Source: Candidatus Neomarinimicrobiota bacterium
Lineage (GTDB): Bacteria; Fidelibacterota; Fidelibacteria; Fidelibacterales; Fidelibacteraceae
Direction: 5' to 3'
Assembly (NCBI GenBank): GCA_021157965.1
Contig: JAGGVO010000023.1
Span: 1-64,000 of the forward strand
Length of the DNA: 64,000 nucleotides
A model generated the notes under the pieces. The model worked only from the letters and a program-made list of their open reading frames with translations, was not told where the DNA came from and did no database searches. Positions 1 through 64,000 of this stretch are shown here, piece by piece. The number at the start of each line of letters is the position of its first letter. The first letter of the stretch is position 1. Both the position numbers and the translations under genes were made by a program.

Positions 1-993
1 ACAATGCATGAATGGGCTACCTTGGGAAACATGGAAAAACAGGGTGATTGGTTATATCCTTTACGTTCTAATTGGATTGGGAACGCTGTACCAGCAACTG
101 ATGCTTATGGAATTCTGAATGATTATACATTTGCTGTAACTCACAATGTGGCTTATGATGGTCCTGGTTATTCAGCTTACAGATTGGATGATGTCTCCTA
201 TTATTACTCCTCAAAACCTGAATTTTTAGATGGATATACGTGGCCTGCAATTGGTCCTAAAACACAAACCGGTGGTGAGTTATCTTACAGTATACCGGCA
301 GAAGATCGCTTTAATAGCCCCCAAAAAACTTATGTAGAAAATCCTACACCGAAACCTTTTACAACAACAAGCGGCATACTTAGTTACGATGAAACATGGT
401 CAGTTACGCACTCCCTCACAGGTAATGTTTTTGTTCCTTCAGGTATTACTCTAACAATTTCCAATAGTACGAATATTACTCTGAATGGGTATTCAATAAT
501 TTCTACCGACGGCACGATCACTATTGAACCCGGCGCAACCATCAATTCCTCCAATTCCCATACCCGGCTTATAACGGGAAGTGCCATTAAAGGGATATAT
601 TCCACAATCGCATCAGCCATGTCAGCCGCCACCAGCGGCCAGAGTATTGAAGTCTATGGGTCTCACACACTTGCCGCGAATCTCACCGTTCCCTCCGGAG
701 TGACACTGACATTTAAAAACGGGTCGGATATTACGTTAGACAGCCATACCATTCAAAAAGGATCCGGGTCACTTGCCATTGAATCCGGCGTAACATTTAC
801 CCCTGACATCCGTCTTAAGTCCGGTTCAACGGTTCTGGGGCTGTATACGAGCCTGGATGCAGCCTATAATGACGGATCAGATGTGGAAATCCGGGGGACG
901 CATACTTTTACGGATTATTATACGGTAAGCACCGGCCGGACACTGAGAGCGGAAAGCGGATCGGAACTGAAGTTCCCATCGTGGACCGGATAA
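1..993 (+). CDS. Repeat-built secreted/surface protein, 5'-partial and 3'-disrupted
   Basis: The reading frame is open from the first base of the window, so the true start lies upstream; an internal ATG at 4 is probably not the start. The visible 330 residues have no enzyme motif. From about residue 130 they fall into roughly 80-residue repeats with the theme VPSGxTLTxxNGSxITL, followed by an acidic SGxTF stretch and a 'GLYxSxxxA' strand. This is the look of a right-handed beta-helix or other stacked beta-strand surface protein. The third repeat stops abruptly at FPSWTG, just where the next frame begins to encode a sorting-domain tail. The first ~500 bases are visibly more AT-rich than the rest. 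No function can be assigned. Confidence 0.6.
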   Translation, partial: TMHEWATLGNMEKQGDWLYPLRSNWIGNAVPATDAYGILNDYTFAVTHNVAYDGPGYSAYRLDDVSYYYSSKPEFLDGYTWPAIGPKTQTGGELSYSIPAEDRFNSPQKTYVENPTPKPFTTTSGILSYDETWSVTHSLTGNVFVPSGITLTISNSTNITLNGYSIISTDGTITIEPGATINSSNSHTRLITGSAIKGIYSTIASAMSAATSGQSIEVYGSHTLAANLTVPSGVTLTFKNGSDITLDSHTIQKGSGSLAIESGVTFTPDIRLKSGSTVLGLYTSLDAAYNDGSDVEIRGTHTFTDYYTVSTGRTLRAESGSELKFPSWTG

Positions 994-1124
994 CTTTTAC
1001 CAATCAACCCGCCGGCGAACACCATTTTGATTATACCGCTTCTCACCTCTCCACGGGTCTTTATATCGTCAGAGCCCGGTTTGACCGGCAGGTGCAGATC
1101 CGGAAGATTGTGTATATGAAATGA
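975..1124 (+). pseudogene. Out-of-frame remnant of a T9SS-type C-terminal sorting domain
   Basis: In a frame shifted relative to the upstream repeat protein, codons from about 975 read PIVDRITFTNQPAGEH, then STGLYIVRARF, and end KIVYMK before TGA at 1122-1124. This matches the second half of a type A sorting domain; compare STGVYFYTV...KKMVYMK at the end of the 990-residue protein in this window. The first half, with the PNPFNP-type motif, is absent. So the tail is not simply one base out of frame: part of it is missing, which suggests a deletion plus frameshift rather than a single sequencing error. Confidence 0.7.
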
Positions 1125-1399
1125 TGGAGCCTCCCGCGGGGGGCGCGGAGACGCGGAGATTATTTTTTATATATCGCGGAGGATGCTGAGACGCAGAGGG
1201 TACGAGGGCATGATGGGGAGAGGGAGAGAGGATACAAATAGCCCCGGATTTCAGTCCGGGGGAAACGAGGATTTGAAACATTCATTGACCCATGCAACCC
1301 AATTTATCCCGTGAAATAGGCCTCCCAATCAAGATTGGGAATTTCAAGGGATCATCATTATTAAATTCAATTCATCATTCATCATTCTTTATTCATCAT
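1125..1399. repeat. Repeat-rich spacer with two stem-loops and short direct repeats
   Basis: No gene is seen here. The spacer holds imperfect GC-rich repeats (GCGCGGAGACGCGGAG at 1143-1158 and a relative at 1175-1199). It has a 7-bp stem with a 6-nt loop at 1242-1261 (CCCCGGA/TCCGGGG) and an 8-bp stem at 1323-1340 (TCCCAATC/GATTGGGA, 2-nt loop). From 1371 there are three near-copies of TTCATCATTC running into the RNase G stop codon. The second stem lies downstream of the minus-strand RNase G gene and could act as a weak terminator, though it has no T-run. Confidence 0.55.
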
Positions 1400-2917
1400 T
1401 CAATAAAGATCAGTTATGTCTTTATTCAGTCTCCGGCTAAATACCCTGAATTGATCAAATTCCAGGGAATCATCCCCTTTAAAATCGATCCAGAGCAGGT
1501 TTTTCAATTGCAGGTGACGGAATTGTTTTTTCGCGGAGCCGTGGGATAGCTGGGCCATGATGGTGGGATGAACGGTTATGCGGATAAATTTATCTTTTGA
1601 ATGAATTCTGAAGCGCCGGATCCAGTTGTCGATTTTGGATATGACGCTGTCTTTGGAAGGAATCCGGCCGGTTCCGTGACACATGGGACACTCATCCGAG
1701 GTGCTGAAAAAGAGAGATGTGCGGATCCGCTGGCGGGTCATTTCCACCAAACCAAAATCGGAAACATCCGAGACGGAAACTTTCGCCCGGTCCTTTTGTA
1801 ATTCCCTGCGGAAGGAATCCACCAGTTTTTTCCGGTTCCCCCGATCCTCCATATCAATAAAATCAATGACAATCAGTCCGCCGATGTCCCTCAGGCGTAA
1901 CTGGCGGGCAATTTCAGTGGCCGCTTCCAGGTTAATGCGCAGATTATTGCTTTCCTGGTTCTTTTTTCCGATGAATTTTCCGCTGTTCACGTCTATGGAT
2001 ACCAGGGCTTCCGTGTGTTCAATGACAATGTGTCCGCCACCCCGGATCCAGATACGTCGACTTAAGGATCTTTCAAGTTGTTTGGAAATGTTGTGAATTT
2101 CAAAAATGGAGCCGCTTTTATGAAAAAATATCCGGTCTTCAAGATTGGGCGCCACCTGCCGGGCATAGGTCTGGATTTTCCGAAACATCTGCTTGTTGTC
2201 GACCAAAACCCGGCTGACTTCATTGGTAAAAAGATCCCGGATGACCGAAGAAGTTATCTCCATATCCCGGTAAATGAGAGCCGGCGGAGTGCTTCGTTTC
2301 AGATTCTTCTGTAATTCCTGCCAGTTATTTAACAGATAGTCCATATCCCGCTTTAACTCTTCGTCCGACTTATCCTCGGCAACTGTCCGGACAATCAGGC
2401 CGAATCCCTCCGGCTTAATGGAACGGGCTATTTTTTTCAGCTCCTTGCGGCGGTTGTAAGACTGGATTTTCTTGGATATGCCTATGTAATTGGCATAGGG
2501 AACCAGCACCAGGAACCTTCCCGGAAGGGAGATGTTGGTTGTTACCCGCGGACCTTTTTCTCCCCAGGAGTCTTTTGTGACCTGGACGAGAATAGGATCG
2601 CCGGTCTTCAATTCTTCCGGTGATTTCACAGGTGCGGGGATTTCACCTTCCTCCTTTTCGTCGGCATCCAGAATTGTGGAAAGTTGTCCCTCATGTCCTA
2701 CCTCGGAAAAGGGGAGAAACGCATTGATTTTCTGACCGATATCCACAAAGGCCGCCCGCATCCCGGGTATCACGTTTTCCACCAGTCCGTTGTAAATGTT
2801 ACCCACACAACTCTTTTCATCGGGTGTTTCAATGTACAGCTCTACCAGATTCCCGTCTTCCGTAATGGCAATCCGCGTTTCGGTGGCTGTGTCGTTAATA
2901 TAAATCTCTTTGTTCAT
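1400..2917 (-). CDS. rng: Ribonuclease G/E family endoribonuclease
   Basis: Single-strand-specific endoribonuclease for rRNA processing and mRNA turnover. The 505 residues are close to the RNase G length (489 in E. coli). An N-terminal S1-type domain (about residues 35-120, GLVENVIPGMRAAFVDIG) precedes the catalytic part with DVNSG and VIDFIDMED, carrying the metal-binding aspartates. The zinc-link motif CPMCHGTGR follows near residue 408. It lacks the long acidic C-terminal scaffold of RNase E. The gene sits 13 bases downstream of the radical SAM gene on the same strand with a CGGAG ribosome site, so the two are probably cotranscribed. The usual rplU/rpmA neighbours are absent. Confidence 0.95.
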   Translation of the reverse strand: MNKEIYINDTATETRIAITEDGNLVELYIETPDEKSCVGNIYNGLVENVIPGMRAAFVDIGQKINAFLPFSEVGHEGQLSTILDADEKEEGEIPAPVKSPEELKTGDPILVQVTKDSWGEKGPRVTTNISLPGRFLVLVPYANYIGISKKIQSYNRRKELKKIARSIKPEGFGLIVRTVAEDKSDEELKRDMDYLLNNWQELQKNLKRSTPPALIYRDMEITSSVIRDLFTNEVSRVLVDNKQMFRKIQTYARQVAPNLEDRIFFHKSGSIFEIHNISKQLERSLSRRIWIRGGGHIVIEHTEALVSIDVNSGKFIGKKNQESNNLRINLEAATEIARQLRLRDIGGLIVIDFIDMEDRGNRKKLVDSFRRELQKDRAKVSVSDVSDFGLVEMTRQRIRTSLFFSTSDECPMCHGTGRIPSKDSVISKIDNWIRRFRIHSKDKFIRITVHPTIMAQLSHGSAKKQFRHLQLKNLLWIDFKGDDSLEFDQFRVFSRRLNKDITDLY

Positions 2918-2930
2918 TCAAAATCTCCGT

Positions 2931-5450
2931 TTACACCTTTATGTCAGCCGTTTCGTCTGAACTCAGGCCGGCCTTCAACCGGCGCCCCTCATAAGGAGGG
3001 AAATCTTCTTTAAAGAGGATGTGTAAAAATTCGTCCAAACGTCCGGTCCGGGACTCCATTACCCTGAACCGTACAAAAATCGACCGACGTGTTTCGTTTA
3101 TTGTAAAATTGTCTACCAGCGGTTTTAAATCAATGGTTTTATTCCCTTTTTTCGGATGATGCCGGGTGACCAGCCATTGATCCTTCCGCGCCAGCTCATC
3201 CAATGTTTTATTGATCTTTTGTATCGGAATTTTCTCCGAAAAAAGTGCTTCATAGTCAAGATAACAAGTTGCTTTCATGACGGAAGGGGTATCTTTGGAA
3301 ACATCCTGTGTCTTTAATATACGCAATCCTGGCGGAAAAATGGAATTAAGCTTTTCCCTGAGTCCGTCTACCGGTGTGTTAAAGGTGATATCTGCATATT
3401 CGGAAAATGCCTCAAATCCCATGGGAATTGGATATCCCAGGGATATTCGGGGACGGGGATTGAATCCTTCGGAAAAGCGGACCGGGAGCCTGAGAAGATT
3501 GAGTGTTCTGTGAATCAGCCGGAACAGATCCTGATGACTCAAATAGCGCATCAGGCCGGTTTTGCTGAATTCCAGCCGGGTGATATACCGTTCGGACCCT
3601 TGCTCCGGGAGGGGTGGAACGGACAAGGGTTCCTCAGATACCGTGAATGCCCGGACAGTTCCGGACTCCACAGTCCGCATCCGGATTTCAGTAAAGTCAC
3701 AGACATCACATCCGGTACATCCGTTCCGGCAGTCCCGTGTATACTCTTCACGGTAAGCCTTTTCCTTTTCCCTCAGCAGGTATGATCGGCTGACGCCGGG
3801 ATTGATATGCTCCCAGGGCAGGGGGGCACTGGTATCGAAGGGCGTCAGATAAGTTTCCACAAAGATGTCGCTTTCATCAAAAGCCTCCATCCACCGGTTT
3901 ATGTCAAAATATTCGTTCCAGGCATCGAAACGGGATCCTTTTTGCCAGGATCGGTAAATGGCTTCCCCCACATGCCTGTCTCCCCTGGCAAGAATGCCTT
4001 CAATCAATGTATAATCCGGATCCCGTGTCATCACTTTGATCCCCGGTATTCTCAATTTCTGCTTCACATGGTCAATCCGGGCCTGAAGGTTTGCCGGATC
4101 AATCTGGGCTTCCCACTGAAACGGTGTTGCCGGTTTTGGGATAAAACTGGACAGGGTAACGTTGATGTTTATGTGTCCGTAAGCGCGGCTCATGTCATGC
4201 AATTCCCGGATCAGACGAACAATTCCGTCCAGATCTTCCAGGGTTTCCGTGGGCAGACCGACCATAAAATAGAATTTGACGGTTTTCCACCCTTTTTCAA
4301 GCGCCAGCCTGAATGTATCAAAGAGTTGCTTATCCCGGATGTTTTTATTGATGACCTGTCGAAGCCGTTCTGTTCCCGCTTCCGGTGCAAAGGTCAGTCC
4401 GGATCGTTTACCGCTCAGGGCTGTGTCCAGGAGTTCGGGATTGACTGAGTCCAGCCGCAACGAAGGAAAACTGACGGAAACATGGCAGGACCGGATAACA
4501 GGCAACATTTTCCGGATGGCAGGCTCAAGACCCGTATAATCCGATGTGGAAAGGCTTAAGAGGGACATTTCCTCATAGCCGGTATTCCGGAGTGTGTTCA
4601 CGGTTTGCCGGTACAAATCTTCCGGAGCCCTTTCTCTCACCGGCCGGTAGATCATTCCGGCCTGACAGAAACGGCATCCTTCGGTACAACCCCGTTGAAT
4701 TTCCAGGGCAAACCGGTCGTGGGCGATCTCAATCAGGGGAATCAGTGGCTTTTCAGGATAATAATCCGGCCGCAGTTCTTTCACGATATGGGTCCGGACC
4801 GGATAGGGCTTTTGATCCCACACAGAGGGGACATAATAAGCCGGATTGGTTCCCGCAAGGGTTTCCAAAAGGATATCCCGACTCCAACCCTGCTTTTTTC
4901 CTTCCAGGATTAAATTCATCAAGGGGAGTATCAAATCTTCCGCATCCCCGATGACAAAGAGGTCGATAAACGATGTGAGCGGTTCCGGATTATAAGCACA
5001 GGATCCGCCGGCGATAATCAGGGGGGACTTTTCATTTCTGTCACGGGAAAAAAGTGGAATGCAGGCCAGATCCAGCATATTCAAAATATTGGTGTATGTC
5101 ATTTCATATTGGAGGGTGAAACCCAGGACATCAAAATCTTTGAGAGGACGTTGATTCTCCAGTGAAAAGAGGGGGATCTCCTTTTCACGCATCACTTTTT
5201 CCATGTCCGTCCATGGCGCATACACCCGTTCCGCCGCATAATGCGGATTGGAATTCACGATGTGGTATAACTCCTGAAATCCCTGAAATGGCATTCCCAC
5301 TTCATAGGTGTCGGGATAGGCCAGACACAGGCTCAGATTCGTTTCCAGGGGATTTTTTCGGATCATATTCAGCTCACCGCCGACGTATCGACCCGGTTTT
5401 TCCACCCGGGTTAAAATATCGTGGAGGATGTCTGTGTTGATGGTACCCAT
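2931..5450 (-). CDS. TIGR03960-type radical SAM protein fused to a TIGR03936 (DUF2344) domain
   Basis: 839 residues. The radical SAM core has CTEGCRFC near residue 256, the CxxxCxxC site for the [4Fe-4S] cluster, preceded by a region resembling a B12-binding-like N-terminal domain. The last ~220 residues (from about TRLEFSKTGLMRYLSHQDL) match the DUF2344 domain that in many bacteria is a separate protein. A second cysteine group (CRNGCTGCDVC, near residue 580) could bind another cluster. The family's reaction is not established; it is commonly found beside RNase G and ribosomal protein genes, which hints at an RNA or ribosome role. The ATG at 5450 has no Shine-Dalgarno sequence and follows a promoter by 8 nt. 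Confidence 0.88.
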   Translation of the reverse strand: MGTINTDILHDILTRVEKPGRYVGGELNMIRKNPLETNLSLCLAYPDTYEVGMPFQGFQELYHIVNSNPHYAAERVYAPWTDMEKVMREKEIPLFSLENQRPLKDFDVLGFTLQYEMTYTNILNMLDLACIPLFSRDRNEKSPLIIAGGSCAYNPEPLTSFIDLFVIGDAEDLILPLMNLILEGKKQGWSRDILLETLAGTNPAYYVPSVWDQKPYPVRTHIVKELRPDYYPEKPLIPLIEIAHDRFALEIQRGCTEGCRFCQAGMIYRPVRERAPEDLYRQTVNTLRNTGYEEMSLLSLSTSDYTGLEPAIRKMLPVIRSCHVSVSFPSLRLDSVNPELLDTALSGKRSGLTFAPEAGTERLRQVINKNIRDKQLFDTFRLALEKGWKTVKFYFMVGLPTETLEDLDGIVRLIRELHDMSRAYGHININVTLSSFIPKPATPFQWEAQIDPANLQARIDHVKQKLRIPGIKVMTRDPDYTLIEGILARGDRHVGEAIYRSWQKGSRFDAWNEYFDINRWMEAFDESDIFVETYLTPFDTSAPLPWEHINPGVSRSYLLREKEKAYREEYTRDCRNGCTGCDVCDFTEIRMRTVESGTVRAFTVSEEPLSVPPLPEQGSERYITRLEFSKTGLMRYLSHQDLFRLIHRTLNLLRLPVRFSEGFNPRPRISLGYPIPMGFEAFSEYADITFNTPVDGLREKLNSIFPPGLRILKTQDVSKDTPSVMKATCYLDYEALFSEKIPIQKINKTLDELARKDQWLVTRHHPKKGNKTIDLKPLVDNFTINETRRSIFVRFRVMESRTGRLDEFLHILFKEDFPPYEGRRLKAGLSSDETADIKV

Positions 5451-5458
5451 AGATTTTT

Positions 5459-5487
5459 AAAATAGCCAAACAGATGATCATTCACAA
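5459..5487 (-). promoter_or_regulatory. Promoter abutting the radical SAM start (leaderless-type)
   Basis: Reading the minus strand: -35 TTGTGA (5487-5482), 17-bp spacer, -10 TATTTT (5464-5459), then 8 nt to the ATG at 5450. Transcription would start at or about one base before the start codon. No Shine-Dalgarno sequence fits in the gap. Confidence 0.5.
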
Positions 5488-5619
5488 TGAGTATTTGCTC
5501 AGATTATTTCCCTTTTTGATCACATTCTCCCTAAAAAAAATAGAAATGATTTGCAGTTGATCGTATGAATTGAGAATTTATTGCATGGAAAAACAACACA
5601 ATGAAACGAGGAGGTTATA

Positions 5620-5799
5620 ATGGCTGTTGTTGTTGATGTGAATGTATGTGAAGGGCACGGAGACTGTATTGAAGTCTGCCCCGTAGGCGCTCTGAGTCTG
5701 AATGATGATAATAAAGCCGTTTGTGACGAAGATACGTGTATTGATTGTCTGGCCTGTATTTCCGCATGTCCTGTGGAAGCCATCAGCGAAGGCGAATAA
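5620..5799 (+). CDS. Small 2[4Fe-4S] ferredoxin
   Basis: 59 residues starting MAVVVDVNVCEGHGDC. Two cysteine groups are present: CxxxxxCxxxCP (EGHGDCIEVCPVGAL) and CIDCLACISACP, the second being the classic CxxCxxCxxxCP. In the first group the spacing is C-x5-C-x3-CP, so one of the usual four ligands is missing (CEGHGDC has C-x5-C instead of CxxCxxC). That site may hold a [3Fe-4S] or altered cluster. It is a low-potential electron carrier in the cytoplasm. A strong GAGGAGG site lies 5-11 bases upstream of the ATG, and a terminator follows, so the gene is probably transcribed alone. It sits just before the Fe-S scaffold genes. Confidence 0.93.
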   Translation: MAVVVDVNVCEGHGDCIEVCPVGALSLNDDNKAVCDEDTCIDCLACISACPVEAISEGE

Positions 5800-5820
5800 C
5801 TCCCCCGGCACGTATTTTTT

Positions 5821-5850
5821 AAAAAGGATGCCCCGGCATCCTTTTTTATT
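5821..5850 (+). terminator. Rho-independent terminator after the ferredoxin gene
   Basis: A 12-bp perfect stem AAAAAGGATGCC / GGCATCCTTTTT (5821-5832 and 5835-5846) with a CC loop ends in a run of T. The A-run on the other side means it could also work in reverse, but only the plus strand has a gene ending here. Confidence 0.88.
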
Positions 5851-5921
5851 TTCCATCAGTTTCGTTTTATTCCATCAGAGAATTGGGTATATTTCAAAGT
5901 AATTAAGAAAAGGAGTGATAC

Positions 5922-6986
5922 GTGAATAAAGAACAGGTAATGGATATATTAAAGACCGTGAATTATCCCGGTTTTACCAGGAATCTGGTGGATTTTGGTA
6001 TGGTCCGGGATATTGAAAAAAGCAGCGAGGGCTGGATTATCCGGCTGAATGTGGTGTCTAAAGATGAAAAAAAGCTGGACACACTGCGGAAACAAGTGAT
6101 TGAATCCCTGGCAAAAAAGGGTGAAAAGACAGCACATGTATTAATTGATACAAAGCCGGCACAAATAAAGGGACAGAAACCGTCTGGTCAGGCTAAAGAT
6201 AAAAATCCCTTTGATGATCAGAAACGTTTTGAATATGCAGATCATGTCATTGCAGTTGCCAGCGGCAAGGGAGGGGTTGGAAAATCCACGATTGCTGCAA
6301 ATCTGGCCATGGCCATGGCAAAGCAGGGAAAATCGGTGGGACTCATGGATCTGGATGTATATGGTCCCAGCGTTCCGACCCTGTTTGGAGTGGTTCAACC
6401 TCCCCGGGTTGAAGATGAACATACCATTTATCCGGCTGAAAAATATGGAATACAGATCATGTCCTTCGGTTTTTTTATTGAACAGGATTCCCCCGTGATC
6501 TGGCGCGGACCGTTGGTGATGAAGCTGGTAACCCAGTTTCTGAATGATGTGGTTTGGAAGCCCATGGATTTTTTAATTCTGGATTTGCCGCCGGGAACAG
6601 GTGATGTGCAACTCTCCCTTGTGCAGCAATTGAAACTGGATGGTGCGGTGATTGTCACTACCCCTCAGGATCTGGCCCTGGCCGATGTAAAGCGGGGAGC
6701 CAATATGTTTGGAAAAGTTAATACACCTGTCCTGGGGATTGTGGAAAATATGAGCTATTTTGTCTGTCCCCATTGTGGTAAGGAAAGTTATATCTTCAGC
6801 AAAGGCGGGGGGGACCGGGAAAGCCGCCGGCTGAATGTTCCCTTATTGGGACGAATTCCCCTCACCGAAGATGTCATGAACGCCTCGGATACCGGATGTC
6901 CTATTGTGGAATCGGCACCGGATTCCGAACCGGCAAAAAACTTTTCCGGGATTGCAACGTCCCTGATAAAAATGTTACAAAAATAA
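5922..6986 (+). CDS. Mrp/ApbC-type Fe-S cluster carrier ATPase
   Basis: Cytoplasmic P-loop scaffold that binds and passes on Fe-S clusters. The N-terminal ~85 residues form a DUF59/MIP18-like domain (MDILKTVNYPGF...). A short linker leads to the deviant Walker A GKGGVGKST near residues 114-122, and a CPHC cluster-binding pair lies near residue 285. At 354 residues it matches the family (369 in E. coli ApbC). The start is GTG with an AAAAGGAG site a few bases upstream. The next gene, 16 bases away, is another DUF59 protein, so the pair likely works together in cluster assembly. Confidence 0.93.
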   Translation: MNKEQVMDILKTVNYPGFTRNLVDFGMVRDIEKSSEGWIIRLNVVSKDEKKLDTLRKQVIESLAKKGEKTAHVLIDTKPAQIKGQKPSGQAKDKNPFDDQKRFEYADHVIAVASGKGGVGKSTIAANLAMAMAKQGKSVGLMDLDVYGPSVPTLFGVVQPPRVEDEHTIYPAEKYGIQIMSFGFFIEQDSPVIWRGPLVMKLVTQFLNDVVWKPMDFLILDLPPGTGDVQLSLVQQLKLDGAVIVTTPQDLALADVKRGANMFGKVNTPVLGIVENMSYFVCPHCGKESYIFSKGGGDRESRRLNVPLLGRIPLTEDVMNASDTGCPIVESAPDSEPAKNFSGIATSLIKMLQK

Positions 6987-7002
6987 AGAGAGGGGTGCCC
7001 GA

Positions 7003-7308
7003 ATGAGTCAGCTTACACTTGAAAAAATCCATGACGTATTGAAGACGTGCTATGATCCTGAAATACCTGTGAGTATTCTGGATCTTGGATTGATTTACAA
7101 TATTGAAATTGATGGGGATGTGGTGAATGTGGTAATGACGTTGACTGCCCGCGGATGCCCCATGAGCCGGAAAATATCAGCTGACGTAAAAAACAAACTG
7201 GAGGCTCTCCCGGAAGTCTCCCGGGCGAATGTTGACATTGTGTGGGATCCCCAGTGGACACCCGAGATGATTTCCCCGGAAGGCCGGCGGATCCTTGGAA
7301 TGGATTGA
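7003..7308 (+). CDS. DUF59 (MIP18/SufT-like) Fe-S assembly protein
   Basis: 101 residues and a single DUF59 domain: CYDPEIPVSILDLGLIYNIE near the start and LTARGCPMSRKI with the conserved cysteine near residue 50. Members act in Fe-S cluster maturation (SufT, PaaD-like, eukaryotic MIP18). Placed directly behind the Mrp gene, whose own N-terminus is a DUF59 domain, it probably assists the same pathway. The stop codon is separated from the next start by one base. Confidence 0.9.
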   Translation: MSQLTLEKIHDVLKTCYDPEIPVSILDLGLIYNIEIDGDVVNVVMTLTARGCPMSRKISADVKNKLEALPEVSRANVDIVWDPQWTPEMISPEGRRILGMD

Positions 7309-7309
7309 T

Positions 7310-7582
7310 ATGACAGATCATCATATAAAGAAAAATCAAAAAAACCGGAAATCCCCCATTCAATGGGACCATAAGATCTTCAGGGTCTATTCGGACGGTC
7401 CCGATTTCGACACCCTGACCATTGACATGGATTCGGACCGGGTGGATCATGTATTTATCGACGATATGAAAGAAGAGGTCGAAGAACTCAATTTTGAAGG
7501 CTGGCGGTATATCACAGGATTTGCCCTGGATGACGATTCTTTCTATCTGATGTACAAAAGACCTTCCAGAAATAAAAAATAG
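7310..7582 (+). CDS. Small acidic protein of unknown function
   Basis: 90 residues from ATG 7310 (MTDHHIKK...), one base after the DUF59 stop. A longer frame starting at 7295 would overlap the upstream gene and is less likely. The basic N-terminus is followed by an acidic region with a beta-alpha-beta pattern (FRVYSDGPDFDTLTIDMDSD, then WRYITGFALDDDSFYLMYKR). The last strand resembles DUF4177-like small proteins, but I cannot place it in a family with confidence. Coupling to the Fe-S genes suggests a related role by context only. Confidence 0.6.
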   Translation: MTDHHIKKNQKNRKSPIQWDHKIFRVYSDGPDFDTLTIDMDSDRVDHVFIDDMKEEVEELNFEGWRYITGFALDDDSFYLMYKRPSRNKK

Positions 7583-7676
7583 TGGATAGGACCGGACATA
7601 CCGGCACAGGTATTCCGGCTTGACTTTCGTCAGGCGGAGAGGTAATTTCCTCTGCTAAAAATATGAGGTCAGGCTC

Positions 7677-8429
7677 TTGAGTGATTTTAACATCACAACC
7701 ATGAAAAAGCACCCCCGGCTTCCATGCCATGTGGCGGTGATTATGGATGGAAACGGTCGCTGGGCAAAAAAGAGAAACCTTCCCCGGATCTCCGGTCATA
7801 TGGAAGGTATTCACTCTGTCCAAGATGTGGTAGAAGCCTCCGGAGAACTGGGGATTGCTTATCTTACCCTTTACACCTTTTCCAAAGAGAACTGGAACAG
7901 GCCGGAATCTGAAGTGTCTGCCCTTATGTCCCTCCTTGTGAAGACATTTCATGAAGAAATATCCGAATTAGACCGGAACAATGTTCGTTTTAATGTCATT
8001 GGATGTATCGATGACCTGCCTGAAGAAACACGGAACAAAATGCTTCAGGGAATCGAACAGACAAAAGAGAATACGGGATTAACATTGACACTTGCCCTGA
8101 GCTACGGAAGCCGGATTGAAATAACGGAAGCAGTAAAATCCATCTGCAGGGATGTGGCCAAAGGCAGCCTTTCACCGGATGACGTGAACGAAGCCCTGAT
8201 TTCATCCCGGCTCTATACGGCTGATATACCCGACCCCGACTTACTGATCCGGACCAGCGGTGAATTGCGGATCAGCAACTTCCTTCTCTGGCAGATTGCG
8301 TATTCGGAATTCTATGTGACGCCAAAATTATGGCCCGATTTCCGGAAAAAGGATTATCTGGAAGCGATCAACAGCTACCTTAACCGGGAACGCCGCTTTG
8401 GCAAAGTCAGTGAACAATTGAACTCATAG
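7677..8429 (+). CDS. uppS: Undecaprenyl (isoprenyl) diphosphate synthase
   Basis: Cis-prenyltransferase that makes the C55 lipid carrier for peptidoglycan and O-antigen. The 250 residues match the family (253 in E. coli). Signature parts are visible: VAVIMDGNGRWAKKR with the catalytic Asp near the N-terminus, TLYTFSKENWNRP, and the C-terminal PDLLIRTSGELRISNFLLWQ. The start is TTG 7677 (with GAGGTCAGG upstream) or ATG 7701, which has no ribosome site, so I prefer the TTG. It opens the envelope operon; unlike the common order there is no cdsA between uppS and dxr. Confidence 0.95.
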   Translation: MSDFNITTMKKHPRLPCHVAVIMDGNGRWAKKRNLPRISGHMEGIHSVQDVVEASGELGIAYLTLYTFSKENWNRPESEVSALMSLLVKTFHEEISELDRNNVRFNVIGCIDDLPEETRNKMLQGIEQTKENTGLTLTLALSYGSRIEITEAVKSICRDVAKGSLSPDDVNEALISSRLYTADIPDPDLLIRTSGELRISNFLLWQIAYSEFYVTPKLWPDFRKKDYLEAINSYLNRERRFGKVSEQLNS

Positions 8430-10763
8430 GTGCATGTGAAACGAACAATCACCCTTCTTGCCCTCATTATCCTTGCCTTACCCTCATTAACACCTGCCCA
8501 GCAGGAATCCATTAAAATCCTGGATGTGACGGTTGTGGGAAATAAAACCGCCTCTGAATCGATTATTAAGGTCAATTCCGGTTTTGTTGAAGGTGCCGTT
8601 CTGACAGGTCCCCAGATTCAGGAGGGAATTAACAAACTCTGGCGGCTCAGGCTTTTTAGTGATATCAAAATCTATGTCGATAAAGAAACGCCCGATGGTG
8701 TATATCTTATCGTCAGTGTCCAGGAATATCCCCGCCTGAATGAGGTCATTTATCAGGGGAATGAAAAACTGAAGACAAAGAATATTGAAAAAGACATCAT
8801 CTTTATCCGCGGTCAGGTGATTACACCCCATCTCATCAATAAAGCGGTACGGGATTTGAAAAAAATGTATGATGATGAGGGATATTTCAACGCAAAGATC
8901 GATGTATCTACCCGGCCTGCCGGTGATAATATCGATTTAATTATTCAGATTGATGAGGGGAAAAAGGTCCGGATAAGGGACATTGATTTCGTGGGGAATG
9001 ACAAATTCAGCGACTGGACCCTGCAACGCCGGATGAAAGAGACGAAAGCCCGTACCTGGTACCGCTTTTATGTGTCGGGTAAGTTTGATGAAGAAAAATT
9101 TGAGGAAGATAAGCAAAAAGTCCTGGAATTCTACAGGAACCATGGTTACCGGGATGCCCGGATTCTGGGGACCGAATTAAAATTGAATGAAGACAGTACC
9201 CGTATTACCCTTGAGATCAAACTGGAAGAGGGCAATCCCTACTATTATGGTGAGATTACATTTGATGGGAATGAGCTCTATTCTACGGACTTTCTGAAAA
9301 AGAGTCTGGAAAGTGCCGGGATTTCAAGAGGGGAGCCCTTTCGGGAAAACGATTTTGAGATGGGTGTGGATCTGCGGATCCGGAGTCCCTATATGGACAC
9401 CGGGTACCTCTATGCCCAGATTATCCCTGAACTGACTCCCCGGGATAAAGATACGCTGGATGTGCATATTATTATTCAGGAAAATGAAAAAGTGTATATT
9501 CGCCGGGTGAATATTGTCGGCAATGACAGGACTCGGGATTTTGTGATCCGTCGGGAAATACGGGCTTTCCCCGGGGACGTGTTCAATCGCGAGGCCCTGA
9601 TTCGCTCCCAGAGTGATATCTTCAGACTGAATTATTTCAGCAATGTGGTGCCGGATATCGTTCCGGTGGATGATAAACATGTGGATCTTGAGATAACCGT
9701 CGAGGAAAAATCAAGCGATCGGGCCAACATGTCTATGGGGTACAGTGAACTGGACGGACTCATCGGAAGTGTGGGGATTGACATCATGAACCTGTTGGGC
9801 CGGGGGCAACAACTGACGACGGAATATCAGCGGGGACAGTCATACCAATATTTGAATTTGGGTTTTTCCGAGCCCTGGCTTATGGGACGGCCTAATTCCA
9901 TCGGCGTCAATTTCTACTATTCGGAACGTGGTGCTTCCCGGTATTACACCTACCCTTATGATATAAACGTGGTTGGTGCGTCCTTGCGTTTCGGTCGCCG
10001 TTTCCGCTGGCCCGACAGCTACTTTTATGGTAGCTGGAGTCTGAATGTCACCCGGAAACAATATACCAACATTGATGATAAAGCTACATTTCTGGCTCAC
10101 AATCCCACAGGCTTGATGAAAACAAGGGGAAACAGTTTCATTCAGACCATTTCCCGGGACAGTAAGAACAGGCCCGAGTTCCCGACAACCGGTTCCACCG
10201 TACGATTCAGCACCAAATTATCCGGTGGTTTGCTGAAAGGACATGAAGAGTTTGTGAAAAATGAACTGGAAATCAAATGGTGGACACCTGTTGTATGGAA
10301 ACTGGTTCTTTATCAGAACCTCCATTTCGGAAATATCAATTCGTTTGGAGATTATGCCGTGATACCCTATGACGAACGGTTTTACATGGGCGGTGCCGGT
10401 ATGGTCAGTTATACCACACCTCTGCGTGGCTATGAAGACCGCTCTGTAGGACCTATCCGGTCATCCAGTTACATGCTCGGAGGAAGAGCCCTGGCCAAAT
10501 ACTCCCTGGAATTGCGCGTCCCCGTTTCCGATAACCCGACCATGTATCTCTTCGGTTTTGGTGAAACCGGTCAGATCTGGAATGAATTCAATGAAGTGAA
10601 GATGGACCGTATGGTCCGCAGTCTGGGTGTGGGTGCCCGAATCTTTATGCCCATGATCGGGATGCTGGGATTTGATGTTGGATATGGTTTTGATAATCCT
10701 TATGATCCACAGGGCAAGCCCAATGGCTGGAAGTCCCATTTTGTCTTTGGTATGCCCTTTTAA
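8430..10763 (+). CDS. bamA: Outer membrane protein assembly factor BamA
   Basis: Omp85 family insertase that folds beta-barrels into the outer membrane. The 777 residues comprise a signal peptide ending near SLTPAQQ (residue ~24), POTRA repeats to about residue 420 (for example VVGNKTASESIIKVNSGF and IVGNDRTRDFVIRREI), then a 16-strand-type barrel containing the conserved RGYEDRSVG of loop L6 and a C-terminal strand ending in Phe (HFVFGMPF). The start is GTG directly after the uppS stop (or GTG two codons later). It is followed by a Skp-like chaperone. Confidence 0.96.
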   Translation: MHVKRTITLLALIILALPSLTPAQQESIKILDVTVVGNKTASESIIKVNSGFVEGAVLTGPQIQEGINKLWRLRLFSDIKIYVDKETPDGVYLIVSVQEYPRLNEVIYQGNEKLKTKNIEKDIIFIRGQVITPHLINKAVRDLKKMYDDEGYFNAKIDVSTRPAGDNIDLIIQIDEGKKVRIRDIDFVGNDKFSDWTLQRRMKETKARTWYRFYVSGKFDEEKFEEDKQKVLEFYRNHGYRDARILGTELKLNEDSTRITLEIKLEEGNPYYYGEITFDGNELYSTDFLKKSLESAGISRGEPFRENDFEMGVDLRIRSPYMDTGYLYAQIIPELTPRDKDTLDVHIIIQENEKVYIRRVNIVGNDRTRDFVIRREIRAFPGDVFNREALIRSQSDIFRLNYFSNVVPDIVPVDDKHVDLEITVEEKSSDRANMSMGYSELDGLIGSVGIDIMNLLGRGQQLTTEYQRGQSYQYLNLGFSEPWLMGRPNSIGVNFYYSERGASRYYTYPYDINVVGASLRFGRRFRWPDSYFYGSWSLNVTRKQYTNIDDKATFLAHNPTGLMKTRGNSFIQTISRDSKNRPEFPTTGSTVRFSTKLSGGLLKGHEEFVKNELEIKWWTPVVWKLVLYQNLHFGNINSFGDYAVIPYDERFYMGGAGMVSYTTPLRGYEDRSVGPIRSSSYMLGGRALAKYSLELRVPVSDNPTMYLFGFGETGQIWNEFNEVKMDRMVRSLGVGARIFMPMIGMLGFDVGYGFDNPYDPQGKPNGWKSHFVFGMPF

Positions 10764-10803
10764 AGTGAAATAGATTACATAAGAAAAAGAAAGGATTGAT
10801 TAC

Positions 10804-11331
10804 ATGGTGAAACGTTCAACACTTTTGATGATCATTGCCCTTATCCTGGCTGGCGTAGCCGGTTTGCAGGCACAATCCAAAATCGGATATATTAATTCTG
10901 AAAAACTGCTTCGGGAATTTGATGAAGCCGTGGATGCCATGGCAAAACTGGAGGCGGAAAGCCAGCGTCTTGAAGAAGAGTATAATGCCATGCAGGTACG
11001 GGGACAGAAACTGCTGGATGAATATGAGAGCAAACGCTTTGTGGCCACAGAAGCCTGGAAGACCCAAAAACAGCAGGAAATTCAGAAACTACAGGAGGAA
11101 CTCCAGAATTATCAGATGAAATATTTCGGTCCGGACGGCGAAATTTATGTCAAACAGGAAGAGTATCTGGGACCCGTTATGCAGAAGATTAACCAGGCAA
11201 TTCAACGCGTGGGCATAGATGGCGGATATGATTATATCATCGATGCGTCCAAAGGGACACTGGTTTTTGCCGATGATAAACATGATCTGACAAACACGGT
11301 TTTATACGAGCTGCGTAAAGCACAAAAATAA
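10804..11331 (+). CDS. OmpH/Skp family periplasmic chaperone
   Basis: 175 residues: a signal peptide (LMIIALILAGVAGLQAQ), then the short strand KIGYINSEKLL typical of OmpH/Skp, and a long charged coiled coil (about residues 40-110). The C-terminal part returns to a small beta body (YDYIIDASKGTLVFADD). Skp trimers hold unfolded outer-membrane proteins in the periplasm for BamA. Its place directly after bamA and before lpxD is the classic order. The ribosome site is AAGAAAGGA about 10 bases ahead of the ATG. Confidence 0.92.
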   Translation: MVKRSTLLMIIALILAGVAGLQAQSKIGYINSEKLLREFDEAVDAMAKLEAESQRLEEEYNAMQVRGQKLLDEYESKRFVATEAWKTQKQQEIQKLQEELQNYQMKYFGPDGEIYVKQEEYLGPVMQKINQAIQRVGIDGGYDYIIDASKGTLVFADDKHDLTNTVLYELRKAQK

Positions 11332-11335
11332 TTCA

Positions 11336-12319
11336 ATGCAGTCTGAATGGACCCTTTCAGATATTGCTTCTTTCCTGAACGGCGAATGGCAGGGAGAGGA
11401 CGACCTTAAAATCACCGGTATCCGGGAGATTCATCTTGCCGGTCCCGGTGATCTGACTTTTGTAGCCAATCCGGTTTATACAAAATATTTAAAAACTACC
11501 AGGGCTTCGGCTGTGATTGTCTCCAGAGATTTAGAGACGGATTTTCCGAATCTGATTCGTGTTGAAGATCCCCAGGAAGCCATGGGACGGTTGATCCCGG
11601 TTTTTTTAAGTGACCGGGGACTCCAGGATTCAGAACGGGGAATTCATGAAACCGCCGTAATCCATAATACGGCCGTTATTGGAAAAGATGTGCACATCGG
11701 TCCTTATTCAGTTATCGGCCCCCATTGTGAAATTGGAGATGGGACGACCATCATGGCCCATGTAACCCTCTATGATCATGTCATTATCGGTAAAAAATGT
11801 ACCATTCATGCCGGAAGTGTTCTGGGTTCGGACGGCTTCGGATATACTCTGGACAAAGGGGTGTTCCGAAATATCCCCCAGCGTGGACGGGTGATCCTCC
11901 ATGACGAAGTGGAAATCGGCGCCCATTGTACGATTGACCGGGGAAGTCTGGGAGATACGGTGATTGGTGAAGGATGTAAACTGGATAACCATGTTCACAT
12001 AGCCCATAATGTTAAAATTGGAAAACACTGTGCCTTTGCCGGTATGTCCGGTGTGGCCGGAAGTGCCGTGATTGGAAATTACTGTGTATTCGGCGGCAGG
12101 GTTTCGGTAAACGGCCATATTCATGTCGCAGACGGAACTCAGGTTGCCGCCATGTCCGGTGTCAGTAAAAGTACCAAACCCGGCGAGATCATCGGCGGAT
12201 ATATTGCCCGGCCGATTCACGATTTCCGCCGGGAACAGGCCTGGATACGTCGGCTGCCTGAAATGGGTGAACTCCTGAACCGGATTAAAGCCGTGTTAAA
12301 GCTGGATAAAAATTCATGA
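11336..12319 (+). CDS. lpxD: UDP-3-O-acylglucosamine N-acyltransferase
   Basis: Third step of lipid A synthesis: adds the second acyl chain at the 2-amino group. 327 residues (341 in E. coli). The N-terminal uridine-binding domain (GEWQGEDDLKITGI, DLTFVANPVY) precedes a left-handed parallel beta-helix of hexapeptide repeats ([I/V]G-rich, about residues 100-270) with the catalytic-type histidine in HVHIAHNVKIG. The C-terminal helix is ARPIHDFRREQAWIRRLPE. It starts five bases after the skp-like stop and overlaps lpxC by ATGA. Confidence 0.96.
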   Translation: MQSEWTLSDIASFLNGEWQGEDDLKITGIREIHLAGPGDLTFVANPVYTKYLKTTRASAVIVSRDLETDFPNLIRVEDPQEAMGRLIPVFLSDRGLQDSERGIHETAVIHNTAVIGKDVHIGPYSVIGPHCEIGDGTTIMAHVTLYDHVIIGKKCTIHAGSVLGSDGFGYTLDKGVFRNIPQRGRVILHDEVEIGAHCTIDRGSLGDTVIGEGCKLDNHVHIAHNVKIGKHCAFAGMSGVAGSAVIGNYCVFGGRVSVNGHIHVADGTQVAAMSGVSKSTKPGEIIGGYIARPIHDFRREQAWIRRLPEMGELLNRIKAVLKLDKNS

Positions 12320-13656
12320 TTGTGTGTCAGCGAACACCGGTACGGAGCATAACTCTGGAGGGGAAAGGTCTGCATACCGGTGTACCCTGCCGGCTGACTG
12401 TGAATCCTGCTCCCGAGAATCACGGGATTTCTTTTAAACGGACCGATATTCCTGAATCTCCCGAAATTCCGGCAAACCCGGACTCGGTTGTGGATCTCTC
12501 CAGGGGAACTACCCTGGGATCCGGGGATGTCCGTGTTCACACCATCGAGCACGTGATGGCCGCTCTCCGGGCTTGTCACATCGACAATGCTATCATTGAA
12601 ATGGACGGCCCCGAGCCTCCGGTTGGAGACGGAAGCGCAAAACCATATCTGGATCTTCTGAAAAGTATCCGGAGCAGGGAACAGGGTGTGCCCCGTCCCG
12701 AACTGATTATTACAACACCTGTGACCTACACGGATCCTGCCGATAATGTGATCATTAAAGTATTTCCCGCAGAAACCTTCCGGGTGACTTTTCTGGTGGA
12801 TTATGCCGACCATCTGACCATGGGGACCCGTTTTTATTCCCTGGATTCCATGGAGGCTTTCGAAAAAGAAATTGCTCCGGCACGGACCTACAGTCTGCTG
12901 AGTGAAATGAAATCGGTGATGCAGCGCGGATTTGGAAAAGGGGGAACCCTCGATAATAATATTGTCTTTATTGACCGGGAAATTTCAGAGGATGAACTGA
13001 AAGAATTGAAAACGCTTTTCAAGGTGGATCATGATATTCGCCTGGGAAATACCGGTATTCTGGATGAGCGGCCGCTCCGTTTCCCCAATGAACCTGTCCG
13101 GCATAAAATTTTGGATCTTGTGGGGGATTTATATCTGCTGGGAATGCCCGTTCGTGGACATGTCATGGCCTTCCGGAGCGGACACAGAAACAATGTCGCC
13201 TTTGTAAAAAAATTGATTGAAGTCTATGGACCCTTGATTCATACACTGAGGACTCCCGAACCGGGGGCCGGATTCTTATCTGCCCTGATGCCCGATTTTG
13301 CTCCGGTTCCACAGGGATGGCGGATGATGAAAGAAGATACGCAGGTCCGATCGGTCTTCAAACCTGTTGAATATCAAGGCGATTATCTTGATAAGGGACT
13401 CATTTTCCGTTTGTTGGGACTATCTTCGGCATCACCCCTCCTCTATGAAAAAGTCCATACCATTCGGCGTATTATATTTTCCGGCGTCCGGGATTTGAAG
13501 TTTTTCAAGGATATTCCCCGGAGAGAGTATACATTTCTGAGTCGGATAATTCATGCGGAAAAACATGAATTAACAGTTTCCTCACGGATGATGTCCGGGG
13601 GAAAAGAGGTGATATGTGAAGGAATTTTTATGTTGAAAATTGAGAGAAATATATGA
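12316..13656 (+). CDS. lpxC: UDP-3-O-acyl-N-acetylglucosamine deacetylase with C-terminal degenerate FabZ-like hotdog domain
   Basis: Committed step of lipid A synthesis. Residues 1 to about 305 are a complete zinc deacetylase: TIEHVMAAL (catalytic Glu and first zinc His), RHKILDLVGDLYLLG (zinc His and Asp) and RSGHRNNVAF (catalytic His). At 446 residues it is about 140 longer than E. coli LpxC. The extra part (about 320-446) aligns by eye with the FabZ hotdog fold, best at IIFSGVRDLKFFKDIP and GGKEVICEGIFMLK. LpxC-FabZ fusions are known in Bacteroidetes, but here the FabZ active-site His (GHFPG) and Glu (LEAMAQ) are not found; the matching stretch reads GLIFRLLGLSSAS. The appended domain therefore looks catalytically dead. 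Confidence 0.93.
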   Translation: MIVCQRTPVRSITLEGKGLHTGVPCRLTVNPAPENHGISFKRTDIPESPEIPANPDSVVDLSRGTTLGSGDVRVHTIEHVMAALRACHIDNAIIEMDGPEPPVGDGSAKPYLDLLKSIRSREQGVPRPELIITTPVTYTDPADNVIIKVFPAETFRVTFLVDYADHLTMGTRFYSLDSMEAFEKEIAPARTYSLLSEMKSVMQRGFGKGGTLDNNIVFIDREISEDELKELKTLFKVDHDIRLGNTGILDERPLRFPNEPVRHKILDLVGDLYLLGMPVRGHVMAFRSGHRNNVAFVKKLIEVYGPLIHTLRTPEPGAGFLSALMPDFAPVPQGWRMMKEDTQVRSVFKPVEYQGDYLDKGLIFRLLGLSSASPLLYEKVHTIRRIIFSGVRDLKFFKDIPRREYTFLSRIIHAEKHELTVSSRMMSGGKEVICEGIFMLKIERNI

Positions 13657-14423
13657 GTTTGATTCATCAAACAGCGATTGTCAGCCCCAAAGCGGAACTT
13701 GGTAATCATGTGCGCATTGGAGCTTACGCGATTATTGATGAGGATGTGATCATCGGGGATGAAACCCATATCGCCGAACATGCGATTATCCGTCCCGGTG
13801 CTCGTATCGGAAAACACTGCCAGATTTATCCAGGAGCCATCGTCAGTGAAATTTCACAGGATTTAAAGTACAAAGGCGAAAAGACCGAAACGATTATTGG
13901 GGACAGGACCATCATCCGTGAATACGCCACCATCCATAAGGGGACGGCGGACCGGATGAAAACCGTGGTGGGAGACGATTGCATGATTATGGCTTATGTT
14001 CATGTTGCCCATGACTGCAAAATCGGAAACAACTGTATTTTTTCAAATGCCACTCAATTGGCCGGACATGTAACCGTTGAGGATTTTGTGATCATCGGCG
14101 GGATGACGGGGATCCACCAGTTTGTACAAATCGGCGCCCATGCCTTTGTAGGCGGGTATATGCGGATCAGTAAGGATGTGCCTCCCTATATCCTGGCTGC
14201 CGGAATGCCTGCCCGCTATGCAGGGTTAAATCATGTGGGACTCACCCGCAGGGGGTTCTCACCGGATGTGCTGAAAAAATTGAAAGAATTTTACAAGATT
14301 TTATACCGTTCCGATTATAATATTTCCGATGCCCTGAAATATATCGAAACATCGGTTGAACTGATCCCCGAAACTCAACATGCCATTGATTTTATTAAAG
14401 TATCAAACCGGGGGCTCATCTGA
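13653..14423 (+). CDS. lpxA: UDP-N-acetylglucosamine O-acyltransferase
   Basis: First acylation of lipid A synthesis, trimeric and cytoplasmic. 256 residues (262 in E. coli). Left-handed beta-helix with hexapeptide repeats from residue ~10 to ~190, the catalytic His in AYVHVAHDCKIG, and the family stretch MTGIHQFVQIGAHAFVGG. The C-terminal helical part carries LNHVGLTRRGFS. The start overlaps the lpxC stop (ATGA). No lpxB is present in the window. Confidence 0.96.
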   Translation: MSLIHQTAIVSPKAELGNHVRIGAYAIIDEDVIIGDETHIAEHAIIRPGARIGKHCQIYPGAIVSEISQDLKYKGEKTETIIGDRTIIREYATIHKGTADRMKTVVGDDCMIMAYVHVAHDCKIGNNCIFSNATQLAGHVTVEDFVIIGGMTGIHQFVQIGAHAFVGGYMRISKDVPPYILAAGMPARYAGLNHVGLTRRGFSPDVLKKLKEFYKILYRSDYNISDALKYIETSVELIPETQHAIDFIKVSNRGLI

Positions 14424-14437
14424 TACGGGTATTGTCC

Positions 14438-15073
14438 ATGAGACGGCTTTATATAAAAGGTTTTTTGGTTTGTATATTTATGGTGATCCCTCTTTTTGCA
14501 GACCTTTCTTCCAACCAGGTGGACAGCGAGGATAAGGCAGGCACCTTTTTACAGAAAACATCGGCAATCATGCCTGTCCCCGGCCATCAGGCAACAACCC
14601 TTTACGTCCAAATGCTCCGGGTCAACAAGGATTATGGCATGGTACCTTCCCTGGCTTTCAGGGGCCGGTTGACAAAGGATTACTCTTTCTTTCTCGGTGG
14701 AAGTGCCGGATTGAACCATGCCAATCCCTGGTATGCCACAACATATGGTTTGTGTATAAGCCGGGAGATGTCAAAACGGGATGGGGAATGGATTATCCAG
14801 GCCACAGTGTTGCACGGGGATCATCCGGATTGGAAAAACAGGATTACGGCTCTAACGGCCGGGGGCATATTTCAGATTTCAACCTTTCAGACCGGAATCT
14901 CTGTTTCACTGAATTATGAAAATGGGACAGTCCGCAATACTATGGGCAACTTCAAAGCAGAACACTTTTATCTTTCCTCCTCTCTCACTGTGATATGGAA
15001 GAGATGGGAATTGTCGGTCCGCGGAAACACCCGGGCTTTCGGAACCGCCTTCAGCCGGAGTATTGAATTATGA
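14438..15073 (+). CDS. Exported protein of unknown function, possibly an outer-membrane barrel
   Basis: 211 residues from ATG 14438; a TTG two codons earlier is less likely. The signal peptide is MRRLYIKGFLVCIFMVIPLFA. After a short linker there is a string of amphipathic beta-strands (LYVQMLRVNKDYGMVPSLAFRG, YSFFLGGSAGLN, FQTGISVSLNYENG), as in a small outer-membrane barrel, though the last strand does not end in Phe. It lies between lpxA and dxr and overlaps dxr by ATGA, so it is cotranscribed with the envelope genes. I do not recognise a family. Confidence 0.75.
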   Translation: MRRLYIKGFLVCIFMVIPLFADLSSNQVDSEDKAGTFLQKTSAIMPVPGHQATTLYVQMLRVNKDYGMVPSLAFRGRLTKDYSFFLGGSAGLNHANPWYATTYGLCISREMSKRDGEWIIQATVLHGDHPDWKNRITALTAGGIFQISTFQTGISVSLNYENGTVRNTMGNFKAEHFYLSSSLTVIWKRWELSVRGNTRAFGTAFSRSIEL

Positions 15074-16239
15074 AAAATATTGGAATCACCGGATCAACAG
15101 GCAGTATCGGCACCAACGCCCTGAAAGTTATTGAAAAGAATCCCGGGGAATTTAACATTGTCTTTCTGACAGCAAACAGACAAGTGGAAAAACTGGCGGC
15201 CCAGGCCAGGGTCTTCAAACCGGAGATGGTGGTGATTGGTGATGAATCCAAAGAAAAAGCACTCCAATCCCTTCTCAAAGGCGAACCGATCCGAATTTTT
15301 GCCGGCAGCAAAGCAATTACCCGTGTGTGCCGTGAATCGGCATGCGATATTATTCTCAATGCCATTGTGGGCAGCAAGGGGATGGAAGCCTCCATTGAGA
15401 CCGTCCGGTCCGGGAAAGATCTTGCCCTGAGCAACAAGGAAAGTCTGGTCATGGCCGGGGATCTGATCAATGAACTTGCCCGAAAACATCATGTCCGGAT
15501 ATTGCCGGTGGACAGTGAACATTCGGCTATCTGGCAGTGCCTGCTGGGTGAAAAAGAAAAAAATGTCCAAAGCCTGATTCTGACAGGTTCCGGTGGACCG
15601 TTCCGGGAAAGAAATCCTGAAACGTTTGAATCCATTACGGTAAAAGAAGCTCTGAAGCATCCCAATTGGTCTATGGGGGCGAAAATTACCATTGATTCCG
15701 CTACCATGATGAATAAAGGCCTGGAAATTATTGAGGCATATCATCTTTTTCATCTTTCGCCGGACCGCATCGAGGTTCTGATCCATCCACAGTCCATTAT
15801 TCACAGCCTGGTCCGTTTTGTGGATGGCTCAGTAAAAGCCCAATTGGGTGTTCCGGATATGAAAATCCCCATTCAGTTTGCTCTCTCCTGGCCGGACCGC
15901 TTTCCCGTCGAATGGAAAGCCCTGGATCTTGCAGAGATTGGGTCTCTTACCTTTCAAAAACCGGATTATACCCGTTTCCCGGCCATCCCCCTGGCCGTGG
16001 ATGCCCTCAGGACCGGTGGAACGGCCCCGGCCATCCTCAATGTGGCTAATGAGCAGGCGGTGTATCGCTTTTTAAATGAAGAAATTCCCTTTACGGGAAT
16101 TATTCCCATTATAGAAAAGGCCCTGGAGCATTTCCCCGTGGAAGCTGCAGAAACTCCTGAAAAGCTTATATGCCTTGAAAAAAATGTAACTGAATTTGTA
16201 AAATCCCTCTCATTCAAAAAAGGAGTCCTTCCTCAATGA
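15070..16239 (+). CDS. dxr: 1-deoxy-D-xylulose 5-phosphate reductoisomerase
   Basis: NADPH-dependent second step of the MEP isoprenoid pathway, which feeds UppS. 389 residues (398 in E. coli). The NADPH motif GSTGSIG is at residues 8-14. The metal and substrate region is seen in LPVDSEHSAIWQCL, LTGSGGPFRE and HPNWSMGAKITIDSATMMNKGLE (split here as HPNWSMG and KITIDSATMMNKG). Cotranscribed with rseP, whose start overlaps by ATGA. Confidence 0.96.
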   Translation: MKNIGITGSTGSIGTNALKVIEKNPGEFNIVFLTANRQVEKLAAQARVFKPEMVVIGDESKEKALQSLLKGEPIRIFAGSKAITRVCRESACDIILNAIVGSKGMEASIETVRSGKDLALSNKESLVMAGDLINELARKHHVRILPVDSEHSAIWQCLLGEKEKNVQSLILTGSGGPFRERNPETFESITVKEALKHPNWSMGAKITIDSATMMNKGLEIIEAYHLFHLSPDRIEVLIHPQSIIHSLVRFVDGSVKAQLGVPDMKIPIQFALSWPDRFPVEWKALDLAEIGSLTFQKPDYTRFPAIPLAVDALRTGGTAPAILNVANEQAVYRFLNEEIPFTGIIPIIEKALEHFPVEAAETPEKLICLEKNVTEFVKSLSFKKGVLPQ

Positions 16240-17312
16240 TATATATTTTCGCCACAATCATCGTTTTAGGCATTCTTGTTTTTGTCCATGAACTGGGCCA
16301 TTTTCTGGCAGCCAAAGCCACCGGTATACGCGTGGAAACCTTTTCTCTGGGATTTCCCCCTAAAATTGTCTGTAAAAAATGGGGGGAGACGGAATATTGC
16401 CTTTCCTGGATTCCCTTGGGGGGATATGTCAAACTGTCGGGAATGATTGACGAAAGCCTCGATGAAAACTGGGCCGCCACTGAACCCCAGCCCTGGGAAT
16501 ACCGGGCTAAACCGGGTTGGGTGAAAGTCCTGGTCTCATCGGCCGGTGTACTTATGAATCTTTTCCTCGCGGTGATTATTTTTTCCGTTTTAACATTCCA
16601 GAATGGCATCGCTGTTCCCGCCGAAGAACCTGTCATCGGTGAAGTGTACACCGGGATGCCTGCCGAATCGGCGGGGCTTCAAAAAGGGGACCGGATTTTG
16701 AGTATTAATAAGATACCCGTCCGTACCTGGGAGGAAATGACCGAACAGATTCAGGTTCTTGCGGGACAGGAAATCCTGATCGAGCTTTCCCGCAATAATG
16801 AAATTCTTCGCTTGACTCTCACACCGGTTCCACAGCAATCCGTTGTGGATGGTGAAATCAAAACAGTAGGCATGATCGGTGTGAGCGCCGATTATACCAT
16901 CCGACAGGCCGGTATGTTTGAAAGTATTAAATATGGGTTTCGGAATACAGGATATTGGCTGAACCTTACCGTTAAATCCCTGGGCATGGTGATTACCGGC
17001 AAGGAAAGCCTGAAGAATATCGGTGGTCCCATTATGATTGCCCAGCTTGCAGGAGAATCGGCGAAAACCGGCGTCGGTGCCCTTTTTGGCTTTATTGCCA
17101 TTATCAGTGTCAATCTGGCTCTGATTAATATTCTGCCCATTCCGGCACTGGATGGCGGGCATATTGTGGTTGCCGTGACAGAAAGCATACTTCGGCGCGA
17201 GCTTCGTCTTAAAACAAAAATCCGTATCCAACAGGCAGGAATGGCGATTCTCTTTACTCTCATCGCCATTGTCCTGTTAAATGATATTTTCCGCTTATTT
17301 AACGGATCATGA
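16236..17312 (+). CDS. rseP: RseP-type site-2 intramembrane metalloprotease
   Basis: Inner-membrane zinc protease for regulated cleavage of anti-sigma factors and signal peptides. The zinc motif HELGH is at residues 18-22 in the first membrane helix, one PDZ domain lies about residues 125-205 (GEVYTGMPAESAGLQKGDRI), and the third zinc ligand motif is NILPIPALDGGH near residue 300. With 358 residues and one PDZ it is the shorter type (E. coli RseP has 450 and two PDZ domains). The dxr-rseP order is widely conserved. Confidence 0.95.
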   Translation: MIYIFATIIVLGILVFVHELGHFLAAKATGIRVETFSLGFPPKIVCKKWGETEYCLSWIPLGGYVKLSGMIDESLDENWAATEPQPWEYRAKPGWVKVLVSSAGVLMNLFLAVIIFSVLTFQNGIAVPAEEPVIGEVYTGMPAESAGLQKGDRILSINKIPVRTWEEMTEQIQVLAGQEILIELSRNNEILRLTLTPVPQQSVVDGEIKTVGMIGVSADYTIRQAGMFESIKYGFRNTGYWLNLTVKSLGMVITGKESLKNIGGPIMIAQLAGESAKTGVGALFGFIAIISVNLALINILPIPALDGGHIVVAVTESILRRELRLKTKIRIQQAGMAILFTLIAIVLLNDIFRLFNGS

Positions 17313-17929
17313 TATCCATAAAACCAACGGAATTGCCGGATCATCCCGGTGAATTTATCCGGGCCGTCAGGAATGACCCCGCTCTTATTGTTCCTTTACT
17401 TGTGAAGCGGGATCCACGGCTCAGGTATCTTTTTAAAAAACACAAAAGAAAAACAATTGAGTCTGCATCTGAAGAAGCTTATAACAAGCTCTTTTTTATA
17501 CCGGATTATGGTTTTAACCGAATCACCTGGCTTCGATTAAAGGAAACGCTTATCGGTTCCACAAGGGAGCTGTCCGAAAAAACCGGATGTACATTTCAGG
17601 TGAATATATCGAGTCCCGGTGAGCCGGCACTTCCTGATGCTGCATTTGTTTTGTGGCTCCTTCAACAAGCAGGGATATCCCCTCATCATTGTCGCCGAAT
17701 GCTTATAATGGAAGAAAAAATTTCCAAACGATTCGGAATCCCCCTGTCGAAACGATCCCCCTGTGATGTTCTGTTCTATATGCACAGGCGCTTGCATCAA
17801 CATCGGGGCGGAGCCCGGGAGATTTTTCATATATCCCGGCTATGGTGGATCTATACGAAAAATGATGAAGCCATCAATAAAATGATTCCGATGATGCTCA
17901 ACCTGACCCGGGCCTCAGCACAAACCTGA
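17309..17929 (+). CDS. Basic protein of unknown function at the end of the envelope operon
   Basis: 206 residues, soluble and rich in Arg, Lys and His, with no signal peptide or membrane helix. Features include RLRYLFKKHKRKTIE near residue 35 and a cluster HHCRRMLIMEEKISKRFG near 125, which may be helical. It starts within the rseP stop (ATGA), so it is translated with the operon. Its last 32 bases overlap the convergent mpg gene. No family recognised; a nucleic-acid or phospholipid contact is conceivable from charge alone. Confidence 0.7.
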   Translation: MISIKPTELPDHPGEFIRAVRNDPALIVPLLVKRDPRLRYLFKKHKRKTIESASEEAYNKLFFIPDYGFNRITWLRLKETLIGSTRELSEKTGCTFQVNISSPGEPALPDAAFVLWLLQQAGISPHHCRRMLIMEEKISKRFGIPLSKRSPCDVLFYMHRRLHQHRGGAREIFHISRLWWIYTKNDEAINKMIPMMLNLTRASAQT

Positions 17930-18497
17930 GGAGGGCCTGTTTATCTTTTTCCGCAGCATAATCAATACCAATACGGGTCGTCCGTATCACGGATGATGTC
18001 CGTTCCCGGTATCCCGGTATGATAGCCATTTCCCGGGATGTCACCAGATCCAGACCGTTGTGTTCACGGGTGATCTGAAAAGCCTGAGTCAGGCGGGCAG
18101 GTCCGTCCGTTAAGGGCATTTTGTCACCCCGGTTCTCTTTCATGTATTCAATTCCCTGTTCGGGAATCACGCCCCGGATGAGTACGGCACAGCCTTTTCC
18201 TTCCTTTTCCGTCACTACATTGAGCATATGATGGAGCCCGTAGACAAAATAGACATAAACTAATCCACCCTGCCCATACATGACACGATTCCGGGGTGTT
18301 TTTCCTGATGATGTGTGACAGGCCGTATCCCATTCTCCCAGATAGGCTTCGGTCTCACAGATTCTGCCGCTAAGCACATTTCCATCTGCTAATATACGAA
18401 CCAGCAGACACCCCAGTAATGCTTCCGCCACTGTTTCCGTAGGCTGCATGTAGAAATTTCTGGGCAGACGCTTATTTACATCAGAATGAAAAATCAT
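17898..18497 (-). CDS. 3-methyladenine DNA glycosylase (AAG/Mpg family)
   Basis: Base-excision enzyme that removes alkylated purines. 199 residues, typical for bacterial members. ICETEAYLGEWDTACH carries the catalytic Glu, MYGQGGLVYVYFVYGLHHMLNVV the intercalating Tyr region, and LTDGPARLTQAF the conserved GPARL motif. The start ATG 18497 has no Shine-Dalgarno sequence and lies five bases after a TAAATT box. It is convergent with, and overlaps, the preceding plus-strand gene. Confidence 0.95.
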   Translation of the reverse strand: MIFHSDVNKRLPRNFYMQPTETVAEALLGCLLVRILADGNVLSGRICETEAYLGEWDTACHTSSGKTPRNRVMYGQGGLVYVYFVYGLHHMLNVVTEKEGKGCAVLIRGVIPEQGIEYMKENRGDKMPLTDGPARLTQAFQITREHNGLDLVTSREMAIIPGYRERTSSVIRTTRIGIDYAAEKDKQALLRFVLRPGSG

Positions 18498-18502
18498 GTA
18501 GG

Positions 18503-18508
18503 AATTTA
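18503..18508 (-). promoter_or_regulatory. -10-like box abutting the mpg start
   Basis: TAAATT on the minus strand, five bases before the ATG at 18497, with no ribosome site between. The matching -35 region is poor, so the assignment rests on its likeness to the other start-abutting boxes in the window. Confidence 0.35.
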
Positions 18509-18615
18509 CGAACTCTCCGGCCTTGGGGAAAGGAGTCTGAAAGGAGGCGGGTGCTGATGTAAAAGGGCTAACGGAATATGATAAGTGTTTTTATATTATG
18601 CAATAAATCGAAAGT

Positions 18616-20424
18616 ATGATGAAATACCGTGTAAGCATCCTTGTTGTTTTGTGCATATCCGGAATCGGTCTTTTCGGAGGAGAAACCGATTCATACCGAC
18701 CGGGACCTTTTTATCACCGCTGGAACCCTATCCCGGGAATTTCATTCAGAGAACCGGTGTTCATGACCCTTTTTGATGTCCGGTTCAGGGGTTCCTTTTA
18801 CGCTTCACGGGGATTTCAGTTAGAATATGAACCGGAGGCCCTCACTTTTGACTCCACCGAATCCAGGCTTAATGATTTGTCGGGCAGGTGGAAAAGGTCT
18901 CTGGGCGCCCTGGATGTGAATATTATTCGCTATAACTGGCCGTATCTTTTCCTGAAACAGAATTCCCTGGATATCCTCACGGGAATCGGCATTCGCGAGA
19001 CACGGGCTGTCATCCCTGCGAACCTGAATCCCGGCTGGCCCAACCGGATTGCCTATGGGCAGCCTTTCAAATTCAATCCCCGCGTCCGTGAAATCTATAT
19101 CTCCCAGACAGTGTATTATCAGCCCTTTACCTGGCTGCTTCTGCATGGTGAATTTACATGGGGAAAGGGTGAAGGAGACCTTTATGCCGCCGGAGATAAA
19201 GCCTTTGATGTCCGGGTTCGGGGTACAGGTAAGAGCTGGAGTAGCGGGGCGGACTGGGTTTTTGCCCCTGACCGGATTACCGGCAGCCGCTTCAGTGCCG
19301 GAATCAGTTTTTATCGCTATTCCGCTCACTATGAGGTGAAGGATTCTGAACTTTTTACACCTCTCCGGGCAGTCGATCTGGGAGGGGTGGGAATCGAATT
19401 ATCTTTCAGGATTTTAATGGGTGCCCAAAGATCATCGGGTGATGAGGGAATATCCCGGCTTCGTAGAGGGGATTATGTGGCCGCATCCCGTTCTTTTGAC
19501 CAGTACATGAGAACACATCCACGTTCCCTGAAAGTATCCCTGGCCCGGCGGTATAAAGCTTATACCGACTCTATGACATATTTCCAGTATTACCATGAAG
19601 GACTTGATTTTCTGAATAACGGCCAGATCCCGGATGCCAGACAGCGTTTTGATATCGCCATTCGTTCGGAAAATATCGAACTTCGCCAGGCGGTCCTTTT
19701 TCGCCAGTATCTGTTAGCCGGTCTTTATGTCCGGGAAGCGTTGAAAAAACTCAGCCGGGGGGATTATTTACAGGCAGACGGCCTGATTCAGGAAGCTTTG
19801 CATATTTCTCCCCTGATCCGGGAGGATATCCGGGAGGTAATCTCCGAAATAAATCTTCAAAAAGCACTCCGTCTTATCATATCCGGGTTGTATGAGCAGG
19901 CGGAATCCTACCTGCTTCTGGCAGAGCAGGAGTATCCGCCAAACAAGGACCGCATCACCCGCCTGAGAGGTGAAATGGCCAAAGCCATGCTTCAGGATCT
20001 GAAAAAAGCGATGAAAGAATCGGATATGGTTACTGCAAAATACTTCATGGAGGAATCCGGCCGTATTGACAGGCGATCGGGAGAACTGGCGGATATGTAT
20101 GCAGATCGGATCATGCAAAGGCTGAACGGTATGGAAAATCAGCTGATGCAGGATAAAAAAGAAAAGGTATTTGAAAGGCTGTGGCTGGAAACTTTTGGCG
20201 GGGCCATACCTGAGATGGCCGTTGAAGATATCCATATTAAAATATCCGAAACAAGTGAAGAAATCCGCCAAAAACTGGGGGATCCCCAAAGTATCCGAAA
20301 CTGGAATCCGGGAACACCCGTCGATTACATGATTTGGACCTATCGACTACAAAAAGATAATCTCTATCTCTATTTTCACAACCATATCCTGATGAAAATC
20401 GAACGCTTTCCCCGACCGGAGTAG
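18616..20424 (+). CDS. Exported envelope protein with barrel-like N-half and helical repeat C-half
   Basis: 602 residues. The signal peptide is ILVVLCISGIGLFGG, in a frame opening ATGATG. Residues ~25-280 look like outer-membrane beta-strands (FDVRFRGSFYASRGFQLEYEPE, FSAGISFYRYSAHYEV). Residues ~285-520 are helical and TPR-like, with repeating 'GDYxxAxxxFxxxL' patterns (RGDYVAASRSFDQYM, RGDYLQADGLIQEAL). The last ~55 residues (EEIRQKLGDPQSIRNW...YLYFHNHILMKIE) resemble the SmpA/OmlA (BamE-like) fold. It sits alone between mpg and a convergent permease with zero spacing. The function is unknown; the BamE-like tail suggests an outer-membrane role. Confidence 0.75.
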   Translation: MMKYRVSILVVLCISGIGLFGGETDSYRPGPFYHRWNPIPGISFREPVFMTLFDVRFRGSFYASRGFQLEYEPEALTFDSTESRLNDLSGRWKRSLGALDVNIIRYNWPYLFLKQNSLDILTGIGIRETRAVIPANLNPGWPNRIAYGQPFKFNPRVREIYISQTVYYQPFTWLLLHGEFTWGKGEGDLYAAGDKAFDVRVRGTGKSWSSGADWVFAPDRITGSRFSAGISFYRYSAHYEVKDSELFTPLRAVDLGGVGIELSFRILMGAQRSSGDEGISRLRRGDYVAASRSFDQYMRTHPRSLKVSLARRYKAYTDSMTYFQYYHEGLDFLNNGQIPDARQRFDIAIRSENIELRQAVLFRQYLLAGLYVREALKKLSRGDYLQADGLIQEALHISPLIREDIREVISEINLQKALRLIISGLYEQAESYLLLAEQEYPPNKDRITRLRGEMAKAMLQDLKKAMKESDMVTAKYFMEESGRIDRRSGELADMYADRIMQRLNGMENQLMQDKKEKVFERLWLETFGGAIPEMAVEDIHIKISETSEEIRQKLGDPQSIRNWNPGTPVDYMIWTYRLQKDNLYLYFHNHILMKIERFPRPE

Positions 20425-21501
20425 TTAAGTCTGGTATTTGGGAGCATTTGTAATAATTTCACCAAAGGTCACTTTAATAATACCGGCCACCGGAACGGCA
20501 AACATCATTCCCAGAAGTCCCATGAGATTTCCACCGATAATCAAAACAATGAAAACGATGAGAGGATGCAATTCCACGCTTTTTCCCACCAGATAGGGAC
20601 TGATAAAGGTGTTATCGAGGAACTGGACAAAAGCAAAAACCCCGATGACCAGAACGACAATTAAGAGAGTATTGGGAGGCTGGGACATCAGGACCGATAA
20701 AATGGCGGGAATGGCGCCGGCTGTAGGTCCCACATAGGGGATCAGATTGGCAAATCCGGCCCAGATACCGATCAGAATAATATAATTGATTCCGGCATCA
20801 AAGATGGTATTTACCAGAAAAAGGCCGATAATGGATGTAATGCCCACACTGGTGGCAGCAAGAAACAAGCCCTGAAGATATGATGAGAGTTGTCTTTGAA
20901 TTTTATCCATAATATTCAGGGACATTTCAAAATGCTTATTGGGCACAAGACGGATGATCCCTTTTTTAATGGCGCGTTCATCCTTAAGAAAGAAAAAAGT
21001 GATAAAGAAGACGAAGAAAAAACCGGACAGGGCGTTAATAAGTCCTTTTCCTACACCCATTAAGAGTCCGGGCAGTTTTTGTTTCAGATTTTCCATGACT
21101 TCATTGATCTTTTCCGGAATATCTGTTGTGATGGCATTGACCGGAAGCTTACTGTTCAGAAAATCGATTCCGGACTGAATCCGGTCGTTCAGTGTGTTTT
21201 CAACGCTGAAACTCTGAGATAATTGCTGTGCCGCGTTTTCCACCAGGGGAACGATCAGGCTGACCCCCAAGGCAATGAAAAGTAATATAATGAGAATAAC
21301 CAGGAGTGCGGACAATGCCCGGGGTATTTTGAAACGCTCTAGTTTGTCTACAACGGGATCCAGGAGAGTGAACATTAAGATGGATATAACAATCACCGTG
21401 ATAATGGTCTGAAGACGGGGGAGGATAAGGATAAACCCTGCAGCCAAGACAATAAAGAGAATCAGGCGGATGATGAAACGCTGATTTTCTGTCAAGCTCA
21501 T
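20425..21501 (-). CDS. AI-2E/PerM family membrane permease
   Basis: 358 residues with about eight hydrophobic helices, the tandem N-terminal pair (LILFIVLAAGFILILPRLQ, VISILMFTLLDPVVDKLE), a large central soluble part (about 85-155), and the conserved C-terminal block GPTAGAIPAILSVL, FVQFLDNTFISPYLVGKSVELHPLIV. Members transport varied substrates (autoinducer-2 export, Na+/H+); the substrate here is unknown. Its start overlaps the stop of the cyclic-nucleotide-binding gene (ATGA), so the two are translationally coupled. Confidence 0.92.
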   Translation of the reverse strand: MSLTENQRFIIRLILFIVLAAGFILILPRLQTIITVIVISILMFTLLDPVVDKLERFKIPRALSALLVILIILLFIALGVSLIVPLVENAAQQLSQSFSVENTLNDRIQSGIDFLNSKLPVNAITTDIPEKINEVMENLKQKLPGLLMGVGKGLINALSGFFFVFFITFFFLKDERAIKKGIIRLVPNKHFEMSLNIMDKIQRQLSSYLQGLFLAATSVGITSIIGLFLVNTIFDAGINYIILIGIWAGFANLIPYVGPTAGAIPAILSVLMSQPPNTLLIVVLVIGVFAFVQFLDNTFISPYLVGKSVELHPLIVFIVLIIGGNLMGLLGMMFAVPVAGIIKVTFGEIITNAPKYQT

Positions 21502-22031
21502 GATTCGGTTTCCTTTTCTTGTTTATCCTGAAGTTCAGCCAGTAATTGATTGGTCACCCGGAGGCGTTCTCCCAGGACACGGGCGATATTCAGGACAATT
21601 TTACTGCCCAGCTCCGGTTTACGGTTCAGAAGATCCATCAAATCCCCCCGGAAAAAGCCCAGGACTTCCGTTAATTCAGTACATAATGCCGATGCCGAAC
21701 GGGGAGCTTCGTCCAGCAGGGATATTTCACCCAGAAAATCCCCGCTGCTGAGGGTTACCAGAATTTCTTCCTTCTTTGTATCTCCCTCAACTTTTTCCTG
21801 GATGATTTGAATGGTGCCCTTTAAAATGATGTACATCCCGTTTCCCGGATGTCCCTGTTTGAATATGTAATCCCCTTTTTTGTAGATTCGTTGATAGACA
21901 AGATTCAGCACTTCTTTGAGTTCTTTATGAGAAAGATTCCGGAAAATGTTCACATTTCGCAGTGCTTCCATTATGATCTCTTCCCGGGTTTTTTCTTTCC
22001 GGCCGATACTCCGCCACAATACAGATGTCAT
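21498..22031 (-). CDS. Cyclic-nucleotide-binding domain protein
   Basis: 177 residues. One cNMP domain covers about residues 25-150: IFRNLSHKELKEVLNLV, KKGDYIFKQGHPGNGMYIILKG, and the phosphate-binding cassette GDFLGEISLLDEAPRSASA with the key Glu and Arg present. No helix-turn-helix follows; the protein ends in a short charged coil. It is therefore a sensor module and not a CRP-type regulator. The start has a GGAAGGGG ribosome site, and the gene is translationally coupled to the permease that follows. Confidence 0.9.
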   Translation of the reverse strand: MTSVLWRSIGRKEKTREEIIMEALRNVNIFRNLSHKELKEVLNLVYQRIYKKGDYIFKQGHPGNGMYIILKGTIQIIQEKVEGDTKKEEILVTLSSGDFLGEISLLDEAPRSASALCTELTEVLGFFRGDLMDLLNRKPELGSKIVLNIARVLGERLRVTNQLLAELQDKQEKETES

Positions 22032-22061
22032 AATTCCCCTTCCTTTTTACAAGCGTAGTTA

Positions 22062-22091
22062 AAGATAGCTGTAAACTTGAATTTAAGTCAA
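22062..22091 (-). promoter_or_regulatory. Promoter for the cNMP-binding protein and permease genes
   Basis: On the minus strand: TTGACT (22091-22086), 18-bp spacer, TATCTT (22067-22062), then about 30 bases with GGAAGGGG before the ATG at 22031. Confidence 0.5.
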
Positions 22092-22101
22092 GGGAAAGTA
22101 C

Positions 22102-22130
22102 TTGGGATTCGATGAAAATGGAAATAATTT
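22102..22130 (+). promoter_or_regulatory. Promoter abutting the envC-like start (leaderless-type)
   Basis: TTGGGA (22102-22107), 17-bp spacer, TAATTT (22125-22130). The ATGs lie 3 and 6 bases downstream (22134 and 22137), so transcription would begin at about the second ATG. No Shine-Dalgarno sequence is present. The box is divergent from, and separate from, the minus-strand promoter at 22062-22091. Confidence 0.5.
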
Positions 22131-22133
22131 TCA

Positions 22134-23360
22134 ATGATGAGTCCTTTGCATAAAAGAGTTTTTTCGATCTTTTTTCTTATGTTTTTCTTCTGCGTTCTTG
22201 CAGCGCAGGATTTGGAGGAATTTGACCGGAAAATTGACCGGCAGAGCAAAAATCTTGAGCAGGTCAGCCGGGAAATAGAAGCCCTTCAGAAACGCATTAA
22301 ATCCGCCAGTCACCAGGAGCTGACCTATTCTGACGAACTGGAATACCTGGATCGTCAGATCGGACTCACAGACCGGCGCATATCAGCTATGGAACAGCAA
22401 CTGAGCCTGCGTCGGGGAAAAGTAGCTCTTCTGAAAAAAAATAAAGCCCGGAATGAAGTCCTGAGGGATAAACTCATCGAGCGATATAAAAAACGGGTTG
22501 TCCGTTTCTACACAACCCATACCGATGATATGCTCAGTCTGATTTTTACCTCGGATAATATGCATCAGCTTTTTTACCGTGTCAAATATTTTAATGCCAT
22601 CACGAAGGCTGACAAAGAATTATATCAAGAGATCATTACCCTGATAGAGCAGATTGAACAGGAAACCCGGGAAATTGAAGCCGAGAAAACCGAAATTCAA
22701 AAGACGCTGGCTGAGGTGCGGAAAGAGGCGGCATCTTTCAGGGACATGAAAGCGGACAGGGCAAAAAAGCTGGAGAAGGTTAAATCGGACCGGAAGATGC
22801 TGGTGCAGGAATTGGAAGCAAAAGAAGCATCCCGGATGGAACTCCAGCGGATCATAGCCAGCATGCGAACTCAGCGGGAAGACCGGCTCCGGGAACTTGA
22901 ACGGCAGCGGCGGCTCCGGGCGGCATCCATGTCCTACCGGGAATATCCCACCTTTTCCAGCGGCAAGGGGAATCTCCCATGGCCTGTTCAGGGAACTGTT
23001 GTCGGGCGCTTTGGCCGACAAATTCATCCCGTACTGAAAACTGAAACGGAAAATAACGGCATTGATATCAAAGCACCGGAAAAAACCCCCGTCATGGCCA
23101 TTCAGGACGGACTTGTGACCACCGTTACCTGGCTCAGAGGCTATGGGAATACAATTATTATCATGCACGGTGAGGATTACTATACTGTATATTCCCACGT
23201 GGGCGGAATCCGGGTGTCGGAAAATGAATATGTGGAATCGGGACAGGTGATTGCCGAAGTGAGTGACAGCGGTTCATTTCAGGGACACCTGCTCCATTTT
23301 GAGATATGGGATTCCCGACAGAAATTGAATCCGGAAGAATGGTTATGTCGAAGGAACTGA
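22134..23360 (+). CDS. EnvC-like LytM-domain murein hydrolase activator
   Basis: 408 residues: signal peptide (FSIFFLMFFFCVLAAQ), long coiled coils (about 25-265), and a C-terminal LytM/M23 domain (about 280-405). In the LytM domain the first zinc ligand position reads NNGIDI (Asn for His) and the HxH site reads LLHFEI. Only the Asp and YSHV histidine remain, so it is probably not a hydrolase but an activator of amidases, as EnvC is (419 residues in E. coli). It acts in the periplasm at division. The true start may be the second ATG, 22137, which suits the promoter spacing better. It opens the run of genes to rsmA. Confidence 0.88.
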   Translation: MMSPLHKRVFSIFFLMFFFCVLAAQDLEEFDRKIDRQSKNLEQVSREIEALQKRIKSASHQELTYSDELEYLDRQIGLTDRRISAMEQQLSLRRGKVALLKKNKARNEVLRDKLIERYKKRVVRFYTTHTDDMLSLIFTSDNMHQLFYRVKYFNAITKADKELYQEIITLIEQIEQETREIEAEKTEIQKTLAEVRKEAASFRDMKADRAKKLEKVKSDRKMLVQELEAKEASRMELQRIIASMRTQREDRLRELERQRRLRAASMSYREYPTFSSGKGNLPWPVQGTVVGRFGRQIHPVLKTETENNGIDIKAPEKTPVMAIQDGLVTTVTWLRGYGNTIIIMHGEDYYTVYSHVGGIRVSENEYVESGQVIAEVSDSGSFQGHLLHFEIWDSRQKLNPEEWLCRRN

Positions 23361-23361
23361 T

Positions 23362-24507
23362 ATGCAGGTTGTGGAACAAATAGGCCAGGATAGAATCAGC
23401 AGGCAGCTTTTAACGCTTATAAGCAATCAGCGGGTCGGAAATGCATACATTCTTTCCGGTCCACTGGGATCAGGTAAGATGAGTCTGGCCCTGAATTTTG
23501 CAGCTGCCCTGAATTGTAAAAATCCCGGTACGGATCACAGTCCGTGTAATACCTGCGATTCCTGCCGGAAAATCAAACGGAATTCTCACCCCAACATCTA
23601 TTTCATCTTTCCCAGTCCGGCAGGAAAAAACCCCAAAGAGGATGATCCCTTTGCTTCCCTGTCTGAAAAGGAATATGGGATGGTCCAGGATGCCATAGAG
23701 CGGTTATCAGAAGATCCCTACCGGGGGATCGAGGTGGAGTCGGCGACAACCATCCTGATCAGCATGATCCGGAAATTACGGAAAGACCTGATGCTCAGCG
23801 CCGGTGAAGAAGGATGGCAGGTTGTAATCATTTACCGGGGGGACATGCTGAGCGGTCCCTCCTCAAATGCTTTGCTGAAAATTTTGGAAGAACCTCCGGG
23901 GAAAACGGTTTTTCTGATTCTGACGGATAAATACAACACCCTGTTACCCACGATCCGGAGCCGGTGCCAAAATATTCCCGTCAATCCCCCGTCGGTGGAG
24001 GAAATTACGCAATGGCTCATGGATAAGCACGGTGTTGACCAGGAGACAGCTGCCTATTATGCTCATTTCAGCAATGGTGATATCCGGCGTGTCAAAGAAT
24101 TTCTCTCTGCAGACATGGACGCCGAAAGTAAGAAGCTGAAACAATTTTGGCACTATCTCATGAGAAGGGATATGACCGCACTGACACAATGGGTCGAAGA
24201 TTCTCACAAACAGTTTAAAATGGATAAAGAAGCCGTTCGGAGAACGCTTCGGCAGATTCTCTTCTGGTTAAGAGATGCCCAGCTTATCCGGGAGGGAGGC
24301 TCACCCGTTCACCTGATTCATACAGGCTTCGTGGAAGAACTGACCGGGTTTGTCGCGTATTTTCCGGCGATAGATTATCTTAAAATGATCCGTGAAACAG
24401 AGCGGGTTATTGAATTGACCGGGAAAAATGTTTATTTTCCCGCCCTGATTGGACATTTATGTCTGTCTCTAACAGAGGAACTCGCCCATGCCAGATCCGG
24501 TACATGA
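23362..24507 (+). CDS. holB: DNA polymerase III subunit delta'
   Basis: Clamp-loader subunit of the replicative polymerase. 381 residues. The Walker A region is SGPLGSGKMSLALNFA (Met after GK, as delta' need not hydrolyse ATP). A zinc-binding cysteine set follows (CKN...CNTCDSCRK, residues ~50-71), then the clamp-loader helices with SNALLKILEEPPGKTVFLIL and TIRSRCQ. The start is one base after the envC-like stop, and the end overlaps ricT by 20 bases. HolB-RicT-MetG-TatD-RsmA neighbourhoods occur across several phyla. Confidence 0.9.
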   Translation: MQVVEQIGQDRISRQLLTLISNQRVGNAYILSGPLGSGKMSLALNFAAALNCKNPGTDHSPCNTCDSCRKIKRNSHPNIYFIFPSPAGKNPKEDDPFASLSEKEYGMVQDAIERLSEDPYRGIEVESATTILISMIRKLRKDLMLSAGEEGWQVVIIYRGDMLSGPSSNALLKILEEPPGKTVFLILTDKYNTLLPTIRSRCQNIPVNPPSVEEITQWLMDKHGVDQETAAYYAHFSNGDIRRVKEFLSADMDAESKKLKQFWHYLMRRDMTALTQWVEDSHKQFKMDKEAVRRTLRQILFWLRDAQLIREGGSPVHLIHTGFVEELTGFVAYFPAIDYLKMIRETERVIELTGKNVYFPALIGHLCLSLTEELAHARSGT

Positions 24508-25417
24508 TCATCAATACATGATTATAAAAATTGAATTTAAGGGAAACAGACGCCTTTTCATTAAAAACGACATGGAATATCCCATCCATAAAGGGGATTA
24601 CCTGATTGTTGAAACGGACAAAGGGGAAGATATGGGACGGGTCACCGCCCTGATTCCTGTCCGGGAAGATTGTGCCGGTTGTTATCCTGTATCACAATTT
24701 AAAATTCTGAGAAAAGCGGACGATTTGGACTGGAAACAGTACCGGGAGAATCAGAAGAATGAGGGAAAGACATTCAAACTCTGCCTGGATAAAGTCAAGG
24801 ATCTCAATTTGTCCATGAAACTGATGGATGTGGAATACCAGTTGGACCGTAAAAAAGTCACGTTTTACTACACGGCTGAAGAACGGGTGGATTTCCGCGA
24901 ACTGGTCCGTCAGCTGGCCGCTGTTCTGCGTACCCGTATTGAAATGCGCCAGATCGGAGTACGGGATGAAACGAAACGCCTGGGTGGATTGGGTTCCTGC
25001 GGCTTTCCCCTGTGTTGCGCCACCTTTATTGAGGATTTTGAACCGGTGAGCACGCAAAATGCCAAAGACCAGAACCTTCCCATGAATCCCCTGAAACTAT
25101 CGGGACTCTGCGGAAAGCTGAAATGCTGTCTTCGTTATGAACATCCTTACTATATCGAGGAATTGAAAAAATACCCCAAACCCGGGACACCGGTTTTTAT
25201 GAACAATAAAAAGGGATATGTGGTTAAATCGGATATTATCACCCGCAAGGTGATCTGTGCCTTTGAACAGGACATCCGGGAAGAAATCCCTCTGGAAAAA
25301 GTGGAAAGTCTGGTAAAACAGGCCCTGGAAGCCGGTCTGTCCGGTGAATATCCCGATTATTTGTCAGAGGGTTCTGTCGACGAAAATGAACTCAAAGCCA
25401 TTGAAGATAACTCGTAA
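24488..25417 (+). CDS. PSP1 (RicT/YaaT-like) protein
   Basis: 309 residues with the PSP1 C-terminal domain. Two cysteine groups are seen, CGFPLCC near residue 175 and CGKLKCCLRYE near 212; in Bacillus RicT such cysteines help bind [4Fe-4S] clusters in the Ric (YaaT/YlbF/YmcA) complex that affects RNA maturation. Partners YlbF and YmcA are not in the window. The ATG at 24488 has AGAGGAA upstream, while the in-frame ATG at 24518 has no site, so I chose 24488 despite the overlap with holB. Confidence 0.92.
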   Translation: MPDPVHDHQYMIIKIEFKGNRRLFIKNDMEYPIHKGDYLIVETDKGEDMGRVTALIPVREDCAGCYPVSQFKILRKADDLDWKQYRENQKNEGKTFKLCLDKVKDLNLSMKLMDVEYQLDRKKVTFYYTAEERVDFRELVRQLAAVLRTRIEMRQIGVRDETKRLGGLGSCGFPLCCATFIEDFEPVSTQNAKDQNLPMNPLKLSGLCGKLKCCLRYEHPYYIEELKKYPKPGTPVFMNNKKGYVVKSDIITRKVICAFEQDIREEIPLEKVESLVKQALEAGLSGEYPDYLSEGSVDENELKAIEDNS

Positions 25418-25432
25418 CTGGAGATTTGAAGA

Positions 25433-27346
25433 ATGGGTAAACGCTTCTATGTAACAACCCCCCTTTACTATGTGAATGATCAGCCCCATATCGGCCATAC
25501 TTACTCAACAATTATTGCAGATATTCTGGCCCGGTATCACCGGATGCGGGGGGAAGACACCCATTTTTTAACCGGTACAGATGAACATGGCCAGAAAGTC
25601 CAGCAGGCTGCGGCTAAGGCCGGTATACCGCCGGAAAAACACTGTAACGAGTATGCCCGGCGCTTTCGCAGCTTTTGGGATGAACTGGGACTTACATATA
25701 ATGATTTTATCCGGACTACCGAAACACGCCATACACGGGTTGTTCAAAAAATCCTCCAGGATCTCTACGATAAGGGGGATATTTACAAGGATAAATATGA
25801 GGGACTCTACAGTGTAGCGGAAGAACGGTTCATTACCCGGAAAGAGTATGAAGAAGGGAATTTTCGGGAAGTCAAAGAGATTCACGAGATAAACTATTTT
25901 TTCAGGATGAGTGCCTATCAGAAAGACCTCATTGCCCATATTGAATCCCACCCCGGTTTTATTCAGCCTGAAAACCGGAAAAATGAAATTTTGGGATTTT
26001 TGCAACAGCCCCTGAATGACCTGTGTATTTCCCGGCCGAAAAATCGTCTTTCCTGGGGTATTGAACTCCCCTTTGACAGGGAATACGTGACCTATGTGTG
26101 GTTCGATGCGTTGATTAATTATATCAGTGCCGTGGGGTTCAGCAGAGATGATGCCCTTTTTCGAAAATGGTGGCCGGCGGTGCATATCATCGGGAAAGAT
26201 ATTCTGACCACTCACTGTGTATACTGGCCCACCATGCTGATGGCAGCCGGAGTGCCTTTGCCTGAAACCATTTTTGCCCATGGATGGTGGATGAGTGAGG
26301 GACAGAAAATGAGCAAAAGTCTGGGGAATTTTATCGACCTGAATACAATCCGTGACCATGTGGCACGGGTGGGGACAGATGCTTTCCGCTATTTTCTGGC
26401 CAAGGAAGGTCCTCTTTTCGGGGATTCGGATTTTTCCAAAGATCGGTTTTATCAAACATACAATACGGATCTGGCCAATGATTTCGGTAACCTGGTCAAC
26501 CGGATTCTGAAATTAATCCATAAATATTTTGATGCAAAAGTCCCGACACCCGGAAAGTGGACTGAAACTGAAATTGCCCTGCAAAAAGAGGGGAAAGCCC
26601 TTCAGGAAAGAGTTTTTTATTTGCTGGATCGTTTTGAATTGAACCGCCTGATCTTTGAAATTCTGTCTTACATACGTTCCATTAACCGCTACCTGGAACA
26701 AAAAGCTCCCTGGAAACTTGCCAAAACCGATTTAGAGCAAACGGGAACGGTATTGTATTCCGCACTGGCTTCGCTCCGGATGGCAGCCGGACTCATGGAC
26801 CCCATCCTTCCTGAAAAAGTGGCTCAGCTTTATGAAATTTTGAATGAAAAGGTTCAGGCAGGTCAACTGCCTGCTTGGGACGGATTGAAACCGGGAACAC
26901 CGGTTCTGAAAACGGAGGGGCTTTTTCCGAGGATTGATTTGGCCTTTTTACAGGATGATAAGAGGGAAGAGAAGGCGGTCCGTCCTGAAAAAGATGAAAA
27001 AATACCGGAAGATCAAACCGGATTAATTTCCCTGGAAGATTTTCAGAAAATCCGTCTCCAAACGGCCCGGATCCTTGAAGCAGAAGTTGTCCGCGGGACG
27101 GAAAAGCTGATGAAACTTACCATAAAAACAGGTTCGGAAACCCGCACGCTTGTGGCGGGAATCGTCCCTTATTATAAACCGGAAGAACTCATCGGGAAAA
27201 CCATTGTGATTGTGGCAAATCTCCAGCCCGCAACGATCCGGGGTATCCGGTCAAAAGGCATGCTGCTGGCAGCCCGAAGCAAGGATATGCTGCGACTGGT
27301 GACCCTTGACGGGGATTTGCCGGAATCAGGAGTTGTCATAAAATGA
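25433..27346 (+). CDS. metG: Methionyl-tRNA synthetase
   Basis: 637 residues (677 in E. coli). Class I synthetase with HIGH at residues 19-22 and KMSKS near residue 293. The C-terminal ~110 residues are a tRNA-binding OB-fold of the Trbp111/EMAP type (FQKIRLQTARILEAE, IVIVANLQPATIRGIRSKGM). Charges tRNA-Met in the cytoplasm. The ribosome site is CTGGAGAT. It ends inside the start of the next gene (ATGA overlap). Confidence 0.97.
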   Translation: MGKRFYVTTPLYYVNDQPHIGHTYSTIIADILARYHRMRGEDTHFLTGTDEHGQKVQQAAAKAGIPPEKHCNEYARRFRSFWDELGLTYNDFIRTTETRHTRVVQKILQDLYDKGDIYKDKYEGLYSVAEERFITRKEYEEGNFREVKEIHEINYFFRMSAYQKDLIAHIESHPGFIQPENRKNEILGFLQQPLNDLCISRPKNRLSWGIELPFDREYVTYVWFDALINYISAVGFSRDDALFRKWWPAVHIIGKDILTTHCVYWPTMLMAAGVPLPETIFAHGWWMSEGQKMSKSLGNFIDLNTIRDHVARVGTDAFRYFLAKEGPLFGDSDFSKDRFYQTYNTDLANDFGNLVNRILKLIHKYFDAKVPTPGKWTETEIALQKEGKALQERVFYLLDRFELNRLIFEILSYIRSINRYLEQKAPWKLAKTDLEQTGTVLYSALASLRMAAGLMDPILPEKVAQLYEILNEKVQAGQLPAWDGLKPGTPVLKTEGLFPRIDLAFLQDDKREEKAVRPEKDEKIPEDQTGLISLEDFQKIRLQTARILEAEVVRGTEKLMKLTIKTGSETRTLVAGIVPYYKPEELIGKTIVIVANLQPATIRGIRSKGMLLAARSKDMLRLVTLDGDLPESGVVIK

Positions 27347-27891
27347 AAACATCACTCGAAAACAGCCTGAAAGTCCTGGTGGCAACAATCGTCAGCAGCC
27401 TGGCAGGTCTGGCAGTAACAGGAACCCGGATTTTTGATGCATCCTCACAGTATTTCCATTTCATTCTGGCCGGATTTCTGATCAGTTTCATGTGGATTCC
27501 CGTGAACCGTTTTGTGAAAGGAGGGGTTGTGCTGGGGGTTTTTCTTGTCTACAAAGGACTCCTGGCTCCGCCATTTACCGCCTTTTTTATGAGGGATCTG
27601 ATTTATTTCCTTATCTTCTTTCTCCTGTCGTGGATTGTTCCGGCGGGTTTGCATCGATGGAAAATCAGCCGGCCTGTCAGTCGTTTTATCTTTGGAGGGA
27701 TCATGGTTGCCTTGGCATATCTGATATCTGCCGTTCTGATTGTCCTTGTCTATCCTTCTTACGGCTGGGATCTCACAGCCCTGGTGAAAGTGAACGCGCT
27801 GTATGGACTCACAATCGGCCTGGCTGTGGAACTGGGGTTTGAACTTGTCAATTTGTTGCTCACCGTGATTTATGTCCGCCATACTGATTGA
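27343..27891 (+). CDS. Integral membrane protein of unknown function
   Basis: 182 residues with five or six predicted membrane helices (VLVATIVSSLAGLAVTG, FILAGFLISFMWIPV, LIYFLIFFLLSWIVP, IFGGIMVALAYLISAVLIVL, GLTIGLAVELGFELVNLLLTVI). It overlaps metG by four bases and tatD by twenty, so it is translated as part of the same operon. The size recalls MreD-like or ECF-like small permeases, but no signature supports either. No function assigned. Confidence 0.75.
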   Translation: MKTSLENSLKVLVATIVSSLAGLAVTGTRIFDASSQYFHFILAGFLISFMWIPVNRFVKGGVVLGVFLVYKGLLAPPFTAFFMRDLIYFLIFFLLSWIVPAGLHRWKISRPVSRFIFGGIMVALAYLISAVLIVLVYPSYGWDLTALVKVNALYGLTIGLAVELGFELVNLLLTVIYVRHTD

Positions 27892-28651
27892 TACACACGC
27901 CCATTTAAATTTTTCTCCCTTTGCTGAAAATCCGGAGCCCTATCTGGACCGTGCCCGAAAAGAGGGAGTCGGTGCTGTCATCGTCCCCGGGGTGGATATT
28001 CCCTCCTCAGAAAAAGCCCTGGAGCTGGCGGACCGATATGCCATGATTTATGCTGCAGCAGGCATCCATCCGGAAGATGCCGCCACCTTTTCTTCAGATT
28101 ATCTTAAAATCCTTGAAACCTTTTGTTGTCATGAAAAGTGTGTAGCCATCGGTGAAACCGGGATGGATTTTTACCGGGATTATGCCCCGGAAGAGATGCA
28201 AAACCGCTCATTTCGCGGACAGGCGGAACTGGCGAAATCGCTGAACCTTCCTCTGATTATTCACAACCGGCAGGCTGATACACAGATTATGAATATTCTG
28301 AAAGAGGTGGATTATTTCAGAGGTCAGTGTCATTGCTATACAGGAAAGGTGGATTTTGCCCTGCAGTGTATTGAAAAGGGACTCCTTATTTCATTTACCG
28401 GATTGATAACCTTTGCCGGAGAAATCAGGGAAACAGCATCAAAACTGCCCCTGGATGCCCTGATGATAGAAACGGATTCACCTTTTATGGCACCTGTTCC
28501 GTACCGGGGGAAAACGAATGAACCTGCCTATGTGCGGCGTGTGGCAGAAACTTATGGAGAGATTTTCGGAATGACGGTTGAAAATGTGGCGGAGAGAACA
28601 ACCCAAAACGCTTTACGTCTTTTTCCGAAACTTGCACTGAATGAAGGATAA
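27872..28651 (+). CDS. tatD: TatD family metal-dependent hydrolase
   Basis: 259 residues (260 in E. coli). Metal-binding TIM-barrel with LIDTHAHLNF at the N-terminus, AIGETGMDFYRDYAP, IIHNRQAD, CHCYTG, and ETDSPFMAPVPYRGKTNEP near the C-terminus. DNase/3'-exonuclease activity is known for the family. Overlaps both neighbours (20 and 11 bases). Confidence 0.95.
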   Translation: MSAILIDTHAHLNFSPFAENPEPYLDRARKEGVGAVIVPGVDIPSSEKALELADRYAMIYAAAGIHPEDAATFSSDYLKILETFCCHEKCVAIGETGMDFYRDYAPEEMQNRSFRGQAELAKSLNLPLIIHNRQADTQIMNILKEVDYFRGQCHCYTGKVDFALQCIEKGLLISFTGLITFAGEIRETASKLPLDALMIETDSPFMAPVPYRGKTNEPAYVRRVAETYGEIFGMTVENVAERTTQNALRLFPKLALNEG

Positions 28652-29432
28652 CATATCTTATCCTAAAAAATTCCTCGGACAGAATTTCCTCCAGGATCCC
28701 AACATCATACGGAAGATTGTGGATGCTATCCAGGCCCGGCCCGATGAAACCATCGTGGAAATCGGTCCCGGCCGGGGAGCCATCACATCACACCTCGCAG
28801 GAAAATGCCGTGAATTGATTCTTGTTGAGTTTGATAAGAACCTGGCCGGTGCTTTACGGAAGCAATATGAAACGGATCCCCATGTACGGCTTATTCAAGG
28901 GGATATTTTAAAAACTGACTGGAAAGCCTTTCTCCCGGCCGGCAAAGTGGTTGGTAATCTTCCTTACAATATCTCGTCTCAAATCCTCTTTACATTATAT
29001 ACCCATGCATCGGATGTCGGAGAGGGTATTTTTATGGTCCAGAAGGAATTTGCCAGACGCCTGGTGGCACAACCTTCTACAAAAGATTATGGTATTATGA
29101 CAATCCTGACCCGGCTCTATGGAGAGGCTGAGATTTTGTTTCACATTCCCCCCACCGTTTTTTTTCCCCGTCCAAAAGTGGATTCATCCCTGGTGAAAAT
29201 CCACCTGAATCCTGATAAAAATCGGGATATCAGTGATAAAACATTTTTTCATTACCTTGTCCGGACCGCTTTTAATCACCGGCGGAAAACATTGCGAAAC
29301 AGCCTGAAAAAAATCACGGGAGATCGCAAAATTCCTTCTGTTGATCTTAGCTTGAGAGCCGAAGCCTTAACCTTTGAGGATTTTAAAGGACTTTATCATA
29401 TTCTGAAAGGGGATTCACCCGCTTCATTTTAA
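28641..29432 (+). CDS. rsmA: 16S rRNA dimethyladenosine transferase
   Basis: KsgA: dimethylates the two adenines near the 3' end of 16S rRNA. 263 residues (273 in E. coli). SAM motif VEIGPGRGAITSHL near residue 35, the catalytic NLPYNIS near 110, and the RNA-contact FNHRRKTLRNSLKK at the C-terminus. Last gene of the envC-like to rsmA run. Confidence 0.96.
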   Translation: MKDNISYPKKFLGQNFLQDPNIIRKIVDAIQARPDETIVEIGPGRGAITSHLAGKCRELILVEFDKNLAGALRKQYETDPHVRLIQGDILKTDWKAFLPAGKVVGNLPYNISSQILFTLYTHASDVGEGIFMVQKEFARRLVAQPSTKDYGIMTILTRLYGEAEILFHIPPTVFFPRPKVDSSLVKIHLNPDKNRDISDKTFFHYLVRTAFNHRRKTLRNSLKKITGDRKIPSVDLSLRAEALTFEDFKGLYHILKGDSPASF

Positions 29433-29437
29433 GAATC

Positions 29438-29466
29438 TTGGTTAACAGATATATTTATATTAAATT
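29438..29466 (+). promoter_or_regulatory. Promoter of the tig-clpP-clpX operon
   Basis: TTGGTT (29438-29443), 17-bp spacer, TAAATT (29461-29466). The expected transcript start near 29473 leaves a leader of about 30 nt with a GGAG ribosome site before the TTG start codon. Confidence 0.55.
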
Positions 29467-29503
29467 TATTGGTTAAACCAAAACGAACAAGGAGATTGAT
29501 CCA

Positions 29504-30769
29504 TTGAAGACAGATGTAAAAGAGTTATCACCGTCCAAGCGCGAACTGGTGATTGAGGTTCCCTGGGAAGAACTGGAGACTTTATACACGGCTTTTCTGA
29601 AAAAGTTCAGATCCCGGATCCGGATGCCGGGATTCCGGAAAGGGAAAGTCCCCATGAGTATCGTGGAACGTCAGTATGGGAGTCATGCCGAACTGGAATT
29701 TGTGAAAGACCACTTCAACATGTTTTATTATAAAGGATTGCAGGAGGCAAAGCTCAATTCTGTTGGTGAACCCGACGTTGAACACATTCACTTTCACAAG
29801 GGTGAACCTTTGCATCTTCATCTCAATCTGGAAATTCTGCCCGAATTGAAACTCCCGTCATATAAAGAGGGATTCAAGGTAGAAAAACCTGTCTATACCA
29901 TAAAAAAAGAGGATGTGGAAAAACAGATAGAAGAACTTCGCAAGAAGAATGCAGAATTGACGGAAAAGGGAGGACCGGCCGAAATGGGTGATTATCTGGA
30001 GGCTGAAGTTGTTGAGACAGATGCTGAAGGGAATCCTGTTACGGGGGCTGAGCCGGAAACCTCAACACTTGTCCTGGGAGAAAACCCCATCACAGAAGAA
30101 CGGGCTCAAGCCCTGGTGGGGATACAAAAGGATGAAAGCCGTCAATTAGTGTTTAAAGCAGAGCATGAAAAGGATGAAGATCGCTATTTCAAAGTTAAGG
30201 CATTGAAAATACAAAAGCTCAATCTGCCGGAAGTCAATAAGGAATTTGTCCAGACTGTGGATCCCGAGCTTGAAACGGTGACTCAGTTGAAAGAAAAAAT
30301 CAAGAATGAACTTCAGGATTATCTTGATAAAGAAAGTGAAAAACAGTTGGACAACAATATCCGGGAGTATTTTCTGGGTGAACTGAAAGATTTCGAAATT
30401 CCTGGAACCATTATTCAGGGGTATCTTGATGATTTATACAAGGATCAGAAAGAGCAGGTCGCCGGCATACCCGAGGAACAATTCCGTGAGCAGTACCATG
30501 AAATGGCTCATAACACCCTGAAATGGATGATGGTCCGTGAAGAAATTATCAAACAGGAAAAACTTCAAGCGACCGATGAAGAAATCCAAAAAAAGGTAGA
30601 TGATCTGATTATGAAGGTGGATGAAAAACTCAGGGATGCTTATAAATCTTATTATGAATCAGATAATTTCAAAAAGACGCTTTCTCAGGAACTGATGTCG
30701 GATAAAGTGATGGATCATCTGAAATCATTTGCCAGGATTAAAGAGAATAAAATCACCCGGAAAGGGTAG
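29504..30769 (+). CDS. tig: Trigger factor (ribosome-associated chaperone/peptidyl-prolyl isomerase)
   Basis: 421 residues (432 in E. coli). The N-terminal ribosome-binding domain carries the signature as RIRMPGFRKGKVPMSIVERQYG (here RMPGFRKGKVP, near residue 37). A PPIase-like middle part (about 150-240) is poorly conserved, and the C-terminal domain is helical. The start is TTG 29504 with GGAG ten bases before; no nearby ATG fits the domain start. Leads the operon with clpP and clpX, a conserved order. Confidence 0.94.
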   Translation: MKTDVKELSPSKRELVIEVPWEELETLYTAFLKKFRSRIRMPGFRKGKVPMSIVERQYGSHAELEFVKDHFNMFYYKGLQEAKLNSVGEPDVEHIHFHKGEPLHLHLNLEILPELKLPSYKEGFKVEKPVYTIKKEDVEKQIEELRKKNAELTEKGGPAEMGDYLEAEVVETDAEGNPVTGAEPETSTLVLGENPITEERAQALVGIQKDESRQLVFKAEHEKDEDRYFKVKALKIQKLNLPEVNKEFVQTVDPELETVTQLKEKIKNELQDYLDKESEKQLDNNIREYFLGELKDFEIPGTIIQGYLDDLYKDQKEQVAGIPEEQFREQYHEMAHNTLKWMMVREEIIKQEKLQATDEEIQKKVDDLIMKVDEKLRDAYKSYYESDNFKKTLSQELMSDKVMDHLKSFARIKENKITRKG

Positions 30770-30778
30770 GGGGATGTG

Positions 30779-31366
30779 ATGAATTACGTACCCATGGTCA
30801 TTGAACAGTCCGGACGGAGTGAACGGGCCTATGATATTTACTCCCGCCTTCTGAAAGAACGGATAGTGTTCATCGGAACCCCGATTGATGATCAGGTGAG
30901 TACTTTGGTGGTTTCCCAGCTTTTATACCTGGAAGCGGAGGATCCGGAAAAGGATATATCCCTCTATATTAATAGTCCGGGAGGATCCGTATCTGCAGGC
31001 CTGGCCATTTATGACACCATAAATTATATCCAGTGTGATGTGGCGACAATATGTATTGGACAAGCTGCTTCCATGGGAGCTTTTTTGTTGGCAGCCGGAA
31101 CCAAAGGCAAGCGGTCGGCTCTTCCCCATGCCCGGCTTATGATTCACCAGCCCTTGGGGGGAGTGGAAGGACAGGCCAGTGATATTGAGATTCACGCCCG
31201 GGAAATTATGAAAACAAAGAAACTATTAAATGAAATATTGCGGGATCTGACGGGTCAGACCCTGAAGAAAATCGAAAAAGATACGGACCGGAACTTTTTC
31301 ATGAGCCCTGAAGAGGGTGTTCAATACGGATTGATCGATACGGTCCTGAGGAAAAGGAATTCATGA
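30779..31366 (+). CDS. clpP: ATP-dependent Clp protease proteolytic subunit
   Basis: 195 residues. Serine protease of the 14-mer barrel: active-site Ser in [11 protein letters not shown] (near residue 97), His in [11 protein letters not shown] (near 122), and Asp in the [16 protein letters not shown] block. I chose ATG 30779 over the GTG just before it. The ribosome site is AGGGGGATG. Works with ClpX, which overlaps its stop codon. Confidence 0.96.
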
Positions 31367-32613
31367 CAAACGGAAACAAGCGCCGTGAACGGGTCTGCAG
31401 CTTTTGCGGCCGGGAAGAAAAAGATGTTTTAGCCTTGGTAGAAGGACTGTATGGCTCAATTTGTGATGAATGTGCCTTTACGGCCCTGGATATTATTCAA
31501 CAGCAGCTGGAAGAAAGTTATGAACCGGAATTGGAGTCATTACCCACGCCGCGGGAAATACACGAAGAGCTCAATAAAACGGTTATTGGTCAGGACCATG
31601 CCAAAAAGGTTGTTTCCGTGGCGGTTTATAATCATTATAAACGCATTCAGAATCCACGGGCTGAAAAAGACGACGTGGAACTGGAGAAAAGTAATATTCT
31701 GCTGGTAGGCCCTACGGGTACAGGAAAAACCCTCATTGCCCAATCTCTGGCCAGAATGCTTAAGGTACCTTTTGCCATTGCCGATGCTACCACACTGACG
31801 GAAGCCGGGTATGTAGGGGATGATGTTGAAAACATTTTGGTCCGCCTGCTTCAGGCTGCGGATTACAATGTGGCTGCGGCGGAAAAAGGGATTGTATATA
31901 TTGACGAAATCGACAAAATCGCACGGAAGTCCGGCAATCCGTCTATCACCCGGGATGTAAGCGGGGAGGGGGTTCAACAGGCCCTGTTGAAGATTCTTGA
32001 GGGGACTATTTCGGCTGTTCCTCCGAAAGGCGGGCGAAAGCATCCCGAAGCACAGATGGTGCATATTAACACCCGTTCTATCCTATTTATATGCGGGGGA
32101 GCATTTGAAGGGCTTGATGACATCATTGCACGACGAATTGGTAAGAAAGAGATAGGTTTCGGGGATAAAGCCCGGACGGGAAAACGGATGACACGGGATG
32201 AAATCCTGAAAAAGCTTGAACCGCATGATTTAAACAGTTTTGGTTTCATTCCCGAACTCATTGGCCGTCTGCCGGTCCATGCCACCCTGCAGGAACTTAC
32301 AAAAGAAACACTCCGGCGCATCCTGACAGAACCCCGGAATGCTCTGGTCAGGCAGTATGAAAAACTGATGGAACTGGAAGGTATCCGACTTGAGTTCAGG
32401 GAAGACGCCCTCGATGAAATTGTTGAATTGGCGCTAAAGCGGAAAACCGGTGCCCGGGCGCTTCGATCGATCATGGAAGATATTATGCTGGATTTGATGT
32501 ATGAGATTCCCGGTAAGGAGAAAATCGGAACCGTTGTGGTGGACCGGGACGTTGTTCTGAAAAAAGAATCCTACAGGATAGTCAAAAAAACCAAAACAAA
32601 AAAAGCTTCATAG
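31363..32613 (+). CDS. clpX: ATP-dependent Clp protease ATP-binding subunit
   Basis: 416 residues (424 in E. coli). N-terminal zinc finger C12, C15, C34, C37 ([11 protein letters not shown]...ICDECA). Walker A GPTGTGKT near residue 116, Walker [11 protein letters not shown] near 183, pore loop region and [14 protein letters not shown] near the C-terminus. Unfolds tagged substrates for ClpP. ATGA overlap with clpP; no clear terminator follows. Confidence 0.97.
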
Positions 32614-32700
32614 TTAAAGCAAGCGTATATATTTCACTGAAAACCTGATAAATTGTCTAATTGAATCATAAATATGCATGTTTAAGGCATTAAAAGAACT

Positions 32701-32732
32701 CATATCCATAAATGATATGCAAATAATGCATA
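32701..32732. promoter_or_regulatory. Paired AT-rich inverted repeats upstream of the Lrp-like gene
   Basis: CATATC-N7-GATATG (32701-32719) overlaps TATGCA-N5-TGCATA (32716-32732). Both are perfect dyads of the AT-rich kind bound by Lrp/AsnC regulators, and they lie about 100 bases upstream of the promoter of an Lrp-like gene. Autoregulation is an inference. The rest of the 32614-32830 stretch is AT-rich with no gene or terminator. Confidence 0.35.
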
Positions 32733-32830
32733 AAAATACAGATTCTTCTATAAACCTGCATTTCAAAGATTTAGAGGCGTTGTGATATAAAAAAAATGGA
32801 AAAAAAGGTGATTCAAGAGTAATTTATTCC

Positions 32831-32859
32831 TTGACTGTATTAAGAATATTATGTATCGT
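32831..32859 (+). promoter_or_regulatory. Promoter of the Lrp/AsnC gene
   Basis: TTGACT (32831-32836), 17-bp spacer, TATCGT (32854-32859), 25 bases before the ATG at 32885. It overlaps an in-frame upstream TTG extension, which argues that the coding region starts at 32885. Confidence 0.5.
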
Positions 32860-32884
32860 CGAAATACCTTTTGGAAAAATACAC

Positions 32885-33346
32885 ATGATTGATACCATAG
32901 ACGAACAGATACTTACGATTCTGCAGGAAAATGCACGGACACCCAATGCAGAAATAGCCCGGCATATTGGTATGACGGCTTCGGCTATTTTCGAACGGAT
33001 AAAAAAACTTGAAAAACAGGGAATCATTAAAGGATATGAAGTCCGTTTGTGCCCGGATAGAATCGGTCTGCCCCTTCTGGCCTTTGTACTGATTTCCTTG
33101 AATGAAATCAACAGGATGCACGTAACGGGGAAGCAGATCGCTGAAATCCCGGGTGTGCAGGAGGTTCATTACATTGCAGGCAAAGGATCCATACTGGCCA
33201 AAATCCGTACGGCCGGGACCCTGGATCTGGAGCATCGTTTAGATCAGATCAATCAGATTAAAAATGTCAGTGTTACGGAAACCACCATTGTTTTAAAAAC
33301 CGATTTAGAAAGTATGTCCCTGCCCATCTCACGCGAAAAAGATTAA
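32885..33346 (+). CDS. Lrp/AsnC family transcriptional regulator
   Basis: 153 residues from ATG 32885. N-terminal winged helix-turn-helix (DEQILTILQENARTPNAEIA, then MTASAIFERIKKLEKQGIIKGY) and a C-terminal RAM/AsnC ligand-binding domain (ISLNEINRMHVTGKQI, VQEVHYIAGKGSILAKIR with the Gly-rich turn). Usually an octameric or dimeric regulator responding to amino acids. It precedes the TonB-receptor operon on the same strand, which has its own palindrome, so it may control that operon. Confidence 0.93.
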   Translation: MIDTIDEQILTILQENARTPNAEIARHIGMTASAIFERIKKLEKQGIIKGYEVRLCPDRIGLPLLAFVLISLNEINRMHVTGKQIAEIPGVQEVHYIAGKGSILAKIRTAGTLDLEHRLDQINQIKNVSVTETTIVLKTDLESMSLPISREKD

Positions 33347-33445
33347 AAATTTGGTACGGACGGATATGATAGCAGAACGTGATTCATGTGATAAAAGGTC
33401 AATTGCGTAAAGGGTTAACATTTCAGGAGAATCAGCACAGAAAAT

Positions 33446-33457
33446 TGATATATATCA
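33446..33457. promoter_or_regulatory. Perfect 12-bp palindrome before the TonB-receptor gene
   Basis: TGATATATATCA, 25 bases ahead of the ATG at 33483 and just upstream of the GGGAGG ribosome site. It is a candidate operator for the adjacent Lrp-like regulator. No clean -35/-10 pair could be fixed around it. Confidence 0.35.
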
Positions 33458-33482
33458 GATGTGATAACTCGGGAGGTTATGT

Positions 33483-36400
33483 ATGGTAAAACGATGGCTA
33501 TGGCTGACCGTTATTTTACTTATTCCCGGCATGATTTATGCCGCCATGGGTAAGATTTCGGGTACAGTCAAAGACGCTGAAACAGGTGCGCCTTTAGCCG
33601 GTGTAAACATCGTTATTGAAGGAACGACGATGGGTGCAGCCACCGGTGGAGACGGATCCTATGTTATTTTGGATGTTCCCCCTGGAATTTATTCACTGCA
33701 GGCATCCTATATTGGATATGCCCAGGTGACTATGACGAATGTTCGGGTGACATCGGGTTTAACCGCGGAAGCAAACTTCCAGATGAAAAAGGAAGCCATC
33801 CGTGGTGAGACCGTTACGGTGGTTGCCGAACGTCCGATCATTGAGAAATCTGCAACCAACGAAGTCCGGGTTGTGCGGTCTGAAGATATTCTGAATCTTC
33901 CCGTCCGGACCTTTACCGGCATTGTGTCTAACCAGACCGGTGTTGTGAGTGTTGGTGAGGATATTCACGTGCGTGGCGGTCGTGCCGGAGAAGTTGGCTT
34001 TTATGTGGATGGTGTATATGTCAACAATCCCTACGATATGAGTAGGGGTGGTGATCTGTCTGCCACGGCATATGAAGAAGTATCATATCAGGCTGGAGGA
34101 TTTAATGCCGAATTCGGCAGCGCTTCATCGGGTATTGTAAACACGACAACAAAGACTGGTGGTGAAAAGTGGAATTTTCAGGCTGAATATGTAACTGATG
34201 GTTTTCTCAATGGATGGGGTAATATTTTTGAACAGGATGATGGCATTCTGGATACCTATTCTTATGGGTATAATCAGATGAATGCATCCATAGGCGGTCC
34301 CCTGACAAACCGTATACGGCTCTTTCTTAATGCAGAAAAACTGGATATCGGTGCCGCACGTCCCGCTGCCGGAAAACACGGTAAAGCGGTTTTTAATGAG
34401 GACGGCAATGTTGTGGGTATCAAAATGGTCCGCGGCCCCATTGAAGATAACGAAGAAAACACGTACAGCGCCGTTGGGAACCTTCTTTTCGACTTCAAGC
34501 CCTTCAGGGTTAGGGTCGGCGGCTCCTACTATAAATCTGCCTACAGGCTTTATGCACACCAGTATTCACTTTTAAATAGCAGTCATCAACCTAAAGAAGA
34601 GCAGGAAACCATCACGGGACATGCCCGGCTTTCCGGGACTTTGGGCCCCAAAACGGTGCTGAACTTACAGGCGAGTTATTTTAACGATAAGGTGATACGG
34701 TATGACCCGGTTCTTGGTGAAGATTATCGCTATTATGGCCTGCGCTATATGCCCAAAGATGGTGAACGGCTGATTCTGGATACACTGTATGTCTATAATG
34801 AAGACAGTACAGAAATCATCAACACAATCTACCATGATACGATCATCTGGACCGACACATCATGGGTCCATCCGGCTGCGAAAAAGATGGTATCCAACGG
34901 GACCAATCTCCCGGCGGATTATAACCTGATGGCTTTCTATCCTGAAGGTCACTGGTATGATGCCTATCTGCGGACCTATTCCTATTATTACATGCTGACA
35001 GGCAGCATTCTGCATCAGACCGGAAATCACGAGTTGAAAACCGGTTTTGAGTACAGGATGAACAATATCCGCCGCTTTACGATTATTGCCCCGTCCCGAC
35101 TGGCATCCTCTCTCATGAAATATGATCCCCAACTGGGAGATGACGGATATTATAATTATAGCTGGGATCAGCTGACAGATGCTGATTACAGAGCAGCTTA
35201 TGCCGATAACATGGGCTGGGATGTCTCCGGTTTCAACGATCTGCCGGATGATCATCGTGACGGTGCCCGCGAACCGGTGATTGCATCCGCTTATTTCCAG
35301 GATAAAATCGAGTTGAGTGATATGATCCTGAATGCAGGTATCCGTTATGATTATTACTATTCCGGTCATAAAACTTTCTACGATCCGGAAAATATTGTGA
35401 TTGATCAAAGCGGTGATATCTCTGAACGTGTTTATGCTTCCCTGGATGAAGACGGAAATAAAGTCTATAAATCCTCTATCCCGACTGAATATGATCCTAT
35501 CGGACTTCCTCAATTGAAGGAACCCGATGGAATGAATTATATCAGTCCCCGGCTGGGATTTGCTTTCCCCGTGACAGACAGAACGGTTTTTCATGCACAA
35601 TATGGAAAATTCATCCAGCCGCCGAATCTGCAGGATGTCTTTATCAGTTATGCCCGTTTTGCATCCAACCTGTCTCAGGGGAATTTCACCGAATCGGGAA
35701 ACCCCGAATTGAAACCGGTGGAAGTCACCTCGTATGAAATTGGATTCAAACAGGTTTTTGGCGGAAATGCCTCTTTCGACCTGACCATGTTTTATAAGCA
35801 ACTCAATAACTATGTACAGGAACGGAATATTTATGCAACGCCAACCGTTTATGCTACCTTTGTGAATGGTGATTTCGGGACGGTGAAGGGCTTTTCCTTT
35901 GCATATAATCTCCGCAGAACCCGGAATCTGCGGATGTCTTTGAATTATACTCTTCAGTGGGCTGCCGGAACGGGATCCACATCTGACGGACAATATAAGA
36001 TTGTCTGGCAGGGCGGAAACTTTCCCACCTATGTTGCACCCCTGGATTTCGACCAGAGACATACGGGTTCTGTAAATCTGGATTACCGGACGGGGAACAA
36101 GGACATTATCAAAAACTTTGGTGTCAATGCCCTGTTAACCTTTGGAAGCGGACGGCGCTATACCCCGACAGTTGTGGTATCTGAAGTATTTCCGCCTACC
36201 TCCAACACACCGGTTGCCGCCATAAATTCAGGAACCATGCCTTGGACTTTTCAGACGGATGTATCCATTGACAAGAGCTTTTATCTTGGCGGAAAAACAC
36301 AGTTAACCACCTATCTGTCCATCATCAATCTCTTTAACCGGGATAATGTCCGGGATGTCTATTCCGGGACAGGTAACCCCGATGATGACGGATACATGGT

Positions 36401-36539
36401 TACGCCTGCAGGACAAGCACTTACCGATACAGACCTGAAAGTGAAGGCTTATAAAGCCCGGCTCAGCAATCCGTTCAATTATGAAAATGCACGCCAGGTC
36501 CGGCTTGGTGTGAGGTTAAACTTTACAGCCGGTCGATAA
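33483..36539 (+). CDS. TonB-dependent receptor with N-terminal carboxypeptidase-regulatory-like domain
   Basis: 1018 residues. Signal peptide to about residue 20 (LTVILLIPGMIYA), then a carboxypeptidase-regulatory-like beta-sandwich (about 23-105; SGTVKDAETGAPLAGVNIVIEG), a TonB plug (about 110-235; VHVRGG-type IHVRGGRAGEVGFYVDGV and FNAEFGSASSGIVNTTTKTGG), and a barrel to the C-terminus. Energised uptake across the outer membrane; the substrate is unknown. No SusD gene follows. Instead a 1092-residue exported protein and a PorV-like barrel follow in the same operon, spaced 12 and 17 bases apart, each with a strong GGAG-type site. Confidence 0.94.
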   Translation: MVKRWLWLTVILLIPGMIYAAMGKISGTVKDAETGAPLAGVNIVIEGTTMGAATGGDGSYVILDVPPGIYSLQASYIGYAQVTMTNVRVTSGLTAEANFQMKKEAIRGETVTVVAERPIIEKSATNEVRVVRSEDILNLPVRTFTGIVSNQTGVVSVGEDIHVRGGRAGEVGFYVDGVYVNNPYDMSRGGDLSATAYEEVSYQAGGFNAEFGSASSGIVNTTTKTGGEKWNFQAEYVTDGFLNGWGNIFEQDDGILDTYSYGYNQMNASIGGPLTNRIRLFLNAEKLDIGAARPAAGKHGKAVFNEDGNVVGIKMVRGPIEDNEENTYSAVGNLLFDFKPFRVRVGGSYYKSAYRLYAHQYSLLNSSHQPKEEQETITGHARLSGTLGPKTVLNLQASYFNDKVIRYDPVLGEDYRYYGLRYMPKDGERLILDTLYVYNEDSTEIINTIYHDTIIWTDTSWVHPAAKKMVSNGTNLPADYNLMAFYPEGHWYDAYLRTYSYYYMLTGSILHQTGNHELKTGFEYRMNNIRRFTIIAPSRLASSLMKYDPQLGDDGYYNYSWDQLTDADYRAAYADNMGWDVSGFNDLPDDHRDGAREPVIASAYFQDKIELSDMILNAGIRYDYYYSGHKTFYDPENIVIDQSGDISERVYASLDEDGNKVYKSSIPTEYDPIGLPQLKEPDGMNYISPRLGFAFPVTDRTVFHAQYGKFIQPPNLQDVFISYARFASNLSQGNFTESGNPELKPVEVTSYEIGFKQVFGGNASFDLTMFYKQLNNYVQERNIYATPTVYATFVNGDFGTVKGFSFAYNLRRTRNLRMSLNYTLQWAAGTGSTSDGQYKIVWQGGNFPTYVAPLDFDQRHTGSVNLDYRTGNKDIIKNFGVNALLTFGSGRRYTPTVVVSEVFPPTSNTPVAAINSGTMPWTFQTDVSIDKSFYLGGKTQLTTYLSIINLFNRDNVRDVYSGTGNPDDDGYMVTPAGQALTDTDLKVKAYKARLSNPFNYENARQVRLGVRLNFTAGR

Positions 36540-36551
36540 GAGGAGAGATAA

Positions 36552-39500
36552 ATGAATACGTACTACAAACGACTATTATGGATTTCTCTGATCGGCCTGA
36601 TCTTCGCTGCTACAGCATTCGGAGCTAAGCCGATTGGGAAATATTATATGGGCACATTCTTCAAACAGTCTATTCTGGAATACAAACGGTTCGACGGTAA
36701 CCGTATCCGGACCTGGACGTACAATAACGGAGAATGGGTTAGTTCTGGTGTCACATCTGAATCGGGACTCGAATGGCCGAAAGGGTCCGGGAAATACGCC
36801 GTATTTCAATCGGGCATGTGGCTGGCCTCGGGGAAAGTGAAAGAACCCGGTTCAGCAACATTTAAAAATGAAATCCGGACAGCTGCCGCGGAATATACCG
36901 TTGAATTCCAGCCGGGTCAGATTCTCTATATGGACACCATTAACCAAGTTGAAGTCCCTATGAGCGAATACCCCAAAGCCAATTGTGCCTGGATCGCTCA
37001 AAACCCGGAAGATCCGAAATACTGGTATCTCAAGGTAAACAAGGATGATACCCTGGACCAGGATTATCTGAACTGGCCGGCGGATCAGGGTGCCCCTGTG
37101 GATGATAACGGAAAACCCCTCATTCTGGGCGATCAGATGATGTGGAGTGTGTATAATGACGCCAACCCCACTGCTCATTCACAACTCTTTGATTCCAAGC
37201 CTATGGGAGTTGAAATCCAGACAAGTATGTTTGGGTTTAACCGGAATGACCCCCTTGGGGATATCCTGTTTGTGAAAAATCTGGTCATTAATAAATCCGA
37301 TAATTACTATGCCGATATGTATGTTGCCATGTGGTCAGATCCGGATGTGGGTGATGCCAATGACGACTTGGTAGGTGTCGATACGAACCTGGTATTGGGC
37401 TACTGTTTTAACGGTGGAGTCAATGACCAGAATTACGGATTGACCCCTCCGGCTGTTGGGTATGATTTCTTTCAGGGACCTCATGTTAAAAGTCCCGGTG
37501 ATACAGCCTACTGGTCCGGCGTTCCAAGACCCGGCTGGAAAGAACTGGGTGTTTCATCCTTCATCAAATACATCAACGGGGACGCGATTCTCTTTGATCC
37601 TGAAACAAAGGAAGAGTGTTGGAATGTGATGACGGGACTCACCCCGGCCGGTAAGGATTTTGAAAATTCTGTTACCGGTGAAAAATCCAAGTTTATCGCC
37701 AGTGGTGATCCTGTAACAGGAGAAGGCTGGCTGGATATACAAGATGACCCGCCGGGTGATCGCCGGTTTCTCATGAGTTCAGGCCCCTTTGAAATGGCTC
37801 CGGGCGATACACAGGAAATCGTCGGTTCCATTATTATTGCTTCCGGCAGCGATAATTTGAGTGCTGTCACGGCGTTGAAATACTACGATCGCTTTGCACA
37901 AAATGCATTTAACTCAAACTTTGAACTGGCAACACCACCGCAACCGGAAGTGGAAGTGACAGAACTGGATAAGGGTGTTGTGCTCACATGGGATAACAAT
38001 GCAGATCAAGTGCAAACATATCGCTATCAGACTGCGTCTGCTGATTATCACTTTGAAGGATATAATGTCTATCAGGGTGAATCTATAACCGGTCCCTGGA
38101 AACGCATTGCTACTTATGATGTGAAAAACGGTGTTACCATGATTGTGGATGATAAATTCGACCAGAATTATGGAATGGTCCTTCAGCAACCGGTTCAATT
38201 TGGAACTGATGCCGGAATTCAGAACCATATTTACATTTCCAAAGACGCACTTCGGGGAAATGTGGACCTGGTTAACAACCGGAAATACTATTTCGCCGTA
38301 TCCTGTTATATATATGATAGCAATGCATTGCCGAAAGTTGTCGAGTCGGCCCTGGAAGGCTATCTTGCCATTCCACGTCCCTACCCGGCACTGAATCTGG
38401 ATTATCATGCAGCCTACGGAGATACAATTTCAGTGGAAAATCTGGGTGGACAGGCAAATGCCCTGATTGTTCCCAAAGTTGTAGATCCTTCTTCTTTAAC
38501 AGGTGAGACTTATGAGATTCGTTTTGATTCTCTGGAGACGACGGAAGATGTTTATTTCATCAACAAGGATGGTAAGCAGGATACAACCACTACAGATCTC
38601 TATTGGTCTTTGAATGTGATTGATCCCACCAAATCCTATGGACAGGATGGATACGTAGTTCGTTCAATCATACCGAAAGAGACCGATTTCTTCTCTTATT
38701 CTACAAATCAGTTCTATGATGGTTTTTCACTTATCGTTCGGGATATTTCGACCGAATTGGTTCCGAAGATCACGAATCCGTTCAGGGAATTGACGCAATC
38801 AATTCCTGCCGGACTCGATTCAATGCAGCAAACTAAAGTGGATGCCCGACTGGCAGGCGATGCGTCTGCTGAACTGACAGGCGGGAAATCCGCTATGTTC
38901 AATGCCTGGGCTGCTGTGGGCTTGATGCCGGATCCTCCGTTACCATCGGATGAACAGATGATGAGCAACCTGGAGATTCGCTTTAAAGGTCCAGGCGAAG
39001 GTCAGAAGATCACGATTTGGCCGGTTCAGGCCGTAACATCCGGACAGTGGGCTGATTCTATTATGATAAAAACGGCTCCCTTTGAAGTGTGGGATGTGGA
39101 GAATAATATGCAGTTAAATGCATTGATGGTGACATTTCCCAAACCATCTTCCACATCACCTACAGGAGCTATGATGCCCAAATCCTTCTTCGACGACACA
39201 CTGACAACCATACCGGATAGTCTTGGACGACCCTTGATCGATGTGTATAAATACTCTCCCGGATCTCTGCGCTTCCTCGTAATTGCTTACGATGAATATG
39301 ATGCCGGTAGAATGTATCAACCGTATAAGGTCACCGGCGATACTACGGATCATGCAAGTCTGGGATGGTCCTTTAAATGGAGTGATACACGGAACTATAT
39401 TCCCGGTTCTGTTGCCAAAGTGGAAATTATGAATCCGCTTATACCGGACATCGATTACTGGCAATTTACCACTCCGGTCCTGGAAGATAATGACGAGCTG

Positions 39501-39830
39501 ATCGCTGATCGCCTGGAAATGATCAATGTCTTCCCCAATCCCTATTTTGGGCAGCAGGTGGAAGAGTTGAATGCACAAAACCGTTTTGTGACCTTTACTC
39601 ACTTGCCGGAAAAGGCTACGGTGTATATCTTTACGATTTCCGGAGATCTTGTCCGGAAACTTGAACACAATACACCCGGATCATCCATCCTGCGATGGAA
39701 TCTGCTGAACCATGCGGAAATTCCCGTGGCCAGCGGTATGTATATCGCATACGTGGAACTTCCGGACGGGAGTAGCAAAACACTAAAACTGGCAGTGTTC
39801 CAGCCTGAAGAGCGATTGGACCTCTTTTAG
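36552..39830 (+). CDS. Large exported protein with central FnIII-like domain and C-terminal sorting domain
   Basis: 1092 residues. The signal peptide is LLWISLIGLIFAATAFG. The N-terminal ~450 residues are unassigned and beta-rich (YMGTFFKQSILEYKRFDGNRI...). Around 461-600 there is a fibronectin III-like region (EVTELDKGVVLTWDNNAD, FEGYNVYQGESITGPWKRIATY). The last ~100 residues (from MINVFPNPYFGQQ) form a type A-like sorting domain with TVYIFTISGDLVRKL and ASGMYIAYVEL. Unusually it continues past the usual end (KLAVFQPEERLDLF). Same operon as the TonB receptor and PorV-like gene; it may be surface-displayed and act with the receptor. Confidence 0.85.
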   Translation: MNTYYKRLLWISLIGLIFAATAFGAKPIGKYYMGTFFKQSILEYKRFDGNRIRTWTYNNGEWVSSGVTSESGLEWPKGSGKYAVFQSGMWLASGKVKEPGSATFKNEIRTAAAEYTVEFQPGQILYMDTINQVEVPMSEYPKANCAWIAQNPEDPKYWYLKVNKDDTLDQDYLNWPADQGAPVDDNGKPLILGDQMMWSVYNDANPTAHSQLFDSKPMGVEIQTSMFGFNRNDPLGDILFVKNLVINKSDNYYADMYVAMWSDPDVGDANDDLVGVDTNLVLGYCFNGGVNDQNYGLTPPAVGYDFFQGPHVKSPGDTAYWSGVPRPGWKELGVSSFIKYINGDAILFDPETKEECWNVMTGLTPAGKDFENSVTGEKSKFIASGDPVTGEGWLDIQDDPPGDRRFLMSSGPFEMAPGDTQEIVGSIIIASGSDNLSAVTALKYYDRFAQNAFNSNFELATPPQPEVEVTELDKGVVLTWDNNADQVQTYRYQTASADYHFEGYNVYQGESITGPWKRIATYDVKNGVTMIVDDKFDQNYGMVLQQPVQFGTDAGIQNHIYISKDALRGNVDLVNNRKYYFAVSCYIYDSNALPKVVESALEGYLAIPRPYPALNLDYHAAYGDTISVENLGGQANALIVPKVVDPSSLTGETYEIRFDSLETTEDVYFINKDGKQDTTTTDLYWSLNVIDPTKSYGQDGYVVRSIIPKETDFFSYSTNQFYDGFSLIVRDISTELVPKITNPFRELTQSIPAGLDSMQQTKVDARLAGDASAELTGGKSAMFNAWAAVGLMPDPPLPSDEQMMSNLEIRFKGPGEGQKITIWPVQAVTSGQWADSIMIKTAPFEVWDVENNMQLNALMVTFPKPSSTSPTGAMMPKSFFDDTLTTIPDSLGRPLIDVYKYSPGSLRFLVIAYDEYDAGRMYQPYKVTGDTTDHASLGWSFKWSDTRNYIPGSVAKVEIMNPLIPDIDYWQFTTPVLEDNDELIADRLEMINVFPNPYFGQQVEELNAQNRFVTFTHLPEKATVYIFTISGDLVRKLEHNTPGSSILRWNLLNHAEIPVASGMYIAYVELPDGSSKTLKLAVFQPEERLDLF

Positions 39831-39847
39831 GAAAGAAGGAGATAAAA

Positions 39848-40909
39848 ATGAATAAAAATAAAGCCTTATTCACTCTCACGCTGGTCTTTGCACTTCTGTT
39901 TGTGTGGACAGTTGCTGAGGCTGGAAGTTCTAAACGCCGGGGAACTGCCGGCGCTATGGAACTCTTGATTCCCATGGGTTCCAGAAATCTGGCCATGGGT
40001 GGATCAGATATTGCCGGTGTGAGTGGTGTAGAAGCCGGATATTGGAATCCGGCAGGACTCTCGCAAATCAATAACCGGGTTGAAGCCCTTTTCTCCTACC
40101 AACGATGGATAGGAGATATCAATACCGTTTATATCGGTGTTGTGGCTCAGCTTGGACAAATCGGAGCTCTCGGATTCAACCTGAGCAGTCTGGATTTTGG
40201 TGAAATCAATGTCACCACAACCGATGCTCCCGATGGAGCAGGAGAAACCTATACACCCCAGTTTTTAACTCTGGGGGTTACTTATTCCAAGGAAATGACA
40301 GACCGTATCAATTTTGGTGCATCAATTAAACTCATTTCTGAAAATATTATGCGCCAGAGCGCATCCGGTCTTGCCTTTGATGCCGGAGTGCAATACTCCA
40401 TGATGGATGAAAAACTGAGACTGGGTATTGCTGTCCGTAATGTCGGGACCAACATGCGCTTTGATGGTCCGGATTTGGAAATTAAGGTCCAGCCACCGGG
40501 AACGGAACCGGGGGCTGCGTTAAGACCATTCCGGGTACCTCTGCAGGAATTTGAAATGCCTGCCCAGGTTGAACTGGGGCTGGCCCATGATGTTGTGGCC
40601 AATGAATCCATCGTCTGGACGGTTTCAGGTTCTTTCCTCCACAACAATTTCTCGTTTGACGAATATAAACTGGGAACAGAGTTCGTTCTGAATGAGATGT
40701 TTGCTGTGAGAGGTGGATACGTTATGGCACAGGATCCGGATGAAGATACATTCTATAACCTGTCTGAAGATTTTATCTTCGGACCCAGTTTTGGATTCGG
40801 GTTGAGTTACCCCTTGAATGCAACCACATATCTGAAACTGGACTATGCCTACAGGATGACAAAGTTCTTTGATTCCCATCAGCTCTTTACCCTGAGCCTG
40901 GGATTCTAA
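39848..40909 (+). CDS. PorV/PorQ-like outer-membrane barrel
   Basis: 353 residues, signal peptide LTLVFALLFVWTVAEA. Family hallmarks are the start of the mature region MELLIPMGSRNLAMGGSDIA and EAGYWNPAGLS near residue 60, followed by alternating strands ending in the barrel-type LFTLSLGF. PorV is the T9SS outer-membrane shuttle that carries tagged cargo to the attachment complex; PorQ is a related family. Its place directly after a gene for a sorting-domain protein fits a role in exporting that protein. The T9SS core genes (porK-N, sov, porU) are not in the window. Confidence 0.87.
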   Translation: MNKNKALFTLTLVFALLFVWTVAEAGSSKRRGTAGAMELLIPMGSRNLAMGGSDIAGVSGVEAGYWNPAGLSQINNRVEALFSYQRWIGDINTVYIGVVAQLGQIGALGFNLSSLDFGEINVTTTDAPDGAGETYTPQFLTLGVTYSKEMTDRINFGASIKLISENIMRQSASGLAFDAGVQYSMMDEKLRLGIAVRNVGTNMRFDGPDLEIKVQPPGTEPGAALRPFRVPLQEFEMPAQVELGLAHDVVANESIVWTVSGSFLHNNFSFDEYKLGTEFVLNEMFAVRGGYVMAQDPDEDTFYNLSEDFIFGPSFGFGLSYPLNATTYLKLDYAYRMTKFFDSHQLFTLSLGF

Positions 40910-40924
40910 AGTAAATAAGAGATT

Positions 40925-40956
40925 CACAGTCCGCGGAAAGATATCCGCGGGCTGTG
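40925..40956 (+). other. Long GC-rich stem-loop between porV-like gene and exoprotein gene
   Basis: CACAGTCCGCGG (40925-40936), 8-nt loop, CCGCGGGCTGTG (40945-40956): a 12-bp stem with one T/G wobble. No T-run follows on either strand, so it may be a transcript-end stabiliser or a weak terminator, not a standard rho-independent terminator. Confidence 0.5.
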
Positions 40957-41005
40957 ATCAAAAACACGTAAAGGTGCATAAATTAAAAGTTTTTTGAATA
41001 AAAAC

Positions 41006-41034
41006 TTGCAATATTCAGAAAAGCGTCGTTACAT
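41006..41034 (+). promoter_or_regulatory. Promoter of the 990-residue exoprotein gene
   Basis: TTGCAA (41006-41011), 17-bp spacer, TTACAT (41029-41034), about 60 bases before the ATG. The box TACATTTTG is one base longer than the Bacteroidetes -7 element TAnnTTTG. A strong GAGGAGG ribosome site precedes the start. Confidence 0.5.
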
Positions 41035-41093
41035 TTTGAGTGGATAATGATTAACAATACAACAAAAACAATGTTAACTGAGGAGGTTCAAAC

Positions 41094-44066
41094 ATGAATC
41101 GTTTGGTACGAGGTTTGGTCGTTACCTTCCTTTTGGTTGCATTTGTTGGTTCTGCTTTCGCTGCTTTGGAAAGCGAAAAATGGAACCGGGAAATACAGCC
41201 GGCAAAGGCACAGGTGACAGAAGGTACCCCTTTGGTTGCGAAAGGCACCATTGATTATATGCGGTACCCCATTCCCGCCACCGGACTCGTCAACTTTGGT
41301 GGTTGGCCGGAAGATACTTTCTATGAGTATTTTGTTCCGGCAGCTGACGGAGAAATGCAGGAAATTTTCTTCCGTCTTTCCGATGTGACGGGTGTGGCAA
41401 ACGGGAATGAATCCTTTAATGTTTCCATCTGGGGAACATCCTATCTCACATGGGATATGGGTGACTATGCCCAGAGGGACAATGTTGCAGTTGGTTACTA
41501 TGAAGATACGGAAGGTGATTATGAATGGCAGGGAACCAATTGGGTGGATCTGCTTCCGGATTTTACCCCCGGTGATCCCCTGACAGAGAAAATCTGGCCT
41601 TCTTATGTATCTGCCATGTCAGTGCCGATTGGATCCGAACTGGAATCCGATGATACGGTAAGTCTGGCTCTGAGTGGTGAAGGTCTCTATCCTACAATGG
41701 AGGCCGGTGTGCCTTTTGCTGTGATTGCAGAATTTGTCGGTACGGATGCCCGTGACCCTGAAGGTCGTCTGGGTTTTATGTCCGGCGATATTCAACCCTA
41801 TGAATATTATCCGGCCATGAAATTCTATGATGAATTTTCCAACTCAGCGATCAGCAAGTTCGGTTGGTATGTTCGTAAGTATATCTGGGACTGGGTTGTA
41901 AAAGTTAACCTGACAGGTGACCGTCCGCCGATTATTGAGCATACGCCCCTGATCACGACAGTCAGTACTGAAGGACGTGAAGTGGTGGCAACCATTACGG
42001 ACGATAACCCCTCCGGTGGAAATGCCGGTGTACAAACTGCTGAAGTTGTCTATACTATAGATGGTGGCGCTGAACAGAGTGTTACCATGACAAAGGGAAC
42101 AGGCGACGAATATGCTGCGACGATTCCTGGACAATCTCCGGGATCAACCATTGCTTACAAAGTAGTAGCTACAGACGTGGAAGGTAATGTGGGCGAAACA
42201 CCTGTCTACGAATATATGATCTTCCTTCCCGTAAACTCTGTGCTTATTCTGAACAATTCCGGTTATAGTATGGGATGGTTTGGTGCCTATGTATGGCCGG
42301 GTGTTGGGCTGCCTTATGATGTATGGTCTTATGGTGAAGCTGAAATTGATCTGCTGAACAGCTATGACTATATTGTTGACCTGGGTGGTCATGGCACTAC
42401 AACCTATGATGCCCTGAAAACATGGGCCGATGCCGGAAATAAGAACTATCTTGGTTTCGGTGATGAGCTGCTTGGCTATCCCTATGGTTGGCCTTCAACT
42501 CCCATGACCCTTGAAGATGGTACGTTCTTTAAGGATATTGTGGGTATTGCCACCTATATTGCTGACATCAATGCCACGGATCAAGCTGCTCCTTCTATCC
42601 TTGAACCCATTCAGGGGGATGTGGTTACAGGTCCTCTCTATGACGAACTGAATGCTGAAACTCCTGTACCGGTACTCTACTACTGGCCGGATTATATTAC
42701 CGGTGGTACGAACTGGTTTGACGGTTTCGAAGAAGCTTCCGGTGCGACTGTCAGTATGATAGGATATGCTGAAGATAATGAAACAGCTTACACCGTAGGT
42801 GTGCTGAATGAAACGACTGCCGGAACCAGATCCGCATTCTATGGTGTGGATCCCATTGCTTTGGATGCTATCTCAGACTCTGTTGACTGGTGGTATCCGG
42901 ATTATCTGGCAGGGGCTGTCTTCAGCAATTATTTTGTTCAGGATGTCACTGTCCGCTTCCAGGTGGATATGGGCATCGAAATCGTAAAAGAATCCTTTGA
43001 TCCAGCTTCGGATGTTGTTGATGTCCGCGGATCCTTCAACGGATGGGCTCACACGGAAGATGATGTTCTGGCAAAGGATCCTTCCGATGATGATCTTTAT
43101 CTTCTGGACAAAACCTTTACCGGTGTTGGTATGGGACAAACAGAAGAGTACAAATTCGTTCATAACGGCGGTGGAACCGACAACTGGGAATCTTCTCCCA
43201 ATCGTGTTCTGACTTTTGATGGTTCTACATCCATTGAACTGCCACGCGTATTCTTCAGCGATGTCAGCTGGGATGATATTACCAGCCAGGATGTAACCCT
43301 GATTTTCAAGGTTGATGCTTATCCTCTGAAAGCTGCCTTGAATGACGGCCATCCTGTCGTGGATGTTCAAAGTGATGCCGATACAATTTACTCCTATGAC
43401 GAAGTGACTTTCATCGGTGTAAACGGTTTCTTCAACGGGTGGCCCTGGGCTAATATTCCCGATGAAAATAAACTGTACGATGATGGCCAGGGCGAAGATG
43501 CAACAGCCGGTGATGATATCTTCAGCGGTTCCGTTGTGTATCCTGCCTACAGCGCGAAGAACTTCATCTATAAGTACGGTGCTAACGGCTTCGATAATGA
43601 AGCTGGATTTGACCAAAATCATAGTGCTGTTGTAGATGATGCCAATGCTACCTTCGAGCTGGAAATGGATTGTTACGGTATGCAGAATGCTGATGCCCGT
43701 CTGCCATGGGGTCAGGGAGTAGACTCCCTTGATACCTATGATTGTTCCTGGTGGGTCAAAGTTGATGAAGATGTGGCCGGTGTTCCCGAAGTGTTTGAAC
43801 TTCGCCAGAACTACCCGAACCCCTTCAACCCGTCAACAACCATTGAGTTCAGTATTCCTGAACGTGCCGATGTCACAATGACCATCTATAACGTGCTTGG
43901 ACAGGCTGTCCGTACTTTCAATGCAGGTACGCAGAATGTCGGTACATATCGTATCGTTTGGGATGGTACCAATGACTTTGGTATGACGGTCTCTACCGGT
44001 GTTTATTTCTACACCGTCAGAGCCGGTGAACATGCTGCAACGAAAAAGATGGTTTACATGAAATAA
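41094..44066 (+). CDS. T9SS-tagged exoprotein with GATase-like region and two CBM48/AMPK-like modules
   Basis: 990 residues. Signal peptide VVTFLLVAFVGSAFA. About 277-375: an FnIII/Ig-like domain (VSTEGREVVATITDDNPSGG). About 379-610: a region resembling GATase/ThuA-like folds (SVLILNNSGYSMGWFGAYVW, DYIVDLGGHG). About 618-735 and 732-870: two modules like CBM48/AMPK glycogen-binding domains (VDVRGSFNGWAH, then VNGFFNGWPWANI). From about 902: a textbook type A sorting domain (NYPNPFNPSTTIEFSIPE, ending KMVYMK). Very acidic, aromatic-rich, only two Cys. Own promoter, strong ribosome site, own terminator and even codon use suggest high expression. Glycan binding is an inference. Confidence 0.88.
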   Translation: MNRLVRGLVVTFLLVAFVGSAFAALESEKWNREIQPAKAQVTEGTPLVAKGTIDYMRYPIPATGLVNFGGWPEDTFYEYFVPAADGEMQEIFFRLSDVTGVANGNESFNVSIWGTSYLTWDMGDYAQRDNVAVGYYEDTEGDYEWQGTNWVDLLPDFTPGDPLTEKIWPSYVSAMSVPIGSELESDDTVSLALSGEGLYPTMEAGVPFAVIAEFVGTDARDPEGRLGFMSGDIQPYEYYPAMKFYDEFSNSAISKFGWYVRKYIWDWVVKVNLTGDRPPIIEHTPLITTVSTEGREVVATITDDNPSGGNAGVQTAEVVYTIDGGAEQSVTMTKGTGDEYAATIPGQSPGSTIAYKVVATDVEGNVGETPVYEYMIFLPVNSVLILNNSGYSMGWFGAYVWPGVGLPYDVWSYGEAEIDLLNSYDYIVDLGGHGTTTYDALKTWADAGNKNYLGFGDELLGYPYGWPSTPMTLEDGTFFKDIVGIATYIADINATDQAAPSILEPIQGDVVTGPLYDELNAETPVPVLYYWPDYITGGTNWFDGFEEASGATVSMIGYAEDNETAYTVGVLNETTAGTRSAFYGVDPIALDAISDSVDWWYPDYLAGAVFSNYFVQDVTVRFQVDMGIEIVKESFDPASDVVDVRGSFNGWAHTEDDVLAKDPSDDDLYLLDKTFTGVGMGQTEEYKFVHNGGGTDNWESSPNRVLTFDGSTSIELPRVFFSDVSWDDITSQDVTLIFKVDAYPLKAALNDGHPVVDVQSDADTIYSYDEVTFIGVNGFFNGWPWANIPDENKLYDDGQGEDATAGDDIFSGSVVYPAYSAKNFIYKYGANGFDNEAGFDQNHSAVVDDANATFELEMDCYGMQNADARLPWGQGVDSLDTYDCSWWVKVDEDVAGVPEVFELRQNYPNPFNPSTTIEFSIPERADVTMTIYNVLGQAVRTFNAGTQNVGTYRIVWDGTNDFGMTVSTGVYFYTVRAGEHAATKKMVYMK

Positions 44067-44085
44067 GGTAAACGATCCTGACTAT

Positions 44086-44116
44086 AAAAAACCCCGGATT
44101 TCCGGGGTTTTTTTTT
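44086..44116 (+). terminator. Rho-independent terminator after the exoprotein gene
   Basis: Stem ACCCCGGA/TCCGGGGT (44091-44098 and 44101-44108, 2-nt loop), extended by A/T pairs to 13 bp, followed by a run of nine T. Confidence 0.93.
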
Positions 44117-44202
44117 GCCGTAAAAAGGGGTATACTAATACTTATACTGACAACATTTCTTAAACTTGTAACATCAGATCATCACAATTAAGAGGTGATA
44201 CA

Positions 44203-45315
44203 ATGAAAAAAATGATGAAATGGTTGATTCTTATTTGTGTTTTCCTTGGCTCAACATCCCTGTTTGCCCTGGAAATACGTACCGGATCGAAAATCATACA
44301 TACCTATGATGTGGATGGCGATTATGCCATTTTCGCCGGAGATGTGGAAATCAACAGCGATATTGACGGAAATCTTTATCTCCTTGGGGGAAATGTCCGC
44401 TTTAACGGGAGTACGGATAATGACCTTTACATTGCCGGTGGTGAGTGTATGGTGAATGGTATCGTTGAAGATAATGTTTATATTGCCGGTGGAAATATCC
44501 GTTTGACGGGCCGTTATTTTAATGATGTGAATATTGCAGGTGGTAAAATCGTCCTCGATTCTACATCTTATATCCGGGGTGATGTGGCTATTGCAGGTGA
44601 TGATATCACACTTCAAGGACATATACAGGGAGATGTGGAAATACATGGCAATACACTCTACCTGAATGGGAATGTGGACGGCAACCTGGAGACCTATGTA
44701 GAAGATTACCAGGCGTCTGAAATGGCCCTGGTGACAGGTGTTGTCAGCCATCAGGAACCCAGGGAAAAATGTTATTACTGGAAACCCTGGGGGCCATGCG
44801 ACATTCATGTGCCCCATATCCGGATACATCCCCTCTTTGTAGGCTTGAATTTTTTCCTGTTCAGCCTGATTTGTGCCGCGCTTTGGTATTATCTGTTCCC
44901 GGCATCTTTTAAAGGAAGCGGTTTTCTGATTAAGCATGAACCGGTGAAAATGGGTCTGTGGGGACTCCTGTGCCTGGTTCTCATTCCGCTATTGGGCATT
45001 TTATCCATGATTTTTATTGTTTCAATTCCTTTCTCCATTTTGTTTCTGCTCTTTTTCGGTGTTACGGTTTTCTTGGGACAGTTTCCGCTGGCTGTGTGGC
45101 TTGGGGAACTTATTACTAAAAATATTCCCGGCTTTCAAAAGGGTATGCTCCCGGCAGCAACCGGCCTTCTGGTGCTCCACCTGCTTATAAAAATACCACT
45201 GCTTTCGTTTCTCTTTTTTGTAATCTGGGTTTTTGTGGGCTTCGGCAGTATCTGGTACTGGATTCTTAAAAGGCAAAAAGCACTTAAGATCATTGCATCC
45301 GAAACATCTACTTGA
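44203..45315 (+). CDS. Bactofilin-like exported/membrane protein
   Basis: 370 residues. Signal peptide LILICVFLGSTSLFA, then about 150 residues of short beta repeats of the bactofilin/polymer-forming type (DGNLYLLGGNVRFNGSTDND, ...DNVYIAGGNIRLTG, GDVAIAGDDITLQG). Then a linker with an aromatic/Cys patch (KCYYWKPWGPCDIHVPH) and a C-terminal half of about five hydrophobic helices (FFLFSLICAALWYYLF, LLCLVLIPLLGILSMIFIVS, FLFFVIWVFVGFGSIWYW). True bactofilins are cytoplasmic and lack a signal; this one appears to place the repeat outside. Ribosome site AAGAGGTG. Its stop overlaps the convergent neighbour by 8 bases. Confidence 0.8.
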   Translation: MKKMMKWLILICVFLGSTSLFALEIRTGSKIIHTYDVDGDYAIFAGDVEINSDIDGNLYLLGGNVRFNGSTDNDLYIAGGECMVNGIVEDNVYIAGGNIRLTGRYFNDVNIAGGKIVLDSTSYIRGDVAIAGDDITLQGHIQGDVEIHGNTLYLNGNVDGNLETYVEDYQASEMALVTGVVSHQEPREKCYYWKPWGPCDIHVPHIRIHPLFVGLNFFLFSLICAALWYYLFPASFKGSGFLIKHEPVKMGLWGLLCLVLIPLLGILSMIFIVSIPFSILFLLFFGVTVFLGQFPLAVWLGELITKNIPGFQKGMLPAATGLLVLHLLIKIPLLSFLFFVIWVFVGFGSIWYWILKRQKALKIIASETST

Positions 45316-48300
45316 TGTACAACCCTTTTTGCTGCAATACTCTGTTGCCAATTCTTAAGGTAAAGATATAAACACCGGCCGGTAAAGGAACACCGGCTTG
45401 TGTTATATCCCACTTAATACTGTGAGTTCCGGCTGCAAATACGCCGTGATGAATGATTTCTATCCGCTGCCCTATGATGTTGTATATGCTGATGGTCACT
45501 TCTTCTGACTGTCCCAGCGTGAATTTTAAATGAACAATATCCTTGAACGGATTCGGTTGAACCGGATGAAATTCATGCCCCTGTCCGCCCCTGCCGTCTC
45601 TATCAGCTGCTTCCAAAAGACCCACAATAAAATACCGGCTTTCAAAATTTGAGTTACTTCCCCATACAATATGTCCGTTTTTATCTTCTGCTGACACTTT
45701 CCAAAAATATTTTGTGTTATCTTCCAAATCATAATCATCGAACTTATATTGCGTTTCTTTGATGTCCCTGATAATATATGTATCCTCGTAAAAAGTACTG
45801 TCCGGAGATATATAGAGGGTATATGTTATCTCATCATTCAGGTCCGGATCAATACAGGCTGTCCATTTAAATTTCGGATTGACCTTCACGGTGTCCTGAC
45901 CTGCTTTGGGATGGAGCAAATAAAAGGGCAGTGGAATATCAGCATACATGTCCACCCCAAAGGGAATTGCCTTAGTCCAATGTCCCATCAGACTGTCCTC
46001 TGTTCTCAACCGAACCTGATAAATCCCCCGTGTGTTTTCCGGAAAAGAAAGATCGGAATTATTGAACTGTGATTGAAACGGGAGCAAAGGGAATAGGATT
46101 GTATCCTCTGAAGCAGGAAAGATAAAACGGATATCCATGAAGAGTTTTATCTGTTCTTCCGGAGGATCGGGTGAGCAAACAGAGCCAAAATGAAAAACCG
46201 GATTTGACTTCGTGATGATGCTGTCTGCCTGAATTGAAAAAGCATCGGGATTCAATACGGGTAATTCCGGTTTTTCATTTATCCAGAAGTAAACCGGATC
46301 AGTCCATTCGCTGAACGCTGATTTTGCGTCAAAACTCCGGATTTTTAATTCATATCTACCGTTTTCACGGAATGGGTATGCAGGTTTGATTTGTGATTCA
46401 CCAGGTTCTGTCAGGATATACTCAATGGTGTTTTTATCAACATCACGGATATTTAATTGATACCGGGTGGTGCCAGTATCCCCATCCGGATCAGGATCGT
46501 CCGAGGCTTTCCAGTGAAACAACGGATTCGTTGTATGTATGTTACACCTGTGACAGGGAAAATAGATCTCTGCCACCGGCTCGGGCGGATTGTTTTTTTT
46601 GTTTAATATAAATGTTCCTGTTTCGGATATATCGGACCGCAGCTGCTTTGTATCAACGGCCTGAACCCTGAAGTAATATCTTTGGTTATCCCGTAAACGA
46701 TGCCAGAAGGACAAGTAATTCAGCTGGACGAGCATTGTGTCGGGATTAGGTGTGTAAAAAAGTGTTTGCATGGGATCCCATCGATTAAATCCTGCTAATA
46801 AATGTGCATGGACCGGAAGGCGGGATTTAGTGAGGATTTCCCTGAGGATATTTTTCCGGAATAAAGAGTCTTCAGAAATCGTCAGAATGTATTTCAACGT
46901 ATCCAGCGGATCATGATCCTCACTGATATGCCAGGCAAGTCTTCCCGAAGGCAAAAGGATTTGATTATCCGGAGGATAGACAATACGAGGGGGAATATAA
47001 GGGGGCTCTTCAATACGATTGAGCGTGATTATACCCCGTATGCTTTGTTTTGAAAAATGTCCCGCAGCATCTTCTGCTTTGATAAAATAATGGTATGTAC
47101 CGTTTTCTTTTAATGTTTCAACAGGCACCGTATGACGGGCAGATTTTTCTTTAAAGTGATACCGCTCAGGATCCTCCTTCGATCGGTACCAGATATGATA
47201 AGTCATAGAATCCTTATCCGAATAATCATCATCTTCTGCATCCGGCCATTGGAGTATAAAAGATTCGTGAGTCACGATGTGATGTGTTTCCTCCGGGAGG
47301 AAAGGAGATGTCCAATATGGTGCCGTGTTTTCAAAATTGATATAAAAGGATCCGAACGTGGACCATGAACTAAAACCTCCCCATAAATCCTGTGCCCGTA
47401 CCCGCCAGAAAATCCGGTTGTCATCTGAAAAATAGTTTTTCAAAGAATCATTGATAAGATAGAAAGGAGTTAATGTTGTGAATTCAAAGGGCTGTGTAAA
47501 AATCGGGGTGGTGTCCATCTGGACTGAATAGAACACCCGGTCCCCATCAGCATCATACACGTTATCCCATCGGAGCCTGTCCCCGGGCGACAATTCAGTG
47601 ATGTCAAAAGGTTTTAACCCTTTTGGCGAGACGGGTGCCTTGTTTTTGCCCGTATTGTACACAAATGTTTGGGATGGGATGCCTTCTTGCAGGATACCTT
47701 CTAAATCCTCGGCGAATATCCGGACACGATATGTTTTATGGTTAATCAGTGTGGGTGTGATATCTGCAGAATGTTCCTGAAGGCTGGCATTTTCCGGAAT
47801 ATGGAGGATTTCCTGCTGAAGAGATGAGTCTTCGGTATCTTCAGTAAAAATGATGTACCGTAAAAGTGTATCCAAGGGATCGGGATCCGCAGAGCTTGTC
47901 CACCGTAACGGAGTCCCCGGAGTTAAAGTATCCGGAATATCATGAATAAAAAATTCTCCGGGTGGACTGTTCAGATGATCCAGTGTAAATGATACCGGAA
48001 TGGACCATAGGATTGATGTATCCGGCTCAGTCAGGCTGCCCACAAATAGATAATATGCCTTATTGTCTGCCAATCCACTTCGTAATATATAATCCCGCTC
48101 TCTGCCTGTGAGAATCCGCTGTAAATGGATAATATCCCCGAAAGGGTCCTGGCTGATCCTGATATACTGTTGATAAATCCGAAAGCTGTCAGGATAGGCC
48201 CACACAAGTTTATATGGGAGATATGAGATGATATCATTGTTGCCGGGGAGTAGGATCTCCGGCGGGTTTTGTGCATAAGCAGGTAATGTATCAACCATTA

Positions 48301-48349
48301 AAAGAAAAAAGGCGAACACGGTTGAAAGCTTCTTTATGTACTTCCACAT
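45308..48349 (-). CDS. Multi-FnIII secreted protein with C-terminal sorting domain
   Basis: 1013 residues. Signal peptide near FAFFLLMVDTLPAYA. About eight Ig/FnIII-like repeats of ~110 residues follow, each with a motif such as LRWTSSADPDPLDTLLRYII, HWKASDDPDPDGDTGTTRYQ or KWTACIDPDLNDEITYTLYI. The tail (about 928-1013) is a type A sorting domain: HPVQPNPFKDIVHLKF, TISIYNIIGQRIEI, PAGVYIFTLRIG, ending GLYIK. Probably cell-surface or extracellular, perhaps adhesive or a scaffold; no catalytic motif. The start ATG has no Shine-Dalgarno sequence and follows a TAAATTTTG box by four bases. Confidence 0.85.
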   Translation of the reverse strand: MWKYIKKLSTVFAFFLLMVDTLPAYAQNPPEILLPGNNDIISYLPYKLVWAYPDSFRIYQQYIRISQDPFGDIIHLQRILTGRERDYILRSGLADNKAYYLFVGSLTEPDTSILWSIPVSFTLDHLNSPPGEFFIHDIPDTLTPGTPLRWTSSADPDPLDTLLRYIIFTEDTEDSSLQQEILHIPENASLQEHSADITPTLINHKTYRVRIFAEDLEGILQEGIPSQTFVYNTGKNKAPVSPKGLKPFDITELSPGDRLRWDNVYDADGDRVFYSVQMDTTPIFTQPFEFTTLTPFYLINDSLKNYFSDDNRIFWRVRAQDLWGGFSSWSTFGSFYINFENTAPYWTSPFLPEETHHIVTHESFILQWPDAEDDDYSDKDSMTYHIWYRSKEDPERYHFKEKSARHTVPVETLKENGTYHYFIKAEDAAGHFSKQSIRGIITLNRIEEPPYIPPRIVYPPDNQILLPSGRLAWHISEDHDPLDTLKYILTISEDSLFRKNILREILTKSRLPVHAHLLAGFNRWDPMQTLFYTPNPDTMLVQLNYLSFWHRLRDNQRYYFRVQAVDTKQLRSDISETGTFILNKKNNPPEPVAEIYFPCHRCNIHTTNPLFHWKASDDPDPDGDTGTTRYQLNIRDVDKNTIEYILTEPGESQIKPAYPFRENGRYELKIRSFDAKSAFSEWTDPVYFWINEKPELPVLNPDAFSIQADSIITKSNPVFHFGSVCSPDPPEEQIKLFMDIRFIFPASEDTILFPLLPFQSQFNNSDLSFPENTRGIYQVRLRTEDSLMGHWTKAIPFGVDMYADIPLPFYLLHPKAGQDTVKVNPKFKWTACIDPDLNDEITYTLYISPDSTFYEDTYIIRDIKETQYKFDDYDLEDNTKYFWKVSAEDKNGHIVWGSNSNFESRYFIVGLLEAADRDGRGGQGHEFHPVQPNPFKDIVHLKFTLGQSEEVTISIYNIIGQRIEIIHHGVFAAGTHSIKWDITQAGVPLPAGVYIFTLRIGNRVLQQKGLYIK

Positions 48350-48353
48350 AGAA

Positions 48354-48365
48354 CAAAATTTAGGC
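48354..48365 (-). promoter_or_regulatory. Start-abutting box GCCTAAATTTTG of the FnIII gene
   Basis: On the minus strand GCCTAAATTTTG ends four bases before the ATG at 48349. It contains a -10-like TAAATT placed for transcription to begin at the start codon. It is the mirror of the element at 48473-48483 in front of the divergent aminotransferase gene. Confidence 0.45.
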
Positions 48366-48472
48366 GCTTCCTTTTTGAATTAAAAGTTGAATCAAAAGAA
48401 AGAGAATTTATATGGTTTTCCTGGCAGGTAATCTATAGAGAAATAAAATGTTTCGTCAGGTCTTTGATCTGT

Positions 48473-48483
48473 GCCTAAATTTG
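48473..48483 (+). promoter_or_regulatory. Start-abutting box GCCTAAATTTG of the aminotransferase gene
   Basis: GCCTAAATTTG ends four bases before the ATG at 48488, with no ribosome site. It contains TAAATT and also fits the Bacteroidetes TAnnTTTG -7 motif. The -35 region is poor. It forms an inverted pair with 48354-48365 at the other end of the divergent intergenic region. Confidence 0.45.
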
Positions 48484-48487
48484 CATC

Positions 48488-49636
48488 ATGAAAAAAACAT
48501 TAAAAGAATCGGGGACACTGGCTGTTTTTCATCAGATGAAAAAGCTGCGTTCCATGGGGAAGGATATTATCAATTTATGTGTGGGTGAACCGGATATCCC
48601 ACCATCTCAAGATATTGAAAGAGCTGCCTGTCAGTCAATTCAATCCCGGCAAATCAGGTACACTCCTTCTGAAGGGATTCCGGAACTGAGGGAAGCCGTA
48701 TCTGCTGTGATGCAACATGAAGGATGGGAAACTGACGGTAATAGAAATATTATCATTACTGCCGGAGCAAAACCGGCTCTTTTTACAGCACTACTGACTC
48801 TTGCAAAAAAAACCGACGAAGTCCTTATCCCCGTCCCCTATTATCCATCCTATTTCCCTATGATTCGCTATGCCGGGGCAAAGCCGGTCTATGTCCCAGG
48901 AAACCCGGAGAAAGGATATAAAACAGGACCGGAGGAGCTTCAACCTTATCTCACAACCAACAGCCGCTTTTTTATTTTAAACTCCCCGGTGAATCCTACC
49001 GGGAGTGTCTATTCACCGGAAGAACTCCGGGGATTACTGAGCTTTTTAAAGAAAAACTGTATATTGTGCATCCTGGATGATGTGTACCGTCATTTTATCT
49101 ATGACAATACCGTAAAAGAGGAAATCTCCCGGATTCTGAAGCCGTTTCGCCAATCCATAATCCTCGTTCGCAGTTTCAGCAAGGAATTTGCCATGACCGG
49201 TTGGCGTATCGGATATACTGTGGCAGAGGATGAATATATATTACCCATGAAGATCGTGCAGGGACACATGATCGGCAATGCCCAGACCGCTTCCCAGTTT
49301 GCGGCTTTGAAAGCCCTTCAAGACCCTGAAAAATACGCTTTGCCTCTTGATGTCTTTGTTTCCAGGCGGAATGAAGTATTGCAGGCTTTAAGTCATGTGG
49401 AAAATCTCTCCTTTATTCATCCTGCCGGAGCATTTTATGTTTTTGCTGATATCCGAAGTATCTATCCCGGGATAAGCGATGAAGTGTTAAGTTCTCACCT
49501 GATGGAAAAATTCGGCGTTGCTGTTACACCGGGCAGTGCTTTCGGACTGAAAGGTTTTATCAGGATCTCATATGCAGATGGCAGCCGCCTTCACGATGGG
49601 CTGCAAAGACTTGTCACTGGTCTTTCTTCACGATAA
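48488..49636 (+). CDS. PLP-dependent class I/II aminotransferase
   Basis: 382 residues. Typical fold-type I features: INLCVGEPDIPPS near the N-terminus, YPSYFPMIRYAGAKPVYV, NSPVNPTGSVYSPEEL with the conserved Asn, ILDDVYRHFIYDN with Asp, and the PLP Lys in SFSKEFAMTGWRIGY near residue 235. The final Arg region is KGFIRISYADG. Substrate (aspartate, aromatic or other) cannot be fixed by eye. The stop overlaps mutY by nine bases, convergent. No Shine-Dalgarno sequence. Confidence 0.92.
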   Translation: MKKTLKESGTLAVFHQMKKLRSMGKDIINLCVGEPDIPPSQDIERAACQSIQSRQIRYTPSEGIPELREAVSAVMQHEGWETDGNRNIIITAGAKPALFTALLTLAKKTDEVLIPVPYYPSYFPMIRYAGAKPVYVPGNPEKGYKTGPEELQPYLTTNSRFFILNSPVNPTGSVYSPEELRGLLSFLKKNCILCILDDVYRHFIYDNTVKEEISRILKPFRQSIILVRSFSKEFAMTGWRIGYTVAEDEYILPMKIVQGHMIGNAQTASQFAALKALQDPEKYALPLDVFVSRRNEVLQALSHVENLSFIHPAGAFYVFADIRSIYPGISDEVLSSHLMEKFGVAVTPGSAFGLKGFIRISYADGSRLHDGLQRLVTGLSSR

Positions 49637-50680
49637 GAAGCCTGCGATTTTCATGGCTTTTATGTGAACTTTCGGGCGTGGATATGTTTTTAAATCTTTT
49701 GGATTGACCCATCTGAATTCATCCCAGTAATCATTCCACCAATCACTGTGCAAGGTCGCATCATACAATTCAAAGATGACTTTAAAATGGGAATAGGTGT
49801 GCTCCGCTTTGACCAGATAAGAGCGATCCAGTAAAAGATCATTAGCCATGGTGAAGTCTGCCAGAGGCTGCTCATCATACAGGGTGTTGGGTAATTCCCA
49901 CAATCCCGGAAGAAGCCCCGTCTCACGCCGTCGGACCAGTAAAATTTCTTTTTGAGAATTTTGAATAATAAATATCGCTCCTTCACGTACAGGAATCTTT
50001 TTACGGTCCGGCTTGACGGGAAAGTCTGCCAAACAATTATGTAGTCGGGCTTCACAAAAGGATTGCAGAGGACAGTTTGAACAGGAGGGGTTTGGAGTAC
50101 AGACCAGGGCTCCCAATTCCATCCAGGCCTGGTTAACCCGGCGGGGTGACTCCCATGCCAGGGATTGATTGACGAGATCTGTCACTGTTGCTTTAAACCG
50201 GGCTGAGGATGTTACGTTTCCGATCCGGTAGAGTCTGGCCATCACCCGGCTGACATTACCATCCACCACACCGTATGGTTGATTATAGGCAATGCTGGCA
50301 ATGGCGGCTGAAGTGTAAGGACCTATGCCGGGGATTTTAAGCAGATTATTCCGGTTTTTAGGAAACTCCCCGCCTAAAACGTTTTCAATGTAGATGGCAC
50401 CTTTGTAGAGATTCCTGGCACGGGTGTAGTATCCCAGTCCTTCCCACATTTTTAGAATATCCTGCAACGATGCCTGTGCGACATCGGATACATGTGGAAA
50501 TTTATTCATCCAGCGCTGATAATAAGGGATAACCGTTGAAACTTGGGTTTGTTGAAGCATGATTTCGCTGATCCATATTTTGTAAGGATCCGTTTCACCC
50601 CGCCAGGGCATAACCCGCTTTGCACGATGGAACCAGTCAACTAAAGAATGCACCTTTTCCGGTGTCATACTGTATGTCAT
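49628..50680 (-). CDS. mutY: A/G-specific adenine glycosylase
   Basis: Removes adenine mispaired with 8-oxoguanine. 350 residues (350 in E. coli). Helix-hairpin-helix LLKIPGIGPYTSAAIAS with catalytic Asp in VVDGNVSRVMAR, the cluster motif C-x6-C-x2-C-x5-C (CTPNPSCSNCPLQSFC), and a C-terminal NUDIX-like domain (REILLVRRRETGLLPGLWELP). I prefer ATG 50680, which has GGAG at good spacing and overlaps the PAP2 stop by ATGA, over an upstream GTG at 50692. Confidence 0.95.
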   Translation of the reverse strand: MTYSMTPEKVHSLVDWFHRAKRVMPWRGETDPYKIWISEIMLQQTQVSTVIPYYQRWMNKFPHVSDVAQASLQDILKMWEGLGYYTRARNLYKGAIYIENVLGGEFPKNRNNLLKIPGIGPYTSAAIASIAYNQPYGVVDGNVSRVMARLYRIGNVTSSARFKATVTDLVNQSLAWESPRRVNQAWMELGALVCTPNPSCSNCPLQSFCEARLHNCLADFPVKPDRKKIPVREGAIFIIQNSQKEILLVRRRETGLLPGLWELPNTLYDEQPLADFTMANDLLLDRSYLVKAEHTYSHFKVIFELYDATLHSDWWNDYWDEFRWVNPKDLKTYPRPKVHIKAMKIAGFLS

Positions 50681-51405
50681 TTGCGACTCCACCGGGCAGT
50701 GGAAAAACGGAACTCTACAATCGGTAGCATCAGAGGTACTACATCTGCTTTATCATTCTTCTCTTCTTCGGAAAGGTATAGAGCCCGTGCAGTTACTGTT
50801 CCCAGAACGGCACCAAACAGGACGTCCACAGGCCAGTGGCGTTTGTCATTAACCCGGGACAAGGCAGTCAACGCAGCGAAAGCATACATGGGGGCCCCGA
50901 CTGTGGTGCCGTGCCAGTTGTACATCAGTGTAGCTGTGGTAAAAGCTATGGACGAGTGACCGGAAGGAAAAGATAGGGGGGTCCCGTCAGGCCGAATCCG
51001 TCCAATACTCCATTTCAGAGCATAAGTAAATCCCAGATTTATGGCATGTGCAGCAACCATGTGACGGAGAGGTTTGTAATAATGGTCATGTTTCATCCCT
51101 TCAGCCAGCGCTCCTGCTGCTGAAACCGGAAGAAACCAGAAATCCGTAATATACCGGTCACAAAAATGAGAAACACTTTCAGGCAGAAAGGGTTCGGTAT
51201 ATAAGTGGTCCCTTAAAGATTTTTCGAGAGGGTTCATCGCCAATGAAAGAATCGCCCCGCCTGCCAGAACCGGAAAGACAAATGAAGGTTCAGCAGCTCC
51301 CGGAATGACTTCAAAAAGATATTCTTTGTTGCTTACTTCTCCTTTAAGGGAAATGACATGAAAGCACAATAAACATATCAGGAGATTTGAAATAAACTTT
51401 TTCAT
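50677..51405 (-). CDS. PAP2-family membrane phosphatase
   Basis: 242 residues. Signal/membrane start (FISNLLICLLCFHVISLKG), later helices, and the PAP2 triad motifs KWSIGRIRPDG (KxxxxxxRP), PSGHSS near residue 150, and SRVNDKRHWPVDVLFG (SRxxxxxHxxxD). Such enzymes dephosphorylate lipid phosphates, for example undecaprenyl diphosphate, linking it to UppS. Cotranscribed with mutY. Start is five bases from a -10 box with no ribosome site. Confidence 0.92.
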   Translation of the reverse strand: MKKFISNLLICLLCFHVISLKGEVSNKEYLFEVIPGAAEPSFVFPVLAGGAILSLAMNPLEKSLRDHLYTEPFLPESVSHFCDRYITDFWFLPVSAAGALAEGMKHDHYYKPLRHMVAAHAINLGFTYALKWSIGRIRPDGTPLSFPSGHSSIAFTTATLMYNWHGTTVGAPMYAFAALTALSRVNDKRHWPVDVLFGAVLGTVTARALYLSEEEKNDKADVVPLMLPIVEFRFSTARWSRK

Positions 51406-51410
51406 GAAGA

Positions 51411-51439
51411 ATCTTAAACAAAATCTTAAGGAATATCAA
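51411..51439 (-). promoter_or_regulatory. Promoter abutting the PAP2 start (leaderless-type)
   Basis: On the minus strand: TTGATA (51439-51434), 17-bp spacer, TAAGAT (51416-51411), then five bases (TCTTC) and ATG at 51405. The best example of the start-abutting arrangement, because both boxes and the spacing are good. Confidence 0.6.
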
Positions 51440-51460
51440 GTTCAGGCAATCAGCTAATTC

Positions 51461-51489
51461 TTGATATTTAACTTTGTCCTGGGTAATAT
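51461..51489 (+). promoter_or_regulatory. Promoter of the CNNM/CorC-type gene
   Basis: TTGATA (51461-51466), 17-bp spacer, TAATAT (51484-51489). The expected start near 51496 leaves about 13 bases before the ATG at 51509, with no Shine-Dalgarno sequence. Its -35 and that of the divergent PAP2 promoter lie in the two arms of a perfect 9-bp inverted repeat (51432-51440 and 51460-51468). Confidence 0.55.
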
Positions 51490-51508
51490 AGATGAATGGT
51501 AAAACGAT

Positions 51509-52735
51509 ATGTACATGCAGATTGAACTTATTTTCATACTGGTTGGAATCCTTTTTTCTGCTTATTTCAGTTCGGCCGAGCTTTCCTTTATGGCTGCCAA
51601 TCCGGTTAAAATCCGGATTTGGGCCGACAGCGGGAAGAAAAACGCCAAACGGACGATGCATTATCTGAAAAACCGTGAAGATATTTTAACCATGATTTTA
51701 GTGGGGAATAATCTTGCCAACATCCTTGCTACATCCTATGCAACTCTCTATTTTCTTACACTTGAACTTTTCTCTGAAATTCAGATTGTATTGATCGTTT
51801 CCCTCATGATTCTGATTTTCGGGGAACTGATTCCAAAAGCCATTGTCCGGGAAATTCCGAATCAGGCGGTGATCTTTTTTGCTTTGACGATCCGGTGGAT
51901 CCGGATTCTGCTGTTCCCCGTGACATGGCCCGTGCAGAAAATCATTCAAGGTATTCTTTTCCTGGCTAAAAGCCATCCGGAAGAAATCAGAGCTGTGATT
52001 ACCCGGGATGAATTCGGCAGAAGTATCTCCCTGAGTCACAAATCCGGTATAATTGATGAACGGGAAAAGGAATATATCAATAATGTTATTGATTTTTCTC
52101 ACAGGACTGCCGGGGAAATACAAACACCCCGGCCGGATGTAGTCGGACTCCCGGTAACCGCTGATATCGAAGAAGCAAGGCCCCTTTTTATCCAGTCTGG
52201 TTTTTCAAAATTGCTCATCTGGTCCGATACCATCGATGAAATCATCGGTTTCATTGTTATTCATGACCTGCTTCAAAACCCCAAAACAATCAAGGAAATT
52301 GTCCGTCCCATCAAGGTCTATCCCGAATCCAAACCGGTCTTTGAATTGCTCAGGGAATTTCAGGAAAACAATATAAGCATCGCCGCCGTTGTGAATGAAT
52401 ATGGCAGCACCTCCGGAATTGTGACCATGGAAGATCTGGTGGAGGAAATTTTTGGTGAATTTGAGGATGAATACGATGAAAACCACAATACTATAAAAAT
52501 GCTTTCCAATGGTGATCTCATTATGGGTGGACGGGCAAGTGTTGAAGAATTGAATAAATCATATAATCTGGGAATTCCCGACGGGGATTATGAAACCATT
52601 GCCGGTTATATTCTTGAAAATACCGACCATTTCCCCGTTAAAAATGAAAAAATGATTATCGGCAGACTGGAATTCACAATCCTCAGGGCATCGGCAAAAA
52701 GTATCGATTACCTGAAAATACATACCTTAACATGA
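51509..52735 (+). CDS. CNNM/CorC (hemolysin C) family membrane protein
   Basis: 408 residues. N-terminal DUF21 (CNNM) domain with four helices (IFILVGILFSAYFSSAELSF, ILTMILVGNNLANILATS, LIVSLMILIFGELIPKAI). Then a CBS pair (about 200-330; HDLLQNPKTIKEIVRPIKV and AAVVNEYGSTSGIVTMEDLVEEIFGEFEDEYD) and a CorC_HlyC domain at the C-terminus. Family members take part in Mg2+/Co2+ efflux or homeostasis. The start could be ATG 51509 or 51515. Overlaps the LptF/LptG-like gene by ATGA. Confidence 0.93.
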   Translation: MYMQIELIFILVGILFSAYFSSAELSFMAANPVKIRIWADSGKKNAKRTMHYLKNREDILTMILVGNNLANILATSYATLYFLTLELFSEIQIVLIVSLMILIFGELIPKAIVREIPNQAVIFFALTIRWIRILLFPVTWPVQKIIQGILFLAKSHPEEIRAVITRDEFGRSISLSHKSGIIDEREKEYINNVIDFSHRTAGEIQTPRPDVVGLPVTADIEEARPLFIQSGFSKLLIWSDTIDEIIGFIVIHDLLQNPKTIKEIVRPIKVYPESKPVFELLREFQENNISIAAVVNEYGSTSGIVTMEDLVEEIFGEFEDEYDENHNTIKMLSNGDLIMGGRASVEELNKSYNLGIPDGDYETIAGYILENTDHFPVKNEKMIIGRLEFTILRASAKSIDYLKIHTLT

Positions 52736-53820
52736 AAATTATTCGCCTTTTAGACTGGTACCTGCTTAAACGGTTTTTTGTATTCTTTTTTGCCGCATTG
52801 CTTATTTTTTTAAGTGTATTCCTGGTGGTTGACCTGGTGGAAAATGTGGACAGTTTTATTGATAACAACATGAATCTTAGGGCTGTTTTGCTCTATTATA
52901 TAAATATCTTTCCTTTTTTTATTCATATAGCCATCCCCATGTCCGCCCTGCTGGCTGTTGTTTTTAACCTGGGTAAATTGAACAAACTTAATGAACTGAC
53001 GGCTATGAAAGCATCAGGAATCAGTTTGTATCGGATTGCTCTCCCATTTCTTGTTTTGGGATTTTTCTTAAGTTATGCCAGTTTCCTCTTTGAAGATTCA
53101 GTAGTGGTACCGTCTAATCAACGGCTTTATGAAATCAAGCGGGATTATATGTCTAAACGCAGATCTACAGACCGGAGGCTTCGAAACCATATTTTCCTGC
53201 AGCTGGAAAACGGAAAGGTGCTTAATATCCGAACCTATGATACGTCAACAGACCGGGGACAGCACGCCAGCCTGCAGATATTTAAACAAGGTGAACTGAA
53301 AGAACGTTTGGATGCCCGGAATATTATTTGGCATAAGGGAAACTGGCTACTGACCGGTGTTGAGAAACGTGTCATGAAAGACGGGTACATTCGTGATTAT
53401 ACTTATCTGGATACGGTTATTGCCGAGATTGCCCTTACCCCGCTGGAAGTATCCCAAAAAAATCTGGATCCGGAAAATATGACCTGGGATCAACTAAGGG
53501 ATTTTATCGGAAAAATTCATGCTCTTGGACTCAATGATACCAAATGGCTTGTCAATTTGAATTTCAAAGGTGCCATGAATTTCACACCCTTTATTTTAAT
53601 TTTATTCGGGATTCCCCTGGTTTCATATCAAAACCGAAGCCGTGGTTTGGGGCCTGGAATCGGAATAAGCCTGATGGTGATTTTTATTTATGTAACTGTG
53701 TTGAAACTTGGGCAAACCATCGGCTATACCGGCCTGATTTCACCGTTTTGGTCTGTATGGCTGCCCAATGTCATCTTCATGGTTTTGGGATCCTTGCTGT
53801 TGATTAAAGCCAGAAAATAA
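52732..53820 (+). CDS. LptF/LptG (YjgP/YjgQ) family lipopolysaccharide export permease
   Basis: 362 residues (E. coli LptF 366, LptG 360). N-terminal LLDWYLLKRFFVFFFAALLIFLSVFLVVDLVENVD, helix bundle to about 120, a periplasmic jellyroll-like part (about 130-265), and three C-terminal helices with FKGAMNFTPFILILFGIPLVS and GPGIGISLMVIFIYV. Extracts LPS from the inner membrane with LptB. Only one such gene is here, so the partner subunit and LptB must be elsewhere. Confidence 0.93.
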   Translation: MKIIRLLDWYLLKRFFVFFFAALLIFLSVFLVVDLVENVDSFIDNNMNLRAVLLYYINIFPFFIHIAIPMSALLAVVFNLGKLNKLNELTAMKASGISLYRIALPFLVLGFFLSYASFLFEDSVVVPSNQRLYEIKRDYMSKRRSTDRRLRNHIFLQLENGKVLNIRTYDTSTDRGQHASLQIFKQGELKERLDARNIIWHKGNWLLTGVEKRVMKDGYIRDYTYLDTVIAEIALTPLEVSQKNLDPENMTWDQLRDFIGKIHALGLNDTKWLVNLNFKGAMNFTPFILILFGIPLVSYQNRSRGLGPGIGISLMVIFIYVTVLKLGQTIGYTGLISPFWSVWLPNVIFMVLGSLLLIKARK

Positions 53821-53825
53821 GAATC

Positions 53826-54992
53826 TTATTTAAAAATCTTTTTACTGTCTGATTGGTGGTAATAACGGTTAACAGGGACAATCTTTTTATCTTCTGTTAT
53901 ATTGAATACGTGCCACACCGTCCCTTTTTGAGCAGGATCCGACCGGAAAGAGCACTCCAGATTTCCGTTGGCATATACATCCACCCGTGCCTGACTTCCA
54001 GGGAGACCGGTAGAAGCAGAGGCACGACGCTGGGTAAAATTGTGAACCGCATACTGATACAGGCCATCTGCCGGAACATAGATTGTGATGGTTTCTGGCC
54101 CATATCCATTCGTGTCATCCCTGTCCAGAAAATTGCGCCCCCCAACCAGTACCTTGTGCTGCCACCAGATGTGAAAGGTATTGCCGTCGGGGGTTGGACC
54201 TGTCAGATGTGCGTCCAGATCGGCGGGGAAGGCTCCCCAGGTGAGAACAATCCTGTATTCTTTCAACTCCTCTGATAAGGGAACACGGAGTAAAGTGGGG
54301 ATTTCATTCAGATCCAGAAAAAAGCTGTGTTCAACAGGAATGTAACCCTCCTTAAAGATTTTTACAGTGTAATCGCCATAATCACTGAGCTGCAGTGCCA
54401 GTTCACCCCGTGAATCCGTACTCCCGGTTGAAACCGTATTCCCCCTGAATCGAACCTCTGCCTGTACATCGGCAAGCGGATTGCCTGTTTCGGCATCCAC
54501 CACACTCAGATAAAAACATTTGAGTTTGGGATACATCCTTGGAGAGGGGTAAAAAGCACCGTCATTAACGGTCCCTGCAAGGAAAATCATTCCGGGTTCT
54601 TCCGGAACTTCAACCCGGTGGGATACTTTGTTTCGATGGTCGTTAACAATGATCGCCACCTCAGCTTCCTGCAGGACAGTTAACATGGATTCATCAAAAA
54701 AATCTTCATCTGCAAAGTGATTTGCAACCCAAACCTGTGCCTGGATACCGGATGTGTTTTGAAAACTGAACTGTTGACCATCCCCGGAAAACCGCTCGGC
54801 AATGGTTATGTTATTGTCTTTTGAAGGATTCTTCAGGTGTCCGCGGATATATTCCGTCTTTCCGTCTTTCATGTACTGTATTACTGTTGTAACATCTCCT
54901 GAAAAAGCATCATACGCAACAATAATATCCATGTCAGCCGAAAAGCACAGGACCGCTGACAGGAAGAATGCAAGTACTCCTGAAAATCTCAT
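53826..54992 (-). CDS. YfaP-like (DUF2135) protein with carboxypeptidase-regulatory-like domain
   Basis: 388 residues from ATG 54992, which has AAGGAT upstream; a TTG three codons earlier is less likely. Signal peptide FSGVLAFFLSAVLCFSA. About 165-240 is a carboxypeptidase-regulatory-like domain (SVVDAETGNPLADVQAEVRF, YGDYTVKIFKEGYIPVEHSF). About 250-370 is a YfaP/DUF2135 domain (RIVLTWGAFPADLDAHLTGP, HKVLVGGRNFLDRDDTNGYG, ETITIYVPADGLYQYAVHNF). The N-terminal part has no match. Exported; the role is unknown. Third gene of a minus-strand set with two LPP20-like genes. Confidence 0.82.
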   Translation of the reverse strand: MRFSGVLAFFLSAVLCFSADMDIIVAYDAFSGDVTTVIQYMKDGKTEYIRGHLKNPSKDNNITIAERFSGDGQQFSFQNTSGIQAQVWVANHFADEDFFDESMLTVLQEAEVAIIVNDHRNKVSHRVEVPEEPGMIFLAGTVNDGAFYPSPRMYPKLKCFYLSVVDAETGNPLADVQAEVRFRGNTVSTGSTDSRGELALQLSDYGDYTVKIFKEGYIPVEHSFFLDLNEIPTLLRVPLSEELKEYRIVLTWGAFPADLDAHLTGPTPDGNTFHIWWQHKVLVGGRNFLDRDDTNGYGPETITIYVPADGLYQYAVHNFTQRRASASTGLPGSQARVDVYANGNLECSFRSDPAQKGTVWHVFNITEDKKIVPVNRYYHQSDSKKIFK

Positions 54993-55015
54993 AAACAACA
55001 ATCCTTACATTTTAT

Positions 55016-55777
55016 CTATTTGTTTAACATGGGAGAAATGACATCTTTTCTTGGAATGCGGACCAGAACGTAGACAAGTTTTTTGTTTGTGTCCATCCAG
55101 CGTTCCAGAACCTGGATGTTTCTGAGAAGATATTTGACTTTCAAAGCCTGGACTTTTTCCATCGTGTCATAGGTGTCGGATTTTGCTTCAATCATCACAG
55201 TGTGGAAATCCACAGCTAAGGTTGTCATGATGTTAAAAATGGCGTTTTCTTCCGATTTCTTCCAGGCATCAATTTTATTGTAACGGCTTGTATATTCACC
55301 GATTCCATAATAATACCTTGAATCCGTATACATGGGATATTTTTCAATCCATGAAGGCCGGGGAAGAGATTGGTAATCAATATATTCTGTGGGGAGTTTT
55401 AAATCCTCCTCCAAAGAAAAAGCTTCAATATAATCGTTTGTAATCAGGTTAATGGCAAAAAGGCTTCCCTTAACTGGGTAGAGTTTGCCTTTGATTTTTT
55501 TCAGGGCATCAGGTGAAAAATTATAGTAATAATCACTGTCCACCTGATCCAGGTCCTGATACCGGTAAAGAGTCCCGAATGCAATACAGGAATGGTAGGC
55601 ACACCATGTGGTTTCTGCATCTGCAAGTGTGGAACTTCCCTCGCGGGCAAAACCCGTAACGACCTTAGGATATTCCCCGGGATATATAAACCATTCAGGA
55701 TATTTCACCTGACCGCATAGAAAAACAGGCAGAACATTCAAAAACAAGATAATAAGAAAAATATTTTTGTTTCGCAT
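55016..55777 (-). CDS. Tandem LPP20-like exported protein
   Basis: 253 residues from ATG 55777 (MRNKNIFLIILFLNVLPVFLCG), a signal peptide with CG at the end but no clean lipobox. The C-terminal half (from about PRPSWIEKYPMY) is LPP20/FlgP-like, with YYGIGEYTSRYNKIDAWKKSEENAI and the strand VLERWMDTNKKLVYVLVRIP. The N-terminal half (YPEWFIYPGEYPKVVTGFA..AD) looks like a second, diverged copy. No ribosome site is visible. A terminator hairpin lies just upstream, between it and the previous LPP20 gene. Confidence 0.72.
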   Translation of the reverse strand: MRNKNIFLIILFLNVLPVFLCGQVKYPEWFIYPGEYPKVVTGFAREGSSTLADAETTWCAYHSCIAFGTLYRYQDLDQVDSDYYYNFSPDALKKIKGKLYPVKGSLFAINLITNDYIEAFSLEEDLKLPTEYIDYQSLPRPSWIEKYPMYTDSRYYYGIGEYTSRYNKIDAWKKSEENAIFNIMTTLAVDFHTVMIEAKSDTYDTMEKVQALKVKYLLRNIQVLERWMDTNKKLVYVLVRIPRKDVISPMLNK

Positions 55778-55793
55778 GAATGATAAAGGAAAT

Positions 55794-55823
55794 AAAAAAA
55801 GGGGTGTGTTCAGCACACCCCTT
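55794..55823 (-). terminator. Rho-independent terminator between the two LPP20-like genes
   Basis: 10-bp perfect stem AAGGGGTGTG/CACACCCCTT (55799-55808 and 55814-55823), 5-nt loop, with a seven-T run on the minus strand. It stands 14 bases after the LPP20 lipoprotein stop and 17 bases before the next ATG, so it probably limits expression of the downstream genes. Confidence 0.85.
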
Positions 55824-55837
55824 GACGTTTTAACACG

Positions 55838-56398
55838 TTACTCCTGGGACTCGTAGGCTTCCATTTCACCTTTTAGCTCATCGTAAGCCTGTGATGCACG
55901 AAAACGTTCGTACACTTTGGGTTTGGACTGCAATTCGTCCAGGAAAGACTGGTTGAAAGTTGCAGGATCCATGGCCATTAAGACGTAAATCGTAATAAGT
56001 CCGTCTTTGCTGACCATTCTTTCCTCTTCAGGAAAAACACCCCGAAGTGTGGTACTGGCCATGGTTTTGGAAACACTGGTGAAGGCTTCATTGATCTCTG
56101 TTTCCAAAGCTGAACCGATTTCTTCCAGGAAGCTTTTCTGCAGAACCTGGATTTTGGATTCCAGCGCCAAAGCGAGCTGTTGACGTCCGTTGTTTTGTGC
56201 TTTCTGCCGGGCAATGTCTTCACGGGAACTCTGTCCCTGCCCAACATCAGCAATACCTCCCGCTTCGCGAATGGCTTTGGCCATCTTCATCAGCTCGTTG
56301 TACGGAGAGGTGGTTGATGTGCTTTTACTGCCGCCACATCCACTTAACATGGACAATGCAACGACCGCAACCAGCATGAGAATAAGTCCTTTCTTCAT
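55838..56398 (-). CDS. LPP20-family lipoprotein
   Basis: 186 residues with a lipobox LSGC at the end of a hydrophobic signal (VAVVALSMLSGCGG), so it should be lipid-anchored. The mature part (EAGGIADVGQGQSSREDIARQKAQNNGRQQLALALESKIQ) is the LPP20-like fold, and the strand GLITIYVLMAMDP follows near residue 140. Function in this lineage is unknown. The ribosome site is AGGAGGTCG. First gene of the set, divergent from the subtilase. Confidence 0.85.
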   Translation of the reverse strand: MKKGLILMLVAVVALSMLSGCGGSKSTSTTSPYNELMKMAKAIREAGGIADVGQGQSSREDIARQKAQNNGRQQLALALESKIQVLQKSFLEEIGSALETEINEAFTSVSKTMASTTLRGVFPEEERMVSKDGLITIYVLMAMDPATFNQSFLDELQSKPKVYERFRASQAYDELKGEMEAYESQE

Positions 56399-56453
56399 AA
56401 AATCGACCTCCTGATTTACTCTCGTTTGTCTTCATTATTTAACATTTCTAACG

Positions 56454-56482
56454 AATATAAAGGCAAAAAGGCTTTTATTCAA
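56454..56482 (-). promoter_or_regulatory. Promoter of the LPP20 lipoprotein gene
   Basis: On the minus strand: TTGAAT (56482-56477), 17-bp spacer, TATATT (56459-56454). Leader of about 50 nt with AGGAGG before the ATG at 56398. Confidence 0.6.
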
Positions 56483-56609
56483 GAAAATGATTTATATAAG
56501 TGATTTGCTTCACGTAAACAGGGTCCTGTGTTCTACGTAACATGTAAGATTCTTCGATTTTTGTATCCTTTTTAGGGTAAAATATTCATTATTTTAACGC
56601 GGAGGTTGA

Positions 56610-59600
56610 ATGAAATATATTTCTGTCAAAATCTTGCTGATTCTTGCTCTAAGCGTGAACGTCCTTACGGGCGGTGTTGATGTGTTAAATCCTTATCTTT
56701 TTTGCCTGACGCCGGAAACACCGCTCATTACGGAAACACAGTTACGTGACGGACAAACAGGCATTCCTGCGATTGATACTTTGCTTGCCCGGAATCCCGG
56801 ACTGACGATTCGTCCTTGGCTGCCTGCCTCAGAACCCCATGAACATGTAGGGGATATCTATCTGAACCGGATTTACCAGGTAACAGGGTTTCCCCGCAGT
56901 AAAGCGGCTGCAGAACAAAGCCTGGAGGCCCTTGCCCGGGATCCGCAAATTCTTTATTCGGAAAAAGAACCTCTGGTTAAAATCAAAAGCAGTTACGTTC
57001 CCAATGACCCTCTCTATTCCCAACAATGGTGGATCCGGCAGATTGAAGCCCAGGAAGCCTGGGGACTCTGGGATATTGCCGGAGGAACTATCCCTGGAAG
57101 CCGTGAGGTGAAGATAGCCATTGTGGATACGGGTGTGGAGTGGACCCATCCCGACCTGATTCATAACATCTGGCAAAATTTGGGGGAAGATGCAAACGGT
57201 AACGGGAAAACCATCCTGTACCTTGAGGGTCGCTGGCAGTTGGATCCCGGCGATTTGAACGGGGTGGATGATGACGGAAACGGATATAAGGATGATCTGA
57301 TCGGCTGGGATCCTTCCGGTTCAACATATTCAAACGGGGACAATGATCCCATGGCCGTGTTGGATGGACCGGCACCCGTAAGCGCCCGGATGCACGGGAC
57401 CCACTGTGCCGGCATTGCCGGCGCTTCTGCTGATAACAGTATCGGTATCGCCGGAACGGCTTTTCAGGTATCTATTGTTCCGGTGAAGACGATGACTGAT
57501 AATAATGAAGGTGGATATCTAACTTATGGATATCAAGGAATACAGTATGCATATAAATCTGGTGCTGATATAATCAGTCTGAGTTGGGGGGATAGTACAT
57601 ATAGCTATTCAGCCAGATCAGTTGTTCGGGAAGCTAAAAAAGCTGGTTCCATTCTTATAGCTGCTGCAGGAAATGGGACAAATGAAGGTATAGAAAAGTA
57701 CGGGAAATTCTATCCCGCTTCCTATTCCGAAGTAATATCCGTAACTGCCCTGGGACCCAACGACAAATGGGGAAAGTGGGCCAATTATCATGAAGATGTG
57801 GATATCGCGGCACCGGGTGAATCCATTTTATCCACTGTTTTCAGCTCATCAGGAACCGGAGACCTTCAGGGATATCAGTCCTGGTGGGGCACGTCCATGG
57901 CAACACCCATCGTAGCCGGATCGGTGGCACTCCTCAAGAGTTACATTCCGGGACAGACGGTCCAGTGGTATACCGATCAAATCCTCAATAATACAGATGA
58001 TATTTATACCATCAATGATGATCCCGAATATGCCGGGAGATTGGGAAGTGGACGGGTGAATCCTTACAGGGCTATTGCCCAGGCGCTGAAACCCCAGCTT
58101 GTGATTCAGGATCAGGAGATGTATATCCTCAATGACGACGGTGATGGCATCCTCAATCCAGGGGAAAAAGTCCGGTTACAGCTTACCCTTTCCAATGAAC
58201 CGGGCTGGCAGGATGGCAAAAATATCAGAGTCGTTTTACATTCCCCGACGCCGGAGCTTATTATAACCGATTCAGTCGCCACGTTCCCCGATCTGAATTC
58301 GGGAGAGTCAGGTACCCATACCGAAAAATTGCAATTCCACATATTGCCCGAAGCATCTACCGGCGAATCGGTTCTGGAATGCCGGGTTTATTCGGAAAAT
58401 CTTAGCGGGGATAGCTTTGAAGACAGGCTGCATGTACCCGTACAGGTTTCACTTTTTCAGAAAGGCTTTCCGGTACCTCTGTCTGAAATGATTGTTTCAT
58501 CGGTTTTGGTATGGGATATCAACCTTGATGGCCGGAAAGAGATTGTTGCCGGAACCTTTGCCGGGAACATCATGGCCTGGACCGCTACGGGGGACACTCT
58601 GCCGGGTTTCCCCATTTCTGCAGGTGGATTGATTCCCGTGGAAATTGCTGCCGGAGATCTGGATCAAAATGATACCCTGGAATTGGTTGCCGTTACCACA
58701 ACCGGAAAAATCATCCTCTTTAATGGCTGGGGGGAAACTCTCCTGACCTATTCTGCCGGGAATTCAATTGTGGCAGCACCCTCTATCGGTCAGTCAGACA
58801 GCATGGAGGATCTTGAGGTGGTTGTGGGAACCAAAGGGGGACAGATCCTGGCACTGAAGAAGAATGGAGTGCCGGTTCAGGGATATCCCCTGGAGGTCGG
58901 CAGTGCTATTCAAAATGCCATCTCGGTTTCTGATTCACTTTCTGAATCACCGGTCCTTGCCTATTCTACCGGGAATGGCGAGCTCTATTTAACGGATGAA
59001 GAAGGAACGCCTCTTTCAGGTTGGCCGGTCCGGCTTTCTGATCAACAGGCCACAACCCCCGTTTTGATACATTATCAGGGGGAATTGATTATCGCAGCAG
59101 GATTGTCGGACGGAAGCCTTGTACTGTTTCAGGAAGATGGCTCTGTCCGGGCGACCGTCAACGGATTATCGAAAGTTATTACCGAACCGACACTCGTCAG
59201 AACTGCTGATGGCCCGGCACTGGCTTATCCCTATGATGTACGAAAAGTTGCCGTTGTGGATTTACAGGGGAATTTTCTTACAGGCTGGCCTGTTATTTTT
59301 GAACAGTTACCGTCCCGGATTGGTGCCGGTGATATTGATAACAACGGGACAGATGAAATCATTGCTGTTTCTGCGAATGGTGATGTGGCGGTCTGGAATA
59401 TCAAAGGAGAAATGTTTCGCGGATATCCCATTCATACGAATGAAAATATCAATGGCGGACCGACTCTCAGTGATCTTGATGGAGATGGAGATGCCGAAAT
59501 ATTTGTAGCCGGAGACAAATATCTGATGGTGTGGGATGTTAAATCTGTTTCGGCGGATGCAGCCTGTCTGGCTATAGGCGGACTCAGGGGCGGAGGCCCG

Positions 59601-59918
59601 GGGCGGACACACCGTTATGATTATACTCTTACCGGTGTTCATGAGTCCCTTATCCCGCGGGAGTTTCAAATTACCGGAATATATCCCAACCCTTTTAATC
59701 CCCAAACGACGGTCTCATGGATTCAACCCCGGGCGGGGAATGCGAATCTTGTCGTTTATGACCTCACCGGCAGAGAAGTTGTTAAACAAACCTTATATGG
59801 TGTAGCAGGATATAATACTTATTCCTTATCGGGGAAAGACTGGAGCTCCGGTCTTTACATTTTACACCTCTCCAGCGGCTCTTATTCAGATGTTGAACGG
59901 TTGGTTTTTCTAAAATAA
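56610..59918 (+). CDS. Subtilisin-family (S8) secreted protease with beta-propeller-like region and sorting domain
   Basis: 1102 residues. Signal peptide ILLILALSVNVLTGG and a propeptide to about 125. The catalytic domain has Asp173 (IVDTGVEWTHPDL), His262 (MHGTHCAG) and Ser429 (GTSMATPIVAGSVALL). About 490-620 is a CARDB/FnIII-like region (GDGILNPGEKVRLQLTLSN). About 620-1000 contains repeats of the PQQ/VCBS propeller type (DINLDGRKEIVAG, DLDQNDTLELVAV, DIDNNGTDEIIAV, DLDGDGDAEIFVAG). The tail from about 1020 is a type A sorting domain (GIYPNPFNPQTTVSWI, SSGLYILHLSSG). Probably surface-bound or secreted. The segment about 57510-57710 is more AT-rich than its flanks. Ribosome site CGGAGG. Confidence 0.95.
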   Translation: MKYISVKILLILALSVNVLTGGVDVLNPYLFCLTPETPLITETQLRDGQTGIPAIDTLLARNPGLTIRPWLPASEPHEHVGDIYLNRIYQVTGFPRSKAAAEQSLEALARDPQILYSEKEPLVKIKSSYVPNDPLYSQQWWIRQIEAQEAWGLWDIAGGTIPGSREVKIAIVDTGVEWTHPDLIHNIWQNLGEDANGNGKTILYLEGRWQLDPGDLNGVDDDGNGYKDDLIGWDPSGSTYSNGDNDPMAVLDGPAPVSARMHGTHCAGIAGASADNSIGIAGTAFQVSIVPVKTMTDNNEGGYLTYGYQGIQYAYKSGADIISLSWGDSTYSYSARSVVREAKKAGSILIAAAGNGTNEGIEKYGKFYPASYSEVISVTALGPNDKWGKWANYHEDVDIAAPGESILSTVFSSSGTGDLQGYQSWWGTSMATPIVAGSVALLKSYIPGQTVQWYTDQILNNTDDIYTINDDPEYAGRLGSGRVNPYRAIAQALKPQLVIQDQEMYILNDDGDGILNPGEKVRLQLTLSNEPGWQDGKNIRVVLHSPTPELIITDSVATFPDLNSGESGTHTEKLQFHILPEASTGESVLECRVYSENLSGDSFEDRLHVPVQVSLFQKGFPVPLSEMIVSSVLVWDINLDGRKEIVAGTFAGNIMAWTATGDTLPGFPISAGGLIPVEIAAGDLDQNDTLELVAVTTTGKIILFNGWGETLLTYSAGNSIVAAPSIGQSDSMEDLEVVVGTKGGQILALKKNGVPVQGYPLEVGSAIQNAISVSDSLSESPVLAYSTGNGELYLTDEEGTPLSGWPVRLSDQQATTPVLIHYQGELIIAAGLSDGSLVLFQEDGSVRATVNGLSKVITEPTLVRTADGPALAYPYDVRKVAVVDLQGNFLTGWPVIFEQLPSRIGAGDIDNNGTDEIIAVSANGDVAVWNIKGEMFRGYPIHTNENINGGPTLSDLDGDGDAEIFVAGDKYLMVWDVKSVSADAACLAIGGLRGGGPGRTHRYDYTLTGVHESLIPREFQITGIYPNPFNPQTTVSWIQPRAGNANLVVYDLTGREVVKQTLYGVAGYNTYSLSGKDWSSGLYILHLSSGSYSDVERLVFLK

Positions 59919-60116
59919 CTCATTACGTTAAAAATCAGATTCTTTTCAAGACATCAAACGATATCATAAATAAAAAACTGATAAAAAACCATCCGCCTGA
60001 ACACAGTTTGATGAACCTGAAAATATTCAGAGGAAGATATCCCAAATGTGTTGAGAATGATGAGTGATGAGTTTTGAGTTGAAGGCGACCGATGTGTTGA
60101 TTAAATGTCTGACAAA

Positions 60117-60380
60117 TTATTCCCCGTCCAGTTCCAGTTCTACCAGCTTGGAATGAACCCCTGTGATAACCTCGACTTTGCGGGCAAGTTCATGATTCTG
60201 CTCATCCGAACCGCAGAGTTCAAGCATTAATAAACCTTTTTCACTGCAATTTTCCAATACACCGTCGTGGATTCCCAGCCGGGTTTTGATGATACATCCC
60301 CAGGCTGTTAAAACTTTTTGAAGATTCACGGCTGCTTCCTTGCGTTTTCCGATAAGAACCAGTAAAACAACTTTTTTCAT
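60117..60380 (-). CDS. TM1266-like small protein (Fe-only hydrogenase system regulator family)
   Basis: 87 residues, ACT/NikR-C-like alternation of strands and helices (VVLLVLIGKRKEAAVNLQKV, IIKTRLGIHDGVLENCSEKG, GLLMLELCGSDEQN). The pattern and length fit the TM1266 family often encoded near [FeFe]-hydrogenase maturation genes, but none of those are in the window. The AAAAGGAGG ribosome site is strong. Convergent with nothing; isolated between the subtilase and nusB. Confidence 0.68.
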   Translation of the reverse strand: MKKVVLLVLIGKRKEAAVNLQKVLTAWGCIIKTRLGIHDGVLENCSEKGLLMLELCGSDEQNHELARKVEVITGVHSKLVELELDGE

Positions 60381-60472
60381 GTTGAATCCTCCTTTTTCAT
60401 GCTAATATACTTTTCATGAAAAAATACATGTTTAGACTCTGAATGACACGAAAAAACCCTTCATTACCCTGT

Positions 60473-60481
60473 TGATATAAT
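60473..60481 (+). promoter_or_regulatory. Extended -10 promoter upstream of nusB
   Basis: TGATATAAT: a perfect TATAAT (60476-60481) with a TG one base upstream, and no recognisable -35. About 95 bases ahead of the nusB start. Confidence 0.4.
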
Positions 60482-60574
60482 GTCCCTTTGTTCGTAAAAT
60501 AGCACCGTGAAACCGGATATTTCAAAACCAGCGCAGTTACCTTCATTCTATTTGAATCAGAGGATTTATAATTT

Positions 60575-61018
60575 ATGATGAAACTTCGCCGACAGGCACG
60601 GGAATTGTCTTTGCAGGTACTCTATGCGCTCGAGATGAGCCGGGAACCCGTAGATCAGGTTATAATAGATGTTTTGTTGTTAAATGAAAATCCTGAATAC
60701 GACGAAACCTTTTTAAGAGATCTGGTGAAACAGACATTTGCCAATAAAGAATCCATTGATGAAAGAATACGGAACAGATCCCGCAACTGGGATTTCAACC
60801 GGATAGCGCTCATTGATAAAATTATTTTGCGCCAGGCGATTGCGGAACTAATCTATTGCGAGGATATTCCTCCCCGCGTGACCATATCCGAAGCGATCGA
60901 ACTGGCAAAAAAGTACTCAACCGATGACAGTCACGTTTTTATTAACGGGTTGATGGATCGGATCTACCACGATCTTATTGAAGAGGGACGGATTTTTCCC
61001 GAAGTGACTGAGATGTAG
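60575..61018 (+). CDS. nusB: Transcription antitermination factor NusB
   Basis: 147 residues (139 in E. coli), all helical. N-terminal RRQARELSLQVLYALEMS is the family signature, with DKIILRQAIAELIYCEDIPPRVTISEAIELAKKYS (shown as LRQAIAELIY and TISEAIELAKKYS) near the C-terminus. Binds boxA RNA with NusE for rRNA antitermination. ATGATG start. It is eight bases from secA. Confidence 0.95.
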   Translation: MMKLRRQARELSLQVLYALEMSREPVDQVIIDVLLLNENPEYDETFLRDLVKQTFANKESIDERIRNRSRNWDFNRIALIDKIILRQAIAELIYCEDIPPRVTISEAIELAKKYSTDDSHVFINGLMDRIYHDLIEEGRIFPEVTEM

Positions 61019-61026
61019 GAGTAAAT

Positions 61027-64000
61027 ATGTTTTTTGATCTGATAAAAAAAATCTTTGGAACAAGTTCTGAACGGTATATCAAACGGATAACTCCGTATAT
61101 CAGCCAGATAAATGTAAAATTTGAAGAGCTGGAAAGTGCCAGTGATGACGATCTCAGGGATCGGATCCGGGAGATGATCGATTACATTGAATCGAAGCGC
61201 CAGGAAGCCCGTGAAAAAGCAGAATCGCAGGGATTTGACGGTGAACGGACCGACAATTTTATTTTTGAAGCGGAACAGTCAGCACTGAATGAACTTATGG
61301 TGGAAGCTTTTGCTATAGTCAAGCAGGCATGTAAACGGCTCCTGGGAAAGGAAATCCGGGTCAGTGGGCAAACCATGGTGTGGGATATGGTTCCCTTTGA
61401 TGTCCAGCTTCTGGGGGCTATCGTACTCCATCAGGGTGCCATTTCCGAAATGAAAACCGGAGAAGGAAAAACTCTGGTGGCAACGATGCCGGTCTTTCTG
61501 AATGCTCTGACGAAACGCGGTGTTCATGTAGTGACGGTGAATGATTATCTGGCGGAAAGAGATGCAGAATGGATGGGGGCGGTCTACCGGTTTTTAGGAC
61601 TTTCCGTGGGGAAAATTTTAAATAGCATGCCTCCGGATGTGAGAAAACAGGAATATGCCAAAGACATTGTTTACGGGACCAACAATGAGTTTGGTTTTGA
61701 TTATCTTCGGGATAATATGGCTGTCAGCATGGATAATGTGGTCCAGCGCGGACACTATTATGCCATTGTGGATGAGGTGGATAGTGTTCTCATCGATGAA
61801 GCCAGAACACCTCTGATCATTTCAGGACCCGTCCAGTCCAATACCCATGAGTCCTTCAAGAACCTCCGAAGCAGTATCGAACGCCTTGTGCGGGCACAGG
61901 AACGGTATGTCAACGGATTGCTTGATGAGCTCCGCAGGGCTGGTGATACCATGGATGATATGAAGCGGGGGACACTACTCCTCCAGTGCCATCATGGCTT
62001 GCCCAAACATCCGGGTCTGCTGAAACTCCTGGAAGAATCGGGCATGAAGAAACTTATGCACGATACCGAATCTTACTATATGCAGGAAAAGAAACTGCAT
62101 GAGGTGGATGAGGATCTGTACTATACCATTGACGAAAAAAGCCATGTAATCGATATCACTGAAAAAGGCAGACAACTTTTAGCTCCGAAAGATCCTGAAC
62201 AGTTTATCATTCCCGATATCGGAGAGGAATTTGCTAAAATTGACCAGCGGGATGATTTGAGTGATGCGGAAAAGCAGGAAGAAAAAGACAGAATCCAACG
62301 GCTCCACAGCCGGCGAAGTGAAACCATTCACAATCTTCATCAACTACTTCGGGCATATTCCCTTTACAGCCGGGATGTGGATTATGTGGTTAAAGATGGG
62401 AAAGTCCTCATTGTAGACGAGTTTACCGGTCGTATACTTCCGGGGCGCCGCTATAGCGACGGCCTCCATCAGGCCATCGAAGCGAAGGAAAAAGTCCGCA
62501 TCGAGGGCGAAAACCAAACCCTGGCAACAATTACACTGCAAAATTACTTCAGAATGTATGACAAACTGGCGGGTATGACCGGTACGGCAGAAACTGAAGC
62601 TGCTGAATTTGGGGAAATCTACAAACTGGAAGTGGTCAGTATTCCCACTAACCGCCCTGTTATCCGTAAAGACCGGAATGATGTGATTTTCCGGACAAAA
62701 CGGGAAAAATACCGGGCAATCATTGAAGAGATTATTCAGTCCCATAAAAAGGGACAACCCGTCTTGGTGGGAACAATCAGTGTTGAAGTTTCTGAAATGC
62801 TCAGCAAAATGCTTCAACGGGCAGGAATCCCCCACAATGTCCTCAACGCCAAGCAGCATCAGCGGGAAGCGGAAATCGTAGCCAGAGCCGGACATTTTGG
62901 ATCAGTTACCATTGCCACCAACATGGCCGGCCGGGGGACTGATATTAAGATCACCGATGAGACACGAAAGCTGGGCGGTCTTAAAATAATCGGGACCGAA
63001 CGTCATGAATCCAGACGTATCGACCTTCAGCTGAAAGGACGTTCCGGTCGACAGGGCGATCCGGGTGAATCTGTTTTCTACCTGTCACTGGAAGATGATC
63101 TTATGCGGCTTTTCGGTTCAGACCGGGTCAGCGCCATCATGGACCGCATGGGCGTGGAAGAGGGAGAAGTGATCTCCCATCCCATGATTTCCCGCTCCAT
63201 TGAAAGAGCCCAGAAAAAAGTGGAAGAAAGAAACTTTGCCATTCGTAAACATCTTCTGGAATATGATGATGTAATGAATATGCAGCGGGAAGTAATCTAT
63301 GATCGGAGAAATTATGCCCTTCATGGCGGAAATCTTCGGGAAGAGATTCTCACTATGCTGGAAAAATATATCCGTGAAACGGTAGATAAATATACAAGCG
63401 AAGAAGATATCCACGATTGGGACTGGGAAGGACTCCGGCAGGAAACTATCAACGTTCTTATGACTGATATTCATCCTGATGAACTGGCCCTGGATGGTAA
63501 GGAGAAAATTGAGCGGGATGATGTGGTTAGCCTGATCCATTCAAAAGCCCTGGCAACCTATGAACGGAAACAGCAGATTATTCCACCCGATATCATGGAC
63601 AAACTGGAACGCTGGGCATATCTGATGACGGTGGATAATGTATGGAAAGAACACCTTTTTGAACTGGACCAGCTGAAAGAGGGAATCGGTCTGCAGGCTT
63701 ATGGACAGAAAGATCCATTGATTGCATACAAATCAGAAGCCTATAAAATGTTCGAGGAAATGCTGAACCGGATAGACAGGGAATCTTTGCGCCTTATCTT
63801 CCGGACCGAGGTACGCATGGAACAGGAACCCCGTCCCGAACAATCCCGTCCGGTCAATATGATTATGAGGCATGAAGAGACGGACAATCTGGGGTATCAA
63901 CAGGCAGCTGGACGCCCGAAGGCAGAACCGTCAAAAGCAGGTAAAACCCAGCCTATTCGGCGAACGGAACGCAAAATCGGTCGCAATGAACCATGTCCAT
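61027..64000 (+). CDS. secA: Preprotein translocase ATPase SecA (3'-partial)
   Basis: 991 codons are visible from ATG 61027 (MFFDLIKKIFGTSSERYIK); the window ends just inside the C-terminal zinc motif (KIGRNEPCP), so only a few dozen residues are missing. Motifs: MKTGEGKTL (Walker A, near 145), VDEVDSVLIDEARTPLIISG (Walker B), MAGRGTDIK and GRSGRQGDPGES. Between LIISGPV and DYVVKDGK there are about 80 more residues than in E. coli SecA, mostly helical, as in Bacteroidetes-type SecA. The E. coli insertion after GRGTDI is absent. Motor for Sec export of the many signal-peptide proteins here. Confidence 0.96.
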   Translation, partial: MFFDLIKKIFGTSSERYIKRITPYISQINVKFEELESASDDDLRDRIREMIDYIESKRQEAREKAESQGFDGERTDNFIFEAEQSALNELMVEAFAIVKQACKRLLGKEIRVSGQTMVWDMVPFDVQLLGAIVLHQGAISEMKTGEGKTLVATMPVFLNALTKRGVHVVTVNDYLAERDAEWMGAVYRFLGLSVGKILNSMPPDVRKQEYAKDIVYGTNNEFGFDYLRDNMAVSMDNVVQRGHYYAIVDEVDSVLIDEARTPLIISGPVQSNTHESFKNLRSSIERLVRAQERYVNGLLDELRRAGDTMDDMKRGTLLLQCHHGLPKHPGLLKLLEESGMKKLMHDTESYYMQEKKLHEVDEDLYYTIDEKSHVIDITEKGRQLLAPKDPEQFIIPDIGEEFAKIDQRDDLSDAEKQEEKDRIQRLHSRRSETIHNLHQLLRAYSLYSRDVDYVVKDGKVLIVDEFTGRILPGRRYSDGLHQAIEAKEKVRIEGENQTLATITLQNYFRMYDKLAGMTGTAETEAAEFGEIYKLEVVSIPTNRPVIRKDRNDVIFRTKREKYRAIIEEIIQSHKKGQPVLVGTISVEVSEMLSKMLQRAGIPHNVLNAKQHQREAEIVARAGHFGSVTIATNMAGRGTDIKITDETRKLGGLKIIGTERHESRRIDLQLKGRSGRQGDPGESVFYLSLEDDLMRLFGSDRVSAIMDRMGVEEGEVISHPMISRSIERAQKKVEERNFAIRKHLLEYDDVMNMQREVIYDRRNYALHGGNLREEILTMLEKYIRETVDKYTSEEDIHDWDWEGLRQETINVLMTDIHPDELALDGKEKIERDDVVSLIHSKALATYERKQQIIPPDIMDKLERWAYLMTVDNVWKEHLFELDQLKEGIGLQAYGQKDPLIAYKSEAYKMFEEMLNRIDRESLRLIFRTEVRMEQEPRPEQSRPVNMIMRHEETDNLGYQQAAGRPKAEPSKAGKTQPIRRTERKIGRNEPCP

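Follow-up and report, generated by a model that had tools for sequence, protein, structure and literature searches.

A TonB-dependent receptor, an exoprotein and a PorV/PorQ-family barrel form a recurrent gene triplet in Neomarinimicrobiota and other phyla: a candidate outer-membrane unit

The window, a stretch of 64,000 nucleotides from a Candidatus Neomarinimicrobiota genome, carries consecutive genes for a TonB-dependent receptor, an exoprotein (EXO) with a T9SS-type C-terminal domain, and a barrel of the PorV/PorQ family (PORV). This triplet is real and ancient. With about even chances of being right, we propose that it is an outer-membrane unit in which EXO, exported by the T9SS and held by PORV, would serve as the receptor's partner on the outside. 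It looks like an unnamed solution by which a receptor for nutrients gains a partner outside the cell, with no need of the usual lipoprotein. New here is the combination of a dedicated carrier and its T9SS cargo with a TonB receptor, together with a fixed C-terminal extension; no description of the triplet was found in the open-access literature searched.

Gene order and recurrence

The genes lie, as consecutive ORFs, where the sequence-only reading of this DNA had placed them (Table 1), and the ribosome sites it mentioned are there: Shine-Dalgarno-like GGGAGG, GGAGAG, AAGGAG, and GAGGAGG precede four starts (read by eye). The receptor and EXO genes are separated by 12 nt, those of EXO and PORV by 17 nt.

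Table 1. Features of the locus, in window coordinates
Feature	Position	Strand	Evidence or remark
tig, clpP, clpX	29504..32613	+	conserved chromosomal neighbours upstream of the triplet
Lrp/AsnC-family regulator	32885..33346	+	ATG at 32885; Pfam HTH_AsnC-type, AsnC_trans_reg
TonB-dependent receptor, 1018 aa	33483..36539	+	Pfam PF00593 (77 bits), PF13620, PF13715, PF07715
Exoprotein EXO, 1092 aa	36552..39830	+	signal peptide; relatives in many related genomes; AF2/Foldseek
EXO C-terminal sorting domain, ~residues 985-1079	39504..39788	+	weak PorZ C-terminal domain and TIGR04183 matches
13-residue C-terminal extension LAVFQPEERLDLF after invariant Lys	39789..39827	+	candidate barrel-docking peptide
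PorV/PorQ-family barrel PORV, 353 aa	39848..40909	+	NF033709, 163.5 bits; AF2/Foldseek
Stable RNA hairpin between PORV and the 990-aa gene	40921..40960	+	-28.2 kcal/mol, z -6.6
Second T9SS exoprotein, 990 aa	41094..44066	+	TIGR04183, 42 bits

The sequence-only reading had allowed that the triplet might not recur. It recurs far beyond this genome. Relatives of EXO (E ≤ 1e-20) are found in 64 of 80 related genomes, and 93 of 130 complete EXO genes have the receptor directly upstream and the barrel directly downstream (median gaps 19 and 19 nt). The receptor is directly upstream in 99 of the 130, and in two further loci the barrel is hidden behind a spurious antisense ORF. Across the sampled loci EXO is consistently encoded with its barrel, as had been supposed from this single case. 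The triplet occurs in at least six phylum-level lineages, among them Neomarinimicrobiota, KSB1, Zixibacteria, Latescibacteria, Eisenbacteria, and Ignavibacteria, and it follows tig-clpP-clpX in many families of Neomarinimicrobiota and in one KSB1 genome (locus L190).

The window's genome contains nine further, divergent triplets. Paralogs of EXO unlinked to receptors, the other outcome that would have weakened the earlier idea, are scarce: besides these nine there is one clear unlinked copy, with a different tail. Among nine paralogous triplets of this one genome, distances are correlated between receptor and barrel (r = 0.93), exoprotein and barrel (0.78), and receptor and exoprotein (0.74), all with Mantel p ≤ 1.5e-4, which indicates that receptor, exoprotein and barrel move together. 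The Lrp/AsnC gene, which the sequence-only reading had included in the module, is a local neighbor outside the conserved unit. It occupies this position only in the window's own genus, lies downstream of PORV in a sister genus (L080, L085), and is not seen outside the family; it was rejected as a member of the module.

The proteins of the triplet

The receptor has a signal peptide, an N-domain (residues 25-113), a plug, and a barrel, and its PF13715, PF13620, PF07715, and PF00593 matches are features of the SusC type. The N-domain, earlier described as regulatory-like, does exist, but as a carboxypeptidase-regulatory-like β-sandwich (CarboxypepD_reg-like) and not as a gene-regulating STN domain, for which the Pfam search of the receptor gave no match. 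Such β-sandwiches are common in SusC-type receptors. The absence of SusD holds for more than the locus: two Pfam models (PF07980, PF12771) have no match in the whole genome, with a positive control that did match, and EXO itself has no SusD match in Pfam, so the receptor has no adjacent SusD-family lipoprotein. The T9SS, on the other hand, is represented by SprA, present here and in 78 of the 80 relatives, and by PorU, which scores over its cut-off in the window's genome.

EXO consists of a signal peptide, a supersandwich-like core, a further β-rich region, the T9SS-type C-terminal domain, and the extension. Searches of Pfam and of PDB sequences gave zero matches. The best Foldseek matches of its AF2 model are GH116, GH94, and GH92 proteins, whose β-domains the core resembles, and PorZ; these matches cover part of the chain, with TM-scores of 0.16-0.17 for a query model of mean pLDDT 67. 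The tail scores 19.5 bits, and 24.1 bits in a second search, with the type A model TIGR04183 (cut-off 23), and weakly (24 bits, E = 1e-5) with the model of the PorZ C-terminal domain. The type B cargo model TIGR04131 does not match EXO. PorZ was also considered as the identity of EXO and discarded on score, as NF052228 gives 24.2 bits for a cut-off of 260.

The end of the protein follows a strict rule. In all core-version EXOs with a linked barrel (96/96), an invariant Lys is followed by exactly 13 residues, the last of them hydrophobic (Y, F, I, or L; pattern …PEERLDxY). Among EXOs of the same tail class with no adjacent barrel, the extension or the hydrophobic end is missing in 18 of 20, tandem copies located apart from the barrel lack the final residues, and none of the six complete EXOs whose tails are ordinary type A adjoins a receptor or a barrel. 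For the association between tail and barrel linkage, Fisher p = 1.3e-17, a value that precedes the antisense correction and ignores kinship. In one strain, two EXO copies (L112 and L188) keep the extension with no barrel directly downstream, and at L112 a barrel lies upstream within the same cluster; two other apparent exceptions (L183, L195) were artefacts, a longer antisense ORF having hidden PORV. Because the codons of the conserved tail vary freely, the constraint acts at the protein level, which rules out a ribosome site or another DNA-level cause. The extension is a candidate barrel-docking peptide. It is not a general requirement for membership in a triplet: the exoproteins of the nine divergent triplets end as ordinary type A tails, without the 13 residues, and hence docking cannot generally depend on them. 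Within the EXO family, this simple rule of 13 residues beyond the last conserved Lys, with a hydrophobic one at the end, predicts which proteins keep a dedicated barrel.

PORV exceeds the 90-bit cut-off of the PorV/PorQ family (NF033709) and falls below those of the narrower models, scoring higher for PorQ (NF033711, 98.6 bits, cut-off 220) than for the PorV equivalog (NF033710, 66.7 bits, cut-off 250), and far lower for PorP/SprF (12.9 bits, cut-off 90.55) and BamG (NF053685, 25 bits, cut-off 250). The best Foldseek matches of its AF2 model (pLDDT 79) are PorV of the T9SS translocon (8gl6_F and 6h3i_F). In the window's genome, 10 of the 11 strong PorV/PorQ-family genes stand beside a TonB receptor, whereas type A tails number about 55; these genes track receptors, not cargo. 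PORV is probably a dedicated carrier and anchor. A second PorV-like gene, near glyA and separate from the triplet barrel, scores 210 bits with the PorV model. Among genomes of 0.8-1.0 Mb, PorV-family genes number two in each of the three that have EXO, and the one that lacks EXO has only the glyA type (a single event, in an incomplete assembly). The core-specific conserved residues of PORV (P42, I120, Q182, Y247, F263), considered as a docking site, are scattered and prove nothing.

A proposed surface unit and its alternatives

We infer the export route, the docking, the ligand, and the direction of transport as follows. The signal peptide would take EXO across the inner membrane, and the T9SS of the cell (SprA) would take it across the outer one. 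The C-terminal domain of EXO would then be collected by its own PorQ-like barrel instead of the general PorV, with the extension as the docking peptide that specifies PORV, and would stay uncleaved, so that EXO is retained on the surface. There it may lie over or beside the co-encoded receptor, a contact suggested by gene linkage, and may capture the ligand to be imported with TonB energy, most likely a glycan or glycan-like polymer. EXO would thereby take the role that belongs in other systems to a SusD or BtuG lipoprotein. Of the "export/uptake system" proposed earlier, uptake or surface capture is therefore the better reading; a new export pathway is not, export being left in this view to the general T9SS.

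PORV might instead only shuttle EXO from SprA, EXO being then released or attached elsewhere while the receptor imports products without touching it and co-regulation keeps the operon together. Carriers of this kind are known in PorV and PorP/SprF (PMC10994853, PMC12618676), the 990-aa exoprotein with its ordinary type A tail shows that other exported proteins are also made at the locus, and linkage by itself does not prove contact. Yet the strongest of the three distance correlations is that between receptor and barrel, and a pure EXO shuttle does not predict that PorV-family genes follow receptors and not cargo numbers; we regard this account as rather unlikely. It is improbable that the receptor takes part in export, helping to push out EXO or the downstream exoprotein in the manner of Oar of Myxococcus, a TonB-dependent transporter reported to be required for PopC secretion (PMC6434023). 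The receptor does match the barrel model PF25183 (59.5 bits), but the T9SS-type domain of EXO, with SprA and PorU in the genome, already provides a route, and most of the ~55 other tagged proteins have no linked receptor.

The best model matches of tail and barrel, PorZ and PorQ, raise the thought that EXO and PORV are the phylum's PorZ/PorQ attachment complex, with the receptor incidental. This is very improbable given scores that fall well short of the curated cut-offs (24 of 260 and 98.6 of 220), ten receptor-linked copies in one genome, and a better candidate, a propeller-type tagged protein beside a PorQ-scoring barrel near SprA. Just as little probability attaches to PORV being a FadL-like channel for hydrophobic compounds, fed by EXO as a binding protein, the receptor then providing a second route. 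FadL and TodX are also among the Foldseek matches of PORV, but PORV is nearest to PorV in both sequence and structure, and in linked loci the gene ahead of the barrel encodes a protein whose C-terminal domain is of the T9SS type.

The unit we favor, of receptor, surface-held EXO, and PORV, resembles several known systems in part. SusC/SusD and BtuB/BtuG, receptor-lid complexes of Bacteroidota, pair the gene of a TonB-dependent receptor with that of a surface protein thought to capture the ligand (PMC7618045, PMC10404256), as in the triplet; EXO, however, is not a SusD homolog and has a T9SS-type C-terminal domain and its own PorV-family barrel. A shuttle encoded with its cargo, which had seemed unusual in the sequence-only reading, has precedents. 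In SprB-SprF and PG1035-PorP-PorE, a FadL-family barrel is the carrier of a type B cargo and probably also its surface anchor (PMC12618676, PMC9143113), and the cargo gene is likewise followed directly by the barrel gene, whereas here the barrel belongs to the PorV/PorQ family, the tail is closer to type A and PorZ, and the gene of a TonB receptor is added as a constant third member. Porphyromonas PorZ retains its CTD, which binds PorQ (PMC10202324), and retention of a T9SS substrate on a PorV/PorQ-family barrel, as in the PorZ-PorQ and PorU-PorV pairs of the T9SS attachment complex, is what is proposed for EXO; EXO and PORV differ in scoring below the PorZ and PorQ cut-offs, in being receptor-linked, and in having many copies per genome. 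In the BAM complex of Bacteroidota, the FadL-family barrel BamG holds the surface protein BamH over the partner barrel BamA (PMC12578637, PMC12611786), the arrangement proposed for the triplet, but BamH is a lipoprotein, the partner is BamA, and PORV matches BamG at 25 bits only.

More tentatively, the unit may be a mode of TonB uptake in the wider FCB superphylum in which EXO, anchored uncleaved on a PorQ-like barrel by a C-terminal peptide of fixed length, replaces the SusD lid, and which is ancestral, clpPX-linked, and duplicated many times per genome for different ligands. TonB receptors are numerous in several phyla that are mostly uncultured, and the window's genome lacks SusD by both models; the triplet offers a testable answer to how TonB receptors are served outside Bacteroidota, and one that would tie the T9SS to nutrient uptake. 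If true, it would explain many "PorV/PorQ family" genes distant from T9SS genes.

The downstream exoprotein gene

The sequence-only reading had the 990-aa gene separately promoted. This is plausible, as a gap of 184 nt with a very stable hairpin separates it from PORV, but shuffled sequence contains at least as many consensus promoter matches as the region itself. The hairpin, which has no U-run, is a possible transcript end. The tail of the protein is an ordinary type A, clearly over the TIGR04183 cut-off, and its CBM_56, CBM_53, and CBM_20 matches are weak and below cut-off. Homologs with 29-36% identity over several hundred residues occupy the same position in many Neomarinimicrobiota, and in Ignavibacteria (L170, L173) they are found on the upstream side of the triplet; this exoprotein is a frequent fourth member of the locus.

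Distribution and composition of the locus

Relatives of the 1092-aa exoprotein of the window (EXO; E ≤ 1e-20) are found in 64 of 80 related genomes. Among the 130 complete EXO genes in all loci collected, 93 have a TonB-dependent receptor directly upstream and a PorV/PorQ-family barrel gene (PORV) directly downstream; since genes were sampled for their similarity to EXO, the proportions apply to relatives close to the query and not to the whole family. The median gap is 19 nt on either side of EXO, and two more genes show the full triplet once antisense ORFs are corrected for. Triplets occur in Neomarinimicrobiota, KSB1, Zixibacteria, Latescibacteria, Eisenbacteria, Ignavibacteria/Melioribacteraceae, and records labelled only Bacteroidetes. 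The triplet comes immediately after tig-clpP-clpX in many Neomarinimicrobiota and in a single KSB1 genome.

The sequence-only reading described a SusD-less arrangement in which a receptor has a tagged protein as partner, together with a dedicated PorV-like barrel. The 93 loci bear this out, as does the lack of matches to the SusD models PF07980 and PF12771 in the genome of the window (61 contigs, 2.3 Mb, completeness 96%), and triplets recur within that genome and across phyla. The regulator does not belong to the system as proposed, the adjacent Lrp gene being a local feature of the family. The receptor N-terminal domain, read as "regulatory-like", is a common carboxypeptidase-regulatory-like β-sandwich, not a signalling domain. 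Homologs of the 990-aa protein occupy the same position in many Neomarinimicrobiota, and in two Ignavibacteria loci they precede the triplet, which makes this protein a frequent fourth member of the locus. In the window, 184 nt containing a strong hairpin separate it from PORV. Just past the locus, on the opposite strand (45308-48349, −), is a fibronectin-rich exported protein of 1013 aa with a type A (ordinary T9SS) sorting tail.

Locus in the window and divergent triplets of the same genome
Feature	Contig	Position	Strand	Remark
Lrp/AsnC regulator	window	32885-33346	+	
TonB-dependent receptor	window	33483-36539	+	
EXO, exported protein	window	36552-39830	+	1092 aa
PORV, PorV/PorQ-family barrel	window	39848-40909	+	
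Second exported protein	window	41094-44066	+	990 aa
Divergent triplet	C41	0.7-9 kb		
Divergent triplet	C47	56-62 kb		
Divergent triplet	C42	27-35 kb		
Divergent triplet	C16	0-9 kb		
Divergent triplet	C36	59-66 kb		
Divergent triplets	C57			two
Divergent triplet	C4	60-67 kb		
Divergent triplet	C61			exoprotein located upstream

Barrels and receptors in the same genome

Nine more loci of this genome contain a receptor, a tagged exoprotein and PORV, mostly adjacent. Receptor/exoprotein/PORV loci hold 10 of its 11 strong PorV/PorQ-family genes, against about 55 type A tails; hence PORV copies track receptors, not cargo. Pairwise distances among nine of these triplets correlate between receptor and barrel (0.93), exoprotein and barrel (0.78), and receptor and exoprotein (0.74; Mantel p ≤ 1.5e-4), and because all nine are paralogs within one genome, this is not attributable to species history.

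The eleventh gene lies near glyA (210 bits against the PorV model). A PorV-like gene best fitting canonical PorV is kept near glyA phylum-wide, 0.8 Mb genomes included, often with TRAP-transporter-like genes (L212:6813-8168; L221, L222, L223, L225, L228, L229, L232). Of four genomes of one genus (0.8-1.0 Mb), three encode EXO and carry two PorV-family genes each; the fourth, without EXO, keeps only the glyA type. SprA is found in the genome of the window and in 78 of 80 relatives, and a PorU sortase scores 693 bits (cut-off 420). On C20 (L219:2074-7682), the gene for a PorU-like C25 peptidase and, immediately after it, one for a weakly PorV-like barrel may form a second sortase-carrier pair. 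Near SprA, a propeller-type tagged protein adjoining a barrel that scores as PorQ, not PorV (L214:11376-13903, C41), is a candidate PorZ/PorQ pair of the phylum.

Some divergent triplets have, beside PORV, a lipoprotein bearing a PPIC rotamase or SurA-like domain (L032:9045-10406, C16; L026:6596-7990, C41), which recalls the surface-exposed prolyl isomerases in the BAM complex of Bacteroidota. DUF4876/Lamin Tail Domain lipoproteins directly 3′ of TonB receptors without PORV (L027:10156-11277 and L028:3639-4790, C41) are a second SusD-less receptor arrangement.

The C-terminal extension

In all EXOs followed by PORV (94 called automatically, two corrected), the stretch after an invariant Lys is 13 residues long without exception; elsewhere in the protein, insertions and deletions are abundant. 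Of these 96 EXOs, 61 end in Y, 26 in F, 7 in I and 2 in L; position −4 is L in 87 of them, and position −6 is always E or Q. Tail codons vary freely, so the constraint acts on the protein. Extra copies away from PORV in tandem arrays end 7-8 residues after the Lys, and six complete copies with type A tails have neither receptor nor PORV adjacent; two copies of strain TS1B10-2 (L112, L188) are exceptions to the rule. The Fisher p value for the association of the extension with PORV adjacency (1.3e-17) overstates independence because EXOs share ancestry; uniform length over several phyla is the stronger point. In the nine divergent triplets, exoprotein ends resemble type A tails, and thus the extension marks only the widespread core version.

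One array (L108 and L123, G052:C1, about 36-62 kb) has seven tandem EXO genes after a single receptor and a single PORV, and its additional copies lack the last residues of the extension; similar but shorter ones occur in G027, G061 and G064. Fusions of the EXO N-terminal half to a type A tail (L024:1285-3900 on C15 of the genome of the window, L127, L128, L129, L100, L122) are natural tail swaps, unlinked to receptors or PORV.

A putative carrier and anchor

EXO has no Pfam match; its closest named relatives are from Candidatus Neomarinimicrobiota (80-94% identity over EXO). Its final hundred or so residues form a borderline T9SS sorting domain, closest to that of PorZ. PORV belongs to the PorV/PorQ family (163.5 bits) but falls below the curated cut-offs for both PorV and PorQ, and its predicted model best matches PorV of the T9SS translocon. 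In Bacteroidota, PorV carries type A cargo (PMC10994853), type B cargo is carried and anchored by its own PorP/SprF barrel (PMC12618676, PMC9143113), and PorZ, its CTD retained, remains bound to PorQ (PMC10202324). EXO and PORV resemble PorZ-PorQ in sequence affinities and type B cargo with its barrel in gene order. With carrier and anchor barrels thus known, the export pathway is not the unprecedented one first supposed. In BamA-BamG-BamH, a surface protein is kept in place above one barrel by an adjacent barrel of the FadL family (PMC12578637, PMC12611786).

On the most economical interpretation, PORV would carry EXO out of SprA, retain it at the cell surface, and set it on the receptor as outside partner. 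We infer contact between EXO and receptor, docking via the extension, and import. The likeness of the EXO core to β-domains of glycoside hydrolases and phosphorylases (structure comparison, low TM-score) and the CBM-like hits in the 990-aa protein (all below cut-offs) point weakly to a glycan ligand.
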